DNA of 64,000 bases from contig CAJNOJ010000011.1 of the NCBI GenBank assembly GCA_905250025.1, positions 315,287 to 379,286 of the forward strand, written 5' to 3'. This DNA comes from Adineta ricciae. Its lineage: Eukaryota > Rotifera > Eurotatoria > Adinetida > Adinetidae. Shown here piece after piece: positions 1 through 64,000 of the stretch; the stretch's first letter is position 1, and every line of letters begins with the position of its first letter. The position numbers were made by a program, and so were the translations under genes. Under the pieces are notes generated by a model. It saw nothing but the letters and a program-made list of their open reading frames with translations, was not told the origin of the DNA and made no database searches.

Positions 1-1817
1 TCTCTCGACCTCGTCAGTCGAAAACGATGCATTATTGAGACCATTTGTATATTAATATTCATTCTCTGGAGAATTATTGTTACGAAGAAAAAGAGATGAA
101 ACAAGCGTCTATCGAAGAACAATAATTGACACAATGAATTCGAGGAAAAGTTTTTTTTTGCTTCAAGTCTAATGAAAGAATTCGCATGTTGCTTGAATAG
201 AGGATAATTTTGTGAAATTGTTGATGCACGACAGACGCAAGAAGAAAAGATTTCTAATACAACTCGACAAGTTGCATGTGCGTCATACGCTTTTCTTCTA
301 ATTAAAACTAAGACGGCATGCTCGTTGTGGTAATCGAGTCGAAAACCTCTCTATAATGCATTTCCATTATCGATTTATCATTATTTATTTACCATTAAAC
401 TCTCATCTTTGTCAAATGGAATAGGGTTTGACTGAGATTTCGCCATCGAACATCGATTCTGTTTTATGAGCAGTACACAAATATGATTATTCAATCGCGA
501 AAAGAGAAAGAAAATGGCAAACGACGTTGCCGATGTAGAAAATAAAGAGAGAGAGAAGCTTTGCCCTGATTAGATTGACCAGACTTGCACATGCATCGAA
601 ATGTGTCGGATTGTGATCGTTTCTCCGCTCGTCATTTTATCGATTCATACAAATCAAATCAAATCAAAAAGAAAAATATCGAGATCGCGACATGCTACAT
701 CAGTTTGTTTCGAAGGAAGGAACAAATCAAGGTGCGAATTCTTTGTTTGATTGCATGATTGTACGTCGAAGCGAGAAAATGTCTTTTCTCATAGCTTAAA
801 TCGTTCGACTAACTTCATCTACGATGCCATTGAGTTTCCTACTGATAGCACCGAGTCTTTTGAGCAAAACGTTCTCTCTTGTTCTTCGTCTCCTTGTCAT
901 ATTTCTCTCGGAGAAAAACCCGCGCGTATTTTCTCTCGTTTGTCGTTATAATATTTCCTCTCTCTCTCTCTGTCTACTGGGTGATTATTACTCAAAAAAA
1001 AAAGATAGAATACATAGAAACAAAGCAAGTCAGGATAGAAGATTTTGAAAGTTGCTCTGGTACGTTCATGTGCGTGTGGATATGCATGTCGATCTAACCT
1101 TTCCTATCAATCGATCTAGTCAAGAAGAACTCGGAACGATTTTCTTTATTTAATTTGCTGGTCGAATCGAAACTCAAATGGCACTCGATAAGGTAACACA
1201 ATTTCATGCTTAATTATACGGCAAATATCGAGTAGTTCAGTCTGACCTTGGAATAAAACAATTTGTCGTCTTGTCTTCTCCATACATATATTTATCTTCT
1301 GACTACATGTTCTTTCAGAGATCAAATTAACTAATGTAACTGATACATGCATAGCTGTCCCTGGATAATCTAGTCGAAGTTTCGAGTTGATGAGCAGTGC
1401 GAAGTTTTATTGACCGCTTAATTAACGGTAATTCGTTTGCTTCTCAAATTTGTCAATGGAACGATGTAGCCAGAAAGAAAACGACTGCGAGTTTGACATG
1501 TTTTGCCAAGAGACGAGGGATGGGCTTTCTCGTTACTGATGATGACGCCTATACTAAAAGATGGCGAAGAACTAGAAAAGTTGACTACGTTAAACAAGTG
1601 TGAATAGATTTTGCTTCAATTATTCGTCTATTCACGTTAGTTTTTTATCGCTAAGTAATTGTCCTAAGAAGAAATACTTGACAGTTAAGAGATGTTTTTC
1701 AGACTATCATCTGATATTTATCGAGATTTCTTTTTCAAATTTATTAAATAGAATCAGTTCGTCTTATATTTATCTTTCTTCTAGTCAAACAAAGATCCAT
1801 CAACGCCCTTTCGGGCT
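1..1817. other. Non-coding stretch upstream of the DIRAS-like gene
   Basis: No reading frame here resembles a known protein. The short open frames overlap one another in several phases and show no exon-like composition. The sequence is AT-rich with A/T runs and a TC-rich tract near 957-972. It probably holds the promoter and 5' untranslated region of the GTPase gene beginning at 1818, and perhaps the end of a gene lying outside the window. Confidence 0.6.
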
Positions 1818-2772
1818 ATGCCCGATCAAAGTACAGATTATCGGATCGTCGTTCTTGGTGGTGCTGGCGTTGGTAAACTTTCACGAGGAAACAATCGATC
1901 GATCGCGTAATCAATGTTGCTTTCGTCTTAGGTAAAACAAATTGTGTTCTTCGATTTGTCAATGGACAATTCCGTGAAAATTATGTTCCAACGATTGAAG
2001 ATACCTATCGACAAGTCGTTTCATGCAATAAACAAATAACTACTTTACAAATCACTGATACGTAAATATCGATCATTTTTTTGTTGACATCGTCATTTTT
2101 CTTCTTCTTTCCTTTAGAACCGGGACACATCAGTTTCCAGCGATGCAACGATTAAGCATTCAAAAAGGTCACGCTTTTATGTTACTCTATTCGATAACAA
2201 ACAAACAGACATTAGAAGAATTGAGACCTATCTATACCCAAATACGTGAAATAAAAGCTGATCAGCAATGTGATACGCCGATATTACTAATGGGCTGCAA
2301 ATCGGACGAAGCTGCGTGTCGGGAAGTAACAGAAAATCTCGGCAAACAACTGGCAGCACATTGGTCATGTGCCTGGATTGAAACATCAGCGAAGAACAAT
2401 ATCAACATTCGCGAAGGATTCCAAGAATTGCTTAAATTGGATAAAAAGCGACAATTCAATTTCAATGTCGATCAGGATGGCCATCTTCTCGAAGAAAATG
2501 GAGGAACACCTGCTCCATCGTCTCCTGCGTCACATGCCGGGAAACGCTTAGTTATAACCAATTCTTGTTCATCAACAACAACTAATAGTGGCAGTAATCA
2601 GAATATAACTGAAACAACAACGGCTGGTGCTGCGTTGACGCGACCCACAACACCTGTTCTACACGGAAATAAAACAAATCGATCATCTGCGCATCCGAAT
2701 GATTCGAAGAAAAATCTCAATTCTGATACGACAGCAAATCGAGCGGCGACTCGAAAATGTTTAGTTATGTAG
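1818..2772 (+). CDS. DIRAS: DIRAS-type Ras-family small GTPase with extended C-terminal tail
   Basis: Three exons are inferred: 1818-1872, 1932-2061 and 2118-2772, giving about 279 residues. The start [20 protein letters not shown] and the switch regions ([30 protein letters not shown]) match DIRAS proteins. As in that family, the residue at the Ras Gln61 position is not Gln (here Thr), which in DIRAS goes with very low GTP hydrolysis. The G5 motif ETSAK is present. The usual G4 motif NKxD reads CKSD, an unusual change at the guanine-binding Asn. The protein ends in a CAAX box (CLVM), so prenylation and membrane attachment are expected. Known DIRAS proteins have about 199 residues; the extra length is a Ser/Thr/Asn-rich low-complexity tail before the CAAX box. 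Family assignment is firm; nucleotide handling by the altered G4 is open. Confidence 0.9.
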
Positions 2773-3465
2773 ATACATGAGAAAAATTAGAAAAACCATT
2801 AGACATGTCTTTTCTCTGATTTGTCTGGAAACCTCTTTTTATGTATTTATTTTTTATAATGACTGCGAGTATCCATTTTCTAACAGTCGCTGACAAAAAA
2901 CGGTGTTCTTTTTTTTTCTATAAGAAAACATGATAATATCACTTTCTAGTTGATAGTATCTTCTTCTTGTCTACGAACAAGCCAAGTCGCCGAAGAAAAC
3001 ATCTCGCTATCAGCTGTTCAGCTTTCAATCACTTATTACTGTCAATTTACTGAAGGAGTTGCCGAACTCGATTGAATTTTCAAGAAGAATCGTCAACACA
3101 TGATCAATTGTTTGACAATGCTGATGGATTTATTGGAAATCTCCAAGTAGGTTCGATATGTGCTTCGATCAGCACGTAAAATTAAGAAGATATTTGCGAA
3201 GTCTTTGATTTCCTTCGTTTTTCACCCGACGTCATGTCGGATTGTGTTTTGATTTAATTATTCGGTCCGGCATACATTCTCTCCAGGGATAATTGAATTT
3301 CTTTTTCAATTAGACGTTCTCCTTCGCATTCTGTTTAACAAATATATATTTGATAAAAAAAAGAATCTTGGTGGAGAATAAACTGACAAACGAAATTATC
3401 ATTAATAATAAAAAAAAGAATGAATCGACACACACACACACACAAACATAAAGACGCACGGATAG
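2773..3465. other. Intergenic region between converging genes
   Basis: This stretch lies between the 3' ends of the DIRAS-like gene (+) and the ZDHHC17-like gene (-). I see no coding exon. It contains poly-T tracts and a short (CA)n microsatellite at about 3428-3445. Confidence 0.6.
3428..3445. repeat. (CA)n microsatellite
   Basis: An uninterrupted run of CA dinucleotides about 18 bases long sits just beyond the stop codon of the minus-strand palmitoyltransferase gene, presumably in its 3' untranslated region. Confidence 0.8.
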
Positions 3466-5614
3466 TTAATTGATTTTTGTTGCAGTGATTTGATTAATAT
3501 CGTAGATTTGTGACCAATCAATACGAGGATATCGAAGTAACGCCATGAGACGAAAACAACCAAACGTTTCCAGGAAATTTCGTAGCTTTTGCTTTTGAAA
3601 TGGATTGTTAAATTTGCCTGTATTTTCATCACGAAAATAACTGTAACGAAAACCCGTCAAACGCTCGTTCAACGTCACACCCAAATAGATCGAATTAAAC
3701 AAATGAAACGCCGTCATTAACGTCACCCAAATAGCATTAAATGCTGTTAAGAAGAAAATATAATTAAACCATGGATCGTAGACTTGGAAAATGATTTCTT
3801 TGATCGTATAATTCTCACCATCACGTGAGATGTGTTGAATGGCTTCATGTAACCAGAAAAAGATTCCCATGGTAGCACATGTTAGTATGCGAATGAAATG
3901 AATGTAATTCCGACCACCAATACAAGCGTCAAGCCTAAGAAAGAAGTCATTTGTAAAATGGATTATCTTTACAGATTGTCCTTACCAAGTACAATGATGA
4001 TCGAATTTCGCCACACAAGTTCCGTCCATAGGACAATGCTTTGATCGTAATGGTCGGCGAATAAGACAAGTAACACAGAAATGATCCAGCGTCCATTGTG
4101 AATCGCGCGCAAATGCAATGCAAATCTTGTCTCGTGTCAGTGTTTGTCCGTCGATCGTCATTGTCTGTTGTTTGATGAAACCCGGATTGTATTTCTTCGT
4201 ACAATGAAACGAATAGATACCGAAGAGTGTGAAAAAGTGATAGCATAAATGTCTAAGTGTCCATTCATTGTCTTGTAAATAGACTATGTAAGTTCCGTAC
4301 ATGAGAAATGTCGTTGAGAGCACGTATGAAAATGCAAAATTATCTTTCGTGTACGTATCAAAAACATAATAGTTGAATACTTGTGAACAACAAATAACAA
4401 TAACAATGGGTACAACAACGCGTGCCCAGTAAGAGTATTGAATAGAATTCGCTGCGACGCCAAAGAGTACCAGAACGAGAAACATGAACAGCCTTATTAA
4501 CCATCGACGGACGAATTTACTAGTGAAATATCGTTGTAGAAATTTCGGTTTTATATCAACTTTTGTTGCAGCGATACGCTCTTCGAGAAGAAAAACAGCT
4601 TCTAAATTGCGTCGCACACGTGCGAATGTTAATGCATCACAATTATCAGAATTTTTCAAATTAATGTTAACTTGTGGGTGCTTGAGTAAAACGTGAAAGC
4701 TAATTGGATTTTGATTACCAATCGAGAAATGTAGTGCAGTATAATGACGAGTTGGCTCTTGATAATTAACGTTGGCACCAAATGTTAATAGGAATTGTGT
4801 ACAACAGACATGTGTAGAGTCAGGATTTGGAGTGTAATCAGGAGGTGGACCAAGACAAGAATAAATTAGAGGAGTAAAACGTCTACCATCAAGACAATCA
4901 ACGTCAACACCAGAACCAAGTAGATAAGCGAGAATTTTGATTTGGCCGTATTGAGCTGCAAGGTGAACAGGTTGAATATCATGGATATCTGTGGAATCTA
5001 TACTGGCTCGATTATCCACAAGAAGAAAGAACGCTTCTGTACAGCCTTGTCGACCTGTAAATATAGCAAACGATCACATTAAGATCTGTTCTATAAACTC
5101 AGTCAAAGTAAAATCGTATTTACTTACATGCCCAATGTAATGGCGTCGATTTTAAATCACCCCCTTGAACATCTATAGCGGCACCTTTGGCGATCAAATA
5201 TCGCATAATTTGGCAATGATTGTTAATTGCTGCCCAATGCAACAAATAACATCCCTCAATATCCGGCGTATTGACATCCATTTGTCCGCTTTCGATAATT
5301 TCTTTCAGTCGCTCCAATTCGTTGTATTGTACAGCTTGAACAGCCGTCATTTCTGCTACTGCCGGCTTAGGCGGTGGTTCGGGAACAGGTTGAGAAAAAT
5401 GCGATGGTGTATGAGCATGTCCGCATGAACCTGAATGATTATGCGAATGTCCATGTCGATTTGCATTAGATGCTCCAGGAGATGCTGAATTTTCATTGGC
5501 TGACTCCATCATAGCCGAACGCATAGCTTGAAATCGAGCTAACATTTCGGGATTTTGTTTTAACTGAGCCAGCAATGCGGCTTGCTCGCTCGCTGACAGT
5601 TGAGGATGCATCAT
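3466..5614 (-). CDS. ZDHHC17: Ankyrin-repeat DHHC palmitoyltransferase (HIP14/ZDHHC17 type)
   Basis: Three exons read on the minus strand: 5614-5128, 5054-3986 and 3934-3466, about 674 residues (human ZDHHC17 is 632). The N-terminus is polar and His-rich ([11 protein letters not shown]). Ankyrin repeats follow from about residue 90 to 300 ([30 protein letters not shown]), then membrane segments and the zinc-finger DHHC domain (CVTC...[10 protein letters not shown]...FDHHCTW), then more membrane segments. The product should be a multipass Golgi or vesicle membrane enzyme attaching palmitate to substrate cysteines, with the ankyrin repeats binding substrates. The catalytic DHHC is intact. One zinc-binding position, Cys in the HC-x2-C element, is Asp here. 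The start is the first of two adjacent Met codons. It is divergently placed from VPS26, 693 bp away. Confidence 0.92.
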
Positions 5615-6307
5615 CGTACAAGATTTAGTCCGCCGAAAGTCTGATGTTGCACTTTATTTGTTGTGTTTATTAAGTTATACTACTATGACTGCTATCGTTA
5701 CTGTCGTTGTCATTGTCGCCAATACCGTTGCCACCACTGAAATCTACAAACTTGAAAGGAAAGAAGAAAAAAAAGAACGACAGATGACAATTTTTAATCG
5801 TTCTGTAATCAGGAGAGGCGAATGACTGTTCTTGACGACATCAGTAGGGTTGAAATGGAAGAAGCCGCACAAAAGCTGTTGTTAAAATTTTATTTAAAAT
5901 ATTTTTTTGATCATTAATTGAAAATTAAAAGATTCAACAATCAGAACACTGCAAAAGAATTATTCGAGTTCACACAAAATTTCATTGGCTAATCTTTTCG
6001 CCAATCAGCTCGTCCAAATCGATACAGTTCGCGTAACCCAAAAGATAATAAATAAATTCATTTTTCTTCAGTTTAGTGAGATTACATTCTTTTCTCTTCT
6101 TTTTGCAAGTCTTTCCTATTTCTTTTTCATATAAAACTGCTTTTGTTGACAATCTCGAATTAACTTCAAATACTCTATTTTTATGAGCCGTGCGAATATT
6201 TAATCGAAAGTGCGTGACATTGAGTTACGCTTGAGACACAACGGCACTGTACTCAATAGATTGATTCGTGAAAATGCGTTCCTTTTGTTATTACAGATCA
6301 TTCCATT
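5615..6307. promoter_or_regulatory. Shared intergenic promoter region, ZDHHC17-like (-) and VPS26 (+)
   Basis: The two genes are transcribed away from each other and their start codons are 693 bp apart, so this AT-rich segment probably holds both promoters and 5' untranslated regions. I see no coding exon. The sequence just before the VPS26 ATG (TTATTACAG at about 6287-6295) looks like a splice acceptor, suggesting a 5' UTR intron or a trans-splice site. Confidence 0.5.
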
Positions 6308-7607
6308 ATGGATATATTAGGTTTAGGATCGAAAATCGAAACTGATTTCATACTTGATCCTCATGGTCAACGCAAACAGATTGAAGTTAAACTTGATGAA
6401 ACGAAACGATCATTGCAATATATTTATTACGACGGAGAAGACGTTTCTGGAACGGTAAGAAACATCAGCGATTTCAAGAGAAAATAATCTCTACTTGATT
6501 TTGATTTAGGTACAAATCAAATTGAAGAAAAACAGTAAAGTAGAACATCAAGGAATTCGATTGGAATGTATTGGACAGGTTGGTAAGTAGGCATCTCATT
6601 CTACAAGTGACGCACGTTAAAAATTCCAAGTGTCAATCTTGACAATTCTAAGCCGATTAATGTAGGGGAGATTAACTTGCGAAGTTTATTTTTAGAAATG
6701 CTCAATGATCGAAGTACTGTTTATGAATTTCTAAATTCATCCAAACTACTCGCTTTTCCTGGTGAATTAACCGAAAGCACATCCATAGATTTTGCTTTTC
6801 CGGGCGTCGAAAAGCCATACGAATCATACGCGGGTATCAATGTAAAATTAAGGTATTTCTCCTGCAATCGATTGAACACCATCTTCTCCAATATCTTCTA
6901 GATATTTCCTTCGTTTAACAATCATCAAACGTTTTTCGAATAATGTTTTCGAACGTGATTTCTGTGTCCAACAATTATCCCAATACCCCGAAGTGAATAA
7001 TAGTATTAAAATGGAAGTCGGCATCGAAGATTGTTTACACATTGAATTCGAATACAACAAATCGAAATATCATTTGAAAGATGTCATTATCGGAAAGATT
7101 TACTTTCTTCTCGTTCGAATCAAGATCAAACACATGGAAATCGCCATATTGAAAAAGGAAAATACCGGCAGTGGACCAAACATTTACACGGAAAACGAAA
7201 CGATTGCGAAGTACGAGATCATGGACGGTGCGCCAGTTCGCGGTGAAAGCATTCCAATTCGGTTATTTTTGGGTGGTTATGATCTCACGCCAACGATGAA
7301 AGATGTTCAAAAGAAGTTTTCCGTTCGATACTTTCTCAATCTTGTTCTAGTTGACGAAGAAGAACGACGATACTTCAAACAACAAGTAAGATTTGTCATT
7401 TCTTTTCATGTTCATCTCGTCAGTGTTCTTTCGTAGGAAATCGTTCTTTGGAGAAAACAAGAAAAAGAAAGAGATAGAGCTAAACAATCATCACAACAAT
7501 ACGCTCATTACGAACGACCTGAAGCAACTAATAATAAATTCGACGATAAATTAGCTGCTAACGAAGCATTATCACCCGAAAACAATAGTGATACGCCGAG
7601 TGATTGA
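6308..7607 (+). CDS. VPS26: VPS26, retromer subunit
   Basis: Five exons are inferred: 6308-6454, 6510-6582, 6696-6852, 6902-7385 and 7437-7607, 343 residues. The arrestin-like protein is highly conserved, with VPS26 signatures such as [49 protein letters not shown] and [20 protein letters not shown]. With VPS35 and VPS29 it forms the retromer core that recycles cargo from endosomes to the Golgi or plasma membrane. The C-terminal tail after residue 300 is charged, variable and low in complexity, as usual in the family. All introns but one are 49-55 bp; intron 2 is 113 bp. The start codon is the first ATG and gives the family's usual N-terminus. Confidence 0.96.
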
Positions 7608-7932
7608 TAATTAAAAGCAAGGCAGGAAAGAAGCATTCGCGCATTTAAACATTCTCTATATTTTCTCCCCGAAATTTGCATGTATCTGTGTGCTTTTTGA
7701 TTTGTTTGAGAGGAAAATATTCTTTTTATTTCATATGCAATTTATTCTCGTGACGATTGGAAATTGAGTAACATACGTTCATTGACCTAGTCGATTCTTA
7801 TATTTGATTATCGTTTGTTTGTTTTTTCTTCATGATTCGATCTTTTAGTATCTGAAAAACAAAAGAAAATCGAGCATAAAACAAAAGTTTGTCTTCAGCA
7901 CAATTCTTAATTTGAATATTTCTTGCAGAGTT
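7608..7932. other. Intergenic region before the B-box-like gene
   Basis: AT-rich, with no coding exon seen. A pyrimidine-rich tract followed by CAG at about 7920-7928 lies 5 bases before the next ATG and looks like a 3' splice acceptor (5' UTR intron or trans-splice site). Confidence 0.4.
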
Positions 7933-9327
7933 ATGGTCGATGAGCATTCTGATCCGTGCTTCTCGTGTAAACTATGTACGAAGGAGGCAACCCACAATTT
8001 ATGTATAGCAAATTGCATTGGATGTCAAAATGTGTTCTGCTTCGAACATTTAATTCAACATAGGAATCAATCGACCAACGAACTCGAACAATTGATCCAA
8101 CGGCATACTGATCTGAACGAAAACTCTATGAAGAAAATAGACATCAGTCAACATTTCGAACATATCGACCGATGGGAAAGTCAAACAATCGATTTGATAC
8201 ATGAACATAGAAACTACGTCAAGGAAACGATCTTAAATATATTCCAAACGTATAAATCGGAATTAGATAAGTGCAATACAATGCTCGGACAAGAACTTGA
8301 TAATCAACGCAATGTGAAAGTATGCATTGAAGAAAGTCTCAATGATCTATCCCGACGAGTTGATCAATTAGATAAAGAAATTCAACGAATGAATAAAGTT
8401 ATCACCCAAATGTGCAATAGCGAACTAAACCAAATAGTAAACAAAATCACTCTGTCGCCAAGTACTCTGGGTAAGTGGTAATGATGGAGTCACACCGGAG
8501 TATCGGAATGTCTAGCTGAGTATTTCCTCTTAGGAAAGCCGGTGCAATGGAATTATTTTCGCGAGATAAAACTTGATTCGACATATGGTTACATGGCTGC
8601 AAATAACTATCAGGTATTTCTCGGCTGGAAAAATCGTATTGCAGTCTATAATCTTAATGGTACAAAGCATGACGAAACACGTTTACATTCGACAGAAGTC
8701 TATGGGGAACTATGCGATCTCATTTGGTCGTCAACTATGCAACGATTTTTCATTCTATGTCACAAGTCATTATTTGTACATCATCCAGCGAGTAGTGAGA
8801 TCGAAATTCAGGAAGAGATTTCACTAATCAATCAAGATAACGAATACATTTCCATAACAACATTCGATAACAACCTCGTTATATTAAACAAACAATGTCT
8901 AGAAATCTGGCAATTTGCAAACGATGCATTTCATTTAGTTTCATCTGTTCCCATATCAGATATTCTGCAAAAACCCCTTGAAGAAAATATCTCTAGTATA
9001 CGTACGAATGATCAATATCTAGCTGTGTTAATACAAAACCATTCAACCCATACATGGCGTTTAGATTTGTTTCATTTCCGACCCTTTTCCCGTGTTTATG
9101 CAAGTACACCTCTTGATCGTTTTCGAGAATGTAATCTTGGTTGCTTCACTCCATACGATGCTAAAACATACCTTTTTATGAATTGGGAAACGAAATCTAT
9201 GTATTTAGTTGATCCTAATGGTCTGAATGAATTGATTGATTATAATGCATACAATGCTTGTTTAGTTGGTACCCAACGGATGGTTGTGGTCAATTCGATG
9301 ACTCATCTGAAAATTTATATATTTTAA
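7933..9327 (+). CDS. B-box-like zinc-finger, coiled-coil protein with unrecognised C-terminal domain
   Basis: Two exons, 7933-8470 and 8534-9327, 443 residues. Residues 5-45 hold Cys and His pairs (CFSCKLC, CIGCQNVFCFEHLIQH) spaced like a B-box zinc finger. A helical, probably coiled-coil segment follows to about residue 180 (repeating hydrophobic spacing, many Glu/Gln/Lys). The second exon is rich in short beta-strand-like stretches (VFLGWKNRIAVYNLNG, RFFILCHKSLFVHH) suggesting a beta-propeller, as in TRIM-NHL-like proteins. No RING domain or catalytic motif is visible. Start choice: an in-frame TTG lies upstream, but the ATG at 7933 directly follows a splice acceptor. The function is unknown; a ubiquitin-related or scaffold role is only a guess. 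Confidence 0.7.
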
Positions 9328-9458
9328 TATCTTGTTCTTGCGCTTGTTTGTTTTCTTTCTGTCTGTCGTTTCATAGATCAAAGTACATTTTCTCTCGCGA
9401 TATTTGAAATTTTTGGCTTTGCTCGAGTGATACTCACATTTATCTCAATGTTTTCTAG

Positions 9459-11119
9459 ATGACTACGACGAAGAATAATAAACGAGTGACTCATCTAGTC
9501 GTCGACTCCAGCGCATTCATTCGACAAGCACCATTACACGTACGCGCTTTCGTCCTGAATTCGAATCGAGTTGAAAACAAAAAATGAATGTGTTATTTAG
9601 AATCTAACCGATACAGTTTATACTGTGCAAGATGTAGTCAGGGAAATACGGGATGTGAAAACGCGTGAATCACTCGCTGTTGTTCTTTATGCGCTCAAAT
9701 TCAAAGAACCGAGTACGGAAGCGATTCGTGTTGGTAAGAGTTTTATCACTTTCTCACGCTGATGGCAAGGCATATTTGGTTTATTAGTGACAAATTTTGC
9801 GAAAAAAACCGGTGATTACGCATTCTTATCAGCAGTTGATCTTCGACTGTTAGCATTGACCTATCAACTCTATCAGGAAAACGTTGGAACGGAGAATCTG
9901 AATTTAGAACCAAAGATAAATGTGAGTTCTGTTAAACATGATGGCACATTGATTGTGGATTTGTTTTCTTATAGGCGACAATACCAAGCTCTACAACATC
10001 CTTTGGAGATCCTGGAATCAAACTAGCAGGTTTTGTTTTCCCGAAACATGTAATATAGAAGATGGAGTATTGGCTCGTTCGATCTTGATGAGTGATGTTT
10101 ATTATTTTAAGGAAGAAACTGGTGATCAGGAACCAGTGAATTCAACAACAGAGAGTCCAGTTGAAAATCAACAAGAAATAGTAGAAAATGAAAATGTTGA
10201 TTGTGAAGAAGAACACGAAGAAGAAGATAATGAAAACGAAGATGTCCAATCATTTGTCACTGCACAAGACAACGACCACGATCAACTACTTGAGTCGGTC
10301 AATGATTTGCATCTCGGTCATGATAATGATGGTAACAATGATTTGCATAGAAGAATGATGTTTTTCTTTTTACACATGATTTTCTAGGTTGGATAACTCC
10401 TTCGAATATTAGAACTGTGAAATCAAAAGCTCTAGACAATGGAGTGACTGATAATGAAAGTGTACATGAAAGTCTGCCTGTTGCTTGTATCACCACTGAT
10501 TTTTCTATGCAGGTAATGAGATTGATTTCATCTTTGAACTCACACTTGTTTCTTTTGCTCGAAAAAAGAATGTTCTCATTCAAATGGGTATTCCTGTTCT
10601 CTCCGTCGATGGTCTTCTCATACGAATAGCTCGCAGTTACGTATTGAAATGTCGTGTATGCCCTGGGTAAGATTTCCGAATCGTCAAACTCTTTTTTCTA
10701 TTCATTTGTATTTATTCTTCAGTGTTACTCGTCAGATGAACAAACAGTTCTGTCCTGAATGCGGTAATCCATCCTTACAACGAGCTGGTGTTACAGTTGA
10801 TCCATCAGGTCAACGCCATTACCATTTGACTGGTCGATATCGACCGCAACCTCGTGTATGTTGTATACTCTTATATTCAAGAAATATTTTCTCATCGATT
10901 TTTCTTTAGCAAACGTTGCCATTACCTCGTGGCGGCAAACACGCGAACAATCCAATACGTGTCGAAGGTCAACCACGCCCACAGAATCGTCCAACAAAAA
11001 AATCTCTTCAGAAACGCAATGTTCTCGATGATGATTATCTCGCTGATTCGTCACCATTTGCTGTTCATGATATTTACAGTCGAGCAGCAACACTTGGTAT
11101 AAAACCAACCAAACGATAA
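9459..11119 (+). CDS. NOB1: NOB1, PIN-domain endonuclease of 18S rRNA maturation
   Basis: Exons inferred: 9459-9539, 9601-9733, 9788-9921, 9975-10029, 10059-10331, 10388-10512, 10569-10666, 10723-10855 and 10910-11119, 413 residues (human 412). The N-terminal PIN domain shows its acidic residues in VVDSSAF, EIRDVKTR and KTGDYAFLSAVDL. An acidic stretch precedes the family signature WITPSNI, followed by ACITTDFSMQNVLIQMG. A zinc ribbon with two CxxC pairs (KCRVC, FCPEC) and the tail GGKHANNPIR...SRAATLGIKP follow. NOB1 cuts 20S pre-rRNA at the 3' end of 18S rRNA in late 40S assembly. Oddity: joining exons four and five needs a 29-base intron (10030-10058) or a sequencing indel. The ATG follows TTTTCTAG, a splice acceptor, directly. 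The gene lies 131 bp behind the B-box-like gene. Confidence 0.92.
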
Positions 11120-11431
11120 TGATTCATCGAAAGGAAATTTTCTGTTACTTTTTTCTTTTGCTTTGTTTGTCACTTGTTTTCATCGATATGTGACCAGCGT
11201 AATAAAAGAAACGAAAAACGAAGTCCACACTGAACTATGCCTTATATCTGAAAGATATAGATAATTCATAGAACGTAAAAGAAAAATGGAGGCGAAAGAA
11301 AGACGAATTTGTAGACGTGTACAAAGTTTTTTTTCTTCTTCTAACTATTATCGATAGAACGAGTTCGTCGATGCTTTTCATCACAAGTCTGTGAGAAAGG
11401 CAAAGTGAAAAAAGTACGTTAGAGACTTTGC
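11120..11431. other. Intergenic region between NOB1 and the small membrane protein
   Basis: AT-rich with no convincing exon. An AATAAA-like element (GTAATAAAAG near 11200) could be the NOB1 polyadenylation signal. The segment could also contain a short upstream exon of the next gene. Confidence 0.4.
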
Positions 11432-11980
11432 ATGATTGTCTTTCTATCTCTTGCATTCTTAGTGTATAATTCTGACCAGTCCGAGACGTTGGAGTCCAGT
11501 CCGACACCTTTAACACGTGATTTTATCGGTCTATGCATTGGTATCCTCTCTGTCGTGATCGTTATTCTTATTGTAGCAATATGCAAATGGTCCCGTTGTC
11601 GATGTATGAAGCGTTTCGACGACACTGATGATAATCATGGGGTCTTTTCATCTATTCTCCAACATAATGCGTCGACGCCACATGGAAATGCGAGACGACA
11701 GTATAACTATAATCATCATCAACAAGATCAACATTTATCATCTTGTGATCATCGTCCTGACAATATCTATCGACATATAAGCAACTCTAGAGTTGATACG
11801 ATTTCACCAGTTCAAGCAACGAATAACAATGGATATCGTCTCAATGATGTGAAAGTACCTCGAGTTACAATCACAACGTTACCAGTACAACCAACGCAAC
11901 AACTCGTTCCTCGCCTTTCGATTAGTCCACAAGTGTCCGGCTCATCGATTACACGTAGCAGTTATTCACTGAAACAGTAA
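11432..11980 (+). CDS. Small single-pass membrane protein, unrecognised
   Basis: One open frame of 182 residues. The first 12 residues are hydrophobic (MIVFLSLAFLVY) and may be a signal peptide. A short Ser/Thr/Pro-rich ectodomain follows, then a strong membrane segment at about residues 33-53 (LCIGILSVVIVILIVAICKW), a Cys/Arg-rich juxtamembrane motif (SRCRCMKRF, possible palmitoylation site) and a polar His/Gln/Asn-rich cytoplasmic tail of about 120 residues. I recognise no family. Type I topology is inferred. TTCTTAG at 11455-11461 could be a splice acceptor, so the true N-terminus may come from an upstream exon. Codon use and a clean stop support a real gene. Confidence 0.55.
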   Translation: MIVFLSLAFLVYNSDQSETLESSPTPLTRDFIGLCIGILSVVIVILIVAICKWSRCRCMKRFDDTDDNHGVFSSILQHNASTPHGNARRQYNYNHHQQDQHLSSCDHRPDNIYRHISNSRVDTISPVQATNNNGYRLNDVKVPRVTITTLPVQPTQQLVPRLSISPQVSGSSITRSSYSLKQ

Positions 11981-12445
11981 CTTTTAAAGCAGTTATCATT
12001 TTCTTTTCTTTTTTTGTATCTTCAGCGTCCTTTTTTCTACGTAAGGAAAAAGACTTTATACAAAAAGATGTTTTATATTGATTTGAATAGTAAAAGACAC
12101 CAACGAAGGTTTTATTCATAACAAATTCAATCTATTTCCTCGTCTAAACTTTCAATCTTACCCGCAAAATGATCAATACTCTATTGAGACTCTTTCATCT
12201 GATGATAGATGGCGCTTGTATGTTTCATCGGATGAATGAAAGTTTCGAAACTTTCTCTTTGGATTGAACTCCATTTGGTTTCCTAGAGAAAAAGAGATGA
12301 TAATCATATGGATTCTTAACGATTTATCGACAAATGTTTTATGTGTTTCATCACTGGTCATTTCACATGACAAATCGAACAGATTGTCTTCTCTTTGTTC
12401 GCTTCGTTTTATTTCTTCATCGCGTTTTACAGATAATCGATTGAC
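11981..12445. other. Upstream region of the SAC3/GANP gene
   Basis: No coding exon seen. It contains a TAGATGGCGC motif at 12206 and, close before the ATG, TTTTACAG, which could be a splice acceptor of a 5' UTR intron or a trans-splice site. Confidence 0.4.
12206..12217 (+). promoter_or_regulatory. TAGATGGCGCTT motif
   Basis: This short sequence lies 229 bp before the SAC3/GANP start codon. The same core, AGATGGCGC, occurs upstream of MAF1 (both copies) and HSPBP1. It resembles the core of the CTCF binding motif (and partly YY1). Whether it is a bound site here is unknown. Confidence 0.35.
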
Positions 12446-15400
12446 ATGTCCACGAGCGATCAATTAGCTACCCTTGTAACTCAACTGAAAGAACGTCGTG
12501 CCCTTACATTCCAAGACAAGCTCAAATCGTTGGATATTCGCGATGAAATTTGGCGAAAATGTAAGCGTTTTCGAAAAACTTTTCAGTTTACAAGTGAGTT
12601 CTTCCTTAGACATTGATCTTAACAAAGGTTCAACAATCGATGCAACTGCTGCGCAACGAACCGGCTTATGTACCGATATGTGTTGTGAACGAGAGCGGAT
12701 CACTCGGGAATGTCAACGGCTTTTCAATCCCTATGAATTTGATTCGGATACTCGCGCAGTGCGTTCTTTTTAAATTTATCATCATCTTTCAACTTACTAT
12801 TCATTTTTCTCCTAGTTAAACCAATCATTGATGGTCACTCAATATTCTCGTGCATCAGCTGATCAAGTAAGTTGAAATTTACATATTAGTATATTGTCAT
12901 TTTCAAACAATTGTAGGCTATGCCTTCAGCATACGACCTTCGTTCAGGTCCAGTTCTGTTGCAAACGATGAATTATTTGATAACAAATATCATGGACAAA
13001 TTTGATCAGGACCGTGAACAAGCCGATTGGTATAACTTCTTGTGGGATCGTTTACGAGCCATTCGAAAGGTAAGATCAATGATGAATGGTAATTAAACAA
13101 ACAATGGTTTTAGGAAATCACCCAACAACATTTACGTGACGAAACTGCCATCGAAATTCTTGAACAATGTGCACGTTTTCATATATTTTGTTCGGCGTTT
13201 TTATCTGAATATTCTCGTGACGCATTTGATCCTAATTTGAATATGAAAATGTTAATCGATTGTCTCAATCAACTACGTGATTGTTACTTGACACATAAGC
13301 AGCAAAATAATTATCAAGCATTAAAAAATGTCGCCGAATTTTCTTCTTACATGTTACTAATCAACTTAAAGGATGATAATGAAACTCTACTGTAAGATTC
13401 TTGCGATTACTTCATGTTATTTGAGCAAATTCTTTGTATATTTAGACGTATTCGTCGTTTGATTCAGGACATCACTCATATCTCCGAAGTTCAAGTTGCT
13501 TTGAATATTCATCGATCGTTACTGTTGAATAACACGACGAAATTCTTTTCATTAATTGCGAATGAGGCGACATTGTTACAATCCTGCATACTTCATCGAT
13601 ATTTTCACATTATACGTTTAAAACGTCTACATTCATTAGTTGCATCGACACGTCCTGGTCAGGAAATTTCCTTGACGGATTTGACACATATTCTTGGCAT
13701 GGATAACGATGATGAGACGAAAGATTACCTCGAGCAACTGGGATATTCGATAACAGGCACAAGTTCGGGAATGTGTTTTACAACTCCAACGGATAATCAA
13801 AATCAGCAAGAGCAACAACATCCAACCAATAGATTATCTCAGAAATTGGTCAAATCGAAATTTCATGAGAATTTAAAAGATGTAAGTTTGAAAGCCAGTA
13901 TTCAATGATATACAAAATCATGATTTATTGCAAATAGATTATCACTGGTAGATCTGATACGCCAGTTGTGATTCCTGATATAAATGTGGAAGATAGTTTT
14001 GATTTACAAGGATCGTTTATTGGCAAAATCCCGTTCGATATTGACTCATCAAGTAAACCATAGTTTGTATGATAAGAACTCGCATATTGATTTCTAAATT
14101 TCAGTGTCACTCCCGGTACGAAGACCACTACCACCAACTACAACTTCCAACAATACTACAGAATCACGGCCGCAGCAGAAACCAATATCAACAAGAATTC
14201 AACCAGCAGTACCCACTCCACGTCCACTTATGGAGAATGCTCTTCGATCACTAGCATCAACCACAACAGCAAATCCATTTGTAACAACAATTAGAAAACG
14301 TCACCATCAATATTTACTTTTTTTTTATCTCTATAGGCAATGAGTTCTCGTATTATGTCAGCGGGCAATATTTTCGTCACTGCTACATCTACAACAGCAA
14401 CGCCAACCGTTACACAATCACCCTTTCGTTTTGGAGGATTCGGCGTAAACCGAGCGCCTGTTTCACGTTCAGAGTATTCACCCCATACCGTATCTCTCTA
14501 ACTGAATCGAATCTTTTTGAATTTTCTTAGTGCACCTAATCCATTCACGCAATCTACTTTATCTACCAGACTATTTGATTCCAAATCTCAAGCACTAGTT
14601 ACATCTCAACCAACACTTCCGACTTTAAATCCACCAAATCAAGTTATCCGCCATTTACCATCGCCAATCGAACCAGTTCTCGCACCAAATCCACCTCCAA
14701 AAACACCACTCACTAAGCCAGATCTTGTCAAACAACCACCAGTGCTCGCTCCTCCCGTAGCTCGACGACTATCCACGAGTTCCATGGATACATTCATCGA
14801 CGAACTCTATGAACAACTGATCGATCCATTGGTTCAAGAAACGGCATGTCAAATCTTCGAGTAAGTCAAACACAGCAACTTTCTCAAATATTTAATCGTA
14901 ACTTTTTTAAGTGAACTAATCTCCCAATGGAATAAATTAACTACTGAGACAGTTAAAATATTCAATGAACTTCTTTCGGAAGAGATAATCTCGATAGCTA
15001 CTGAATATCACAGTGATATTGCACTCCATGAAAAGATGTACAATGACACAATCATGGAACTATATGAACGCAAACGAAAGAAATATTTAACACGAAAATA
15101 CTTCGTCATTTGGCTGGAAAATTCTCTCCAGGCGAGAGAAGAACGTTTGATTCTTCAAGATTTACAATTAAAATATCATTTTCCAAAGAACGAACAATTG
15201 CTTGAGTTTCTAACTGGACTTCAATTGATTAGCGAACACGATTTAACAGTCGAACAAGCAGCTGACATCCTCAAATCTCGTCGTTACTTGAAACAAACTC
15301 ATTTGAAAACGATCGAACGCTTCTCGACTGACTTGTTCCAAGAACTTCTTCACGATGAATTGCAATCGATCGTTCGTGAATCCAACCAAGAATTGGAACT

Positions 15401-15689
15401 ACGGCAGAAACTGTTGACCAGTTCTCTTGAAAAACAAGCCAAACTCCAACGTGAACGTTATCTTCGGATGAAATACATTTCACTTTGGCTTCGTTACGTT
15501 CGCCGACGTCGAAAGGAACGCCGCGAGAAGTACACGACAAGCAAACGCGTGAACGAATCTGTTCAACGACGTAGTAACAAGAAATTAAAAGAAAATTCGC
15601 ATCAGTATCAAACATTAAAAAGTTCATTCGATCAATTAGCAACTGATCTCAATCAAATTCAATTATTTATAGATAAACTTACTTCTTAA
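12446..15689 (+). CDS. MCM3AP: SAC3/GANP-domain mRNA export factor (MCM3AP-like)
   Basis: Eleven exons are inferred: 12446-12560, 12610-12758, 12816-12866, 12917-13069, 13114-13391, 13446-13881, 13938-14052, 14105-14280, 14337-14473, 14531-14860 and 14912-15689; 905 residues. The SAC3/GANP domain spans about residues 55-440, with family hallmarks GLCTDMCCERER, QYSRASADQ, RSGPVLLQTMNYL, LRAIRKEITQQHL and CARFHIFCSAFL. A Pro/Thr/Gln-rich linker follows with FG-like pieces (FRFGGFG), then a helical, basic C-terminal region. Such proteins scaffold the TREX-2 complex, which links transcription to mRNA export at the nuclear pore. It is shorter than human GANP and I see no acetyltransferase domain. 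The exon 9/10 join uses a weak donor (GTATTC) chosen for phase. The next gene starts 124 bp downstream on the same strand. Confidence 0.88.
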
Positions 15690-15813
15690 ATCTATCTGTT
15701 TTTGCTTTGTCTAATGTAAAAGTGATTTTTTTTGTATAGAAAAGAGAAACCAAACAAACGAGAAGAATCTTTTCTTTCTCAAGATGATAAACATGATATA
15801 ACAATGTGCCATT

Positions 15814-16838
15814 ATGCGATTGTTTAGAAAGAATATGTTCTGGGCGATTCTACTTCAAATCTGTCTGTATTTTGCCATTGTTGCTTTGGTTGCCTATTGG
15901 ATACTTCCATCTCATGTTGATGTTGAGAAATATTTTCACAATAAAGTCGTGTGGATAACGGGTGAGTCAAAGTTGTTGATCATATTTCATAGGTCGTGAA
16001 CATTTCTTTTTTTTAGGAGCATCGTCAGGCATCGGTCGGGAACTTGTGAAACAATTGGCTCGTCGTTCGCCAACAACACGACTGGTTCTGTCAGCAAGAC
16101 GCGAAAATGAGCTACATAATCTTGCTAGAGAATTAAACCTCGATTTCGAACACTGTTTAGTCTTACCATTAGATCTTGAATTACAATACGATTGTTTCAA
16201 ATCGAAAGTTGATCTCGTCCTCGAACGCTTCGGTCAGATAGATATCTTGATAAATAATGCTGGAATATCTCAACGAAGTTTTATCCACGAAACGGGTTAC
16301 AGTGTCGATTCAAGATTGATGAATATCAATTATTTAGGAACAATTACCTTGAGTAAGACAATTCTCCAGGTCAGTCAACAATCATTCAGACGAAGCGAGC
16401 ACGATAGACTTCTTCTTTTAGCATTTCATCGAGCGACAAAAGGGACAGTTTGTTGTGGTGACATCAGCGGCTGGTTATATGGGTTCGGCTCTACGATCCT
16501 CCTATGCTGCTTCCAAACATGCCTTGCACGGCTTCTTCGATTCTCTTCGATTAGAACATGCCCACGATAACATCGATGTGACCATTGTTTGTCCCGGGTT
16601 CGTTCGAACATCGATTTCTCAGAATGCTTTTGTAGGTTCGGGATTACTGTACGGTAAAATGGACCCGAAAACCGAAAAAGGAACTGATCCATCTAAATGT
16701 GCAGATGACATCATTCTTGGCATTGCCAACCGTGATCATGAAGTTTATGTCGGATATTTAGCATCGCCTTTGATTTATCTTCGTCGGTTTTTTCCTCGAA
16801 TACTTCATTTTGTTCTTTTGCGTGTTCAATCGACTTGA
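15814..16838 (+). CDS. DHRS7: Short-chain dehydrogenase/reductase, DHRS7 type
   Basis: Three exons, 15814-15961, 16017-16369 and 16422-16838, 305 residues. The N-terminus is a membrane anchor (residues about 8-31). A classical SDR fold follows: cofactor motif TGASSGIG, structural NNAG, catalytic Ser in VVTSAAGYMG and YAASK with catalytic Tyr and Lys, then CPGFVRT. An arginine just after the glycine motif side (LSARREN) suggests NADPH preference. The protein should be a membrane-anchored NAD(P)-dependent oxidoreductase of the endoplasmic reticulum acting on lipid or retinoid-like substrates; the substrate cannot be told from sequence. A splice acceptor (TTTTTGTATAG) lies about 75 bp before the ATG. 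The PRC1 gene follows only 53 bp downstream. Confidence 0.9.
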
Positions 16839-16891
16839 TTAAGTCTGATAGGTGCAATGTGAGAATAGACTCTTCTTTTCTAGATTAAATC

Positions 16892-19179
16892 ATGACAGAA
16901 ACTCTACCGATCGATTCATTAATGATTGATCGATGGACAAGTCAATGGATGAAACAACTTGGTTTTAATAACGAACAATTACTCAAACGGAATCATAAAG
17001 TCGAACAATTTTCACGAGTAAGTTCGATTCGTAAGCAATGGAATGTGAATGGAATTCTTTCTTAGATACTATTGGAACGCATTCAGAAAAAGAAACAAAC
17101 AGATATCGCTCAACGTGAACAACTACTGATTGAAACTTTACGCGAATATGAACATCGATTGAGTCGAACAGGATTCGATAATGATATCAGTGTAAGTTAG
17201 ATTTGTTGTAAAGTCGGAATTGATTGTGTCTTTGCAGGAAGATTTCGAAACGATGAAATTAAGGCAGAAAGAATTGTTGATCGAAAAAAAGCATCAGGAA
17301 TTAGATGTGAAAGAAGAGCAATTTATTAAAGAACTCGATCAACTGTCTCAAATAGAACGATCTCTATGTCAAATTCTTACAGCAACAGAAATGGAACTTG
17401 TTCCAGGTGAATAAGAATAAGAAAATAAAGCTGTAAATCGTTCAATTGTGCGATTTAGATGAAACCTTAGTCAAACGAATTCAGCGTTTACAAGATTATT
17501 TAACCACACTGGAGAATCTCAAAGTTTGTTATTTAAACAGAGCCTAGCTTTGAGAAAATCAGTTTGATTTCGACTAGAATGACCGAATGATCACGTTGAA
17601 ATCCTATCGAACTCGATTGAACGATTTATGCACTCAGCTTGATTATAAATTAGATGATCAATCAGTTGTAACGCAATTAGTCGACGAGAAATATGAATCT
17701 TGTTTAGCGACGGATTCACTCAGACAAATCGAATGTCTGCTCAATGAGGTATGTTACGATTTCGTCTATTAATGCGATTCATTTTCTCCATTTCAGCTCG
17801 ATGTTAAATACGAAGAACAAGGAAAACATGTTCATAGACTTATCGAAACGTTAGAAAAATTGTATTCAAAATTGACAAAAGATGATGCATCGCCACCGAA
17901 GCGTTCAGCTGCATATATTTTACGACACAATACTGCAGAAACAGTGACGCAAGTAGGAGAAAATCGAACTTTTCTTCTTCAGAATCCAATCCTTATCTTT
18001 TTGTCTTTATCATCGAAGTTAGAACAGGAAATCGCTGATCTACAAGCAAAACGTATGGCAACTAGTAAAGTATACTGTGAAAATTTGCGAAAAAAGATCG
18101 AAGATCTCTACGATCGATGTCAACTTGGTGCATCTGAACGACATACCATTGATTATGGTAGGCTCAGTTTTGTTCCATTAGATATGTTTAGACAATTTCC
18201 AATGTTTAAATCATAGAAAATCTTACGCCAGATACACTCGATGAATGTGATCGAGAATACGATCGTTTAGATGATCTATACCGCATTCGACAACCTATTA
18301 TTGATGCGTATGAACAATGGAGATTACTTGTTCAACAACATGCTGAATTCTTGGTAGATATTTCGTGCGAAAATCTAAATGAATTGTCGAATTTTGTTTG
18401 TTTTATAGAAAAAATCCACGTCAGCAGCACGTTTTCATGAACGCGGATATTCTGCAGTAAAGGAGCAAGCCGAACGAAAACGGTTTGCTATTGCTCTACC
18501 TAAAGCGGAACGAAATTGCTTAAATACACTTGAACAATGGGAGAAGGATCATCTTGACGAACAATTTCTAATCAACGATGTTCCACTACGTCAAATTCTC
18601 GATCAACAACACAATGGAACATCAAACACGACCACAACGGCCACAACAGCGCTAGCACCATCAAAAATAACTAAGACGGTAAGAATTCCCACCAAGATTT
18701 TTGTAAACTTTTCAATCGATCTGTCATAGGTATCGACATCATCAATCAGTTCCATGGCTGTTCCACAACGTACAGTATCGAAAGCAAATGCTCGAAAGAA
18801 ATCTCTTCGTAATCTTGTTAAACAAACCGTCGAATCTCATATGACTCAAAGTCATCACGAAGAAGCGGACGAAGATACACTAGAATTCACTCAATTGGAA
18901 AATATTAAACACATTAACGGATTGCCAAGAGTAAGTTTGACTTGTTCGAATCTAATCCAATTTTGACTTTTCTCGTCGATCAGATTGTGACATCAACACC
19001 AAAAACAGGAAAAAACAATCTACACCAAACCGAACATACTGTTGTCGATATGGGTCGCATCAAAACAAATGATCCCATCCAGAAACATCGTCCGTCCAAA
19101 CGAGTAGTAAGTGTGACGAGTTCCGCGAAATGTCCAAACTAAACATTCATTCCGATTGCAGATTCCAGTACGTCGATGA
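16892..19179 (+). CDS. PRC1: PRC1/MAP65-family microtubule crosslinker, copy A (complete)
   Basis: About eleven exons separated by introns of about 45-65 bp. The protein opens with MTETLPIDSLMIDRWTSQW and is mostly helical coiled coil. The spectrin-like microtubule-binding region is recognisable from family motifs: ENLRKKIEDLYDRCQLG, YEQWRLLVQQHAEFLKKS, FHERGYSAVKEQAERKR, TLEQWEKDHLDEQFLIND. A basic Ser/Thr-rich tail with probable Cdk-type sites (TSTPKTGK) ends in PVRR. PRC1 bundles antiparallel microtubules in the spindle midzone during cytokinesis. The codons ATG ACA GAA (16892-16900) lie just outside the duplicated block, which begins at 16901. The intron after VPG holds stop codons, so the frame breaks there and must be spliced. 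TTCTTTTCTAG lies 9 bases before the ATG. Copy B at 24256 is nearly identical. Confidence 0.85.
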
Positions 19180-19569
19180 ATATGTAAATTGAATTATTCC
19201 TCCTAGTTTTGATCTCATTTGTGAATAAACCTTTTCCTTATTGGTACAATTTGTCAGATTGGTTGATATGATTACATAAATAAAAAAGCACGTTAAATAT
19301 TTGTTCATATTCCTATCTACACAAGTGAATGTTTATTTCAAATCAAAGCTATGTTGTTCGATGTGCTTCTTTGTAATGTCGAGCATTACATGTTTACATT
19401 ACAACAATGCGTTCGCACGAGATGTTCAACATAATATACAAAAAGAAAAGAGCGGACTATCTAGAAAATGAAACGAATCACATTATACTTAGTTCACATC
19501 AAAATCTACACTGTTCTACACAGAACCGGAAAGAAAATGAAGAATGTTTATTAGTGAATCGCGTTTGCA
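19180..19569. other. Convergent intergenic region, copy A
   Basis: It lies between the 3' ends of PRC1 (+) and MAF1 (-). GAATAAAC near 19221 and ATAAATAAAA near 19276 could be polyadenylation signals. No exon seen. The matching region in unit B is 26557-26946. Confidence 0.5.
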
Positions 19570-20535
19570 TTAGCCCATAATTCTAAAAAAACGAAGGTTT
19601 TCATTGCGAAAAATTTATGAGAGAACTTACTCATCGAATGTCATGTAGTTATTTGTATTTAACGAATCACCTTCGTCATTACCTTCATCATTTGTTGCTG
19701 TTTTACAATCAGCTCGGCAAGTAACGAAAAGTATGCGACGAAGTCGCTTGTTATGAAAAAAGAAATTGAATGACCAAATGATTCCAGCTTCAGAAAATGG
19801 ATCAGACGTGCCATCTGGACGATAACTGTAAATCGCAAACGAAAACTTAGTGTCACTTTCTTCTCAAGCATCACAATTACCAATAGATTTCACTTTCTTT
19901 CAGATTGATTTCTTCATCGATTGCTGACCAGAGTTGAGGTGATAACAATCGATAATTATCACCGATCGTAGATAATAAACGCGAATCAACAACATTCTTT
20001 ACAACCTAAACATCGATTTATGTTAACCCAAACCACAAAAGAAATCAACTCGTACTTCTAAATTCATTTCTCGACTAAAATCCTGACTAGTACACGAACT
20101 GAATTCATAATCTGGTTCAAACGATGCATTCAATGTTGATATGAGAAAGATCAATGTTTTCCGTGGGATGGTTTTATACAACGGCGATTCATCATCGCTC
20201 GATATTGAACGAGCAATCGGATTTGGATATGTCACTGGCGGAGGAGAATTTGATAGCATATAATTGTAAATAGGCGATTGAGTTTGAGATGGACCTAGAA
20301 CTTCTAAATCACGTGGTGATGTTCCTGGTTCATTTCGTAGCTGTTTGTACAATTTTTTGGGATCACCTGCCATTTTACATGAGTAACTCTCCACTCTAGT
20401 TTTCAGATGAAAAGTACGTAGATGTTATAGGTATGAAATTGAAAGCGTTTACCGAGTGGTTACATCACAAACCGGTGTTTCAATCGATAGCGTGGAACTA
20501 ATTGCATCGAGCTTGGCATTTTCCAACAATTTCAT
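19570..20535 (-). CDS. MAF1: MAF1, repressor of RNA polymerase III, copy A
   Basis: Exons run from ATG at 20535 ([20 protein letters not shown], then CDVTTR) through an exon from about 20396 ([19 protein letters not shown]), a middle exon with [21 protein letters not shown] and FSREMNLE, and later exons with [11 protein letters not shown], the [17 protein letters not shown] motif and an acidic end (TFDEIMG). These match MAF1, which under stress binds RNA polymerase III and blocks tRNA and 5S transcription. The nutrient-dependent phosphorylation region is replaced by a Ser/Pro-rich insert ([11 protein letters not shown]). The last exon adds only a few codons after an intron at about 19580-19630. 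A TAGATGGCGC motif lies about 140 bp upstream. The gene faces PRC1. Confidence 0.92.
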
Positions 20536-20678
20536 TTTGATTGAGAGATGTTTTGAAGCGCTTGAAAAGAAGTTTGACAATGAATGAAAGTATACAGGAA
20601 TGACAAGGATGTTTTATAGTTTCTTGTTTATTTATTTTTTGCGTGTTGTTGTTTCATTTGACAGCTGACGTGATCTAC

Positions 20679-20689
20679 AGCGCCATCTA
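20679..20689 (-). promoter_or_regulatory. TAGATGGCGCT motif upstream of MAF1, copy A
   Basis: Read on the minus strand, the same strand as MAF1, 144 bp before its ATG. It is preserved in copy B at 28055-28065. It shares its core with motifs at 12206 and 56894. Confidence 0.4.
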
Positions 20690-20896
20690 CAAAAGAACGT
20701 CTCGCCGCCTTTTACTTCTATGCGATAAGATAACACGAACACATTGACTATGTTTGTTCGAGACTGTTTTGATATAGTTGAGAACTGAAGTTCTAGTTTC
20801 TGTTCTTTTGTTAAAATAATGATTATTTATATTAAAATTAACAAAAAATATCAGTCTCTTGAGAACTGTGCGCAGAAATCGTTTTGGAAAGTGAGA

Positions 20897-21313
20897 TTAT
20901 TTTGGTGGTGGTGATGGTTTATGTTCGCGATGGACAAACCAAGCTGGAGCACCAAAAACATGCTTTGGTTTATTTGGATCATCTTCACTTTTCGTTGAGC
21001 TATGTTCACATAATCCATCCCACCAGACTGGCGTTGGATATGCAACTGGTTCTTTACTTTTACGTGTTGCTGGATCAACATGTTGCAATAAATTGTGGCT
21101 GATACCTAATTTACATCGTCGAATGTAATCAGTGTCTGTATCTCGCACATACATGACTCGCGGTTGATTGATAGTTGTTTCATCATCGAATACGCCATTG
21201 AGGTATGGAATTTGTGATGGCGGAGGTGCAGTTACCAATTCCCGGTTGCCCTTTTTCAAAGGCGCATGAACAAACCAAACTTCATCTTCAGGCTTTCGTC
21301 GTAAATAGGACAT
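20897..21313 (-). CDS. Short C7orf57-like protein, copy A
   Basis: A single exon of 138 residues. The segment APPPSQIPYLNG, YVRDTDTDYIRRCKLGI, LLQHVDPATRK and EPVAYPTPVWW follows the order and wording of the conserved N-terminal half of vertebrate C7orf57, an uncharacterised protein linked to ciliated tissues. The C-terminal half of the vertebrate protein is absent; the frame ends in KPSPPPK and a stop. No signal peptide or membrane segment. Copy B (28277-28693) has the same length and differs at only a few residues (for example TTINQPR versus TTANQPR), which supports a real coding gene. The function is unknown. Confidence 0.8.
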   Translation of the reverse strand: MSYLRRKPEDEVWFVHAPLKKGNRELVTAPPPSQIPYLNGVFDDETTINQPRVMYVRDTDTDYIRRCKLGISHNLLQHVDPATRKSKEPVAYPTPVWWDGLCEHSSTKSEDDPNKPKHVFGAPAWFVHREHKPSPPPK

Positions 21314-21436
21314 TTGTACACTTGAAAACGTTCGTTCAAACTAATGTTGATGTTATGTGTCTCGAAGAAGAATAAGTCTAACCATATTTCAAGTTGTTAC
21401 TCTGTGAATAACCTCTAGTGAAATACAATCGATTAA

Positions 21437-21448
21437 TAGATGGCAGTA
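21437..21448 (+). promoter_or_regulatory. TAGATGGCAGTA motif near the C7orf57-like start, copy A
   Basis: A variant of the AGATGGC motif, 124 bp before the minus-strand start codon at 21313 but in the opposite orientation. It is also in copy B at 28814. Confidence 0.25.
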
Positions 21449-21519
21449 GAAAAGTTCTTCGAATGACTTTCAATACTCTTATTATATGAAAAACAAAACA
21501 AGACGATACAAAAGGAAAT

Positions 21520-24248
21520 TCACACAAGGACACTAAGTGAACATAGTTGACACTGTTCAGAACTCATTGACGAAGAGTTATTATCAGTTTTTGACGAGCG
21601 ACAGAGTCGATGGTGATGATTTTGTAGATTAAAGTCATCGTTTAAGATTTCTTGGTAAATGTGATAGTTTTGCCCGTGAATACTCGCCGAGCCCGAGTCC
21701 GTGGACGATGTTCCACTGCTATGATAATGTGTCGGACATGTACACTGTGTGGAGAGACTTGCTTGATAACTAATCGGTCGCAGCTGATGTGGAGGATGAT
21801 AAGATAGAGGAGGTGGTGGTGGTGGTGGTGGAGCTGGGTAGTAGTGTTGTTGAGATTGATTCGACCATGGAATCGTGTTTGTCGGTGTCGGACGAACCAG
21901 TAACGATTCACTTTTCGAATCATTACTTTGATGATACTTCGACGAACGTAAATGACAGAACAATACATATGGACAACGAGAAATAATCAAAATAATACAT
22001 GTGAGCAAGCTTAATACTAAAAGAACACCGAATATCGACCCGATGAGAATACTTTTCGTAGGTTCGTTCATGTACCATAAGGGTTGTTGCTCATCGCGTT
22101 GCTTAGAATCGATAATCAACGATGATTTTAATGTTTGAGTGGAAGTCATTTGTAATTGTTTACAAAACTTCTCATAATTCGTCTTTCGAAGAAGGTATAA
22201 ACAAACTTCGCCTTGTGAAACGTAATCGATTGTATAATTACGTTGTAAACTATCGAGTAATTCGCTCATTTTGTACATTGGAGCATTCGTACTGATCTTA
22301 AATCCATTGATACCATGATGTTTGAAATACCTTCGACGATGTTCAATCGAAGGATTCAAATCGATTGCCGAAGGAGATATCTGCCATTGAAGAAGTAATT
22401 TGGAATTATCAAAATTAGGTGTAACGATTAGATCAGCTATCCGGATTTGTTCCAAAGGAAATTGATCCATGATTGTTGTTGTGATAGTGGTCGACATACT
22501 CGAATAGAATTCTTCTCGACGATCAAGATTATTCACAATTTTTTCCACACTAAAATCAACAACACAAATGTTTCTTTTCATTGTATATCAGTTCTGACCT
22601 ACATTTTCATCACAGTCGTGGTTTCGGTGGGAATAGTGGTGCTGGTCGTCGTCGTCGTCGTTGTTGTTGTTTTTGGTTTCCTCTCGTCATCATTCATGAT
22701 TGTCTTTGTTAGGTAGGTACATTGTGGCGTAGTGATCAAGCTACATGCAAACGGTTCGTTTGGTAGTTCGTTTAAATTAACATTTCGTCGTTCAGGCGGT
22801 GATTCACATTGACCCGAGATCTTCAACTGTCGAAAATTTCGTTCCATTCGACAATCGCAATGCAATGGGTTCTGATCGAGTTCAAGCGTAAGGAGATTCC
22901 GATAGAAATTCAATGCACTGGTGTCAATCGTACAGATCTGATTGCGACGGAGAGATAAGATTTGTAAAGTTTCGTTAAGTTTGGTAAGAAGAGGAAAATT
23001 CTTCAAACTATTATTTCTCAAATCTAAATAAACGAAAATCAATGGAAATTCAGAGGAAATATACGACGCTACCAAGAAATTGTAAATGTGTGTGTTGAAA
23101 TGTGTTCGAATCAATGAATTCAATCTGATTATCGCGAAGATGAAGTCGTTCGAGTGATGGAAGATTCTTGAAGATCTTCTTCTCAAGATTTGCTCCTAAG
23201 AAATTCCCATCGAGATTCAATTGTTTCAACTTTGGAGCATTGATTGGCATCAAGTTCGTCAGCTGATTTCGATCGAGTTCGAGAAGTTCCAAGACCGAAA
23301 AGGTATTTCTGCTCTTCGAAGACAATTTTGTTAATTTATTCGATGATAGAAACAGTTTTTCCAACTGTTCCAATCGTGTAAAAATCGTCAAATCCAATTG
23401 ATTCAATCGATTATTTTTCAATGAAACGATTTTCAGATTTAATGGCAATTGTATCTGATAAATCGATTCCAGACGATTGTAATCCAAATAAAACTCTCGT
23501 AATTGACTTAAATGCACTAGAAATGTCAGTTGTTTCTCGGTGGTCAGTTCATTATTTCGTAAATTTAAAATCTCCAGTTGTGATGAGAGAGATTCAATGA
23601 CATTTTCATCAATGGTTTCAATTCCTAAATAAAAATCGTACTGAACAATCACGACATACGAAAATTCTCACAAACCATTATAGGATAAATCGAGTTCGAC
23701 TAACGAATTCGTTGGATTTGGATTCAACAAGCGAAGATTCAAATGTCGAATCTTGTTTTTACTTAAGATTAAAACTTTCAGTTTTCGAAATGCAGTAAGA
23801 AAAGGAATGTTGAGATATTCCAATCGATTTTCCGATAAATCCAATCGTTCCAAGTTTGGAAAGAGATTCCGAAAACTTTCGATCTCATCCATCTGACTAA
23901 TCGAACATGATTGTAATGCTAATTGAGTTAATTTTCTCATGACTAAACTCTGATTGTGATTTGTCAAATCCGATAAATCAAACGAACGTAACGATAAACG
24001 TTTCAGATTAGGTAATTCGGCAAGAATTTGAAAGAATGTTTGAGATGTCAATTGTGACGTTCGAAGAGTTGTGGAAAGAATGAATTCTTCTAAATAATTC
24101 GCTAGATCAATAAATGCTTGCTGATCAATACGATTGATTGGATTGGATTGCAGTTCGAGTTTACGTAATTTCAAACCATTAAATGCATTCTTATGTACAA
24201 CTGTGATTCGATTACCGGATAGAACAAGTTCGTCAAATATTATATTGC
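21520..24248 (-). CDS. LRR-FnIII-like transmembrane receptor, copy A (first exon missing)
   Basis: Reading from 24248, exons encode about a dozen leucine-rich repeats (for example LELQSNPINRIDQQAF, LERLDLSENRLEYLNI, LELDRNQLTNLMPINA), an LRRCT cap (NPLHCDCRMERNF...CESPPERR), a Thr-rich stretch, a beta-rich domain of about 100 residues resembling fibronectin III (DLIVTPNFDNSKLLLQWQIS...VCLYLLRKTN), one membrane segment (ILIGSIFGVLLVLSLLTCII) and a cytoplasmic tail with a nine-proline run, His and Ser. The layout resembles FLRT-type adhesion receptors. The exon for the signal peptide and LRRNT, present in copy B, is absent because the sequence stops 7 bases into intron 1 at the undetermined base 24255. 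No frame damage is seen in what remains. Confidence 0.8.
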
Positions 24249-24254
24249 CTATAC

Positions 24255-24255
24255 N
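24255..24255. other. Undetermined base at the junction of units A and B
   Basis: A single N lies exactly between the last base of unit A and the first base of unit B. It cuts intron 1 of one LRR gene and abuts codon 4 of the second PRC1 gene. This position suggests a scaffold or haplotype join. Confidence 0.9.
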
Positions 24256-26556
24256 ACTCTACCGATCGATTCATTAATGATTGATCGATGGACAAGTCAA
24301 TGGATGAAACAACTTGGTTTTAATAACGAACAATTACTCAAACGGAATCATAAAGTCGAACAATTTTCACGAGTAAGTTCGATTCGTAAGCAATGTGATG
24401 TTAATGGAATTCTTTTCTTAGATACTATTGGAACGCATTGAGAAAAAGAAACAAACAGATATCGCTCAACGTGAACAACTACTGATTGAAACTTTGCGCG
24501 AATATGAACATCGATTGAGTCGAACAGGATTCGATAATGATATCAGTGTAAGTTAGATTTGTTGTGAAGTCGGAATTGATTGTGCGTTTGCAGGAAGATT
24601 TCGAAACGATGAAATTAAGGCAGAAAGAATTGTTGATCGAAAAAAAACATCAGGAATTAGATGTGAAAGAAGAGCAATTTATTAAAGAACTTGATCAGCT
24701 GTCTCAAACAGAACGATGTCTATGTCAAATTCTTACAGAAGCAGAAATGGAAATTGTTCCAGGTGAGAGTAAGAATAAGAAAATAAAGCTTGGAATCGTT
24801 CAATTGTATGATTTAGATGAAACTTTAGTCAAACGAATTCAGCGTTTACAAGATTATTTAACCATACTGGAGAATCTCAAGGTTTGTTATTTAAACAGAG
24901 CCTAGCTCTGAGAAAATCAGTTTGATTTCGACTAGAATGATCGAATGACCACGTTGAAATCCTATCGAACTCGATTGAACGATTTATGCACTCAGCTTGA
25001 TTATAAATTAGACGATCAATCAGTTGTAACGCAATTAGTCGACGAGAAATATGAATCTTGTTTAGCCACGGATTCACTCAGACAAATCGAATCTTTACTC
25101 AATGAAGTATGTTACGATTCTGTCTATCAATGCGATTCATTTTCTTCGTTGCAGCTTGATGTTAAATACGAAGAACAAGGAAAACATGTTCATAGACTTA
25201 TCGAAACGTTAGAAAGATTGTATTCAAAACTGACAAAAGATGATGCATCGCCACCGAAGCGTTCAGCTGCATATATTTTACGACACAATACTGCAGAAAC
25301 AGTGACGCAAGTAGGAGAAAATCGAACTTTTCCTCTTCGGAATATAATCCTTGCCTTTTTGTCTTCATCACCGCAGTTAGAACAGGAAATCGCTGATCTA
25401 CAAGCAAAACGTATGGCAACTAGTAAAGTATATTGTGAAAATCTACGAAAAAAGATCGAAGATCTCTACGATCGATGTCAACTTGGTGCATCTGAACGAC
25501 ACGCCATTGATTATGGTAGGCTTAGTGTTGTTTCATTAGATATGTTTAGACAATTGTCAATGTTTAAATCATAGAAAACCTTACGCCAGATACACTCGAT
25601 GAATGTGATCGAGAATACGATCGCTTAGATGGTTTATACCGCATTCGACAGCCTATTATTGATGCGTATGAACAATGGAGATTACTTGTTCAACAACATG
25701 CTGAATTCTTAGTAGATATTTCGTGCGAAAATCTGAATGAATTGTCGAATTTTGTTTGTTTTATAGAAAAAATCCACGTCAGCAGCACGTTTTCATGAAC
25801 GCGGATATTCTGCAGTTAAGGAGCAAGCTGAACGAAAACGGTTTGCTATTGCTCTACCTAAAGCGGAACGAACTTGTTTAAACACACTTGAACAATGGGA
25901 GAAGGATCATCTTGACGAACAATTTCTAATCAACGACGTTCCACTACGTCAAATTCTCGATCAACAACACAATGGAACATCAAACACGACCACGACGACT
26001 ACAACAACAGCAGCAGCAGCAGCACTAGCACCATCAAAAATAACCAAGACGGTAAGAATTCCAAGCAAGATTTTTGTACACTTTTCAATCGATCTGTCAT
26101 AGGTATCGACATCATCAATCAGTTCAATGGCTGTTCCACAACGTACAGTATCGAAAGCAAATGCTCGAAAGAAATCTCTTCGTAATCTTGTTAATAAACA
26201 AACCGTCGAATCCCATGTGACTCAAAGTCATCACGAAGAAGCGGACGAAGATACACTAGAATTCACTCAATTGGAAAATATTAAACACATCAACGGATTG
26301 CCAAGAGTAAGTTTTGACTTGTTCGAATCGAATTCAATTTTCACTTTTCTCTTCGATCAGATTGTGACATCAACACCAAAAACAGGAAAACACAATCTAC
26401 ACCAAACCGAGCATACTGTTGTCGATATGGGTCGCATCAAAACAAATGATCCCATCCAAAAACATCGTCCGTCCAAACGAGTAGTAAGTGTGACGAGTTC
26501 CACGAAATGCCTAAACTAAACTTCCATTCCTCTTGCAGATTCCAACACGTCGATGA
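24256..26556 (+). CDS. PRC1: PRC1/MAP65-family protein, copy B (start codon missing)
   Basis: Begins at codon 4 (TLPIDSLMIDRW) directly after the N, so the first three codons, the splice acceptor and the promoter are absent. The rest parallels copy A exon for exon, ending in TRR and TGA. Differences are substitutions and in-frame changes only: an extra codon (LVNKQTV versus LVKQTV) and a longer Thr/Ala run before LAPSK. All splice sites are kept. The intact frame after this divergence implies it evolved as a complete gene, so the lost 5' end is more likely an assembly effect than a pseudogene. See copy A for function. Confidence 0.8.
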
Positions 26557-26946
26557 ATATGTCAATTGAATTATTCCTCCTAGTTTTGATCTCATTTGTG
26601 AATAAATCTCTTCCTTATTGGTACAATTTGTCAGATTGGTTGATATGATTACATAAATAAAAAAGCACGTTAAATATTTGTTCATATTCCTATCTACACG
26701 AGTGAATGTTTATTTCAAATCAAAGCTATTTTGTTCGATGTACTTCTTTGTAATGTCGAGCATTACATGTTTACATTACAACAGTGTGATCGCACGAGAT
26801 GTTCAACATAATATACAAAAGAAAAAGAGAGGACTATCTAGAAAATGAAACGAATCACATTATACTTAGTTCACATCAAAATCTACACTGTTCTGCACAG
26901 AACCGGAAAGAAAATGAAGAATGTTTATTAGTGAATCGCGTTTGCA

Positions 26947-27911
26947 TTAGTCCATAATCCTAAAAAAACGAAGATTTTCATTGCGAAAAATTCACGAGAG
27001 AACTTACTCATCGAATGTCATGTAGTTATTCGTATCTAATGAATCACCTTCCTCGTTACCTTCATCGTTTGTTGCTGTTTTACAATCAGCCCGGCAGGTA
27101 ACGAAGAGTATACGACGAAGTCGCTTGTTATGAAAGAAGAAATTGAATGACCAAATAATTCCAGTTTCAGAAAATGGATCAGACGTCCCATCTGGACGAT
27201 AGCTGTCAATTGCAAACGAAAACTTAGTGTCACTTTCTTTTCAAGCATCACAATTACCAATAGATTTCACTTTCTTTCAAATTGATTTCTTCATCGATCA
27301 CTGACCAAAGTTGAGGTGATAGCAATCGATAATTATCACCGATCGTAGATAATAATCGCGAATCAACAGCATTCTTTACAACCTAAACATCGATTTATGT
27401 TAAATCAAACTACAAAGAAATCAACTCGTACTTCTAGATTCATTTCTCGACTAAAATCCTGACTAGTACACGAACTGAATTCGTAATCCGGTTCAAACGA
27501 TGCATTCAATGTTGATATGAGAAAGATCAATGTTTTCCGTGGGATGGTTTTATACAACGGCGATTCATCATCGCTCGATATTGAACGAGCAATCGGATTT
27601 GGATATGTCACTGGCGGCGGAGAATTTAATAGCATATAATTATAACTAGGCGATTGGGTTTGAGATGGACCTAGAACTTCTAAATCACGTGGTGACGTTC
27701 CTGGTTCATTTCGTAGCTGTTTGTACAATTTTTTGGGATCGCCTGCCATTTTACATGAGTAACTCTCCACTCTAGTTTTCAGATGAAAAGTACGTAGATG
27801 TTATTGGTATGAAAGTGAAAGCGTTTACCGAGTGGTTACATCACAAACCGGTGTTTCAATCGATAGCGTGGAACTGATTGCATCGAGCTTGGCATTTTCC
27901 AATAGTTTCAT
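26947..27911 (-). CDS. MAF1: MAF1, repressor of RNA polymerase III, copy B
   Basis: Same exon structure and start ([14 protein letters not shown]) as copy A. The main coding exon begins at [19 protein letters not shown] and keeps [21 protein letters not shown]. The encoded end is TFDEIMD rather than TFDEIMG. Only minor substitutions separate the copies ([11 protein letters not shown] versus [11 protein letters not shown]). It faces PRC1 copy B. Both copies appear functional by sequence. Confidence 0.92.
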
Positions 27912-28054
27912 TTTGATTGAGAAGTGTTTTGAAGCGCTTGAAAAGAAGTTTGACAATGAATGAAAGTATACAAGAATGACAAGGATGTTTTATAGTTTAT
28001 TGTTTATTTATTTTTTGCGTGTTGTTGTTTCATTTGACAGCTGACATGATCTAC

Positions 28055-28065
28055 AGCGCCATCTA
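28055..28065 (-). promoter_or_regulatory. TAGATGGCGCT motif upstream of MAF1, copy B
   Basis: The same motif and spacing as in copy A (144 bp before the ATG). Nearby bases differ between the copies (for example GACATGATC versus GACGTGATC) while the motif is unchanged. Confidence 0.4.
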
Positions 28066-28276
28066 CAAAAGAATGTCTCGACCGCCTTTTACTCCTGTGC
28101 GATAAGATAACACGAACACATTGACTATGTTTGTTCGAGACTGTCTTGATACAGTTGAGAACTGAACTTGTAGTTCCTCTTCTTTTGTTAGAATAATGAT
28201 TATTTATATTAAAATTAACAAAAAACATCGGTCTCTTGAGAACTGTACGCAGAAATCGTTTTTCTGGAAAGTGAGA

Positions 28277-28693
28277 TTATTTTGGTGGTGGTGATGGTTT
28301 GTGTTCGCGGTGGACGAACCAGGCTGGAGCACCAAAAACATGCTTTGGTTTATTTGGATCATCTTCGCTTTTCGCTGAGCTATGTTCACATAATCCATCC
28401 CACCAGACTGGTGTTGGATATGCAACTGGTTCTTTACTTTTACGTGTTGCTGGATCGACATGTTGCAGTAAATTGTGACTGATGCCTAACTTACATCGTC
28501 GAATGTAATCAGTGTCTGTATCTCGCACATACATGACTCGCGGTTGATTGGCAGTTGTTTCATCATCGAATACACCATTGAGGTATGGAATTTGTGATGG
28601 CGGAGGTGCAGTTACTAATTCCCGGTTGCCCTTTTTCAAAGGCGCATGGACAAACCAAACTTCATCTTCAGGTTTTCGTCGCAAATAGGACAT
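28277..28693 (-). CDS. Short C7orf57-like protein, copy B
   Basis: 138 residues, as in copy A, with only a few substitutions (TTANQPR, SSAKSED). Most nucleotide differences between the copies are silent, the pattern expected under purifying selection. It ends in KPSPPPK. See copy A for family comparison; the function is unknown. Confidence 0.8.
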   Translation of the reverse strand: MSYLRRKPEDEVWFVHAPLKKGNRELVTAPPPSQIPYLNGVFDDETTANQPRVMYVRDTDTDYIRRCKLGISHNLLQHVDPATRKSKEPVAYPTPVWWDGLCEHSSAKSEDDPNKPKHVFGAPAWFVHREHKPSPPPK

Positions 28694-28813
28694 TTATACA
28701 CTTGAAAACGTTCGTTCAAACTAATGTTGATGTTGTGTGTCTCGAAGAAGAAGTCTAACCATATTTCAAGTTGTTACTCTGTGAATAACCTCTAGTGAAA
28801 TACAATCGATTGA

Positions 28814-28825
28814 TAGATGGCAGTG
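28814..28825 (+). promoter_or_regulatory. TAGATGGCAGTG motif near the C7orf57-like start, copy B
   Basis: This is the copy B counterpart of the motif at 21437, differing in the last base. Confidence 0.25.
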
Positions 28826-28898
28826 GAAAAGTTCTTCGAATGACTTTCAATACTCTTATTATATGAAAAAAACAAAACAAGACAATACAAAAGAAAAT

Positions 28899-31856
28899 TC
28901 ACACAAGGACACTAAGTGAACAAAGTTGACACTGTTCAGAGTTTATTGACGAAGAGTTTTTATCAGTTTTTGACGAGCGACAGAGTCGATGATGATGATG
29001 ATTTTGTAGATTAAAGTCATCATTTAAGATTTCTTGGTAAATGTGATAGTTTTGCCCGTGAATGCTCGCCGAGCCCGAGTCCGTGGACGATGTTCCACTG
29101 CTATGATAATGTGTCGGGCATGTACACTGCGTGGAGAGACTTGCTTGATAACTAATCGGTCGCAGCTGATGTGGTGGAGGATGATAAGATAGAGGTGGCG
29201 GTGGTGGAGCTGGATAGTAGTGTTGCTGAGATTGATTCGACCATGGAATTGTGTTTGTCGGTGTTGGACGAACCAGTAACGATTCACTTTTCGAATCATT
29301 ACTTTGATGATACTTCGACGAACGTAAACGACAAAATAATACATAAGGACAACGAGAAATAATCAAAATAATACATGTGAGCAAGCTTAATACTAGGAGA
29401 ATACCGAATATCGATCCGATGAGAATACTTTTCGTAGGTTCGTTCATGTACCATAAGTTTTGTTGCTCATCGCGTTGCTTAGGATCGATGATCAACGATG
29501 ATTTTAATGTTTGAGTGGAAGTCATTTGTAATTGTTTACAAAACTTCTCATAATTTGTCTTTCGAAGAAGGTATAAACAAACTTCGCCTTGTGAAACGTA
29601 ATCGATTGTATAATTACGTTGTAAACTATCGAGTAATTCGCTCATTTTGTACATTGGAGAGTTCGTACTGATCTTAAAACCATTGATACCATGATGTTTG
29701 AAATACCTTCGACGATGATCAATCGAAGGATTCAAATCGATTGCCGAAGGAGATATCTGCCATTGAAGAAGTAATTTGGAATTATCAAAATTAGGTGTAA
29801 TGATTAGATCAGCTATCCGGATTTGTTCCAAGGAAAATTGATCCATGATTGTTGTTGTGGTCGACATACTGGAATAGAATTCTTCTCGACGATCAAGATT
29901 ATTCGCAAAATTTTCCACACTAAAAGCAACACAAATGTTTCTTTTCATTGTATATCAGTTCTAACCTACATTTTCATCACACTCGTGGTTTCGGTGGTGA
30001 TAGTGGTGCTCGTCATCGTCGTCGTCGTTGTTGTTATTAATGGCTTCCTCTCATCATCATTCATGATTGTCTTTGTTAGGTAAGTACATTGCGGTGTAGT
30101 AATCAAACTACATGCAAACGGTTCGTTTGGTAGTTCATTTAGATTAACATTTCGTCGTTCAGGCGGTGATTCGCATTGGCCCGAGATCTTCAACTGTCGA
30201 AAATTTCGTTCCATTCGACAATCGCAATGCAATGGGTTCTGATCGAGTTCAAGCGTAAGGAGATTTCGATAGAAATTCAATGCACTGGTGTCAATCGTAC
30301 AGATCTGATTGCGACGGAGAGATAAGATTTGTAAAGTTTCGTTAAGTTTGGTAAGAAGAGGAAAACTCTTCAGACTATTATTTCTCAAATCTAAGTAAAG
30401 GAAAATCAATGGAAATTCAGAGGAAATATACGAGATTACCAAGAAATTGTAAATTTGTATGTTGAAATGTGTTCGAATCGATGAATTCAATCTGATTATC
30501 ACGAAGATGAAGTCGTTCCAGCGATGGTAGATTCCTGAAGATCTTTTTCTCAAGATTTGCTCCTAAGAAATTCCCATCAAGATTCAATTGTTTCAACTTC
30601 GGAGCGTTGACTGGCATCAAGTTCGTCAGTTGATTTCGATCGAGTTCGAGAAGTTCCAAGACCGGAAAGGTATTTCTGTTCTTCGAAGACAATTTTGTTA
30701 ATTTATTCGATGATAGAAACAATTTTTCCAACTGTTCCAATCGTGTAAAGATGGTCAAATCCAATTGATTCAATCGATTATTTTTTAACGAAACAAGTTT
30801 CAGATTTAATGGTAGTTGCATCTGATGAATCGATTCCAGACGATTGTAATCCAAATAAAACTCTCGTAATTGACTTAAATGCACTAGAAATGTCAGTTGT
30901 TTCTCGTTGGTCAGTTCATTATTCCGTAAATTTAAAATTTCCAATTGTGATGAGAGAGATTCAATGACATTTTCGTCAATGGTTTCAATTCCTAAATAAA
31001 AAATCGTGCTAAATAATCGCGACACACGAAAATTTTCACAAACCATTATAGGATAAATCGAGTTCGATTAACGAATTTGTCGGGTTTGGATTCAACAAGC
31101 GAAGATTTAAATGTCGAATCTTGTTTTTACTTAAGATTAAAACTTTTAGTTTTCGAAATGCAGTAAGAAAAGGAATGTTGAGATATTCCAATCGATTTTC
31201 CGATAAATCCAATCGTTCCAAGTTCGGAAAGAGATTACGAAAACTTTCGATCTCATCCATCTGACTAATCGAACATGACTGCAAGGCTAATTGAGTTAAT
31301 TTTCTCATGACTAAACTCTGATTGTAATTTGTCAAATCCGATAAATCAAACGAACGTAACGATAAACGCTTCAGATTAGGTAATTCGGCGAGAATATGAA
31401 AGAATGTTTGAGATGTCAATTGCGACGTTCGAAGAGTCGTGGAAAGAATGAATTCTTCTAAATAATTCGCTAGATCAATAAATGCTTGCTGATCAATACG
31501 ATTGATTGGATTGGATTGCAGTTCGAGTTTACGTAATTTCAAACCATTAAATGCATTCTTATGTACAACTGTTATTCGATTACCGGATAGAACAAGTTCG
31601 TCAAATATTATATTGCCTATACGATAAAAAAAAGAACAGAACATTGGTTTCGTGTGTGCATAGAAGATGCGTTGAACTTACTGTTGTTAAAACGCGGAAT
31701 ATCGAGCAATTGTTTCCGAGCACAGTAAATATAAACTCGGCCTGTTTCTGTGATTGCACATCGACATTTCGACTGAATATCAAATGGAATTGGACAAGTT
31801 AAGGTCGACTGGATTAGAATGAATATGAAGAGATACGAAATATACTGACTAAACAT
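28899..31856 (-). CDS. LRR-FnIII-like transmembrane receptor, copy B (complete)
   Basis: Starts at 31856 with a signal peptide (MFSQYISYLFIFILIQSTLT) and a Cys-containing LRRNT-like cap (CPIPFDIQSKCRC). Intron 1 runs to about 31617. LRRs, LRRCT (NPLHCDCRMERNF), a Thr-rich linker, the FnIII-like domain, one membrane segment (ILIGSIFGILLVLSLLTCII) and a Pro/His/Ser-rich tail follow; roughly 940 residues. A 50-base intron near 29900-29950 joins the LRR part to the rest; without splicing the frame stops after VMKM. The polyproline run is shorter than in copy A. Such receptors usually act in cell adhesion or axon guidance; no ligand can be named. I see no TIR or kinase domain in the tail. Confidence 0.85.
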
Positions 31857-34654
31857 AACTATCTAGAAAAGAACACACGAAAAATGTTTGATGATGATAA
31901 TGATGTTCGAACTGGTGACAGGATACTTAATCTTGTCATGTTTCTTTTTATTTTCTGCTCATTCGCTTTCCGCTAGTGATTATGAAATAAGCAGGCCGTT
32001 GTGAAGAGTGCTTATTTGCATTAACAAGAGATGGATTTTGACACTGACGCTTATGACTAATTTTGCTCATCGGGTTTCTCTCTCCCTCTCTCTCGCGAGA
32101 CTCGTCACAGAACGATTGGTGCGGAAATCGAAGATGACAGTACCTTTGTCAAATAAGACGCTTGCGAGTAAGTTGTGATTGTATGTTCAATTAGAACGAG
32201 AATAAATAATTGATCGCTAGGAAAAAGAAAGTAAGGAGATGCGCGTGAATGAATGTGTAATGTCCATCAAAGTGAATAATCGGTCAGCAAATGATTACAT
32301 CATTGCGAATATGCATGAATAGATAAACAGAAATTTATCGAGACAAAAATATACAGTTCTTCGCTCTAATTATAGGAAGAAGAAGGATGTCAATTATCTC
32401 TTTCTAGTAAAGAAATGAATGATAAATCTTTATGTATGACATCTTCACACTCGTGGTCAAGCGGCTTCTTCTTGTCCGAAGAAGAAAAAGGAATGTGTCG
32501 ATTAATGATGGCACTTTGGTGTGAAAACGGAAAGAATGCGTACACAGAGAATGTCATTACGTGTAAAAGAAGAAGAAGAAGAAGCATCTTTTTATTCTTT
32601 CTCGAGGGAAAACGAAGAAGAAGGAACAGCTGGAAATCAACTAAACTCATCTTGATGTGTTGATGACGTCCGATTCAGTAAAGAGGGAAAACGAACAGTG
32701 TTGATCATTGTTGTTATTGTTGTTCTGCTTAGCAGGTGGTTGATTTATCTTACATAATATATACGTATTTTTTCTCGACGTTTTTCCTTAACTAGTGAGC
32801 CGTTACGAATAGACACAACTGTGTTGATTAACGAAGGTTTTTCTTTTCTCGACGTGAAAATGATATGATAGATGTGAAAGACCTCAATAACTTTCTAATT
32901 TGTCTAATTATCAGTCTTCGTCTTTACTATTTCTATCGTTAGATAATAAATAGAAAACTAAACTATACTCGAATTAATCACTGATGAAGGTTTACGCATT
33001 GTATCACACAAGGAGATTGTTAACGTCAACTATTTACGCGTATTGTCTTTTGCACTCCCACTGCTAGACATTCATCAGAAGAAATGACGACCACTCGTAG
33101 TCAATCAGTGACAAGTACCTACCGTGTGGACGCAATGCTCACCAGTAAGTAGAGCAAAAGGTTGCATCATGTTAATCGAACTCGACAACGATTGCACTCA
33201 GGAAAGATAATACACTTTTCATTATCTCTCCATGCATTGTCTTCCGAATTAATTCGAAACGTATGTTTCTTTTCATATATGTATGCGTTTGACTTACCTC
33301 TATTGTCATACAATCGAAGAAGTCATTTCCGTTAATGATGACATGTATAATGATCTATGTTTATATATGACTGAATGTATGTGAACTGCAAATGGTGTTA
33401 GCCATTCTCATTCATTCATTTTCATTTCCGTTTAATAATCATGATAATAGAAATTAACATGCGTTCACACACGAGTCTTATGTCTAGTCAAATGTAGATT
33501 TTTCCAATAGAGACGCAATGTGAGACGATGCCTGACCAGTGGTTCTATTCTAATCAAATTGAATCACTAATCCTACATTGTCCCGACTAAAGTCATCGGA
33601 TACTTACAGATAGAGACGAATAACCACAGAACGAGGGATCGGTCAGTTCTGATTGACTACAAATGCAATGATGAAAAAAGAAAAGGTATTTCGAGACTTT
33701 CGCATCATCTTCACGTGTCTTGAGAAAGAAAGGAATAATCAATACTGTAGTCTACGTCGGTCAACATGTCGTCTCTTTTTCTTCTTTCTTTTCGTTCGCT
33801 ATAGTCCTTGATTTTAATAGGTTTTTCATCGACTATTATTATAGCTTTTTACACACACGGATAGTTTCTCTCTCTCTCTCGCTTCGTTCTGTAGGACCGT
33901 TCAATTCAACTCAATGTGTCTAATGTCTTTCTCTTTCTCTGTCTCTTGTTCTATATGTACACATGCATATATTACCTATTTCTTTCTCACTGATGCGCGC
34001 AATCTGCATCGACTATGATTACTTTGATTTTAAGTTTAGATTTTTCTTTCTTTCTCTCTTCTTTTGTCATTGTCATTGTCGTACGATTTAATTATTATTT
34101 TTTTATTTCATTCACTAATAGCTACCGTTAAGAATGAGACAGAGGAGGTCGACAATTGTTCTCTCGTATGTGCAATATTTAGTCGGCAACGATTGTCTAA
34201 TTATCAATTGCTTCTATACTTTGGCAACCATTACACATTTTTTGATGACGTGTGAACCTAGCAAAAGGTTCATTAGATGAAATTTTCAAGGTAAAGCATA
34301 GAAAAAGAATAATACAAGCCTTCAAATTTGAATATAAGTTCTAATTGGATGTACTCAGTATGATCATCTGCTCATTATGATTAAAAGCACGTTCTAACCT
34401 ACTGCAAACATGCACACTTGCTTAAACGATTCTCTTTTGGCCTTAACGGGATGTTTATCATCATCTTCGAACGTTTGTTTTGCTACATATTGATACAAAA
34501 GAAGAAACGAGCTGTGTTTAAGCCTTCTAAACAGATGTGTACGTATATACACATCCATTACTCAACTATATTTATCTATTTTGTCAATAGAGATTCATAA
34601 CAGAAGAAAATCAATTTCGCATTCGCTTTTTTCTTCTCAATGATCAAACAAACT
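31857..34654. other. Long non-coding region between the LRR gene and the inverted repeat
   Basis: About 2.8 kb without a believable exon in any frame, unusually long for this compact genome. It is AT-rich with TC-rich runs (near 32080 and 33870), several poly-T tracts and many short hairpin-capable stretches. It probably contains the LRR promoter. If the kinase exon copy at 34655-34708 is real, this could include its first intron, but I found no later kinase exon here on the minus strand. Confidence 0.5.
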
Positions 34655-34708
34655 TACACTTCCGAAGGTTCCATCGCCCAGTTGCTTGACGATTTTGTAC
34701 TTATCCAT
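34655..34708 (-). pseudogene. Orphan copy of the kinase first exon
   Basis: On the minus strand from 34708 this reads [17 protein letters not shown], identical to the start of the kinase at 35761, and then runs into GTAAGT, a consensus splice donor, where the functional copy continues in frame with GTA CTG CTT. No further kinase exon follows on the minus strand. It may be a truncated copy, an alternative haplotype cut by the assembler or the first exon of a gene with a very long intron. Confidence 0.6.
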
Positions 34709-34847
34709 GAGTAGAAACAATGAACTTATATACGATATCAAATGGAACTAGAGATGAACAATTGTGCAATCAAAATCAGTGTATATCAGTTCATCGAGGA
34801 AGAAGATATTCATCTGAAATATCGAATCATTTAAAAAAAAACAAATA
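34655..34847 (-). repeat. Left arm of a perfect 193-bp inverted repeat
   Basis: The reverse complement of 35622-35814, identical over all 193 bases by eye. It contains the promoter-proximal sequence and first 16 or so codons of the MAK-like kinase gene, in reverse. The inner edge ends at the undetermined base 34848, and about 774 bp separate the arms. Confidence 0.9.
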
Positions 34848-34848
34848 N
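34848..34848. other. Second undetermined base, at the edge of the inverted repeat
   Basis: A single N at the inner end of the left arm, aligning to T at 35621. As at 24255, an N coincides with the boundary of duplicated sequence. Confidence 0.85.
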
Positions 34849-35621
34849 TAATGCAGGTCGGCGAGTGACTTGCTCTCATCAATCACGAAAAGAAGCTTCC
34901 GGGTAGAAAAAGCATCTATTAATGAATCAAGACTATCTTTTGTCAGATACTTGACCGAATAGATATATATGTATTTCTAAATCAAGTGAAGACTGCCCGT
35001 CTGTTCGATGTTTTGTTAATAAACACGTTTGAATGAACTGATAGAAACAAATTGACAAGTGAGCATAGGACAGGATGCTGACCATATGACTCGCATTGCT
35101 AATAGAGCATAACAAAGAAAAAAAAGAACAAATAGACAAATTAAAAAGAGAAAATTGAATGACTTTGAAATGGTACATTAAAGCGAGACAGTGATGAGCA
35201 ACTTTAGAGTTGGGCATCGTTAATTCGAGGCAAAACGTCTTGAAGACTACTTCCGTGATGTACACGAAATATACTAGAAATGGTCGGTTTCGAACCGGAG
35301 TAGCACAATCACATGTGCATTCGATTTAGTCATCAGTATTGAATTTCTATTCACCTGAGTTTTATTGTCTTTCACGAAAATCAAGCAGCAAAAAGAATTC
35401 GTTGTAACGTTTTTCCTGAATCTTTTCACCAGAATAATAGAAAATATGTTCAATCGCTGCAGATGTCGTAGGTGTCCATATGAAGATATTTTATTTTCTA
35501 TTTGTTTATGATTGAATAGTGAGAAAGGTGGAGTAGTGGTAACGCCGTCAATAATGAAGTTGTCGTCGAAGTATGCGTGAGCTAATAAGTGACATTAGAC
35601 GGATTTATATATTATTATTAT
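34849..35621. other. Spacer between the inverted repeat arms
   Basis: No convincing gene. A 110-codon minus-strand open frame at 34933-35265 has no recognisable features. A GTTCGAAAC element near 35288 (minus strand) resembles a tRNA B box, but no cloverleaf could be formed around it. Confidence 0.5.
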
Positions 35622-35814
35622 TATTTGTTTTTTTTTAAATGATTCGATATTTCAGATGAATATCTTCTTCCTCGATGAACTGATATACACTGATTTTGAT
35701 TGCACAATTGTTCATCTCTAGTTCCATTTGATATCGTATATAAGTTCATTGTTTCTACTCATGGATAAGTACAAAATCGTCAAGCAACTGGGCGATGGAA
35801 CCTTCGGAAGTGTA
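35622..35814 (+). repeat. Right arm of the perfect 193-bp inverted repeat
   Basis: This contains the region 139 bp upstream of the kinase ATG plus its first 18 codons. It is identical to the reversed left arm at 34655-34847. Confidence 0.9.
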
Positions 35815-38405
35815 CTGCTTGCTAATTTAAAAGATTCGCCACAAGAAAAAGTTGCGATCAAACGGTAAGAAAGAGCAAAACTCTAGATTTCATTGTCGAA
35901 TTTATCTCATTTTCTCTGATTTAGAATGAAGAAAAAATACTGTAAGAAGCAGAATTTCGAATTGTTCAAAGACCATTTTCCGGTTGACTTTTAGATTCTT
36001 GGCAAGAATGTATGGATTTGCGAGAAGTTAAAGTAAGAATTACAGATGAATCATATGATTAAAGGTCCAACGGTTTGTTCAATAGGCATTGCAAAAAATA
36101 CGTCATGCTAATGTGATTAAATTGAAAGAAGTCATTCGAGAAGATAATAATTTATATATGATTTTCGAAGTAAGTGATTTTCTCAATTGAATATGCAGCG
36201 AGATCGCATTTCTTATTAGTATATGAATGAAAATCTTTACGAATTGATGAAAAAACGGTAAGGATAGCGATTGTCTTATTCGAAATAGTATGCTATTATT
36301 GTTTCAATAGAGATCGATTGTTTCCGGAGACGAACGTGCGCAATGTTATTTTTCAACTTCTTCAAGGACTGGCTTATATGCATAAATTGGGTTAGGAGAT
36401 TCTCTAGACGCTGGCGCCTATCGTTATTTTGTTGTGTTTTTCGTTTAGGATTTTTTCATCGTGATTTGAAGCCTGAAAACATCTTGTGCAAAGGCGTGGA
36501 ATTGATAAAAATAGCTGATTTTGGTCTCGCACGTGAACTTCGCTCCAGACCACCTTATACTGATTAGTAAATCATTTTTGAATAAGGCACTTTTGCATCG
36601 AATTCAATATATATATATGTCTAGTGTATCTACAAGATGGTATCGTGCTCCTGAGGTGCTACTTCGCTCTACTTCATACACATCTCCAATTGATATGTGG
36701 GCAGGTAAAATAGTTTTCCTTTTAAGAAATAAAAGGTATGATTACTGGTTCGTATTGATTGTTTCAGTTGGTTGTATTGCTGCTGAATTTTACACATTAA
36801 GACCGTTATTTCCTGGAAGTAGTGAAATTGATCAAATGTTTAAAATATGTGCTGTTATGGGGACTCCAACACGAGTAAATCTCTTCTCTTGCCTCTGAAA
36901 AGAAGATTTATGTGTTATTCTTATGTGCTGTGTATAGGATGAATGGCCAGAAGGTTATATGTTAGCTGCTAAACTTTCATTTCGTTGGCCACAGTGTGCC
37001 CGAACAGATTTAAAGAAAATAATTCATAGCTCAAATAACGATGGCATTGATCTGATCTCTGCAACACTAGAATGGGATCCGAAACGACGACCTTCTGCTG
37101 TACAGGTAGAAATTCTTCAGTTTGTTGTGAAATATGACTTCGAACTGTGATTTTTCTCTTGATAGTGTTTAAAACATCCCTATTTTAAAGTTAGTCAAGA
37201 TTTCTTGGGCACATCAAGTTCAAATGTGTCTGTAATTAATGATACTTCGTCAACCATATCGACTCAATCATATACTTCGAAGAAAAACTACAAAGATGAT
37301 TGGGATGACAACGATGTAAACAGTGTTTTTTCCTTTATTTCTTTTTCGTAACAAGTCATTCGTCTTTTAGAATGCCACTCCTGCCAGTAACAATGATTTG
37401 AATGATTTAGATGCACTCCTTAAAGAATTCGAGCAACCGAAAGAAAATCTTAGCACTCAAGCACAACCCTCGAAACCGAACAAGCAACCCAGCGGGTTCC
37501 TCTTTGACACACCTCCAGCACAATCCAAAGTATCCAAATATGATTCATCTACATCTGACAATCGTAAACCGAGCATTCCACTATTTTCAAACTCGAATGT
37601 CGGTGCTGAACAACGTCGAACATCGATCCTAAAACAGCCACCCAAGCCTGCCATCGATCAATCGTTAGACATCGAAGCAATTCTGCAGGGACGAGCAATA
37701 CAACCTCAACAACCTCCATCAAAACTCTTGCAACCTATTGCACCAACCAATCGTTCGACGTCATCCACAGAAGACAGTTTGGTCGACTGGCTCAATTCTG
37801 ACCGTGTATTGACAAAAGCTCCTGCACAGAAAGCTACAACAACTAAAGCGAATATTAATCTTAATCCAGATGATTTCTTTTCGAATGCAAGTAATAATCG
37901 AAATCAAAATGAAACGAAACCACCCTTGTCAACAACGAAAACATCTGCCAAGGAACATTACTTGAGAAATTCAAGGTATAAGCCAGGTAAGATCTATCTT
38001 CTTCACTCTACGCAGGAGAAAAAACATGAATATTCACGGCTACTCGATGATGTAGGCATCAATCCCCGACAAACAACACGTCGGGATAGTTTCAATTGGC
38101 TTGCTGACACTTCAAACAATAGTAATTCAGCGAGTATGTCAAGTTCATCATTTGCAGCAGAAGACCATTGTCTCCTACTTTTGTAGCTCGTGGTTTCAAA
38201 CTGACGTCGTATGTACCAACATTTGGTGATCAGAAAAAGCGTAAGTCGAGAACTCTCGGTGATTAATGTACTTCTCTCTTTGACATTCTCATTCTAGCGT
38301 CACTTCAACACACTCCTACTCTATTTGGCGGTCGGTCTCGGTAAGTCTCAGCATTATCCTATAACAAAATACTAGTAAATGTCCTCTTCTAGTTTTGATC
38401 AATAA
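35761..38405 (+). CDS. MAK: MAK/CILK1 (RCK-family) protein kinase
   Basis: Fifteen exons are inferred, among them a 17-base exon (35925-35941). The kinase domain shows [42 protein letters not shown], the TDY activation motif in [37 protein letters not shown] and [10 protein letters not shown]. These are specific to the MAK/ICK/MOK group, which controls cilium length and intraflagellar transport. The tail after residue 300 is low in complexity, Ser/Asn/Gln/Pro-rich, and ends in exons giving [16 protein letters not shown] and LFGGRSRFDQ. A 53-base intron (38134-38186) is preferred to reading on to a stop at 38186, because the later exons keep frame and typical intron sizes. The promoter and first 18 codons lie in the inverted repeat. 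Confidence 0.88.
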
Positions 38406-39225
38406 CTCCAATGTATTTTTCTCGTACAACCCAAACTAACAATACACATCTCTCCTTCTTGGCTCTCTCTCTCTCTCTCCTTCTTTCTTTCTTCTTCAAC
38501 ACATCAATCACTTCAATGATTCTTCCTCAGCTTCAAATATGCTTGCGCTTTTCCTATCCACAAACAAGTTCATTGTCAAAATCTGATTACGATCGATTCT
38601 TTCTCAATGATGGCAACAGTGAAAATCAATCCAAACATGCAACTGGTCAACAACACTTCCTCCGGCATTTCGTTGTCCTTTTCTGTATGTTAGTGCTTCT
38701 GACAAGCGGAAGAAAAGCGAACATCAGCAAGACTAAACAATGATACTGTCCGTTTAATAAATTTAATAAATATCAATGATTATCTTTCTAGCACAAATTG
38801 TTCTCATGGACACTGAAAAGTAAACCATCTTCATTTGCGAACACGGAGAGAAAAGAACGTTCGACCTGAGAGAGTCGATCCAAAATACTGAAATGACGCA
38901 ATCGAGCGTAGAAAAGCCGAACTTCGTGTCGTTTTTTGTTTATAACGCTGGTTACATTGGTTTAATAGAAATCAAGACAGAATGCTTGTCATAGATACGA
39001 GAATAATGCAAAGTAAATAGAGATAGTGTCAAACATTGATCTTTTTCTCCCATTTTCACTGTGACAATAACAACAGTTGCAAGTCAAACAGTTACTTTTC
39101 TCTTTCTTTTTCTCACTAGTCACACTTTTGATGTGCAATAAATAACTGATACTTCAGTTGTCGTCTAAGATCACAGGTCAACAAGAAAAGTTGTATTTCT
39201 TATCTTTCATATCTGTTGACAGCAG
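38406..39225. other. Intergenic region between kinase and dynein light chain
   Basis: Mostly non-coding. The 110-codon open frame at 38411-38743 has a TC-derived Leu/Ser run and no family features, so I do not call it. AATAAATATC near 38764 may be the kinase polyadenylation signal. Confidence 0.45.
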
Positions 39226-39638
39226 ATGGCAGCGGAAAATCGCCCAGGTAGAGTTTTCGTTTCATGGAAATGAAATCTTATAAACCACATTTAGAATTCC
39301 CATCAACATCAGAAGCAGTGTTGAAACGAATACTATCAGATTCTACTGTCGAAGGAATTATTTTAATTAATAACGAAGGACAACCTCAGTACACTTCGCT
39401 TGATAACAATATCACATTTTCAATTGCGTCGAAGTTGTTTTCGTTTACCAACATAGCACGTTCAACTATTCGGGATATTGACCCAACAGATAATTTATTA
39501 ACACTACGACTCCGAACACGTGAGAAAGAAATTATGGTTGTTGCCCCGGAAGATGGAGTATATGCTATTGCTATACAAAAGATCCAGTCGAAGATACCAA
39601 TCAAACAAAACTCGGACAATGAAGACAATGATGATTAA
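39226..39638 (+). CDS. DYNLRB: Dynein light chain roadblock/LC7
   Basis: Two exons, 39226-39247 and 39295-39638, 121 residues; typical roadblock proteins have 96. The first seven codons (MAAENRP) lie in a 22-base exon. The roadblock fold is clear from VEGIILINNEGQPQYTSLDN, ARSTIRDIDPTDNLLTLRLR and EKEIMVVAPEDGVYAIAIQ. The tail is short and acidic (NSDNEDNDD). The protein dimerises on the dynein intermediate chains of cytoplasmic and ciliary dyneins. An in-frame ATG lies inside intron 1, but the spliced start gives the better N-terminus. The start codon overlaps an AGATGGC motif. Confidence 0.93.
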
Positions 39639-39898
39639 TTATGTGAAATTGTGTTTATTTTAACGAGATCATCGGAATGCAGTTCAAGAGAGAAACAATA
39701 ACTCTGAAGGATTCGTTGGATATGATTGCACGTTGAAATCTCATTAACGAATATTTTGATGTATCTTTCACACTTTTGAATGACTAATAAAAGCCTTAGC
39801 TATGAATGTTTCATGTTCGTATTAACACACATCTTGTGTGCTAGATTTCATCATGATGATTGCCTGAGAGAGACAAAGTTCTTAAAAATCGGTACAGT
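39639..39898. other. Convergent intergenic region
   Basis: 3' flanks of DYNLRB (+) and PARS2 (-). CTAATAAAAG near 39783 could be a polyadenylation signal for DYNLRB. No gene. Confidence 0.5.
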
Positions 39899-41821
39899 TC
39901 AACAAAAAACTGAATAATAATCTTGAATGAATTTCAATGTGTCCTCATACGACAAATATTCTGTTCGATTGTTGTAAACATCAATAACTTCGCATAGGTT
40001 TTGTTTTGTCTGAAAAAAGCAACGAAATCATTATATCGGTTTTTAGACAAAAGAAATCCTACTGCTCGTTTTCCAAATGTGATAACAATTGGTACACCCA
40101 TTTTCTGACAATCTTTCAATCGGTATCCAATGGTTAACTCAGTACGATCATCCACAAACCATTCATTATTATCAAGTTGCAATAGACGACCGAGTGTTTG
40201 CTTATTACCATTGGCTTCCTCCGGACTACCTTTCTAATCAATAAAGATTCTTTCTTTAGAAAACATAATTCAACTAAATTATATCAACAAACTTTTGGCG
40301 GTAAAATAGCCACTTGATACGGTACGATTCGTCGTGGCCAGCGAATATCAGAGGATCCTCTTGGTGTAAGTATTTCTACTGCTGCTGCCATCAAACGCGT
40401 CAGTCCAATTCCATAACAACCCATAATCAATGGTCTATGCGTAGTCAAGGACGAATTCTCAACTTAAAATGATCATTCGAATATTCTCTATCATACTTTT
40501 TATCTTCAGTCACATCTGATGAACCTTCTATTGCATCAAATGCTTTGGTATATCGATCGCCGAGAAGAAAACAATGACCGAGTTCAATCGCTCGTTGTTC
40601 CACCTTCTCTGTATGTTCACATTGTGGTTTGTTAGTTAAAGACCCTCGACCACATCTTAATAGAAGAGATTATTCTAAGTTGAATATATATATCAATACA
40701 AAAATATTGGACGCACGTTGAGCACGTGAGAACTGTATCCTCACCCACGGGTGATATGCCGAGAAACTCATGGTTTAGTGATCCGCCCATTAGGCCACTA
40801 TCAGCCGGTACTAAAACAGAGAGGGTGTCGGTTATTTTCGATTCTTCGATCGCATAAATAACAAACCTTTAAAGCATTTCAATTCTAATTTTTGAAATAT
40901 CCGTTCGTATGCATCACATACTTGTTCATACACTTGTTGTGCACATTCTTCACTTCTATGAAAGCTGTATAAATCTAAATCAAAACTCGACGGATAGAAT
41001 CGACGAAGGAAAAGTGAATTTTTAAAACCTTTCATAAGAAACTCTTTTGTACGCAAAAGACCGTGTCGATAATTGGGTTCGTTGCGATATTTCCATGTGA
41101 TCTAGATTTGCTAATGACATATCAAAATTTTCTTTCGATAAAAAGCAACGATTGAACTAATATACCTGATAGAGAAGTAATGGATAATTACTTCGTGCAA
41201 CTGATTTGCACACCGACGAAACGAGTTTTGTAATTGCTTCTTCATGCGTCTACAATCATCAGCGGAACTTTTCTTAAATCTTGAATGAGATCTTATCGGA
41301 TAACATACGGGACTTAAGCAATATTCTTCATTGTGATCTTTGAATTTGAACAATTCATTATGCATTAAATTCCATCGATCTGTAAATAATCGAATTGCTC
41401 AAGAAAACTTAGACAATTTTTGACATATTCATACCACTGGCCTCCCACATGTTCCTTCGACCAATTGCAGGAAGTGATAATTCTTGTCCACCGACAGCAT
41501 TCATCTCAAATCGTATTACTTTCTTTAATTTAGTTAAAACACGAACACCTAAGAATTGATTGACTTAGTTTGGTCATACTCATCTTCTTTCCTACCTAAT
41601 GGTAATAACTGTGGAAAGCCATGTTCAACGCTATGTACAATCGCTGCTTCTTGTAGTAACTATTACAAAACAATAGAAAAACGTGAATTTAAAACGAATT
41701 ACAGGATTTGTTTTACCGATTGACTGTTTGATTTACTCTCTCGAGGAAGATGAACAGGTGTTGGCAAGAATAAACGCGAGCGTTGTTGAATCGCTCGACG
41801 AATAGAGGAGACGAAAACCAT
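39899..41821 (-). CDS. PARS2: Mitochondrial prolyl-tRNA synthetase
   Basis: About eleven exons on the minus strand from ATG at 41821; inferred first exons are 41821-41717, 41659-41596, 41548-41435, 41379-41309 and one from 41249. The basic, Ser/Arg-rich start ([20 protein letters not shown]) fits a mitochondrial presequence. Class II motifs: [29 protein letters not shown] (motif 2 side), [46 protein letters not shown] (motif 3) and [16 protein letters not shown], then an anticodon-binding domain with [15 protein letters not shown] and GKRA. The true C-terminus, [19 protein letters not shown] onward, needs a 53-base intron after GKRA; reading through gives a false end. About 430 residues. Its ATG lies 62 bp behind the acylphosphatase stop. 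Confidence 0.92.
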
Positions 41822-41883
41822 CTAATCTAAAATGAGAATTCCCTTAATACCTCAACTAAATACAATTGTGTCCAACGCGAATT

Positions 41884-42325
41884 TTATCGTTTAATAATAA
41901 ACGTGTCTGTAGTTAATTTCGTAATCGATTTTTCATTTGTGAATTCTGCTTTAGTTATTTTCGATTTTGGACTTCCTGTTTTCTCAAGCCACTCTTTCAT
42001 TTGATCGATATTCGATTTCACACCTTCCATATGCCCATGCACTGTTTGTGATTTCGTATTTTCAACCCAGCCAACGAGATCCAGTTTTTTCGCTTGATCA
42101 TGAGTATGTTGACGAAAGTAAACACCTTGGACTTTGCCATACACTTGAAAATCACATGCACGTAACGAAGTCGACGAAGCCGAATCCGAAAGACATGTAA
42201 CTAAAGACAAATTCAGTTTCGCGAAGGTGAAGTACGAAAATAGTTTTACTCGGTTGAATTAAGCATACACGATTGACAATTTCGAAAAATCGGCACGCGT
42301 ATAAACTACGGGCTAAAATACTCAT
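41884..42325 (-). CDS. ACYP: Acylphosphatase with N-terminal extension
   Basis: Two exons, 42325-42250 and 42200-41884, 130 residues. The C-terminal 95 residues are a complete acylphosphatase: YGKVQGVYFRQHTHDQAKKL with the catalytic Arg, VGWVENT with the catalytic Asn, and EWLEKTGSPKSKI. The enzyme hydrolyses acyl phosphates such as 1,3-bisphosphoglycerate or beta-aspartyl phosphate. The N-terminus (MSILARSLYACRFFEIVNR) is basic, hydrophobic and free of acidic residues early on, like a mitochondrial targeting sequence; animal acylphosphatases usually lack this. The exon-2 frame has no ATG of its own before the domain, so the upstream ATG with a 49-base intron is the best start. PARS2, also mitochondrial, follows 62 bp downstream. 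Confidence 0.88.
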
Positions 42326-44345
42326 CTTTGATCAGCCAAGATTTCTTGACTCGGATTGTATCAATGCAGAATATCTACTACCGATATTTTATTCGTGAAA
42401 ACATTCTGATCGATCTCGACGAGTCTTCACAGATGACGCTATGTATTGGCATGAATATTACATATGATCAATCCCGAAGAAATGTTTGCGCGATGCAAAT
42501 AGACAATTAATTCACTCATGATCATGTACATTTTTACATGTCCATACTGAATCAGTTACTGAATGATAGTTTTTTTGTACCAGGTGCTGACTTTTCATTT
42601 TTCAATATGAGAGAAGCTTTGTTTTGGTTCTGGAGATATCCCAATCAATGATGAATTCGGTCAAGAAAAACTCAGTCCGTATGTGTATTATCATTGCAAT
42701 TGTTGAACTTTAATACAAAAGTCGAATCTTTACATTGCAGGATGAAATACGTATGTATATATGTGAGAGATGTGCGGCTGAATACTAATTGATATGTTTT
42801 GAGAAGTTACGATAGTCAGTTTTTATTTTTTGTCAGTAATCTTTGATTATTTCTATGGTCGTATAAAAACGACCCAAAAGAGAAATTAAACAGCATAGAT
42901 GTGTGTACCATTCGTTGTCGTCAAAATTGATTTTGAGAACTTCCCTATCTATTGCGACCTATTTGCACTTTTCAAACATGTGCACATGTTCTGTTTGATT
43001 ATTCGATGATTGTACAGATGTATGTCTAGTGATGATCACAGCTAATTGTAACGCATCGATTGATGTTATCATTTGTTTTCTAGCAGAGGAGAACAATCTA
43101 TGTATCAAGAAAACATGATCTATCAAAGTTCACAGACGATAGTTGTCTACTGTATCATTATCATTGATCGGCATCTACTCCCATACGAGCAACTCGTGCA
43201 TTGTATGTTTTCGTTGTATACATTCACTGTTGGATATCACATATAATTAGGGATATTACACAAATAGGAGAGTGTATTCATAATTAGATCGACTTGCTGA
43301 GTTCAGTAATCGTGTTAAATGTCTGTAGGCCAAAGAATGTCCATGTACACTACGTAAGACACAAATTCATTATCAAAAAAGAAAGAGGAATTCATAGATG
43401 TTCATAGGATAAGAAGTCATATCAATGAATTACGATGTTTCGATATCAGAAACCTTTTGATGAGACGAGCAAAGCGAATGACAAGTTAGAAAGTCATCAG
43501 TAGATTCTACTCGGCTGACTAATTGAGTGCATTAGGACATATCTCATGAGTGAATGGACAACGTCGGACATGATGAAAGCGCGAAATTGATTTAATTGCA
43601 TATCGAAGTATCAATCGATTATGTAAAAGAATAGATCCTACTTGAACCGATCTTTTGTCAAAAAGCCCCGATGATCAGAACAAGAGGTTATTATACTAAT
43701 AAGATAAAAGATTACATCGGTAATGGACAGTTGTAATCAGTAGTTCGTTGTCAACAAGAATATAATAGCTTTCAAGTGGATGGCACACACCTTCTGCACA
43801 CAGACAAAGTATATTTTGTCTGCGTTTTGACGAGATGTGTAATTGCTAGTTATACGAGACGAATGTGGTATGTCTCCATTCTACAAAGACAAATACGTTT
43901 TGTATAATCATCTGTCTCTGTTCATTCTTTTGTGTTAAGTTAACTCTCATTTTAAATATGTATTATCTACTCCATGGAGATTCAATCTGTGTATATGTAC
44001 GTGCGTGTTTCTAATGGCCTTGTCTTATGAGTATGAAGGCAAAGTTGTTGATGGTCATTTAACAGACTTTGGATAATCTCGTGTTCGCTTTTTTTTTCTT
44101 TCCGTTGGGAATAAATGAATATACATACATATTGATTTAACTCGACTAACACACATACACGCACATTCTATCTGATGATGTAACAATCACACATTCTTCT
44201 AGGTCTTCTTTAATTTTCTTCTTTTTTTTTTCTACAATCAATCGAACGAAAAACACACACGCATATCATCAATGTACAAGTATCTGACACGAGTTATTTC
44301 GAAAATAGTTTGTTCAACATCACCGGTAACAAACTCGATCGTTCA
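42326..44345. other. Non-coding region between acylphosphatase and cadherin genes
   Basis: About 2 kb in which I see no exon. A 60-codon frame at 42328 starts next to the acylphosphatase ATG on the other strand but shows no features. The sequence is AT-rich with scattered CA-rich (near 44150) and poly-T runs. Confidence 0.5.
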
Positions 44346-47300
44346 TCAGAGATAATATTCATTCAATGGTGTTATATGTCGGTAATTGAATGTTGTTGAT
44401 GTTCCAGAAATCTTTTTGTATTCGTGATTGCCGGGAAAATGTTCGAGATGTTGATCCGATGATTTCAATTGAGTTGTTTGAATCCGTTTATTGGTTTGAT
44501 ATTTGGTTATTAAACTGACATTATTTCCAATTGTTGATGATGACGATGGAGAAGATGATGCTGAACTTGTTTCTTGATCTTTACAAAGAACAATGTATTT
44601 CTCATTGGAAGATACGAGCAATTTGCCAGTTGACTTTTGCTGCTGCGGATGATGATGAACATCCATTTCTGATGAACCATAGCATGAGTCATTGTAAGAG
44701 GAACTTGTTTCACTGTTGGTATTGATCTTCAGATTGATAGCTGTCATATCGACGAGATCATCATTGAGTAAACTATGATTCTAGAGATAGAGAGAAAAAG
44801 AAACATGAAGTGGAATGAGGATGAGAAATGCGTTGAGATTTACTTCAGTAAAACCAATTTGGTCTTTGAGGATTTTGATTTGTGTTGATTTTGTTAACAA
44901 ATTACATTTACGTTGTCGATGTGTACAATAACAAACTAAACAAATCACCACTAAAATGACTATAAATACATTTAAAATAATTATAAATTCGATTGTGTAT
45001 GTGTAATTTGATGAGGCGAGAATTTTTTCAATGGAGACTTGATTTGAATAGAAAATCACATGAATTGTGTCGTTTGTCATCTTAAATGTTGGATTTTGAT
45101 CATTGTCATTGACCGAAACGAGCAGATCGATCATTCCGATGCAATGTTCACTTGGACTAAAGAGAATTGTTCCGTTTGACGAACATGTCAAATTGCATTT
45201 CGAGGATTTTTCACATTGAAACGAGAGAAAACTCAACGGAGATGAGTCACGATCGAATGCATCGATGTTAACCAAGCTGTTATTGTCAATGTTGATAGAA
45301 ATTAATCGAGAAGTTAGATGAATTTCAGGTGGATATTCATTGACAGGTTGAAGACAAACTTCCACAGGACAAGTTGAATTCAATCCATCGAGATTTCTAG
45401 CGATGACGAAGAATTTTCGACATGACGGGTCGGTGTCGTAATCGAGTACTGTATTAACGAATAACTCGCCTGTGAAAGGATGAATTTGAAAATCTGATGT
45501 TGTTAATGAATAGTTAACCGATTGGTTTTGAGTATTTCGAACTCCGATGGAACCGATGGATGAATTCATTAGAACAGTTTCATCGATGTGCTCGAATAGA
45601 TATTTTTCTTGTTCGAATTTTGGTTTAAATAAAGTTTTGATTAAGCATGATACATCTGTGTGCAATGCTGATGGATATTTTCCATGATCTTGTGCTCGAA
45701 TGGTGAGATTGTAAATCGACTGATGGAGTTTTTTATGCACAAACAACTCGCCGGTATATTCATCAAGAGAAAATACTTGTTGATACCCATCGGACAGCAA
45801 TTCATAAGATATTCGACCATTCTCGTTCGAATCGGCGTCTGTCGCTTGAAATTGCATGATTGGTTGATGATATTCTTCGTCTGCTTGAAGCGAAAGTCCG
45901 TAGGATGATTGAGAGAACTTCGGTGGTGAATCATTGATATCTGTAATGACCATTCGAAGATCGCGAACCGTTTGATGACGAAGTTTCATACCGAGATCTT
46001 CAACAACCAAACGAAAGGTATAAGTCGAATGTTGTTCATGATCAAACATTTGAGCGGTATAAATTGAAAACATGTTATTCAATGTATTGGTAAGATTTAA
46101 TTTCAATGAATCTGACACTTCGATCCAACATCGAACTTTTCCATTCAGATTCGAATCGGCATCTTGAACTAAAACATGCATAATTAACGTATTTAATGGC
46201 GTTTCTTCACTGATGTATAAAGTATCATTTTGAAATTGAAAATAGTCCGATGTACGAATTGTGATCAATGGTTTATTATCATTTTCATCTTCAACATTAA
46301 TGATGATGAGATTGTAAACAGGAACGGATACCGGACCTGAATCTTGTGCAATTATTGGAATACGGTATTCTTTGCATTGTTCATAATCCAGTGACTGTTG
46401 AAGAAACAGTTCACCTGTTTGGGAATTCAATCGAAAAGCTTGCCGAACGTTTTGCGACACTTGAGGACTGAAATTGTACACAACTCGTCCGTTTTCATTC
46501 GTATCATTGTCAACTGCGTGAACGCGAAGTACAGCTTGATCCGATGATGGAATTCGATTCTCGGATATATTGATGATGTACGGAGTTTGCTGATCAAATA
46601 TTGGAACATTATCATTGATGTCATTGATAGAAATATGAATGGTGATCGTGGTTGTTAGATTTCCTCGATCACGAGCTGTTAATTTGAGTTCATAAGAATC
46701 GCGAATTTCTCGATCTAATGATTCAGTTACATTTAGAGCTGAAAACAAATCAGACAAATGTGAGATAAAGAAATGGAAGAGATAAAATATTTCATACCAA
46801 TTTGGTTCGAGCCGAATGAGATCAGTTCAAATGGGATTTTCGCTACTTTCTCAATCCAGTAAACAAGTTCATCGTCCTCGCCATCCTTATCCGTCGCACT
46901 TGGAATTGGCAAAACATGTCCAACTAAAGAAGGAGAAAACATCGCGAATAGATACTATGGTTAGACAATCGAAACTGCAATTAGCTCGAAGAATGTACGT
47001 AAATGTCAATTATTGTGTAATGAACATACATGCATACATACCAGGAACGCCTTCGCTAATATTTAATTGGATATTTTGACCGTCCCGTGTACCGTCGAAG
47101 AACTGTGGTCGAAATTCATTGATATCTTCGACGGTTAAAATGAGAGAAATAATGTCTCGTGGTTGTCCGTTTTCTTTCAAGACGAAATCCATGTTGATCT
47201 CACATGGATAACATCGAGAATTTTCGCATAGTTTAATCCGACAGAACTCTTCGCGGTCGATCAACCGACTTGTACGCAGTTTTTGCCCATCGACGAGAAA

Positions 47301-47495
47301 GTATGTCGTGTACGGAGAATTCAAATTCAAAAATTCAATCGTCTGCTGATAATCCACGGTTACCATTTGATCGAGTGAGATGATTGTATGATATAAATCC
47401 ACATTTTCTTTTACCGACGCACGATATTTCAATCGCGAAGATGAAATCAACGACAGAGATGAGACAATTAGGAAAAGAGTAATTCGTCGCATCAT
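44346..47495 (-). CDS. Protocadherin-like cell adhesion receptor
   Basis: Four exons: 47495-47042, 46923-46798, 46738-44844 and 44780-44346, 969 residues. A signal peptide (MMRRITLFLIVSSLSLISSS) leads into about six cadherin repeats, recognisable by calcium-binding linkers DINDNVPIF, DENDNKP and DINDSPPKF and by DADSN(E/L)NGR and TGELF motifs. Later repeats are degenerate (VNEYPPEI). One membrane segment (TIEFIIILNVFIVILVVICL) precedes a cytoplasmic tail of about 190 residues rich in Ser, His and Asn. I see no catenin-binding motif, so this resembles a protocadherin rather than a classical cadherin. The large extracellular exon of 1.9 kb is also typical of protocadherins. Homophilic adhesion is the likely role. 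Confidence 0.88.
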
Positions 47496-47577
47496 TTGGA
47501 AGTGTTTCCTTATACCTTCCTTGTAAGCTTGATGATCAACGAATGTCTATTTAGTAAAGAACAAATGCAAGTAGAGA

Positions 47578-47650
47578 GACAGAGAACGCGATAGAGACAG
47601 AGAGAGAGAGAGAGAAAGAAAAGAAGAAAGAAAAAGAAAAAGAGGGAGAA
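47578..47650. repeat. GA-rich low-complexity tract
   Basis: A purine run of about 70 bases with a pure (GA)n core near 47600-47615, just upstream of the cadherin start. Such a tract is the mirror of a TC promoter element on the transcribed strand. Confidence 0.7.
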
Positions 47651-47872
47651 CGAAAGAACATCGCTTGCTGACCAAATCGATTGTTAAGCAAGAAATGATT
47701 TAAATGAGAATTTATCTCGAAAACTGAAGTTAATCATGTCCACAAGTGATTGTGTAAAATGTCCAACGTATCTTCTACATGAGTAATCAAGCTTGAATAA
47801 TGGAAGGCGAAATGAGTTAATAGTTGTCGTCAAATTTTCTCCAGAGATTCCGTTTTAAACTAACATTTTTAG

Positions 47873-47891
47873 AGAGAGAGAGAGAGAGAAA
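47873..47891. repeat. (AG)n microsatellite
   Basis: A short uninterrupted AG dinucleotide run in non-coding DNA. Confidence 0.75.
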
Positions 47892-50846
47892 TGATAAGAA
47901 TGACAATTGTATGTGTTAAATTCGTATCTCAAGGGACACTGTGATTCATATATCAAACTACTCTCCAACACTGAGTATTATATTTTCCGAAATTAATTAA
48001 AGGAGAGATGTTCAATGTCTTTCATCAATCCCTACTATTGTCAACACTTCATCCATTAAAGGTTGCCGTGAAGGGATAGCAGGAGAAGACAATCAAGGAT
48101 TATGCCAGATCAAATGTCTCGAATTAACTTGTTACAATCGACAGTTAACAATTCCTTGTCATTCCAGATAGACTTTTGAATGATGCATTCATGTCATGTC
48201 GTTTAGCGCGTTCTTATTTGCTATCCATTAGTCAGTCGATGAGAAATCAATTCATAGTGGACATCGCGTGCCTATTGACAAAAGAAGACAAGAAAAAGGA
48301 ATGTGTATAGAACATGTACTTGTCTATTTTAATCAAGCGAGACGAGAAAAACTTCACTTCCTCCTCCTATTTTGATTTATCACTTCGATTCATTTATGTC
48401 CATTATCGTTCCAATGTAATTATATTTAGTAAGACGAGACAAGCATAAACTTTCGTGTTTGATTTTCAAGAGTATACTAACCATCTGTATGTATGTGTCA
48501 ACTCAATTGTCTGAGTTGGGATAGAGAAGAAATGAATGTTAAGTGCCGGCGTCATCGTTAACGATAAATCAACTATTATGTGTGTGCCATCATCAACTTC
48601 TTTTTAATGCGTCAAAATACCTTTCAACTGTCAAGGAAATCTCTTTCTCGTCGACGAGAGTTCCAAATCGATGTATGGATGTAATTTGATCCTATTGAAA
48701 TAGAAAATGATTATTATCTTGTTGTCATTCTTTCGTGCGCGGATTTTTATCACGCATTGTAAATAGAGAAGAACAGGAGATATGATTGAACCAACTGCTG
48801 ATCAATTCTTGAATTTCTTCTTGCCTATCTCATCTAATCAAATTGAGGAGAGGAGAAGAAAAGTGAAACGCATCATGCCTATTAGAAATGCTCTTTTTCA
48901 TTAACATGTGTTGAGAGTAATTTCAATCTGTATTCTACCTATGATAATCAACAAACTGTGATACATTGTCATTTGTTTAATCAATGGAACGGTCAACTTT
49001 CGTGTAGATAATTAGATATAGATTTCCGCTTTCTCATCTTTCAAAAGGAACGGCGACCGACACTCCTACTTAATATATTTTTTTTCTTATCTCGTCTCGA
49101 TATAATGAAGAGGAAGATAGTGACCGTCGCGCCATCGCGGAAGCCCTAACAGGCAAAGAAGAGGACGAAATAGAAAAGTCTAACATCCATGAACGTTGTT
49201 CACACATTCTCGTTTTGCCTTTTTCTTAAACTTTCTCACTTGTTGAAGAGAAAAAAAAATGGAATTAGTGAATGTGGATATGCTCATAGAAGCGAGAAGT
49301 GTCCTTGTCGCTTGTCTAGTCAGACTCGTGCCGAGATGAAAACATGTCACGGAACAATACAGTCATTGACGACGGTCACACTATCTTCTTTTTCTTCTTG
49401 GCACTATTAATGAACCTAGCATGATTAGATCGCGATGCATTGAATAGTGCTCCTCTTTCTTATATCATATATTTTTAATAGCATCTTGCGAACAACAAGG
49501 TCACGAATGATCAATGGAGTTTTAGTTCTATTAATACGAGATATGTGGATGACTTATTTAATCTAGAGTGAATTTCAGATGGAGATATGGTGATAGTATC
49601 AAACTGAATTATTGATGTAATATGTGGCTTCGATTTAATCGTGTAGGTCTAGCGAAAAGACTGTCCAATGTGCAAAGGAACGAACATGATCCCATCGAAA
49701 CTGCATTAACCAGCAAAAATCTGACACTATAGGGAGAAGGCATTTCTCTCTGGGCTACCGAAAGGCAGGCCCAACAAGCGTGTGACCGTCTTGTCCAAAA
49801 ACTTTCACCTAACTTTTTTCGATTGACTGTGCATCTTCGCACTAGAAGGAATTCTAAAGATGTAAATTCGTTGTGTCGTGTCTTTTAAATGTTCTTTCGT
49901 CACGCAGTATGTAAGCGTTTTCATTGGTGATAACTAAAGTACTGGCAGTCAGCACCACAGGGTGAATCTGCCTCTCAACCGAAAAGGTGAGGAAAATATA
50001 TCACGCGGGAATAAAAAAGAATTTAATCGTGTATAAAACTATTGGTGAAAGTTTTCGATAGTGTAAACAGTGTGTTTTTTTAATTTTTCTGAGGCAAATG
50101 GTAAAAAAAACCTAGGTGAGTCTTTATCGACGTCAAAGGTCAAGAAATGTACTCATAAAATCAACAGTCCTGTTGTCACGTTGGAGTCTGGACTAGGTGA
50201 TGAAATACCGTGAGGCAATAGTTATTCATTGAAGAAAGAGCGTTGTGCGGTATATTATTTAAGGAGAAAACTTGCCTTCGTACGTAACAAACGAAAACTA
50301 TTCATTTGGCTATATTAATTCATATCAACGAGTAAAGACCAGGTAACATCCTTTTCATGATAGAAGTTTACTCTGATGCTTAAAGAAAAAAACGACAGAA
50401 CACACTTCTCGTCAGTGTGGAATGTAATTGAAAAACATTTTTCTGTTCTTATCTCGACATTTAATACGAATAATTTGTACCGATTAATACTTGCATACAG
50501 TTTTTCAAAGGTACTGCTTTGCCTCTTAGGTAACCAGCCATAGGTATAGAGAGATGAAAAGAATCGATTTATTACGATCGAGTACAAAACAAAAGAATCA
50601 CATCGCATCAATCCTCACCTTTCTAAATCCCATGGCTGAGTACTGTCTTGATTCCCTATGATCAACATGGAGAAAAACTCGCAGTTTTCTTGCGTTCTAT
50701 ATAGTATTCTTGGCTTTAAAAGTGCAACGATTTTCTTTTACCCTGGAAGAGAATAAAACAGCCGGCATGAAGGACACTTGTTTTTTTCTTCTATCTAGAA
50801 TTTAAATAGATCGTCATTTATCACTTGAAATTACATTTACAATTTC

Positions 50847-50857
50847 ATGCAACGATG
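50847..50857 (+). promoter_or_regulatory. Minimal upstream ORF overlapping the transporter start codon
   Basis: The exon ends ATGCAACGATG just before the donor GTAAG. After splicing to ACC AAT at 50910, the first ATG reads Met-Gln-Arg-stop (TGA) and its stop overlaps the main ATG. This layout (ATGA overlap) allows termination and re-initiation and may damp translation. Confidence 0.45.
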
Positions 50858-52016
50858 GTAAGTTAAAAGCTTACGAAACATCAACTGAAAATAATGTTCA
50901 TCATTATAGACCAATGAACAACAAGTTCCATTACAAACAATCTCAGCCAATGTCGTTGAAACATCTTCATCATCTGCTTTCAAAACTATATACAAACGAT
51001 TACATGCGCATTCCGGTGTTTGGTACATGCTCACATCAAATATCCTATTTGCGTGTTGTACATTCTCATTGAAGCTCATTCCTGCCGATATGTTCGACAT
51101 CATGATCGTACGTTTTGCTGTCCAAACGATCGTATTTGGCATATACGCAATCTGCTATAAACATTACAGTGTCTTCGATACTCACGGACAACCAATTGCC
51201 AGTGTCTTGAATGTCTTAATGTCAAGTGGAACGAATTTAACTTATTTAGCAGCGTTTTACTTTCTCCCCTTATCAGATCTCAACACAATCAAATATACCT
51301 ACATCGTTTGGGCAGCGATTTTAGCCGTGATATTTCTTAAAGAGCGTTTTAGATTGATCAATGGTATATCGTTAGCATTGACTGTTGCGGGTTTATTACT
51401 TGCAACGAAACCTCAATTTTTTATCAAAATTTTCAGTGAAATGTTCATTGAAACTCCAAAGAATATCTCGTTAACAACCATTGCGACAACAACAGTTCTC
51501 AATCAAGTGACTACAACTTCATCTTACTACTATCTCGGTGTTATTCTCGCTTTTATCTCTTCGTTAACCAAAGCAATACAAATGATCGCACGCAAACAAT
51601 TAGTCAAGACGAAACAGCCTTACTCCGTGATGAACTTCCAATTCACAGCGTTCGCTTTAATCATCGCACTTTCATACAGTCTTATTCGGCGAATTTGGCA
51701 GCCTGTAGGTTATCCATGGAAGTGGATGTTCTCCGCTGGAGTCATCATTGGTGCAATACAATTAATAGTTAATACATTTCTTGCCAAAGCATTAAAACGG
51801 GAGAATGTTCAATTGGTATCGATTATTGGTACATTTGATATTCTCTATGCTTGCTTATTACAGTATATTTTTCTTAAATTAACGAAATCTGGGATGTTTT
51901 ACGTTGGTGCCTCACTGATTGTCATCTCGGCTATCATACTCTCGATTGATAACCATTCAAGGAGCCAAAAGTTGAAACAACAACAACAAGAAAAGAATCC
52001 AGAGAGTAATGCTTGA
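50855..52016 (+). CDS. SLC35G-like EamA/DMT-superfamily transporter
   Basis: Two exons: the Met codon alone (50855-50857) ends exon 1, a 52-base intron follows and 50910-52016 encodes the rest, 369 residues. After a polar N-terminus of about 45 residues come about ten membrane segments in two EamA halves (LSDLNTIKYTYIVWAAILAV, then ISLALTVAGLLLATKP; second half YYYLGVILAFISS and WMFSAGVIIGAIQLI). The closest family impression is SLC35G, membrane proteins without firmly known substrates. An internal Met at 51027 would cut off the N-terminus and part of membrane segment 1, so the spliced start is preferred. The tail is a Gln/Lys-rich cytoplasmic stretch. It converges with HEXD. Confidence 0.78.
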
Positions 52017-52189
52017 AATGTTAGCAAATCCAATGCTTTGTTTCGTTCCCATCAGTAAATCTAATTCTTCCCAGCACTATTTGCCTTTTCCTACATTTTT
52101 ATTCAACAATTCAACTACCGACCTCATCCTTTGCTCATCGATATTCGTGATAGAAACAGAGTGACTAGAATATTTTCCATTGAAAACAT

Positions 52190-54277
52190 TTATAACAAAT
52201 TATTAATCGTATAATTTCGTCGTTTGATTACAATAGGTGATGTGTTGTTGGGTATTGGACGTTGCGACCATGCCGATTGATTTTTCAGTGCACGTTCGAT
52301 AAAGTTCACGCGAGATTGAACCTCTTTGAATTTTTTCATGAAATATGTTTGTAACCATTCAGGAGCGATGTCTGCAGTGAAAAACTGCGAACATGTACGT
52401 TGAAATGAATCAATAAAGTAAAGCATTTGTTCTTCTAAATAGTACAAGCGTTGGAGACATTCTTGACTTCGTTTATAATGAATATAGTTTTGACGGAGAT
52501 GTAGATCAGTTACGTACAAACGAACGAATGACATCGTTTCGTCGTATTGATGAAGGACAGCGTCATGTTGATACATCATTTCATACATTTCATGTCCTAC
52601 GTGGAAGAATCAATAGTCTATTCGACAAAGAAAAAGTGAAGATTCTCACCTGGAAATGTGCAGGATATGTAAATACTATCGATCGGCTTCTCCCAGAACG
52701 GTACTCGGTCACATCCTAACAATGTTCGTCCAATGGTCGTATTTTGTACGTGATTGATACGACCATAGACAATTGTTTGTAAGGCGTATGCAAGTGATGG
52801 AATCGATGAGGGAAGAAATTCACATAATGATAACATATGATCGTACCGAGACCAACCAGTTACAGCGATACCGGTAAAGTTGACTCGATGTCGAGTTGAG
52901 GCAGTATACATAGTTTCCAACCATGTTTGTTGGTTACGTTGATGATGACCAATATAACTCATTGTGGTGATCTCACCTGAAGAACCTTTAAATGAACTAG
53001 CGACCCAAACTTCATGAAACATCGAAAATCTAAATCATTCAATATTAAAAATACGCATGTACGAAGGAAAATCGTCTTTACCGCATCCAAAATCCGTCAT
53101 CAAACCACGGGTTAACATCGTCAACATATGTCCACACCATTGGTACAACAAGATCAATTAATTCAGTAGTCTACTCAATAACCTCCATCGATTTAGTAGA
53201 TAATAATAGCCGTAACACTTACATTACTAGAACCTGAGTTAATTAGTTGTGAAATCATATCGTGCCATATAAATAATTTTATGTTAGGACGTTTGGATTT
53301 AACATACTTCGCCACCCGAGTAACATGTCTTGAAACGAAAATATATAAATAACTAAAGTCAAAGATAATTCAAAACTAAAACCTGATAAACAGATCTGCC
53401 TCGTCACGAAAGTTCAGATTAACGCATTGAGGATGAACGAGACGGTAGTAAACCTCATCACAACCCATATGAAGATATGGAATGGTTGGATGAAGAGATA
53501 ATATTTGGTCAATCATTTCTACAATTTATTCCAGATCTTCTATCAACATATCAATCATTTCCGTAACCTACCAAATAGTAACTTGTAACTTTCTTCTAGA
53601 CATGGTGTAATCACTTGCGGATATCGACGATCTTCTCTCAGATGCAGAAACTCTTTCAGTTTAAGAACATATTCCAAATGTCCATAAACTTGAAGTAAAG
53701 GCATGACTTTCAAATCGTTCGTCTTAGCTAATTGTAAGATTTGCTCGACATCATTCTTCGAATACGCAAAACCGTGTTTGATAATCGATAAATTTCCGGT
53801 GAATGGAAACATATCTTCATATTCAATCAATAAGCCTGTAGCACCCAGTTGCTTTAGAAAAGGAAATAGCTGTCTGTAGTAATCGAGTTTTGGTGCAGCA
53901 CCTTTCAAATCGAGATGAACAAAACGTTCGAGAGTTTTTGTTTCGATCACTGGATTGAGTCGTCGTTGAATCGTTGGATACGGAAAGATTTGTCGCTGAT
54001 TATTGAAATTATTTACAAATGGAACTGCATTAGGCATTTGATTATACGGATCTTGATATTGTGCATGAAGTCGTTGTGCATCATTATTGATTACAGTAAA
54101 TTGATCGAGGTTTGTCAAGCGCTTGGAACGACTGAAATGTGAGCTTTCAACAGATTGTACTGAATGTTCCGAGAAGACAATATCACGCTTTTGATGGATG
54201 ACAAACAAACTGAACAGTGTTATTGGTAAACAAATACCAAGAGCAAGATTGCGGCGTAGACTTCGACGAGTTAACAT
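52190..54277 (-). CDS. HEXD: Hexosaminidase D-like glycosyl hydrolase (GH20)
   Basis: Six exons: 54277-53572, 53518-53383, 53328-53223, 53170-53082, 53029-52650 and 52596-52190, 607 residues (human 486). The N-terminus has a membrane anchor (LALGICLPITLFSLFVI, type II). The GH20 barrel follows: FVHLDLKGAAPKLDYYRQLF, ATGLLIEYEDMFPF, VMPLLQVYGHLEYVLK, then HMGCDEVYY with the catalytic Asp-Glu pair, IWHDM and TGWSRYDH. It should remove terminal beta-linked N-acetylhexosamine, preferring GalNAc in mammals. Unlike the mostly cytosolic or nuclear mammalian HEXD, this form is predicted to be membrane-anchored with a lumenal catalytic domain, as in some invertebrate relatives. The C-terminal 130 residues are helical. 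Confidence 0.9.
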
Positions 54278-55475
54278 TTAATCATTCATTCATTCGGATA
54301 CGACAAACTAGAATAATAAAAAATAACAACGCATTAAAAAAATGTACTCAGAGTTTCGCTTCTTTTCTTTGCCTCATAACATAACGTCAGCAATGTTGCT
54401 TTAATCGTATAGGCCGGTACCTTTCTTCTCCTTCTCCTCTCGTTCTGCACTCGATACTATATGAAAGTTGTTCTATGGACGCTTGTCATAAGTCAAAAGT
54501 AAACAGATACATACTCTATTTCTAGCCTACACCATAAGTAATCTCTTCGTTTCTCTCTCATCTTGCACATCAACAATATTTTCTCCATGACATAATCAGC
54601 GTTCTCTCTCTCTCTCTCTCTCTAGTGCGAGTTCTCTTTTCGAGGAAAGATTTAGCCAATAATAACTGATTTGATTTGAATGTGTAGAAAAACTCGTAAT
54701 CACATCAATCTCGACGAAATCCATTCTTTTCCAACGCTAATGCACTTCCTTTCAAAACTCTGGCATGAAAGCTTGAAAAGACTTGGCATGTTCGAACAAA
54801 GGAAAAAGAAAAAAATCTGATTAATATCGACGAGATTATTTGAAAACTGCATGTTATACACAGTTACTTCGACAACGACGAGGAGAAAAAGAACGTCAAC
54901 AAGTATTATCTAAGTTTGTCTTATTCTGTCGAACGGCGGATATAATCAAAAGAAAAAGAACAGATAAGTAACTATCGGTCAGTTAAAAATTCATCTAATC
55001 GCACGTAAGACGACGAGAAAGAGAACGAGTCAGCAATTTAAAAGATCTTTCCTCGAGGGAATGCGAATTACGGTGATTCAGAGTTGCGGTTGGCAAGCAG
55101 AACAGATGAAGGCGTTTCGAATTACCAATTTCCATCTGACAATCATCTATTCATTCAGATTAATGCGAAGCGATGACTCAATTTCAACGTAAAGATTAGT
55201 TTGTGCCGAAAATTCATCTCCACGCTGACGTGATCAGCCATAGAAGAAGTAAATTCTCATAATCTTGTGATTAACTTAGCAATACTCTGCATACATTCAA
55301 TGCTATTATTTCATTTTCATCTTTCACTGTCTCTTTTCTAAATAGTAATTGACACTTTTGATGGAAGATCAGATGAAGTTCTTTATGTGATTATTTGCAA
55401 ATCGATTTTGATAACGATTCTGTTTTATTTGAGAAACATGGCAGAAGCCAATAGAATGAATCAAACTACTTCAAA
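54278..55475. other. Non-coding region between HEXD and HSPBP1
   Basis: About 1.2 kb with no exon recognised. A (TC)n run lies at about 54606-54625. The 102-codon plus-strand frame at 55387-55695 is the shadow of the antisense HSPBP1 last exon. Confidence 0.5.
54606..54625. repeat. (TC)n microsatellite
   Basis: A pure dinucleotide run about 330 bp upstream of the HEXD start codon. Confidence 0.75.
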
Positions 55476-56687
55476 TCAAGATATTGGGAGTAATTGTTCA
55501 CTTGGATTGGCAGTAGGTTCGGGTGCAGATGAAGTTAGTAGAACTCGAATTTGGTTGATTAGATTGATTTCATCCTACGAAAGTCAGTTGAATAGAGGTG
55601 CCCAATCGATGAACGTGAAAAGCACTTACTTCTTCTTCAGAATTTTGAAGAACTTGTCGGCGTTCATTGAGTTTCTGTTGAAATTGTTCGACTAGCGCTG
55701 AATCGCGTTCAGCAAGGGAAAATAGTGCATTTGGTTTAGCACTGGATAAGGTAAGAATTGTCTCGAGGACATGTTGATGATCTGGACATGCTTCGTTGTT
55801 GAACAAACGTATCAATTCTTCCAATGCGCCATTCTCATAGAAAATTTCTGAGAAAAGAAAAACGAAATAAAAGTGAATCGAAAGAGTCGGTCAAGATTTA
55901 CTTTTCATTTGCGCACTGGAAGTGCAAATCGTATTAATAAGGAAGCATAATTTATTTTGTAAACGTGGAATGGGAGATGATAATGCTTTGATTAATACTT
56001 TTGCACCTTGATACTTTTGTAACTGAAGTTGACCAAGTGTATAGCCTCGAACTAATGCTAAATATTCAAATAAAATGTTGTCATTTCCTGTTTTCTCTGA
56101 AAAGACTTCGATCTACCTGATATTGCGGTCACAGCTTTGGTTTTCAAGTCGGCATTGTTCGATTCCTCGACAATCTTCAATAGTTTTTGTTGTAAACCTG
56201 ATTGCACAATAATTCGCTGACAGTGATCATTATTCTGAACTAAAGTCGCGATCAATGAACATGTCTGAATACGAATTTGATCATCGGAATGATCCAACAA
56301 TGGCGCGAGAATATCTAAACCACCGATAGTGAAAAAATCTTTTGCTAAATCAAGTTCTTCTGTCCAATGACAAAGTTCATCAAGAAATTCCTTCTTTTGC
56401 GCTTCGTTGACTTCAGCATCTTTGATTTTACTGATGCATAATTTCAGCCGCTCAACCGGATTCACCGTCATGTTTTCCAATGCATTGTTTAACCACTCTC
56501 GCTTCTAAAAATATCGAATAAAAACATGCTTTTCAAAGTGAATGAATGTGGTTACCTCGGCAGTCATCGGTTCTACATCGGTCGTTGTCGCTGCTGCTGC
56601 TGCTGCCGCCGCTTCTTCCTCAGCGGTGTTCTTCACAGTCCATTGGAAGAGACTGTTGAGAAAACTTTGTTTCGAACTGTCAGCCAT
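55476..56687 (-). CDS. HSPBP1: HSPBP1/FES1-type Hsp70 nucleotide exchange factor
   Basis: Minus-strand exons: 56687-56556, one from 56504 to about 56116, one from about 56050, one from about 55850 to 55628 and a last exon ending 55476. The N-terminus has an alanine run (TAEEEAAAAAAAA), comparable to the low-complexity N-terminus of human HSPBP1. Armadillo-like helices follow: KREWLNNALENM, LDLAKDFFTIGGLDILAPLL, IRIQTCSLIATLVQNN, LKTKAVTAISG, LVRGYTLGQLQLQKYQGAKV. The true end is DEINLINQIRVLLTSS...LLPIS after an intron behind SEEE. The product binds Hsp70 and triggers ADP release. About 330 residues, similar to the human protein. The gene has a TAGATGGCGC-like motif 207 bp upstream. Confidence 0.9.
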
Positions 56688-57168
56688 TTGAAGTTGTTAT
56701 CGTAATCAAAAACAAAAAAAAACAGACATATTTTTATGTGATCCGTCAATACATCTGGACTATTCTCGAAAATTCCAGTGGTTTGCTTAGAAACTCGCTT
56801 GAGAAATGAGGAAATAGGCAAGGAAATAATTCGTGCAATGATGCAATGAAATATAGTCATACCGTGGTAACCAATTCGAAATGATCTTGTACACAGATGG
56901 CGCTAGCCATAAGCTAAACTGTAATTTTACTCCAAAAAAGAATCACACAAGAGTATTTACACGTGGGCAGAAATACGCCAAATAAAAGAAAATATTTCAT
57001 GAAAATATTCATATATATATATGTGTATATTCAGCAATAAATCGTCGACTTTCCGACAAATAGACACACGAAAAAGAAATATCTCAACGAACATCGGTAA
57101 TCACAATGACTTTATATACTAACACAACCGACTGAACGTTAGATAGATCGTAGTAAAGAAGTTCACAC
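56688..57168. other. Intergenic region between HSPBP1 and nuclear receptor
   Basis: HSPBP1 5' flank and nuclear receptor 3' flank. It contains an AGATGGCGC motif at 56894 and an (AT)n run near 57010. No exon seen. Confidence 0.5.
56894..56905 (+). promoter_or_regulatory. CAGATGGCGCTA motif upstream of HSPBP1
   Basis: This is the fourth exact AGATGGCGC occurrence in a gene-upstream position in the window, here in the orientation opposite to the gene. Confidence 0.35.
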
Positions 57169-59027
57169 TCAGTAATTGCGAGACGAAGGTGTTGTCATAA
57201 TGGTATTCGAAAGAATTGATGGCGAGGTACGATTTGTGTACATAGGAGAAGATTGAATAGGATCATACGGTGATCGATTTTCTTTTTGTAATTCGTTCAA
57301 ATGAGACGTCCCACTAATCATAGTTGAATCGAATTCCGATGATGATTGACAAGATTGATGGTGCGAATGAGCGACTGCACTGAGAGATGAGGAACGATTG
57401 TCATCTTCAACCATTTCACATAGATTAACATTGGCTAATGTTGAACATAATTTTTGAAGATCTATTTGACACACATTGGAAATCAAATCAAAATGAGCAA
57501 CTGCTGATCAAATGAACATTTACCTATGAGTAAAGGAACTAGATGTTGAAACATTCGTTGGCCAACAGTAGAACCGAATCGGTCGTGTAAGAATCGACCT
57601 GTAATATCGATGTAAATCTGTTGGATTTTCTTCAATTTCGTTTGCTGTTCTTCACTCGAATGGATTTGACATTGATGAGAAAAGAGAAGAATAGTCATAA
57701 GCAATAGAAACACCGTGTGCGAATCTTCATCTGCTTGTTTATCATTTGTCGATTGATATGTAGCAGACAGAAAACCTTTCGCCAAAACAACAAAGTCGTG
57801 ATAAAGTTTCGGACCGTAAACATAAGACAGATATTTCGCATCATATGGGTCATCGTCTAGGAAGAAAAAGATGAAAATTCATGTCCGATGGGATTTTCTC
57901 GTAAATCTTACTTGTTGTACGATCAACAAATGTGTCGGTGTGAACATCGTAAGTTAATGCGCCGTGAAACATGAAAACTGATAACATATTTTGAATTAAA
58001 ATCGACGTTTTTTCGTGTTGAGTCAATAATTGAAATTCTGGAATCAGACTAAAAAAATTCAATAATCGCACTGTTGTCATTTGGGTTAATTCTCGTGTTA
58101 GATCTTTAATCGATGCTAATTTTAAATCCGAATCCTCCATTTGCAGGATAATTGCATTCCGATAGAGAAGTTTACGTGGCTGATGATATCGATGACAGAT
58201 CGATTGATAACCATGGGATAATTGTCCGAGAAGATACTGTTGACGGTCGTACAGTTTTTGATCCGATGGCGGATACATGGTTAGCATTGGAAAAGTTGCA
58301 GGCGAGGATTTCTATGTAGAAAAATACGGATTTGCATATAAGGTGAGTGAGGAGAATGTGAACTGACGATGAACGCTCGAGAATTTTTGGCCATTTCATC
58401 GGTTGTTGTTACTTGTTGTGACGCTATTTGAGCCTGTTGCTTTAATAAACGATTTCGTTCGACTTTTTCGCGTTTAATCACCTTTTCTTCGTCGGATAAA
58501 ATCCAATCTTTACGCATTTCTACATAGAACAAAAGAAATTTCGTGCAACACACTTTTCACGTCATTTTTCCAATGAAAATGATACATACTGCATTGAAAA
58601 CATTTCAATAATCGACAACGTTTGCATCGTTTGCGTGTTGCAACTGTAATAACACACTTGTCATTATTTCGACAACGAAATTTATCCTAAACGAATCTTT
58701 CTTCTCACAAACAAATCAATTTCAATCGCTTTACCATCGATTTCAATGCATTTCGACGAAAGAAGGCTTTGCACGATTCGCACGTGACTAAACCAAACGC
58801 AGGTAATTAACTCAAAAGATTCGCTTTAACTGACTTTGATCAAAATTATATCCATGTGCATCGGCGCCACATACAACACACGGCGGAATATCTTTACCAC
58901 GTCTGGTTCCATTCGTCGTACTGCTACTCGTACTACCGGAACTCGACCGTGATATATGATTTCGAGGATGTTTGTTGTATTCATCAGCATCGACACTCAA
59001 CGTTCGCTCACCATTTGCGTTATTCAT
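57169..59027 (-). CDS. Nuclear hormone receptor
   Basis: The start is ATG at 59027 (MNNANGERTLSVD), with an acceptor (TTTTTTCCAG) close upstream. A Ser-rich N-terminus leads to the DNA-binding domain: [29 protein letters not shown] split over short exons, then FRCRNNDKC...RKRCKRCRLLKCF. The P-box is CESCKA. A basic hinge (IKREKVERNRLLKQQ) precedes a ligand-binding domain of about 300 residues (LTQHEKTSILIQNMLSVFMFHG, HTVFLLLMTILLFS, FGSTVGQRMFQHLVPLLI). The tail is Ser/His-rich, ending SSRNY. About 500 residues. The receptor subfamily cannot be assigned safely; the P-box and short spacing suggest a divergent, possibly lineage-expanded group. It should bind DNA response elements, with an unknown ligand or none. 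Confidence 0.85.
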
Positions 59028-60166
59028 TGTAGATTCGTATTTGTGGATCTGGAAAAAAAGCAAAGAAAAAAGAGCCATGCGACATCCGCATACAAAGAAC
59101 AAATCTTTTGAATAGATTTTACTTGATACATAAGCACATTTTATCATAATATAACGAAAACATAGCTTCCTATGATTATCTCGTTCACCTGCTAAATAAA
59201 AACAGTCAAGCGCAAAGTCAGTAAGGACAAATATACAAATTACCGCTGAGTACATTTCACATCGGTATTCTTACGATCACGAACATATTTCATGCGACGA
59301 GAGAGAAAAAGAAATCATTTATATTTGGAAACTCAGACTTGCTTGTCAACATAATATATCCTATGGTTCCTGTCAACTGAACGGGTAATATATCGAAGAA
59401 GAGGAATCAAACATGTTAGTCAATATGAACACGAGCGTATATTTGTTTAGATATTCGTGCAATGAACACGCAATAAAAAAGAATATTGATTATATTAGTC
59501 CGCTTGTTTTATATGTAATCAGCATACCTATTAATTTCTAAGATAATCGTATTTATACGAGAAAATTGATCTACGCACTCGCAATATCTAGTCAGGACGG
59601 TTATTATAACGAGAGAATTCCTGCACACTTCTCTAATATAAATGCGTAATGTCAGAGAGATGATTGAGAACAAAAGACCCACCGGTGCGCAAGAAAAAAA
59701 GAAATTTAGCTTTTCAAAAGCATTATTTATAGGAAAAAAGGTCATACTTATGTCGTACTTGTCAAAGGTTAACTTCATTTGCGAGAGACTATCTGTTCTC
59801 TGAGAGTGATTCTCAGAGACCTATTAGCGCATGTTTAAGCTTAAAAAAGAACTAAACAGATTTCCGCATAAGGAGATGTTCTCATTCAAAGCCTCGAAAA
59901 CAACAATATAATAATGCGATGAGATATTTTTAGATAATCATCGGAAGACATTTTACCTATAAGAAAAGTATGCTTCTCTGTAATTTATATAAATTGTCGA
60001 CACAGAAATCTTAAATATTAATTAGTTAAAGCTCTCAAACGTCAATGCTACTACATAAGAGAATAACACAGGTGTTTTTCACTCCAATGAAACATGTATG
60101 GGTGTTGATTGAACGTGAGAAACTCAGGGATAAACTCTAATATATTGAATTTTATTTTTAACGCAT
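59028..60166. other. Non-coding region upstream of the nuclear receptor
   Basis: No exon recognised. It probably contains the nuclear receptor promoter and a 5' UTR exon. The open frames here are short and featureless. Confidence 0.45.
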
Positions 60167-60968
60167 CAGGTTGTTCCACAAATTCGTGCGAGTACTGTTT
60201 TGCTGTAAGCGTGAAATATTTGTTTTCCATCGCTGCGTAGTTCGTCGACTTTTAGGACGGTACACCAATGTCGACCATAAGTACTTCGTTGTCTTCTTGG
60301 AGAAAAGAAGGATATTTTAATGATTTAATCTGTTTAAGAAATTAGATTTATACTTTTGTAAATCTTATCGGGCACTTCAACGTGCGCTATTTTAGTTTGA
60401 AATTGCGGTCAGCTAAGTATCAAAAACTCCATTTTGGCTGCGATGCACTATGAAGTCCTAACAATTTCAAAATAAAGTGCGCATTTTTTCAAAATCTCTT
60501 TCGATCGGTTCGAAAATTCATCTATACATCGAATTCTCGTTACTCTTCCTACATATCGTCTCTGTCTGGCTTTCGAAATTCTATGATCAAATATGGAAGG
60601 TTGTTCAAACGATTTCCGAAGCACCTTGGACACCTCCTCTGAAAGACCTGAACATTTGAAGCCAACATCTTTCGCCTCTGGCCGCTACGCATTGTACACT
60701 ATGAAATTGTACCTATCCTATACTTCTCTCTCTACGATCCTATCTAAGCCATGAGATACATCGATACTAAAACACTGGCAGCATCATTATATTTGAAAAT
60801 GGCGCATCTGGCTGTGAAGACCTTCTTCTTCTCTCCAAGAAGACAACGAAGTAGTTATGGTCAACATTGGTGTACCTTCCTAAAAGTCAACGAACTACGC
60901 AGCGGTGGAAAACAAATGTTTCACGCCTGCAGCAAAACAGTGCTTGCACGAATTTTAGGAACAATTTG
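60167..60968. mobile_element. Non-autonomous DNA transposon with long terminal inverted repeats
   Basis: The first about 145 bases (60167-60310) and the last about 144 (60825-60968) are inverted copies with roughly 90 percent identity by eye. Shared landmarks, read inward: TTGTTCC, AATTCGTGC, CTGTTTTGCTG, GCTGCGTAGTTCG, GTACACCAATG and CTTCGTTGTCTTCTTGGAG. The termini read CAGGTTGTTCC and CAAATTGTTCC, faintly like mariner-type ends (AGGTTG). The interior of about 510 bp has no transposase; its short open frames lack DDE/D motifs. Flanking bases are AT on both sides, but a target-site duplication is not certain. The element looks old: the arms have diverged. It is probably a MITE or deleted element. 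Confidence 0.8.
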
Positions 60969-61850
60969 ATATTTCTTAAGAATAAGTCTGAGGAAATATT
61001 TGATACTTATTCTTACCCCAAACTTATATGGAATACGTGTAAATGTTTTTACACGTGCCTAGTCGAATGAATTTCGTCTGATCGGCTGAATGATTTTATG
61101 TATGTGGAGAAATAAATGTTTTGGGTACAAGCGTAGAACGACAAACAGTTCGATATTTTCATGTAAATAATAAAGGAATATGACCATGTACGAACAAAGT
61201 GAAGAGAACATTTCTAACATCTCGATTCTAGCCGACGATTTGCTAGACGGCTGTTCATAAATAAGAAGAAAAATACTTTCGAATAAAGAATATTCTTTAC
61301 TTATAATGCACATGTAACTGCCGGCAATTGTTACTATCATACTATAATCAATCACATAGTACAGTGCTTCTGATCAAAATGAAATTATATAAAAAATATG
61401 TCAACGCGAAAACATCGAAGTTATCTTAGTCAATTATCAGCTAATAAGTCACATCGTTCGTTGGTTAAACCTTAAACAGCAATTTTGCTTAAAAGAATTT
61501 GATGTGAGAACATGTCGACGGTATCAATTAAGATGACTATTCATGTAAAAAAGATCCTATTGTCTTTGCTTACTAAAGCTGATAGTTGTTCATTATACGA
61601 CCGTACCCTGTATATTTAGTCTAATAAATCATCATACTACATCAAATATTTATTGACATGACTTGAGTACTTATGTTCTTTTATTCGGTAGAAACTTTGT
61701 ACCAATAGGAATCGTTGTTTAGTGTCATCTAACCATCGCTGCTAAAGGCATTTGCTAGGCAACAGAATATGTAAATGGTTTGATTAGGTATTTATTTTTT
61801 GTGCGATAAAAAGTGAGTTTTCGCAGCGAGAGAAAAAAAAAGAATAAAGA
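60969..61850. other. Upstream region of the C11orf65-like gene
   Basis: AT-rich, no exon recognised. It contains an X-box-like palindrome at 61752 and a probable splice acceptor (TTTTCGCAG near 61818-61826) before the ATG. Confidence 0.45.
61752..61763 (+). promoter_or_regulatory. X-box-like (RFX) site upstream of the C11orf65-like gene
   Basis: TTGCTAGGCAAC is a near-palindrome with one exact RFX half-site (GTTGCC on the minus strand) and an imperfect second half. RFX factors drive ciliary genes from such sites close to the start; this one is 88 bp before the ATG. Confidence 0.45.
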
Positions 61851-63143
61851 ATGTCGCGGGAATATACGGAAAAACAAATCGAAGCAATTCGAAAAATTCA
61901 GCGATTTTGGCGTCGTTATGTGGTAAGGAGTAATGGAGACAATATCAATCTGTAGTGTGTTTTCAGGATACGCAAGTGTTTTGTTTCTATCGCGATCTTA
62001 TTCATTTTCATAACGAAGGTGATCCACAAATTCTGATGCGAACAATCAATCCGACCGAATCGAAGTACATCGATTCAGCAGCGGGAATTCGCATACGTTT
62101 TCGTTTAGCCGGTGATCGTTTCCCGCCAACGATTTATTATAAGATCTATACAAACCGTCCGATTCAAGATCTCGGTGCCAATGCTCCACGAGATTATACA
62201 CGCCCGTATTTAAAGCTTCCATGTGCAGTTGATTCAAATAACAAACTAAACCGTTTTCCACAACAAGGTTCGTTCGATTTTTGTTCATAAGTATTTGACT
62301 GATCGAATTTCTTTCAGATAAAGATGGGTGGTATCGACGCATTGAGAATAATGGTTGGCGACCCGTGGCTTATACGCATTTGTTGCAAGTCAATATGGAT
62401 CAATATTATAGTTCAAGTGAACATCGGAAAACAATTTCATTTTCACCGTCGAAAGTAGGAAGGATGAGTAGTGGATGTATTTGCGACAGATGATACCTGT
62501 ATGCTCTTAGTAGATGCAGCGACGACAAGATGTGGAGCGGAAACGAAAAGAAAAGAAATTAGAATGGTTAAAAAAGATGTTAGTGATCCATTTGTCCTTC
62601 TTCTCCTTATATTCATTTTTGCTTTAACTTAGGTATAAAATCGGTATGATTGATGGTGATAATACTAATGAAACATCAGATAATGAAATGTCTCGACTGA
62701 TTAACGACACAACCACTAGTATACTGAGAATATATAACGCATACGGTGCAGATGCTGTCCAAGATTGGGAAGTTAATGAATTACTTGAATGGACACACAA
62801 TCTCAACTATGATGATTATTTAAATAATTGGAGAACAATTGGAACAAGTGCTTCATCAAATGTCTTGCATGGTATGTTTCATTTGAGCGAAATCCGTTTC
62901 TATTCCATGTTTTCTATTCGTTTACTAGGCAATTCGAAATCATATCGACCATATCGTGATATCGATGATCGAACTATCTCCACGTTAACCGAATCGCGAC
63001 ATGTTTCCGTTCAAGTCAATGTTCCGACTGTTCACTCGGTTCGCGCTCTACCTACAGCGGATAGCGAAGCAAGTTTCGAACGTACAACAACCACCGCCTA
63101 CTCTCAACCAATTAGTGAGCATATAGAAATTCCTTTGAAATAG
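61851..63143 (+). CDS. MFI: C11orf65/MFI homologue
   Basis: Six exons: 61851-61922, 61967-62267, 62318-62454, 62514-62578, 62633-62871 and 62929-63143, 342 residues. Matches to vertebrate C11orf65 are strong: an IQ-like start (AIRKIQRFWRRYV), INPTESKYIDSAAGIRIRFRL, FPPTIYYKIYTNRPIQDL, GWYRRIENNGWRPV, RRQDVERKRKEKKLEWLKKM and WEVNELLEWTHNLNYDDYLNNW. C11orf65 is also called MFI, reported to act on mitochondrial fission factors; its presence here shows an animal-wide ancestry. The IQ-type helix suggests calmodulin binding. The last exon adds a variable Thr/Ser-rich tail. The protein has no signal peptide or membrane segment. An X-box-like site upstream suggests expression in ciliated cells. Confidence 0.88.
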
Positions 63144-63160
63144 CGCAAACATTCTTGTAG

Positions 63161-63182
63161 ATATATATATATATATATATAA
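63161..63182. repeat. (AT)n microsatellite
   Basis: A run of AT dinucleotides between the stop codons of two converging genes. Confidence 0.8.
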
Positions 63183-63223
63183 TTAAAAAAAACGGACAGA
63201 TTTTGATATTTATCTTTGTTTTA

Positions 63224-64000
63224 TTACAGAAATGGATTTGAATATGGTTCGATAGGTGAATTTTTACTTGAAGTTGAATGTTTCAGATCATTGTAGAAAC
63301 AGATTAAATAGCAATTGGGATAATGAGGAAAAAGATCATATATATCACACATATGTGACATAGGACCATTAATTGATGAAGCCGTTCTCAGAAGACTTAG
63401 CATGATGAACGCTATTGACATACAGACCAGATAGAAGAAGTACGGAGATTGCACTGCTAAGGGCACTTTTTCCACATAAGTATCGAATAATAGCCAAAAG
63501 CCTCGCCAGAGGAGAACACAAGCAAAAAATGCAGCTAGATGACGAATATTTCGTATTAAAGATGGATAATTTAAGTAGAAGAATGTTGGTAAGGAACAGA
63601 TTCTATCCGAACATGATTGAGTGTACATAAGAAGAAAATACAAAGGAAAACCAAGACATAGACTCAAGCCAGCTGACTTGTAAGCGTCTTTAGGATAGAG
63701 AAAAACATCCAGTAATGTATAAGAGCCACGCCATGCTAATAAAGATAAAAGCGACATAATAAATTCATAGAAAATGTAGTTAAGAAAATGAGCAAGACGT
63801 TCACTAATCTAAACATAGATCAAAGAATATACGTTTATCGAGAGAATTCAGGTAAATTACTTTTTCTGTTAGAAATGGTGTTCCAATTCGAATATTATAT
63901 TCAATTGAATCATAACTCAGTATAAATGGAGCACAAACAAGATCACACGGATGTCCCATGATAGTAATAACAGCTAGAATAGCAGCAATACTGACAATAA
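63224..64000 (-). CDS. Multipass membrane protein, partial (fuseless-like, tentative)
   Basis: The 3' part of a minus-strand gene that runs off the right edge. Two exons are visible: about 64000-63867 (GHPCDLVCAPFILSYDSIEY...TPFLTEK) and one from about 63810 to 63224 (ISERLAHFLNYIFYEF, then MSLLSLLAWRGSYTLLDVF). At least five hydrophobic segments are visible (FIMSLLSLLAW, LSLCLGFPLYFLLMY, LAAFFACVLLWRGFWLLF, FFYLVCMSIAFIMLSLL). The twice-used pattern LAWRGSYTLLDVFLYP / LLWRGFWLLFDTYV indicates an internal repeat, reminding me of the Drosophila fuseless membrane protein family, which acts at synapses. This identification is from memory of a motif and is uncertain. Confidence 0.6.

Follow-up and report, generated by a model that had tools for sequence, protein, structure and literature searches.

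A tandem four-gene block in the bdelloid rotifer Adineta ricciae is very probably a pair of alleles placed one after the other at an assembly gap

The window, the whole 64,000-nucleotide stretch of Adineta ricciae DNA analysed here (C11:315287-379286; plain positions count from its first letter), belongs to an assembly of 130,461,839 bases in 1033 contigs. Comparing the window with itself by megablast revealed one long direct repeat (94.8%), whose two units lie head-to-tail and adjoin exactly at a single N (Table 1). Across 264 kb of C11, no long direct repeat besides these two units was found among the listed matches of more than 150 bp. In a global alignment of 7335 columns the units differ by 338 substitutions (4.61%), which comprise 260 transitions and 78 transversions, and by 15 indels. 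Each unit carries the same genes in the same order, PRC1 (+), MAF1 (-), a DUF5524 gene (-) and a leucine-rich repeat (LRR) gene (-), the names being taken from Pfam hits of the proteins encoded by unit 2. The first-pass annotation of this DNA had described two adjacent copies of a four-gene block joined at an undetermined base; the self-comparison returned the same lengths and the same join, and the gene models and Pfam matches recovered four genes per copy. The LRR gene also encodes what, by eye, appears to be a membrane-spanning stretch.

Table 1. Features of the duplicated block and its edges, in window coordinates
Feature	Position	Strand	Length	Basis
PRC1 first three codons, ATGACAGAA, only before unit 1	16892..16900	+		alignment of units
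Unit 1, the four-gene block as probable allele 1, closing the putative left contig	16901..24254		7354 bp	self-comparison and global alignment
Single N between the units, read as a scaffold gap	24255..24255			self-comparison
Unit 2, the four-gene block as probable allele 2, opening the putative right contig	24256..31622		7367 bp	self-comparison and global alignment
PRC1 (MAP65/ASE1), unit 2, codon 4 to stop, 12 predicted exons	24256..26556	+		PF03999, E 3.6e-30
MAF1 of unit 2 with 5 predicted exons, reading frame open in each unit	26947..27911	-		PF09174, E 8.9e-55
DUF5524 gene of unit 2 with a single exon, reading frame open in each unit	28277..28693	-		PF17662, E 1.3e-16
LRR gene exons 2-5, unit 2; the unit 1 counterpart consists of exons 2-5 only	28899..31616	-		PF13855, E 1.9e-40
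LRR exon 1 (start codon, N-terminus), only after unit 2	31682..31856	-		checked gene model; tblastx match of 31677-31835 to C37

The edges of the repeat cut through two genes. The homology between the units ends six bases into the intron that precedes LRR exon 2, and at the other edge the PRC1 gene of unit 2 lacks its first three codons, whereas unit 1 PRC1 has its ATG. The alignment and the gene models thus bear out the earlier description, in which unit 1 is missing LRR exon 1, unit 2 is missing three PRC1 codons, and each gene is complete in the other copy. Translation of the truncated unit 2 PRC1 places an in-frame ATG at the eighth remaining codon. In our gene models all four genes are open in both units, all five coding indels are multiples of three (15, 6, 6, 3 and 3 bases), and 18 of 18 predicted introns start with GT and finish with AG in each unit; the statement that the truncated genes carry neither stops nor frameshifts therefore stands. 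A deletion of 2 bp at 17409 in unit 1 PRC1, the complete copy, would result in a stop if it were exonic. We rejected it as a frameshift, since it falls inside a predicted GT-AG intron of 52/54 bp; a comparison of this region with the human PRC1 sequence served as a lead and not as a test.

The divergence between the units resembles that between alleles. With the four genes pooled (1800 codons), Ks is 0.151, Ka 0.0163 and Ka/Ks 0.108; by gene, Ks is 0.108 for PRC1, 0.198 for MAF1, 0.198 for the DUF5524 gene and 0.158 for the LRR gene, and the units differ at 4.22% of coding and 5.72% of noncoding positions. Together with the in-frame coding indels, these values are of the kind that separates haplotypes. 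For A. ricciae, Nowell et al. (2018; PMC5916493) report that homologs have a mean Ks of 0.135 and diverge by a median of 4.55%, and that ohnologs have a mean Ks of 1.27. A second, partly collinear block is present on another contig, C37, with amino-acid identities of 37-98% in tblastx pieces, as the degenerate tetraploidy of bdelloids (PMC7943196) would lead one to expect; it includes a match to the LRR exon 1 region. The tblastx blocks between C11 and C37 comprise 1206 codons, a few of which are counted twice or lie just outside exons; over these, pS is 0.70, and the Jukes-Cantor Ks of ~2.0 is near saturation. The similarity of the units' Ks and divergence to those of published homologs, and the near saturation of the comparison with C37, indicate that the units relate to each other as alleles and that their ohnolog lies elsewhere. 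The alternative offered in the first-pass annotation, that the units are ohnologous copies, is not supported and was rejected: an ohnologous pair would show high synonymous divergence and low collinearity, whereas the units have a low Ks and are collinear throughout, and the ohnologous block is the one on C37. Over the 24 kb of C37 covered, that block shows no duplication of its own, a nucleotide self-comparison having given nothing beyond the self-match. A search of the whole assembly for PRC1 found no close copy outside C11, the other matches being 34-43% identical.

Elsewhere in the assembly, RdRP matches form two candidate tandem pairs, one on C314 with a spacing of ~11.9 kb and one on C118 with a spacing of ~73.5 kb. 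RdRP genes are numerous in bdelloids; in this assembly the family has 95 exon-level matches, and it is absent from 14 control genomes. Together with the partly collinear block on C37, these matches speak for a bdelloid lineage. Bdelloid RdRP copies have been treated under the expansion of TE-silencing genes (PMC7943196).

The truncated genes give no sign of decay. The headless LRR gene of unit 1 has no stop, versus 2.7 expected at the noncoding rate, and jointly with unit 2 PRC1 it has no frameshift, versus 7.9 expected from the local noncoding indels, seven of ten of which are not multiples of three. With C37 used to polarise the LRR changes, 7 nonsynonymous and 15 synonymous changes fall on the headless branch and 8 and 24 on the intact branch, 20 further changes between the copies being unpolarised. 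The headless branch departs from a transition-biased neutral model, under which 67% of changes should be nonsynonymous (P 0.0007), and does not differ from the intact branch (Fisher P 0.76). Truncated copies of an old tandem would have been released from selection; the headless LRR gene is still constrained. For PRC1 the absence of decay is weaker evidence, because the in-frame ATG lies so close to the truncated end. The earlier argument that headless genes in a real duplication would be free to decay consequently holds for the LRR gene and carries little weight for PRC1, and it leaves a recent real join between homologs untouched.

The sequence around the block was searched for allelic copies against the whole assembly. 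None of three neighbouring stretches (9001-16900, 31623-39500 and 50001-58000), each of which recovered its own place, has an allelic copy elsewhere; the remaining matches were to a local 198-bp inverted repeat, to C37 at 66-77% with one 54-bp piece at 83% among them, and, in three weak cases, to other contigs at 68-74%. A fourth stretch of 8000 bases was left out of this count on account of dispersed repeats at its bases 3714-7025; outside these, no second match was listed for it in the assembly search. These absences are supportive and not proof, since the search with unit 2 missed unit 2's own place. Judged by these searches, the remainder of the locus appears haploid.

We read the join as a scaffold gap. 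C11 has four Ns in 264,000 bases and C37 has one in 24,026 bases, all five of them single, and two further 3-kb loci have none; the window has two, at 24255 and 34848. The probability that one of the four Ns in 264 kb falls on the join base is ~1.5e-5 (4/264,000). Three of the five single Ns, including the one at the join, lie at repeat edges, as expected of contig ends. The N at C11:251468 (base 6182 of an 8000-base stretch) sits between two dispersed repeats: 12 matches of the left repeat end at 6181, and 20 of the 23 matches of the right repeat start at 6183 or 6184, with one starting at 6178. At C11:350134 (window 34848) the N marks the end of a perfect inverted repeat of 193 bp. Repeat edges do not account for all of the single Ns, as two of the five have no repeat that we found beside them: around C11:231310 there was no match between the 15 kb to the left and the 15 kb to the right, and a self-comparison of 24 kb revealed no repeat beside C37:387546. 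At the tandem itself, a false duplication predicts a gap between the pair on the same scaffold, and a real tandem predicts determined, contiguous sequence across the junction; what is found there is a single N. In the output of the scaffolder SSPACE, a negative gap that lacks an overlap is represented by one n. As described for SSPACE-LongRead (PMC4076250), merging takes place at negative gaps where there is an overlap, and positive gaps receive one or more Ns.

The distribution of differences along the units offers a minor argument. The overlap opens with an identical run of 140 bp, the longest in the unit alignment, and one difference and 49 bases separate the second longest, 134 bp, from the alignment end. 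The differing columns delimit 390 intervals, some of them empty; with differences placed at random, the start run has a P of 0.0005. In a circular-shift control, which is confounded in that it makes the two alignment ends neighbours, 189 of 7385 shifts reach the length of the start run, a weaker signal than under uniform placement. The runs fit contigs that end near the point where the alleles converge.

Judging from the assembled sequence, we hold it to be very probable that the tandem is a heterotype false duplication, in which a gap in the assembly separates two alleles placed in succession. The earlier suggestion that two haplotypes were placed in tandem by the assembler is thus the best supported reading, given the N on the join, the allele-level divergence and the constrained headless LRR gene. 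The animal would carry two alleles of the block, ~5% apart. One contig, with the left flank and allele 1, would end at 24254, and another, with allele 2 and the right flank, would begin at 24256; both would cover the same ~7.4 kb of chromosome and may have stayed unmerged because the alleles differ by ~5%. A scaffolder would then have set the second contig after the first from long-range links. The true gap would have been about minus 7.4 kb, and with no matching overlap found a single N would have been written. Read coverage over the units would presumably be half. Most likely, then, this is an ordinary assembly error and no new genomic structure, and the block occurs once per real chromosome with PRC1 and the LRR gene complete. 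Gene annotation of the contig would be inflated by additional copies of the four genes, of which two look truncated; as a pair of alleles, the region also lends itself to measuring divergence.

The main rival is a recent real join between homologs, which would look alike apart from the N. Such a tandem would have arisen if a break at the right end of the block in one homolog had been joined to a break at its left end in the other. It would have the same anatomy and the same allelic divergence, no decay would be expected yet, and bdelloid assemblies are reported to contain homologous blocks in tandem on a single scaffold (PMC5916493). However, a true junction would be unique, read-spanned sequence, and an N exactly there would be without reason; moreover, many collinearity breaks span scaffold gaps, according to the same study (PMC5916493). 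We regard a tandem of this origin, a recent end-joining between two homologous bdelloid chromosomes that put ~5%-diverged alleles side by side and in which the N marks no more than an unclosed stretch, as very improbable.

An old real tandem duplication whose copies diverged in place would also produce two 95%-identical units in head-to-tail order on a single contig. We give it still less credence, as the headless LRR gene is as constrained as the intact copy and has no stop or frameshift, and the divergence between the units is like that reported for homologs. The faintest chance of all goes to a homotype false duplication, in which one allele was assembled twice with sequencing errors. It likewise leaves a gap between tandem copies (PMC8081667), but the differences between the units are biased towards synonymous changes and towards transitions (260:78) and the five coding indels are all multiples of three, both unlike errors; we rejected duplication by sequencing error on this pattern of changes.

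Heterotype false duplication, the reading we favour, has been described by Rhie et al. (2021; PMC8081667) and Ko et al. (2022; PMC9516828). As in our case, Rhie et al. (2021; PMC8081667) describe overlapping allelic contig ends that were scaffolded in tandem; the divergence of ~5% seen here exceeds the 1.6% heterozygosity of the most heterozygous genome in their study. The NPNT case of Ko et al. (2022; PMC9516828), in which exons have been lost to either side of an assembly gap, shares with ours the adjacent copies with a gap between them. However, there a single gene has one copy without 5' and one without 3' exons, whereas here the losses hit two different genes; and the NPNT duplication was demonstrated by haploid depth and discordant links, whereas ours is read from the assembled sequence. 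Within bdelloids, the published A. ricciae assembly (174.5 Mb, 4125 scaffolds, G+C 35.6%; PMC5916493) differs from the present one in size and scaffold count and is similar in G+C (36.4% over 264 kb of C11). An alternative assembly of the species is mentioned in PMC11258130. In that assembly Nowell et al. (2018; PMC5916493) report only two linked homologous blocks, both in tandem (ARIC00305 and ARIC00659), and they suspect scaffolding errors for at least some of the gap-spanning breaks; for the 2013 assembly of A. vaga, two tandem homologous blocks on one scaffold are given in the same source. Like the pair described here, all of these are homologous blocks in tandem on one scaffold (PMC5916493).

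One of the differences between the two head-to-tail four-gene copies is a 2-bp indel (window position 17409 in unit 1 vs 24765 in unit 2), which falls within a predicted PRC1 intron of 52/54 bp. By chance this predicted intron is open in unit 2, so that a gene finder may annotate it as an exon there but as a disrupted one in unit 1.

The second N of the window lies directly at one end of the left arm of a perfect inverted repeat (see table). A gene that we named, by eye, as protein-kinase-like has its 5' end and initial codons in this repeat. Past the opposite end of the left arm, the two arms diverge at GTAAGT. The repeat resembles one more artefact of a contig end or, alternatively, a small duplicated stretch in inverted orientation. 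Elsewhere on the same contig (C11), the single N at C11:251468, base 6182 of the 8000-base search query L025, is flanked by two dispersed repeats: 12 matches to the first stop at L025 base 6181, and 20 of the 23 matches to the second start at base 6183 or 6184.

The ohnologous block on contig C37 (C37:369487-390762) corresponds to window 11450-38238. Compared with SDR and MAF1, its segment from LRR to kinase is inverted. The PRC1 and DUF5524 genes gave no match of at least 45 bits in the 24 kb of C37 compared.

Coordinates of the inverted repeat and of the paired RdRP gene pieces
Feature	First member	Second member	Arrangement	Size or distance	
Perfect inverted repeat	window 34655-34848	window 35622-35814	inverted	193 bp	
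RdRP gene-piece pair	C314:29585-31160	C314:41516-43274	same strand and order	~11.9 kb apart	
RdRP gene-piece pair	C118:188966-190359	C118:262460-263844	same strand and order	~73.5 kb apart	

The RdRP pairs on contigs C314 and C118 are candidate loci either for additional allele-tandem joins or for genuine tandem duplication. Across the whole genome, the search for RdRP (PF05183) returned 95 exon-level matches spread over many contigs, a high count for an animal.
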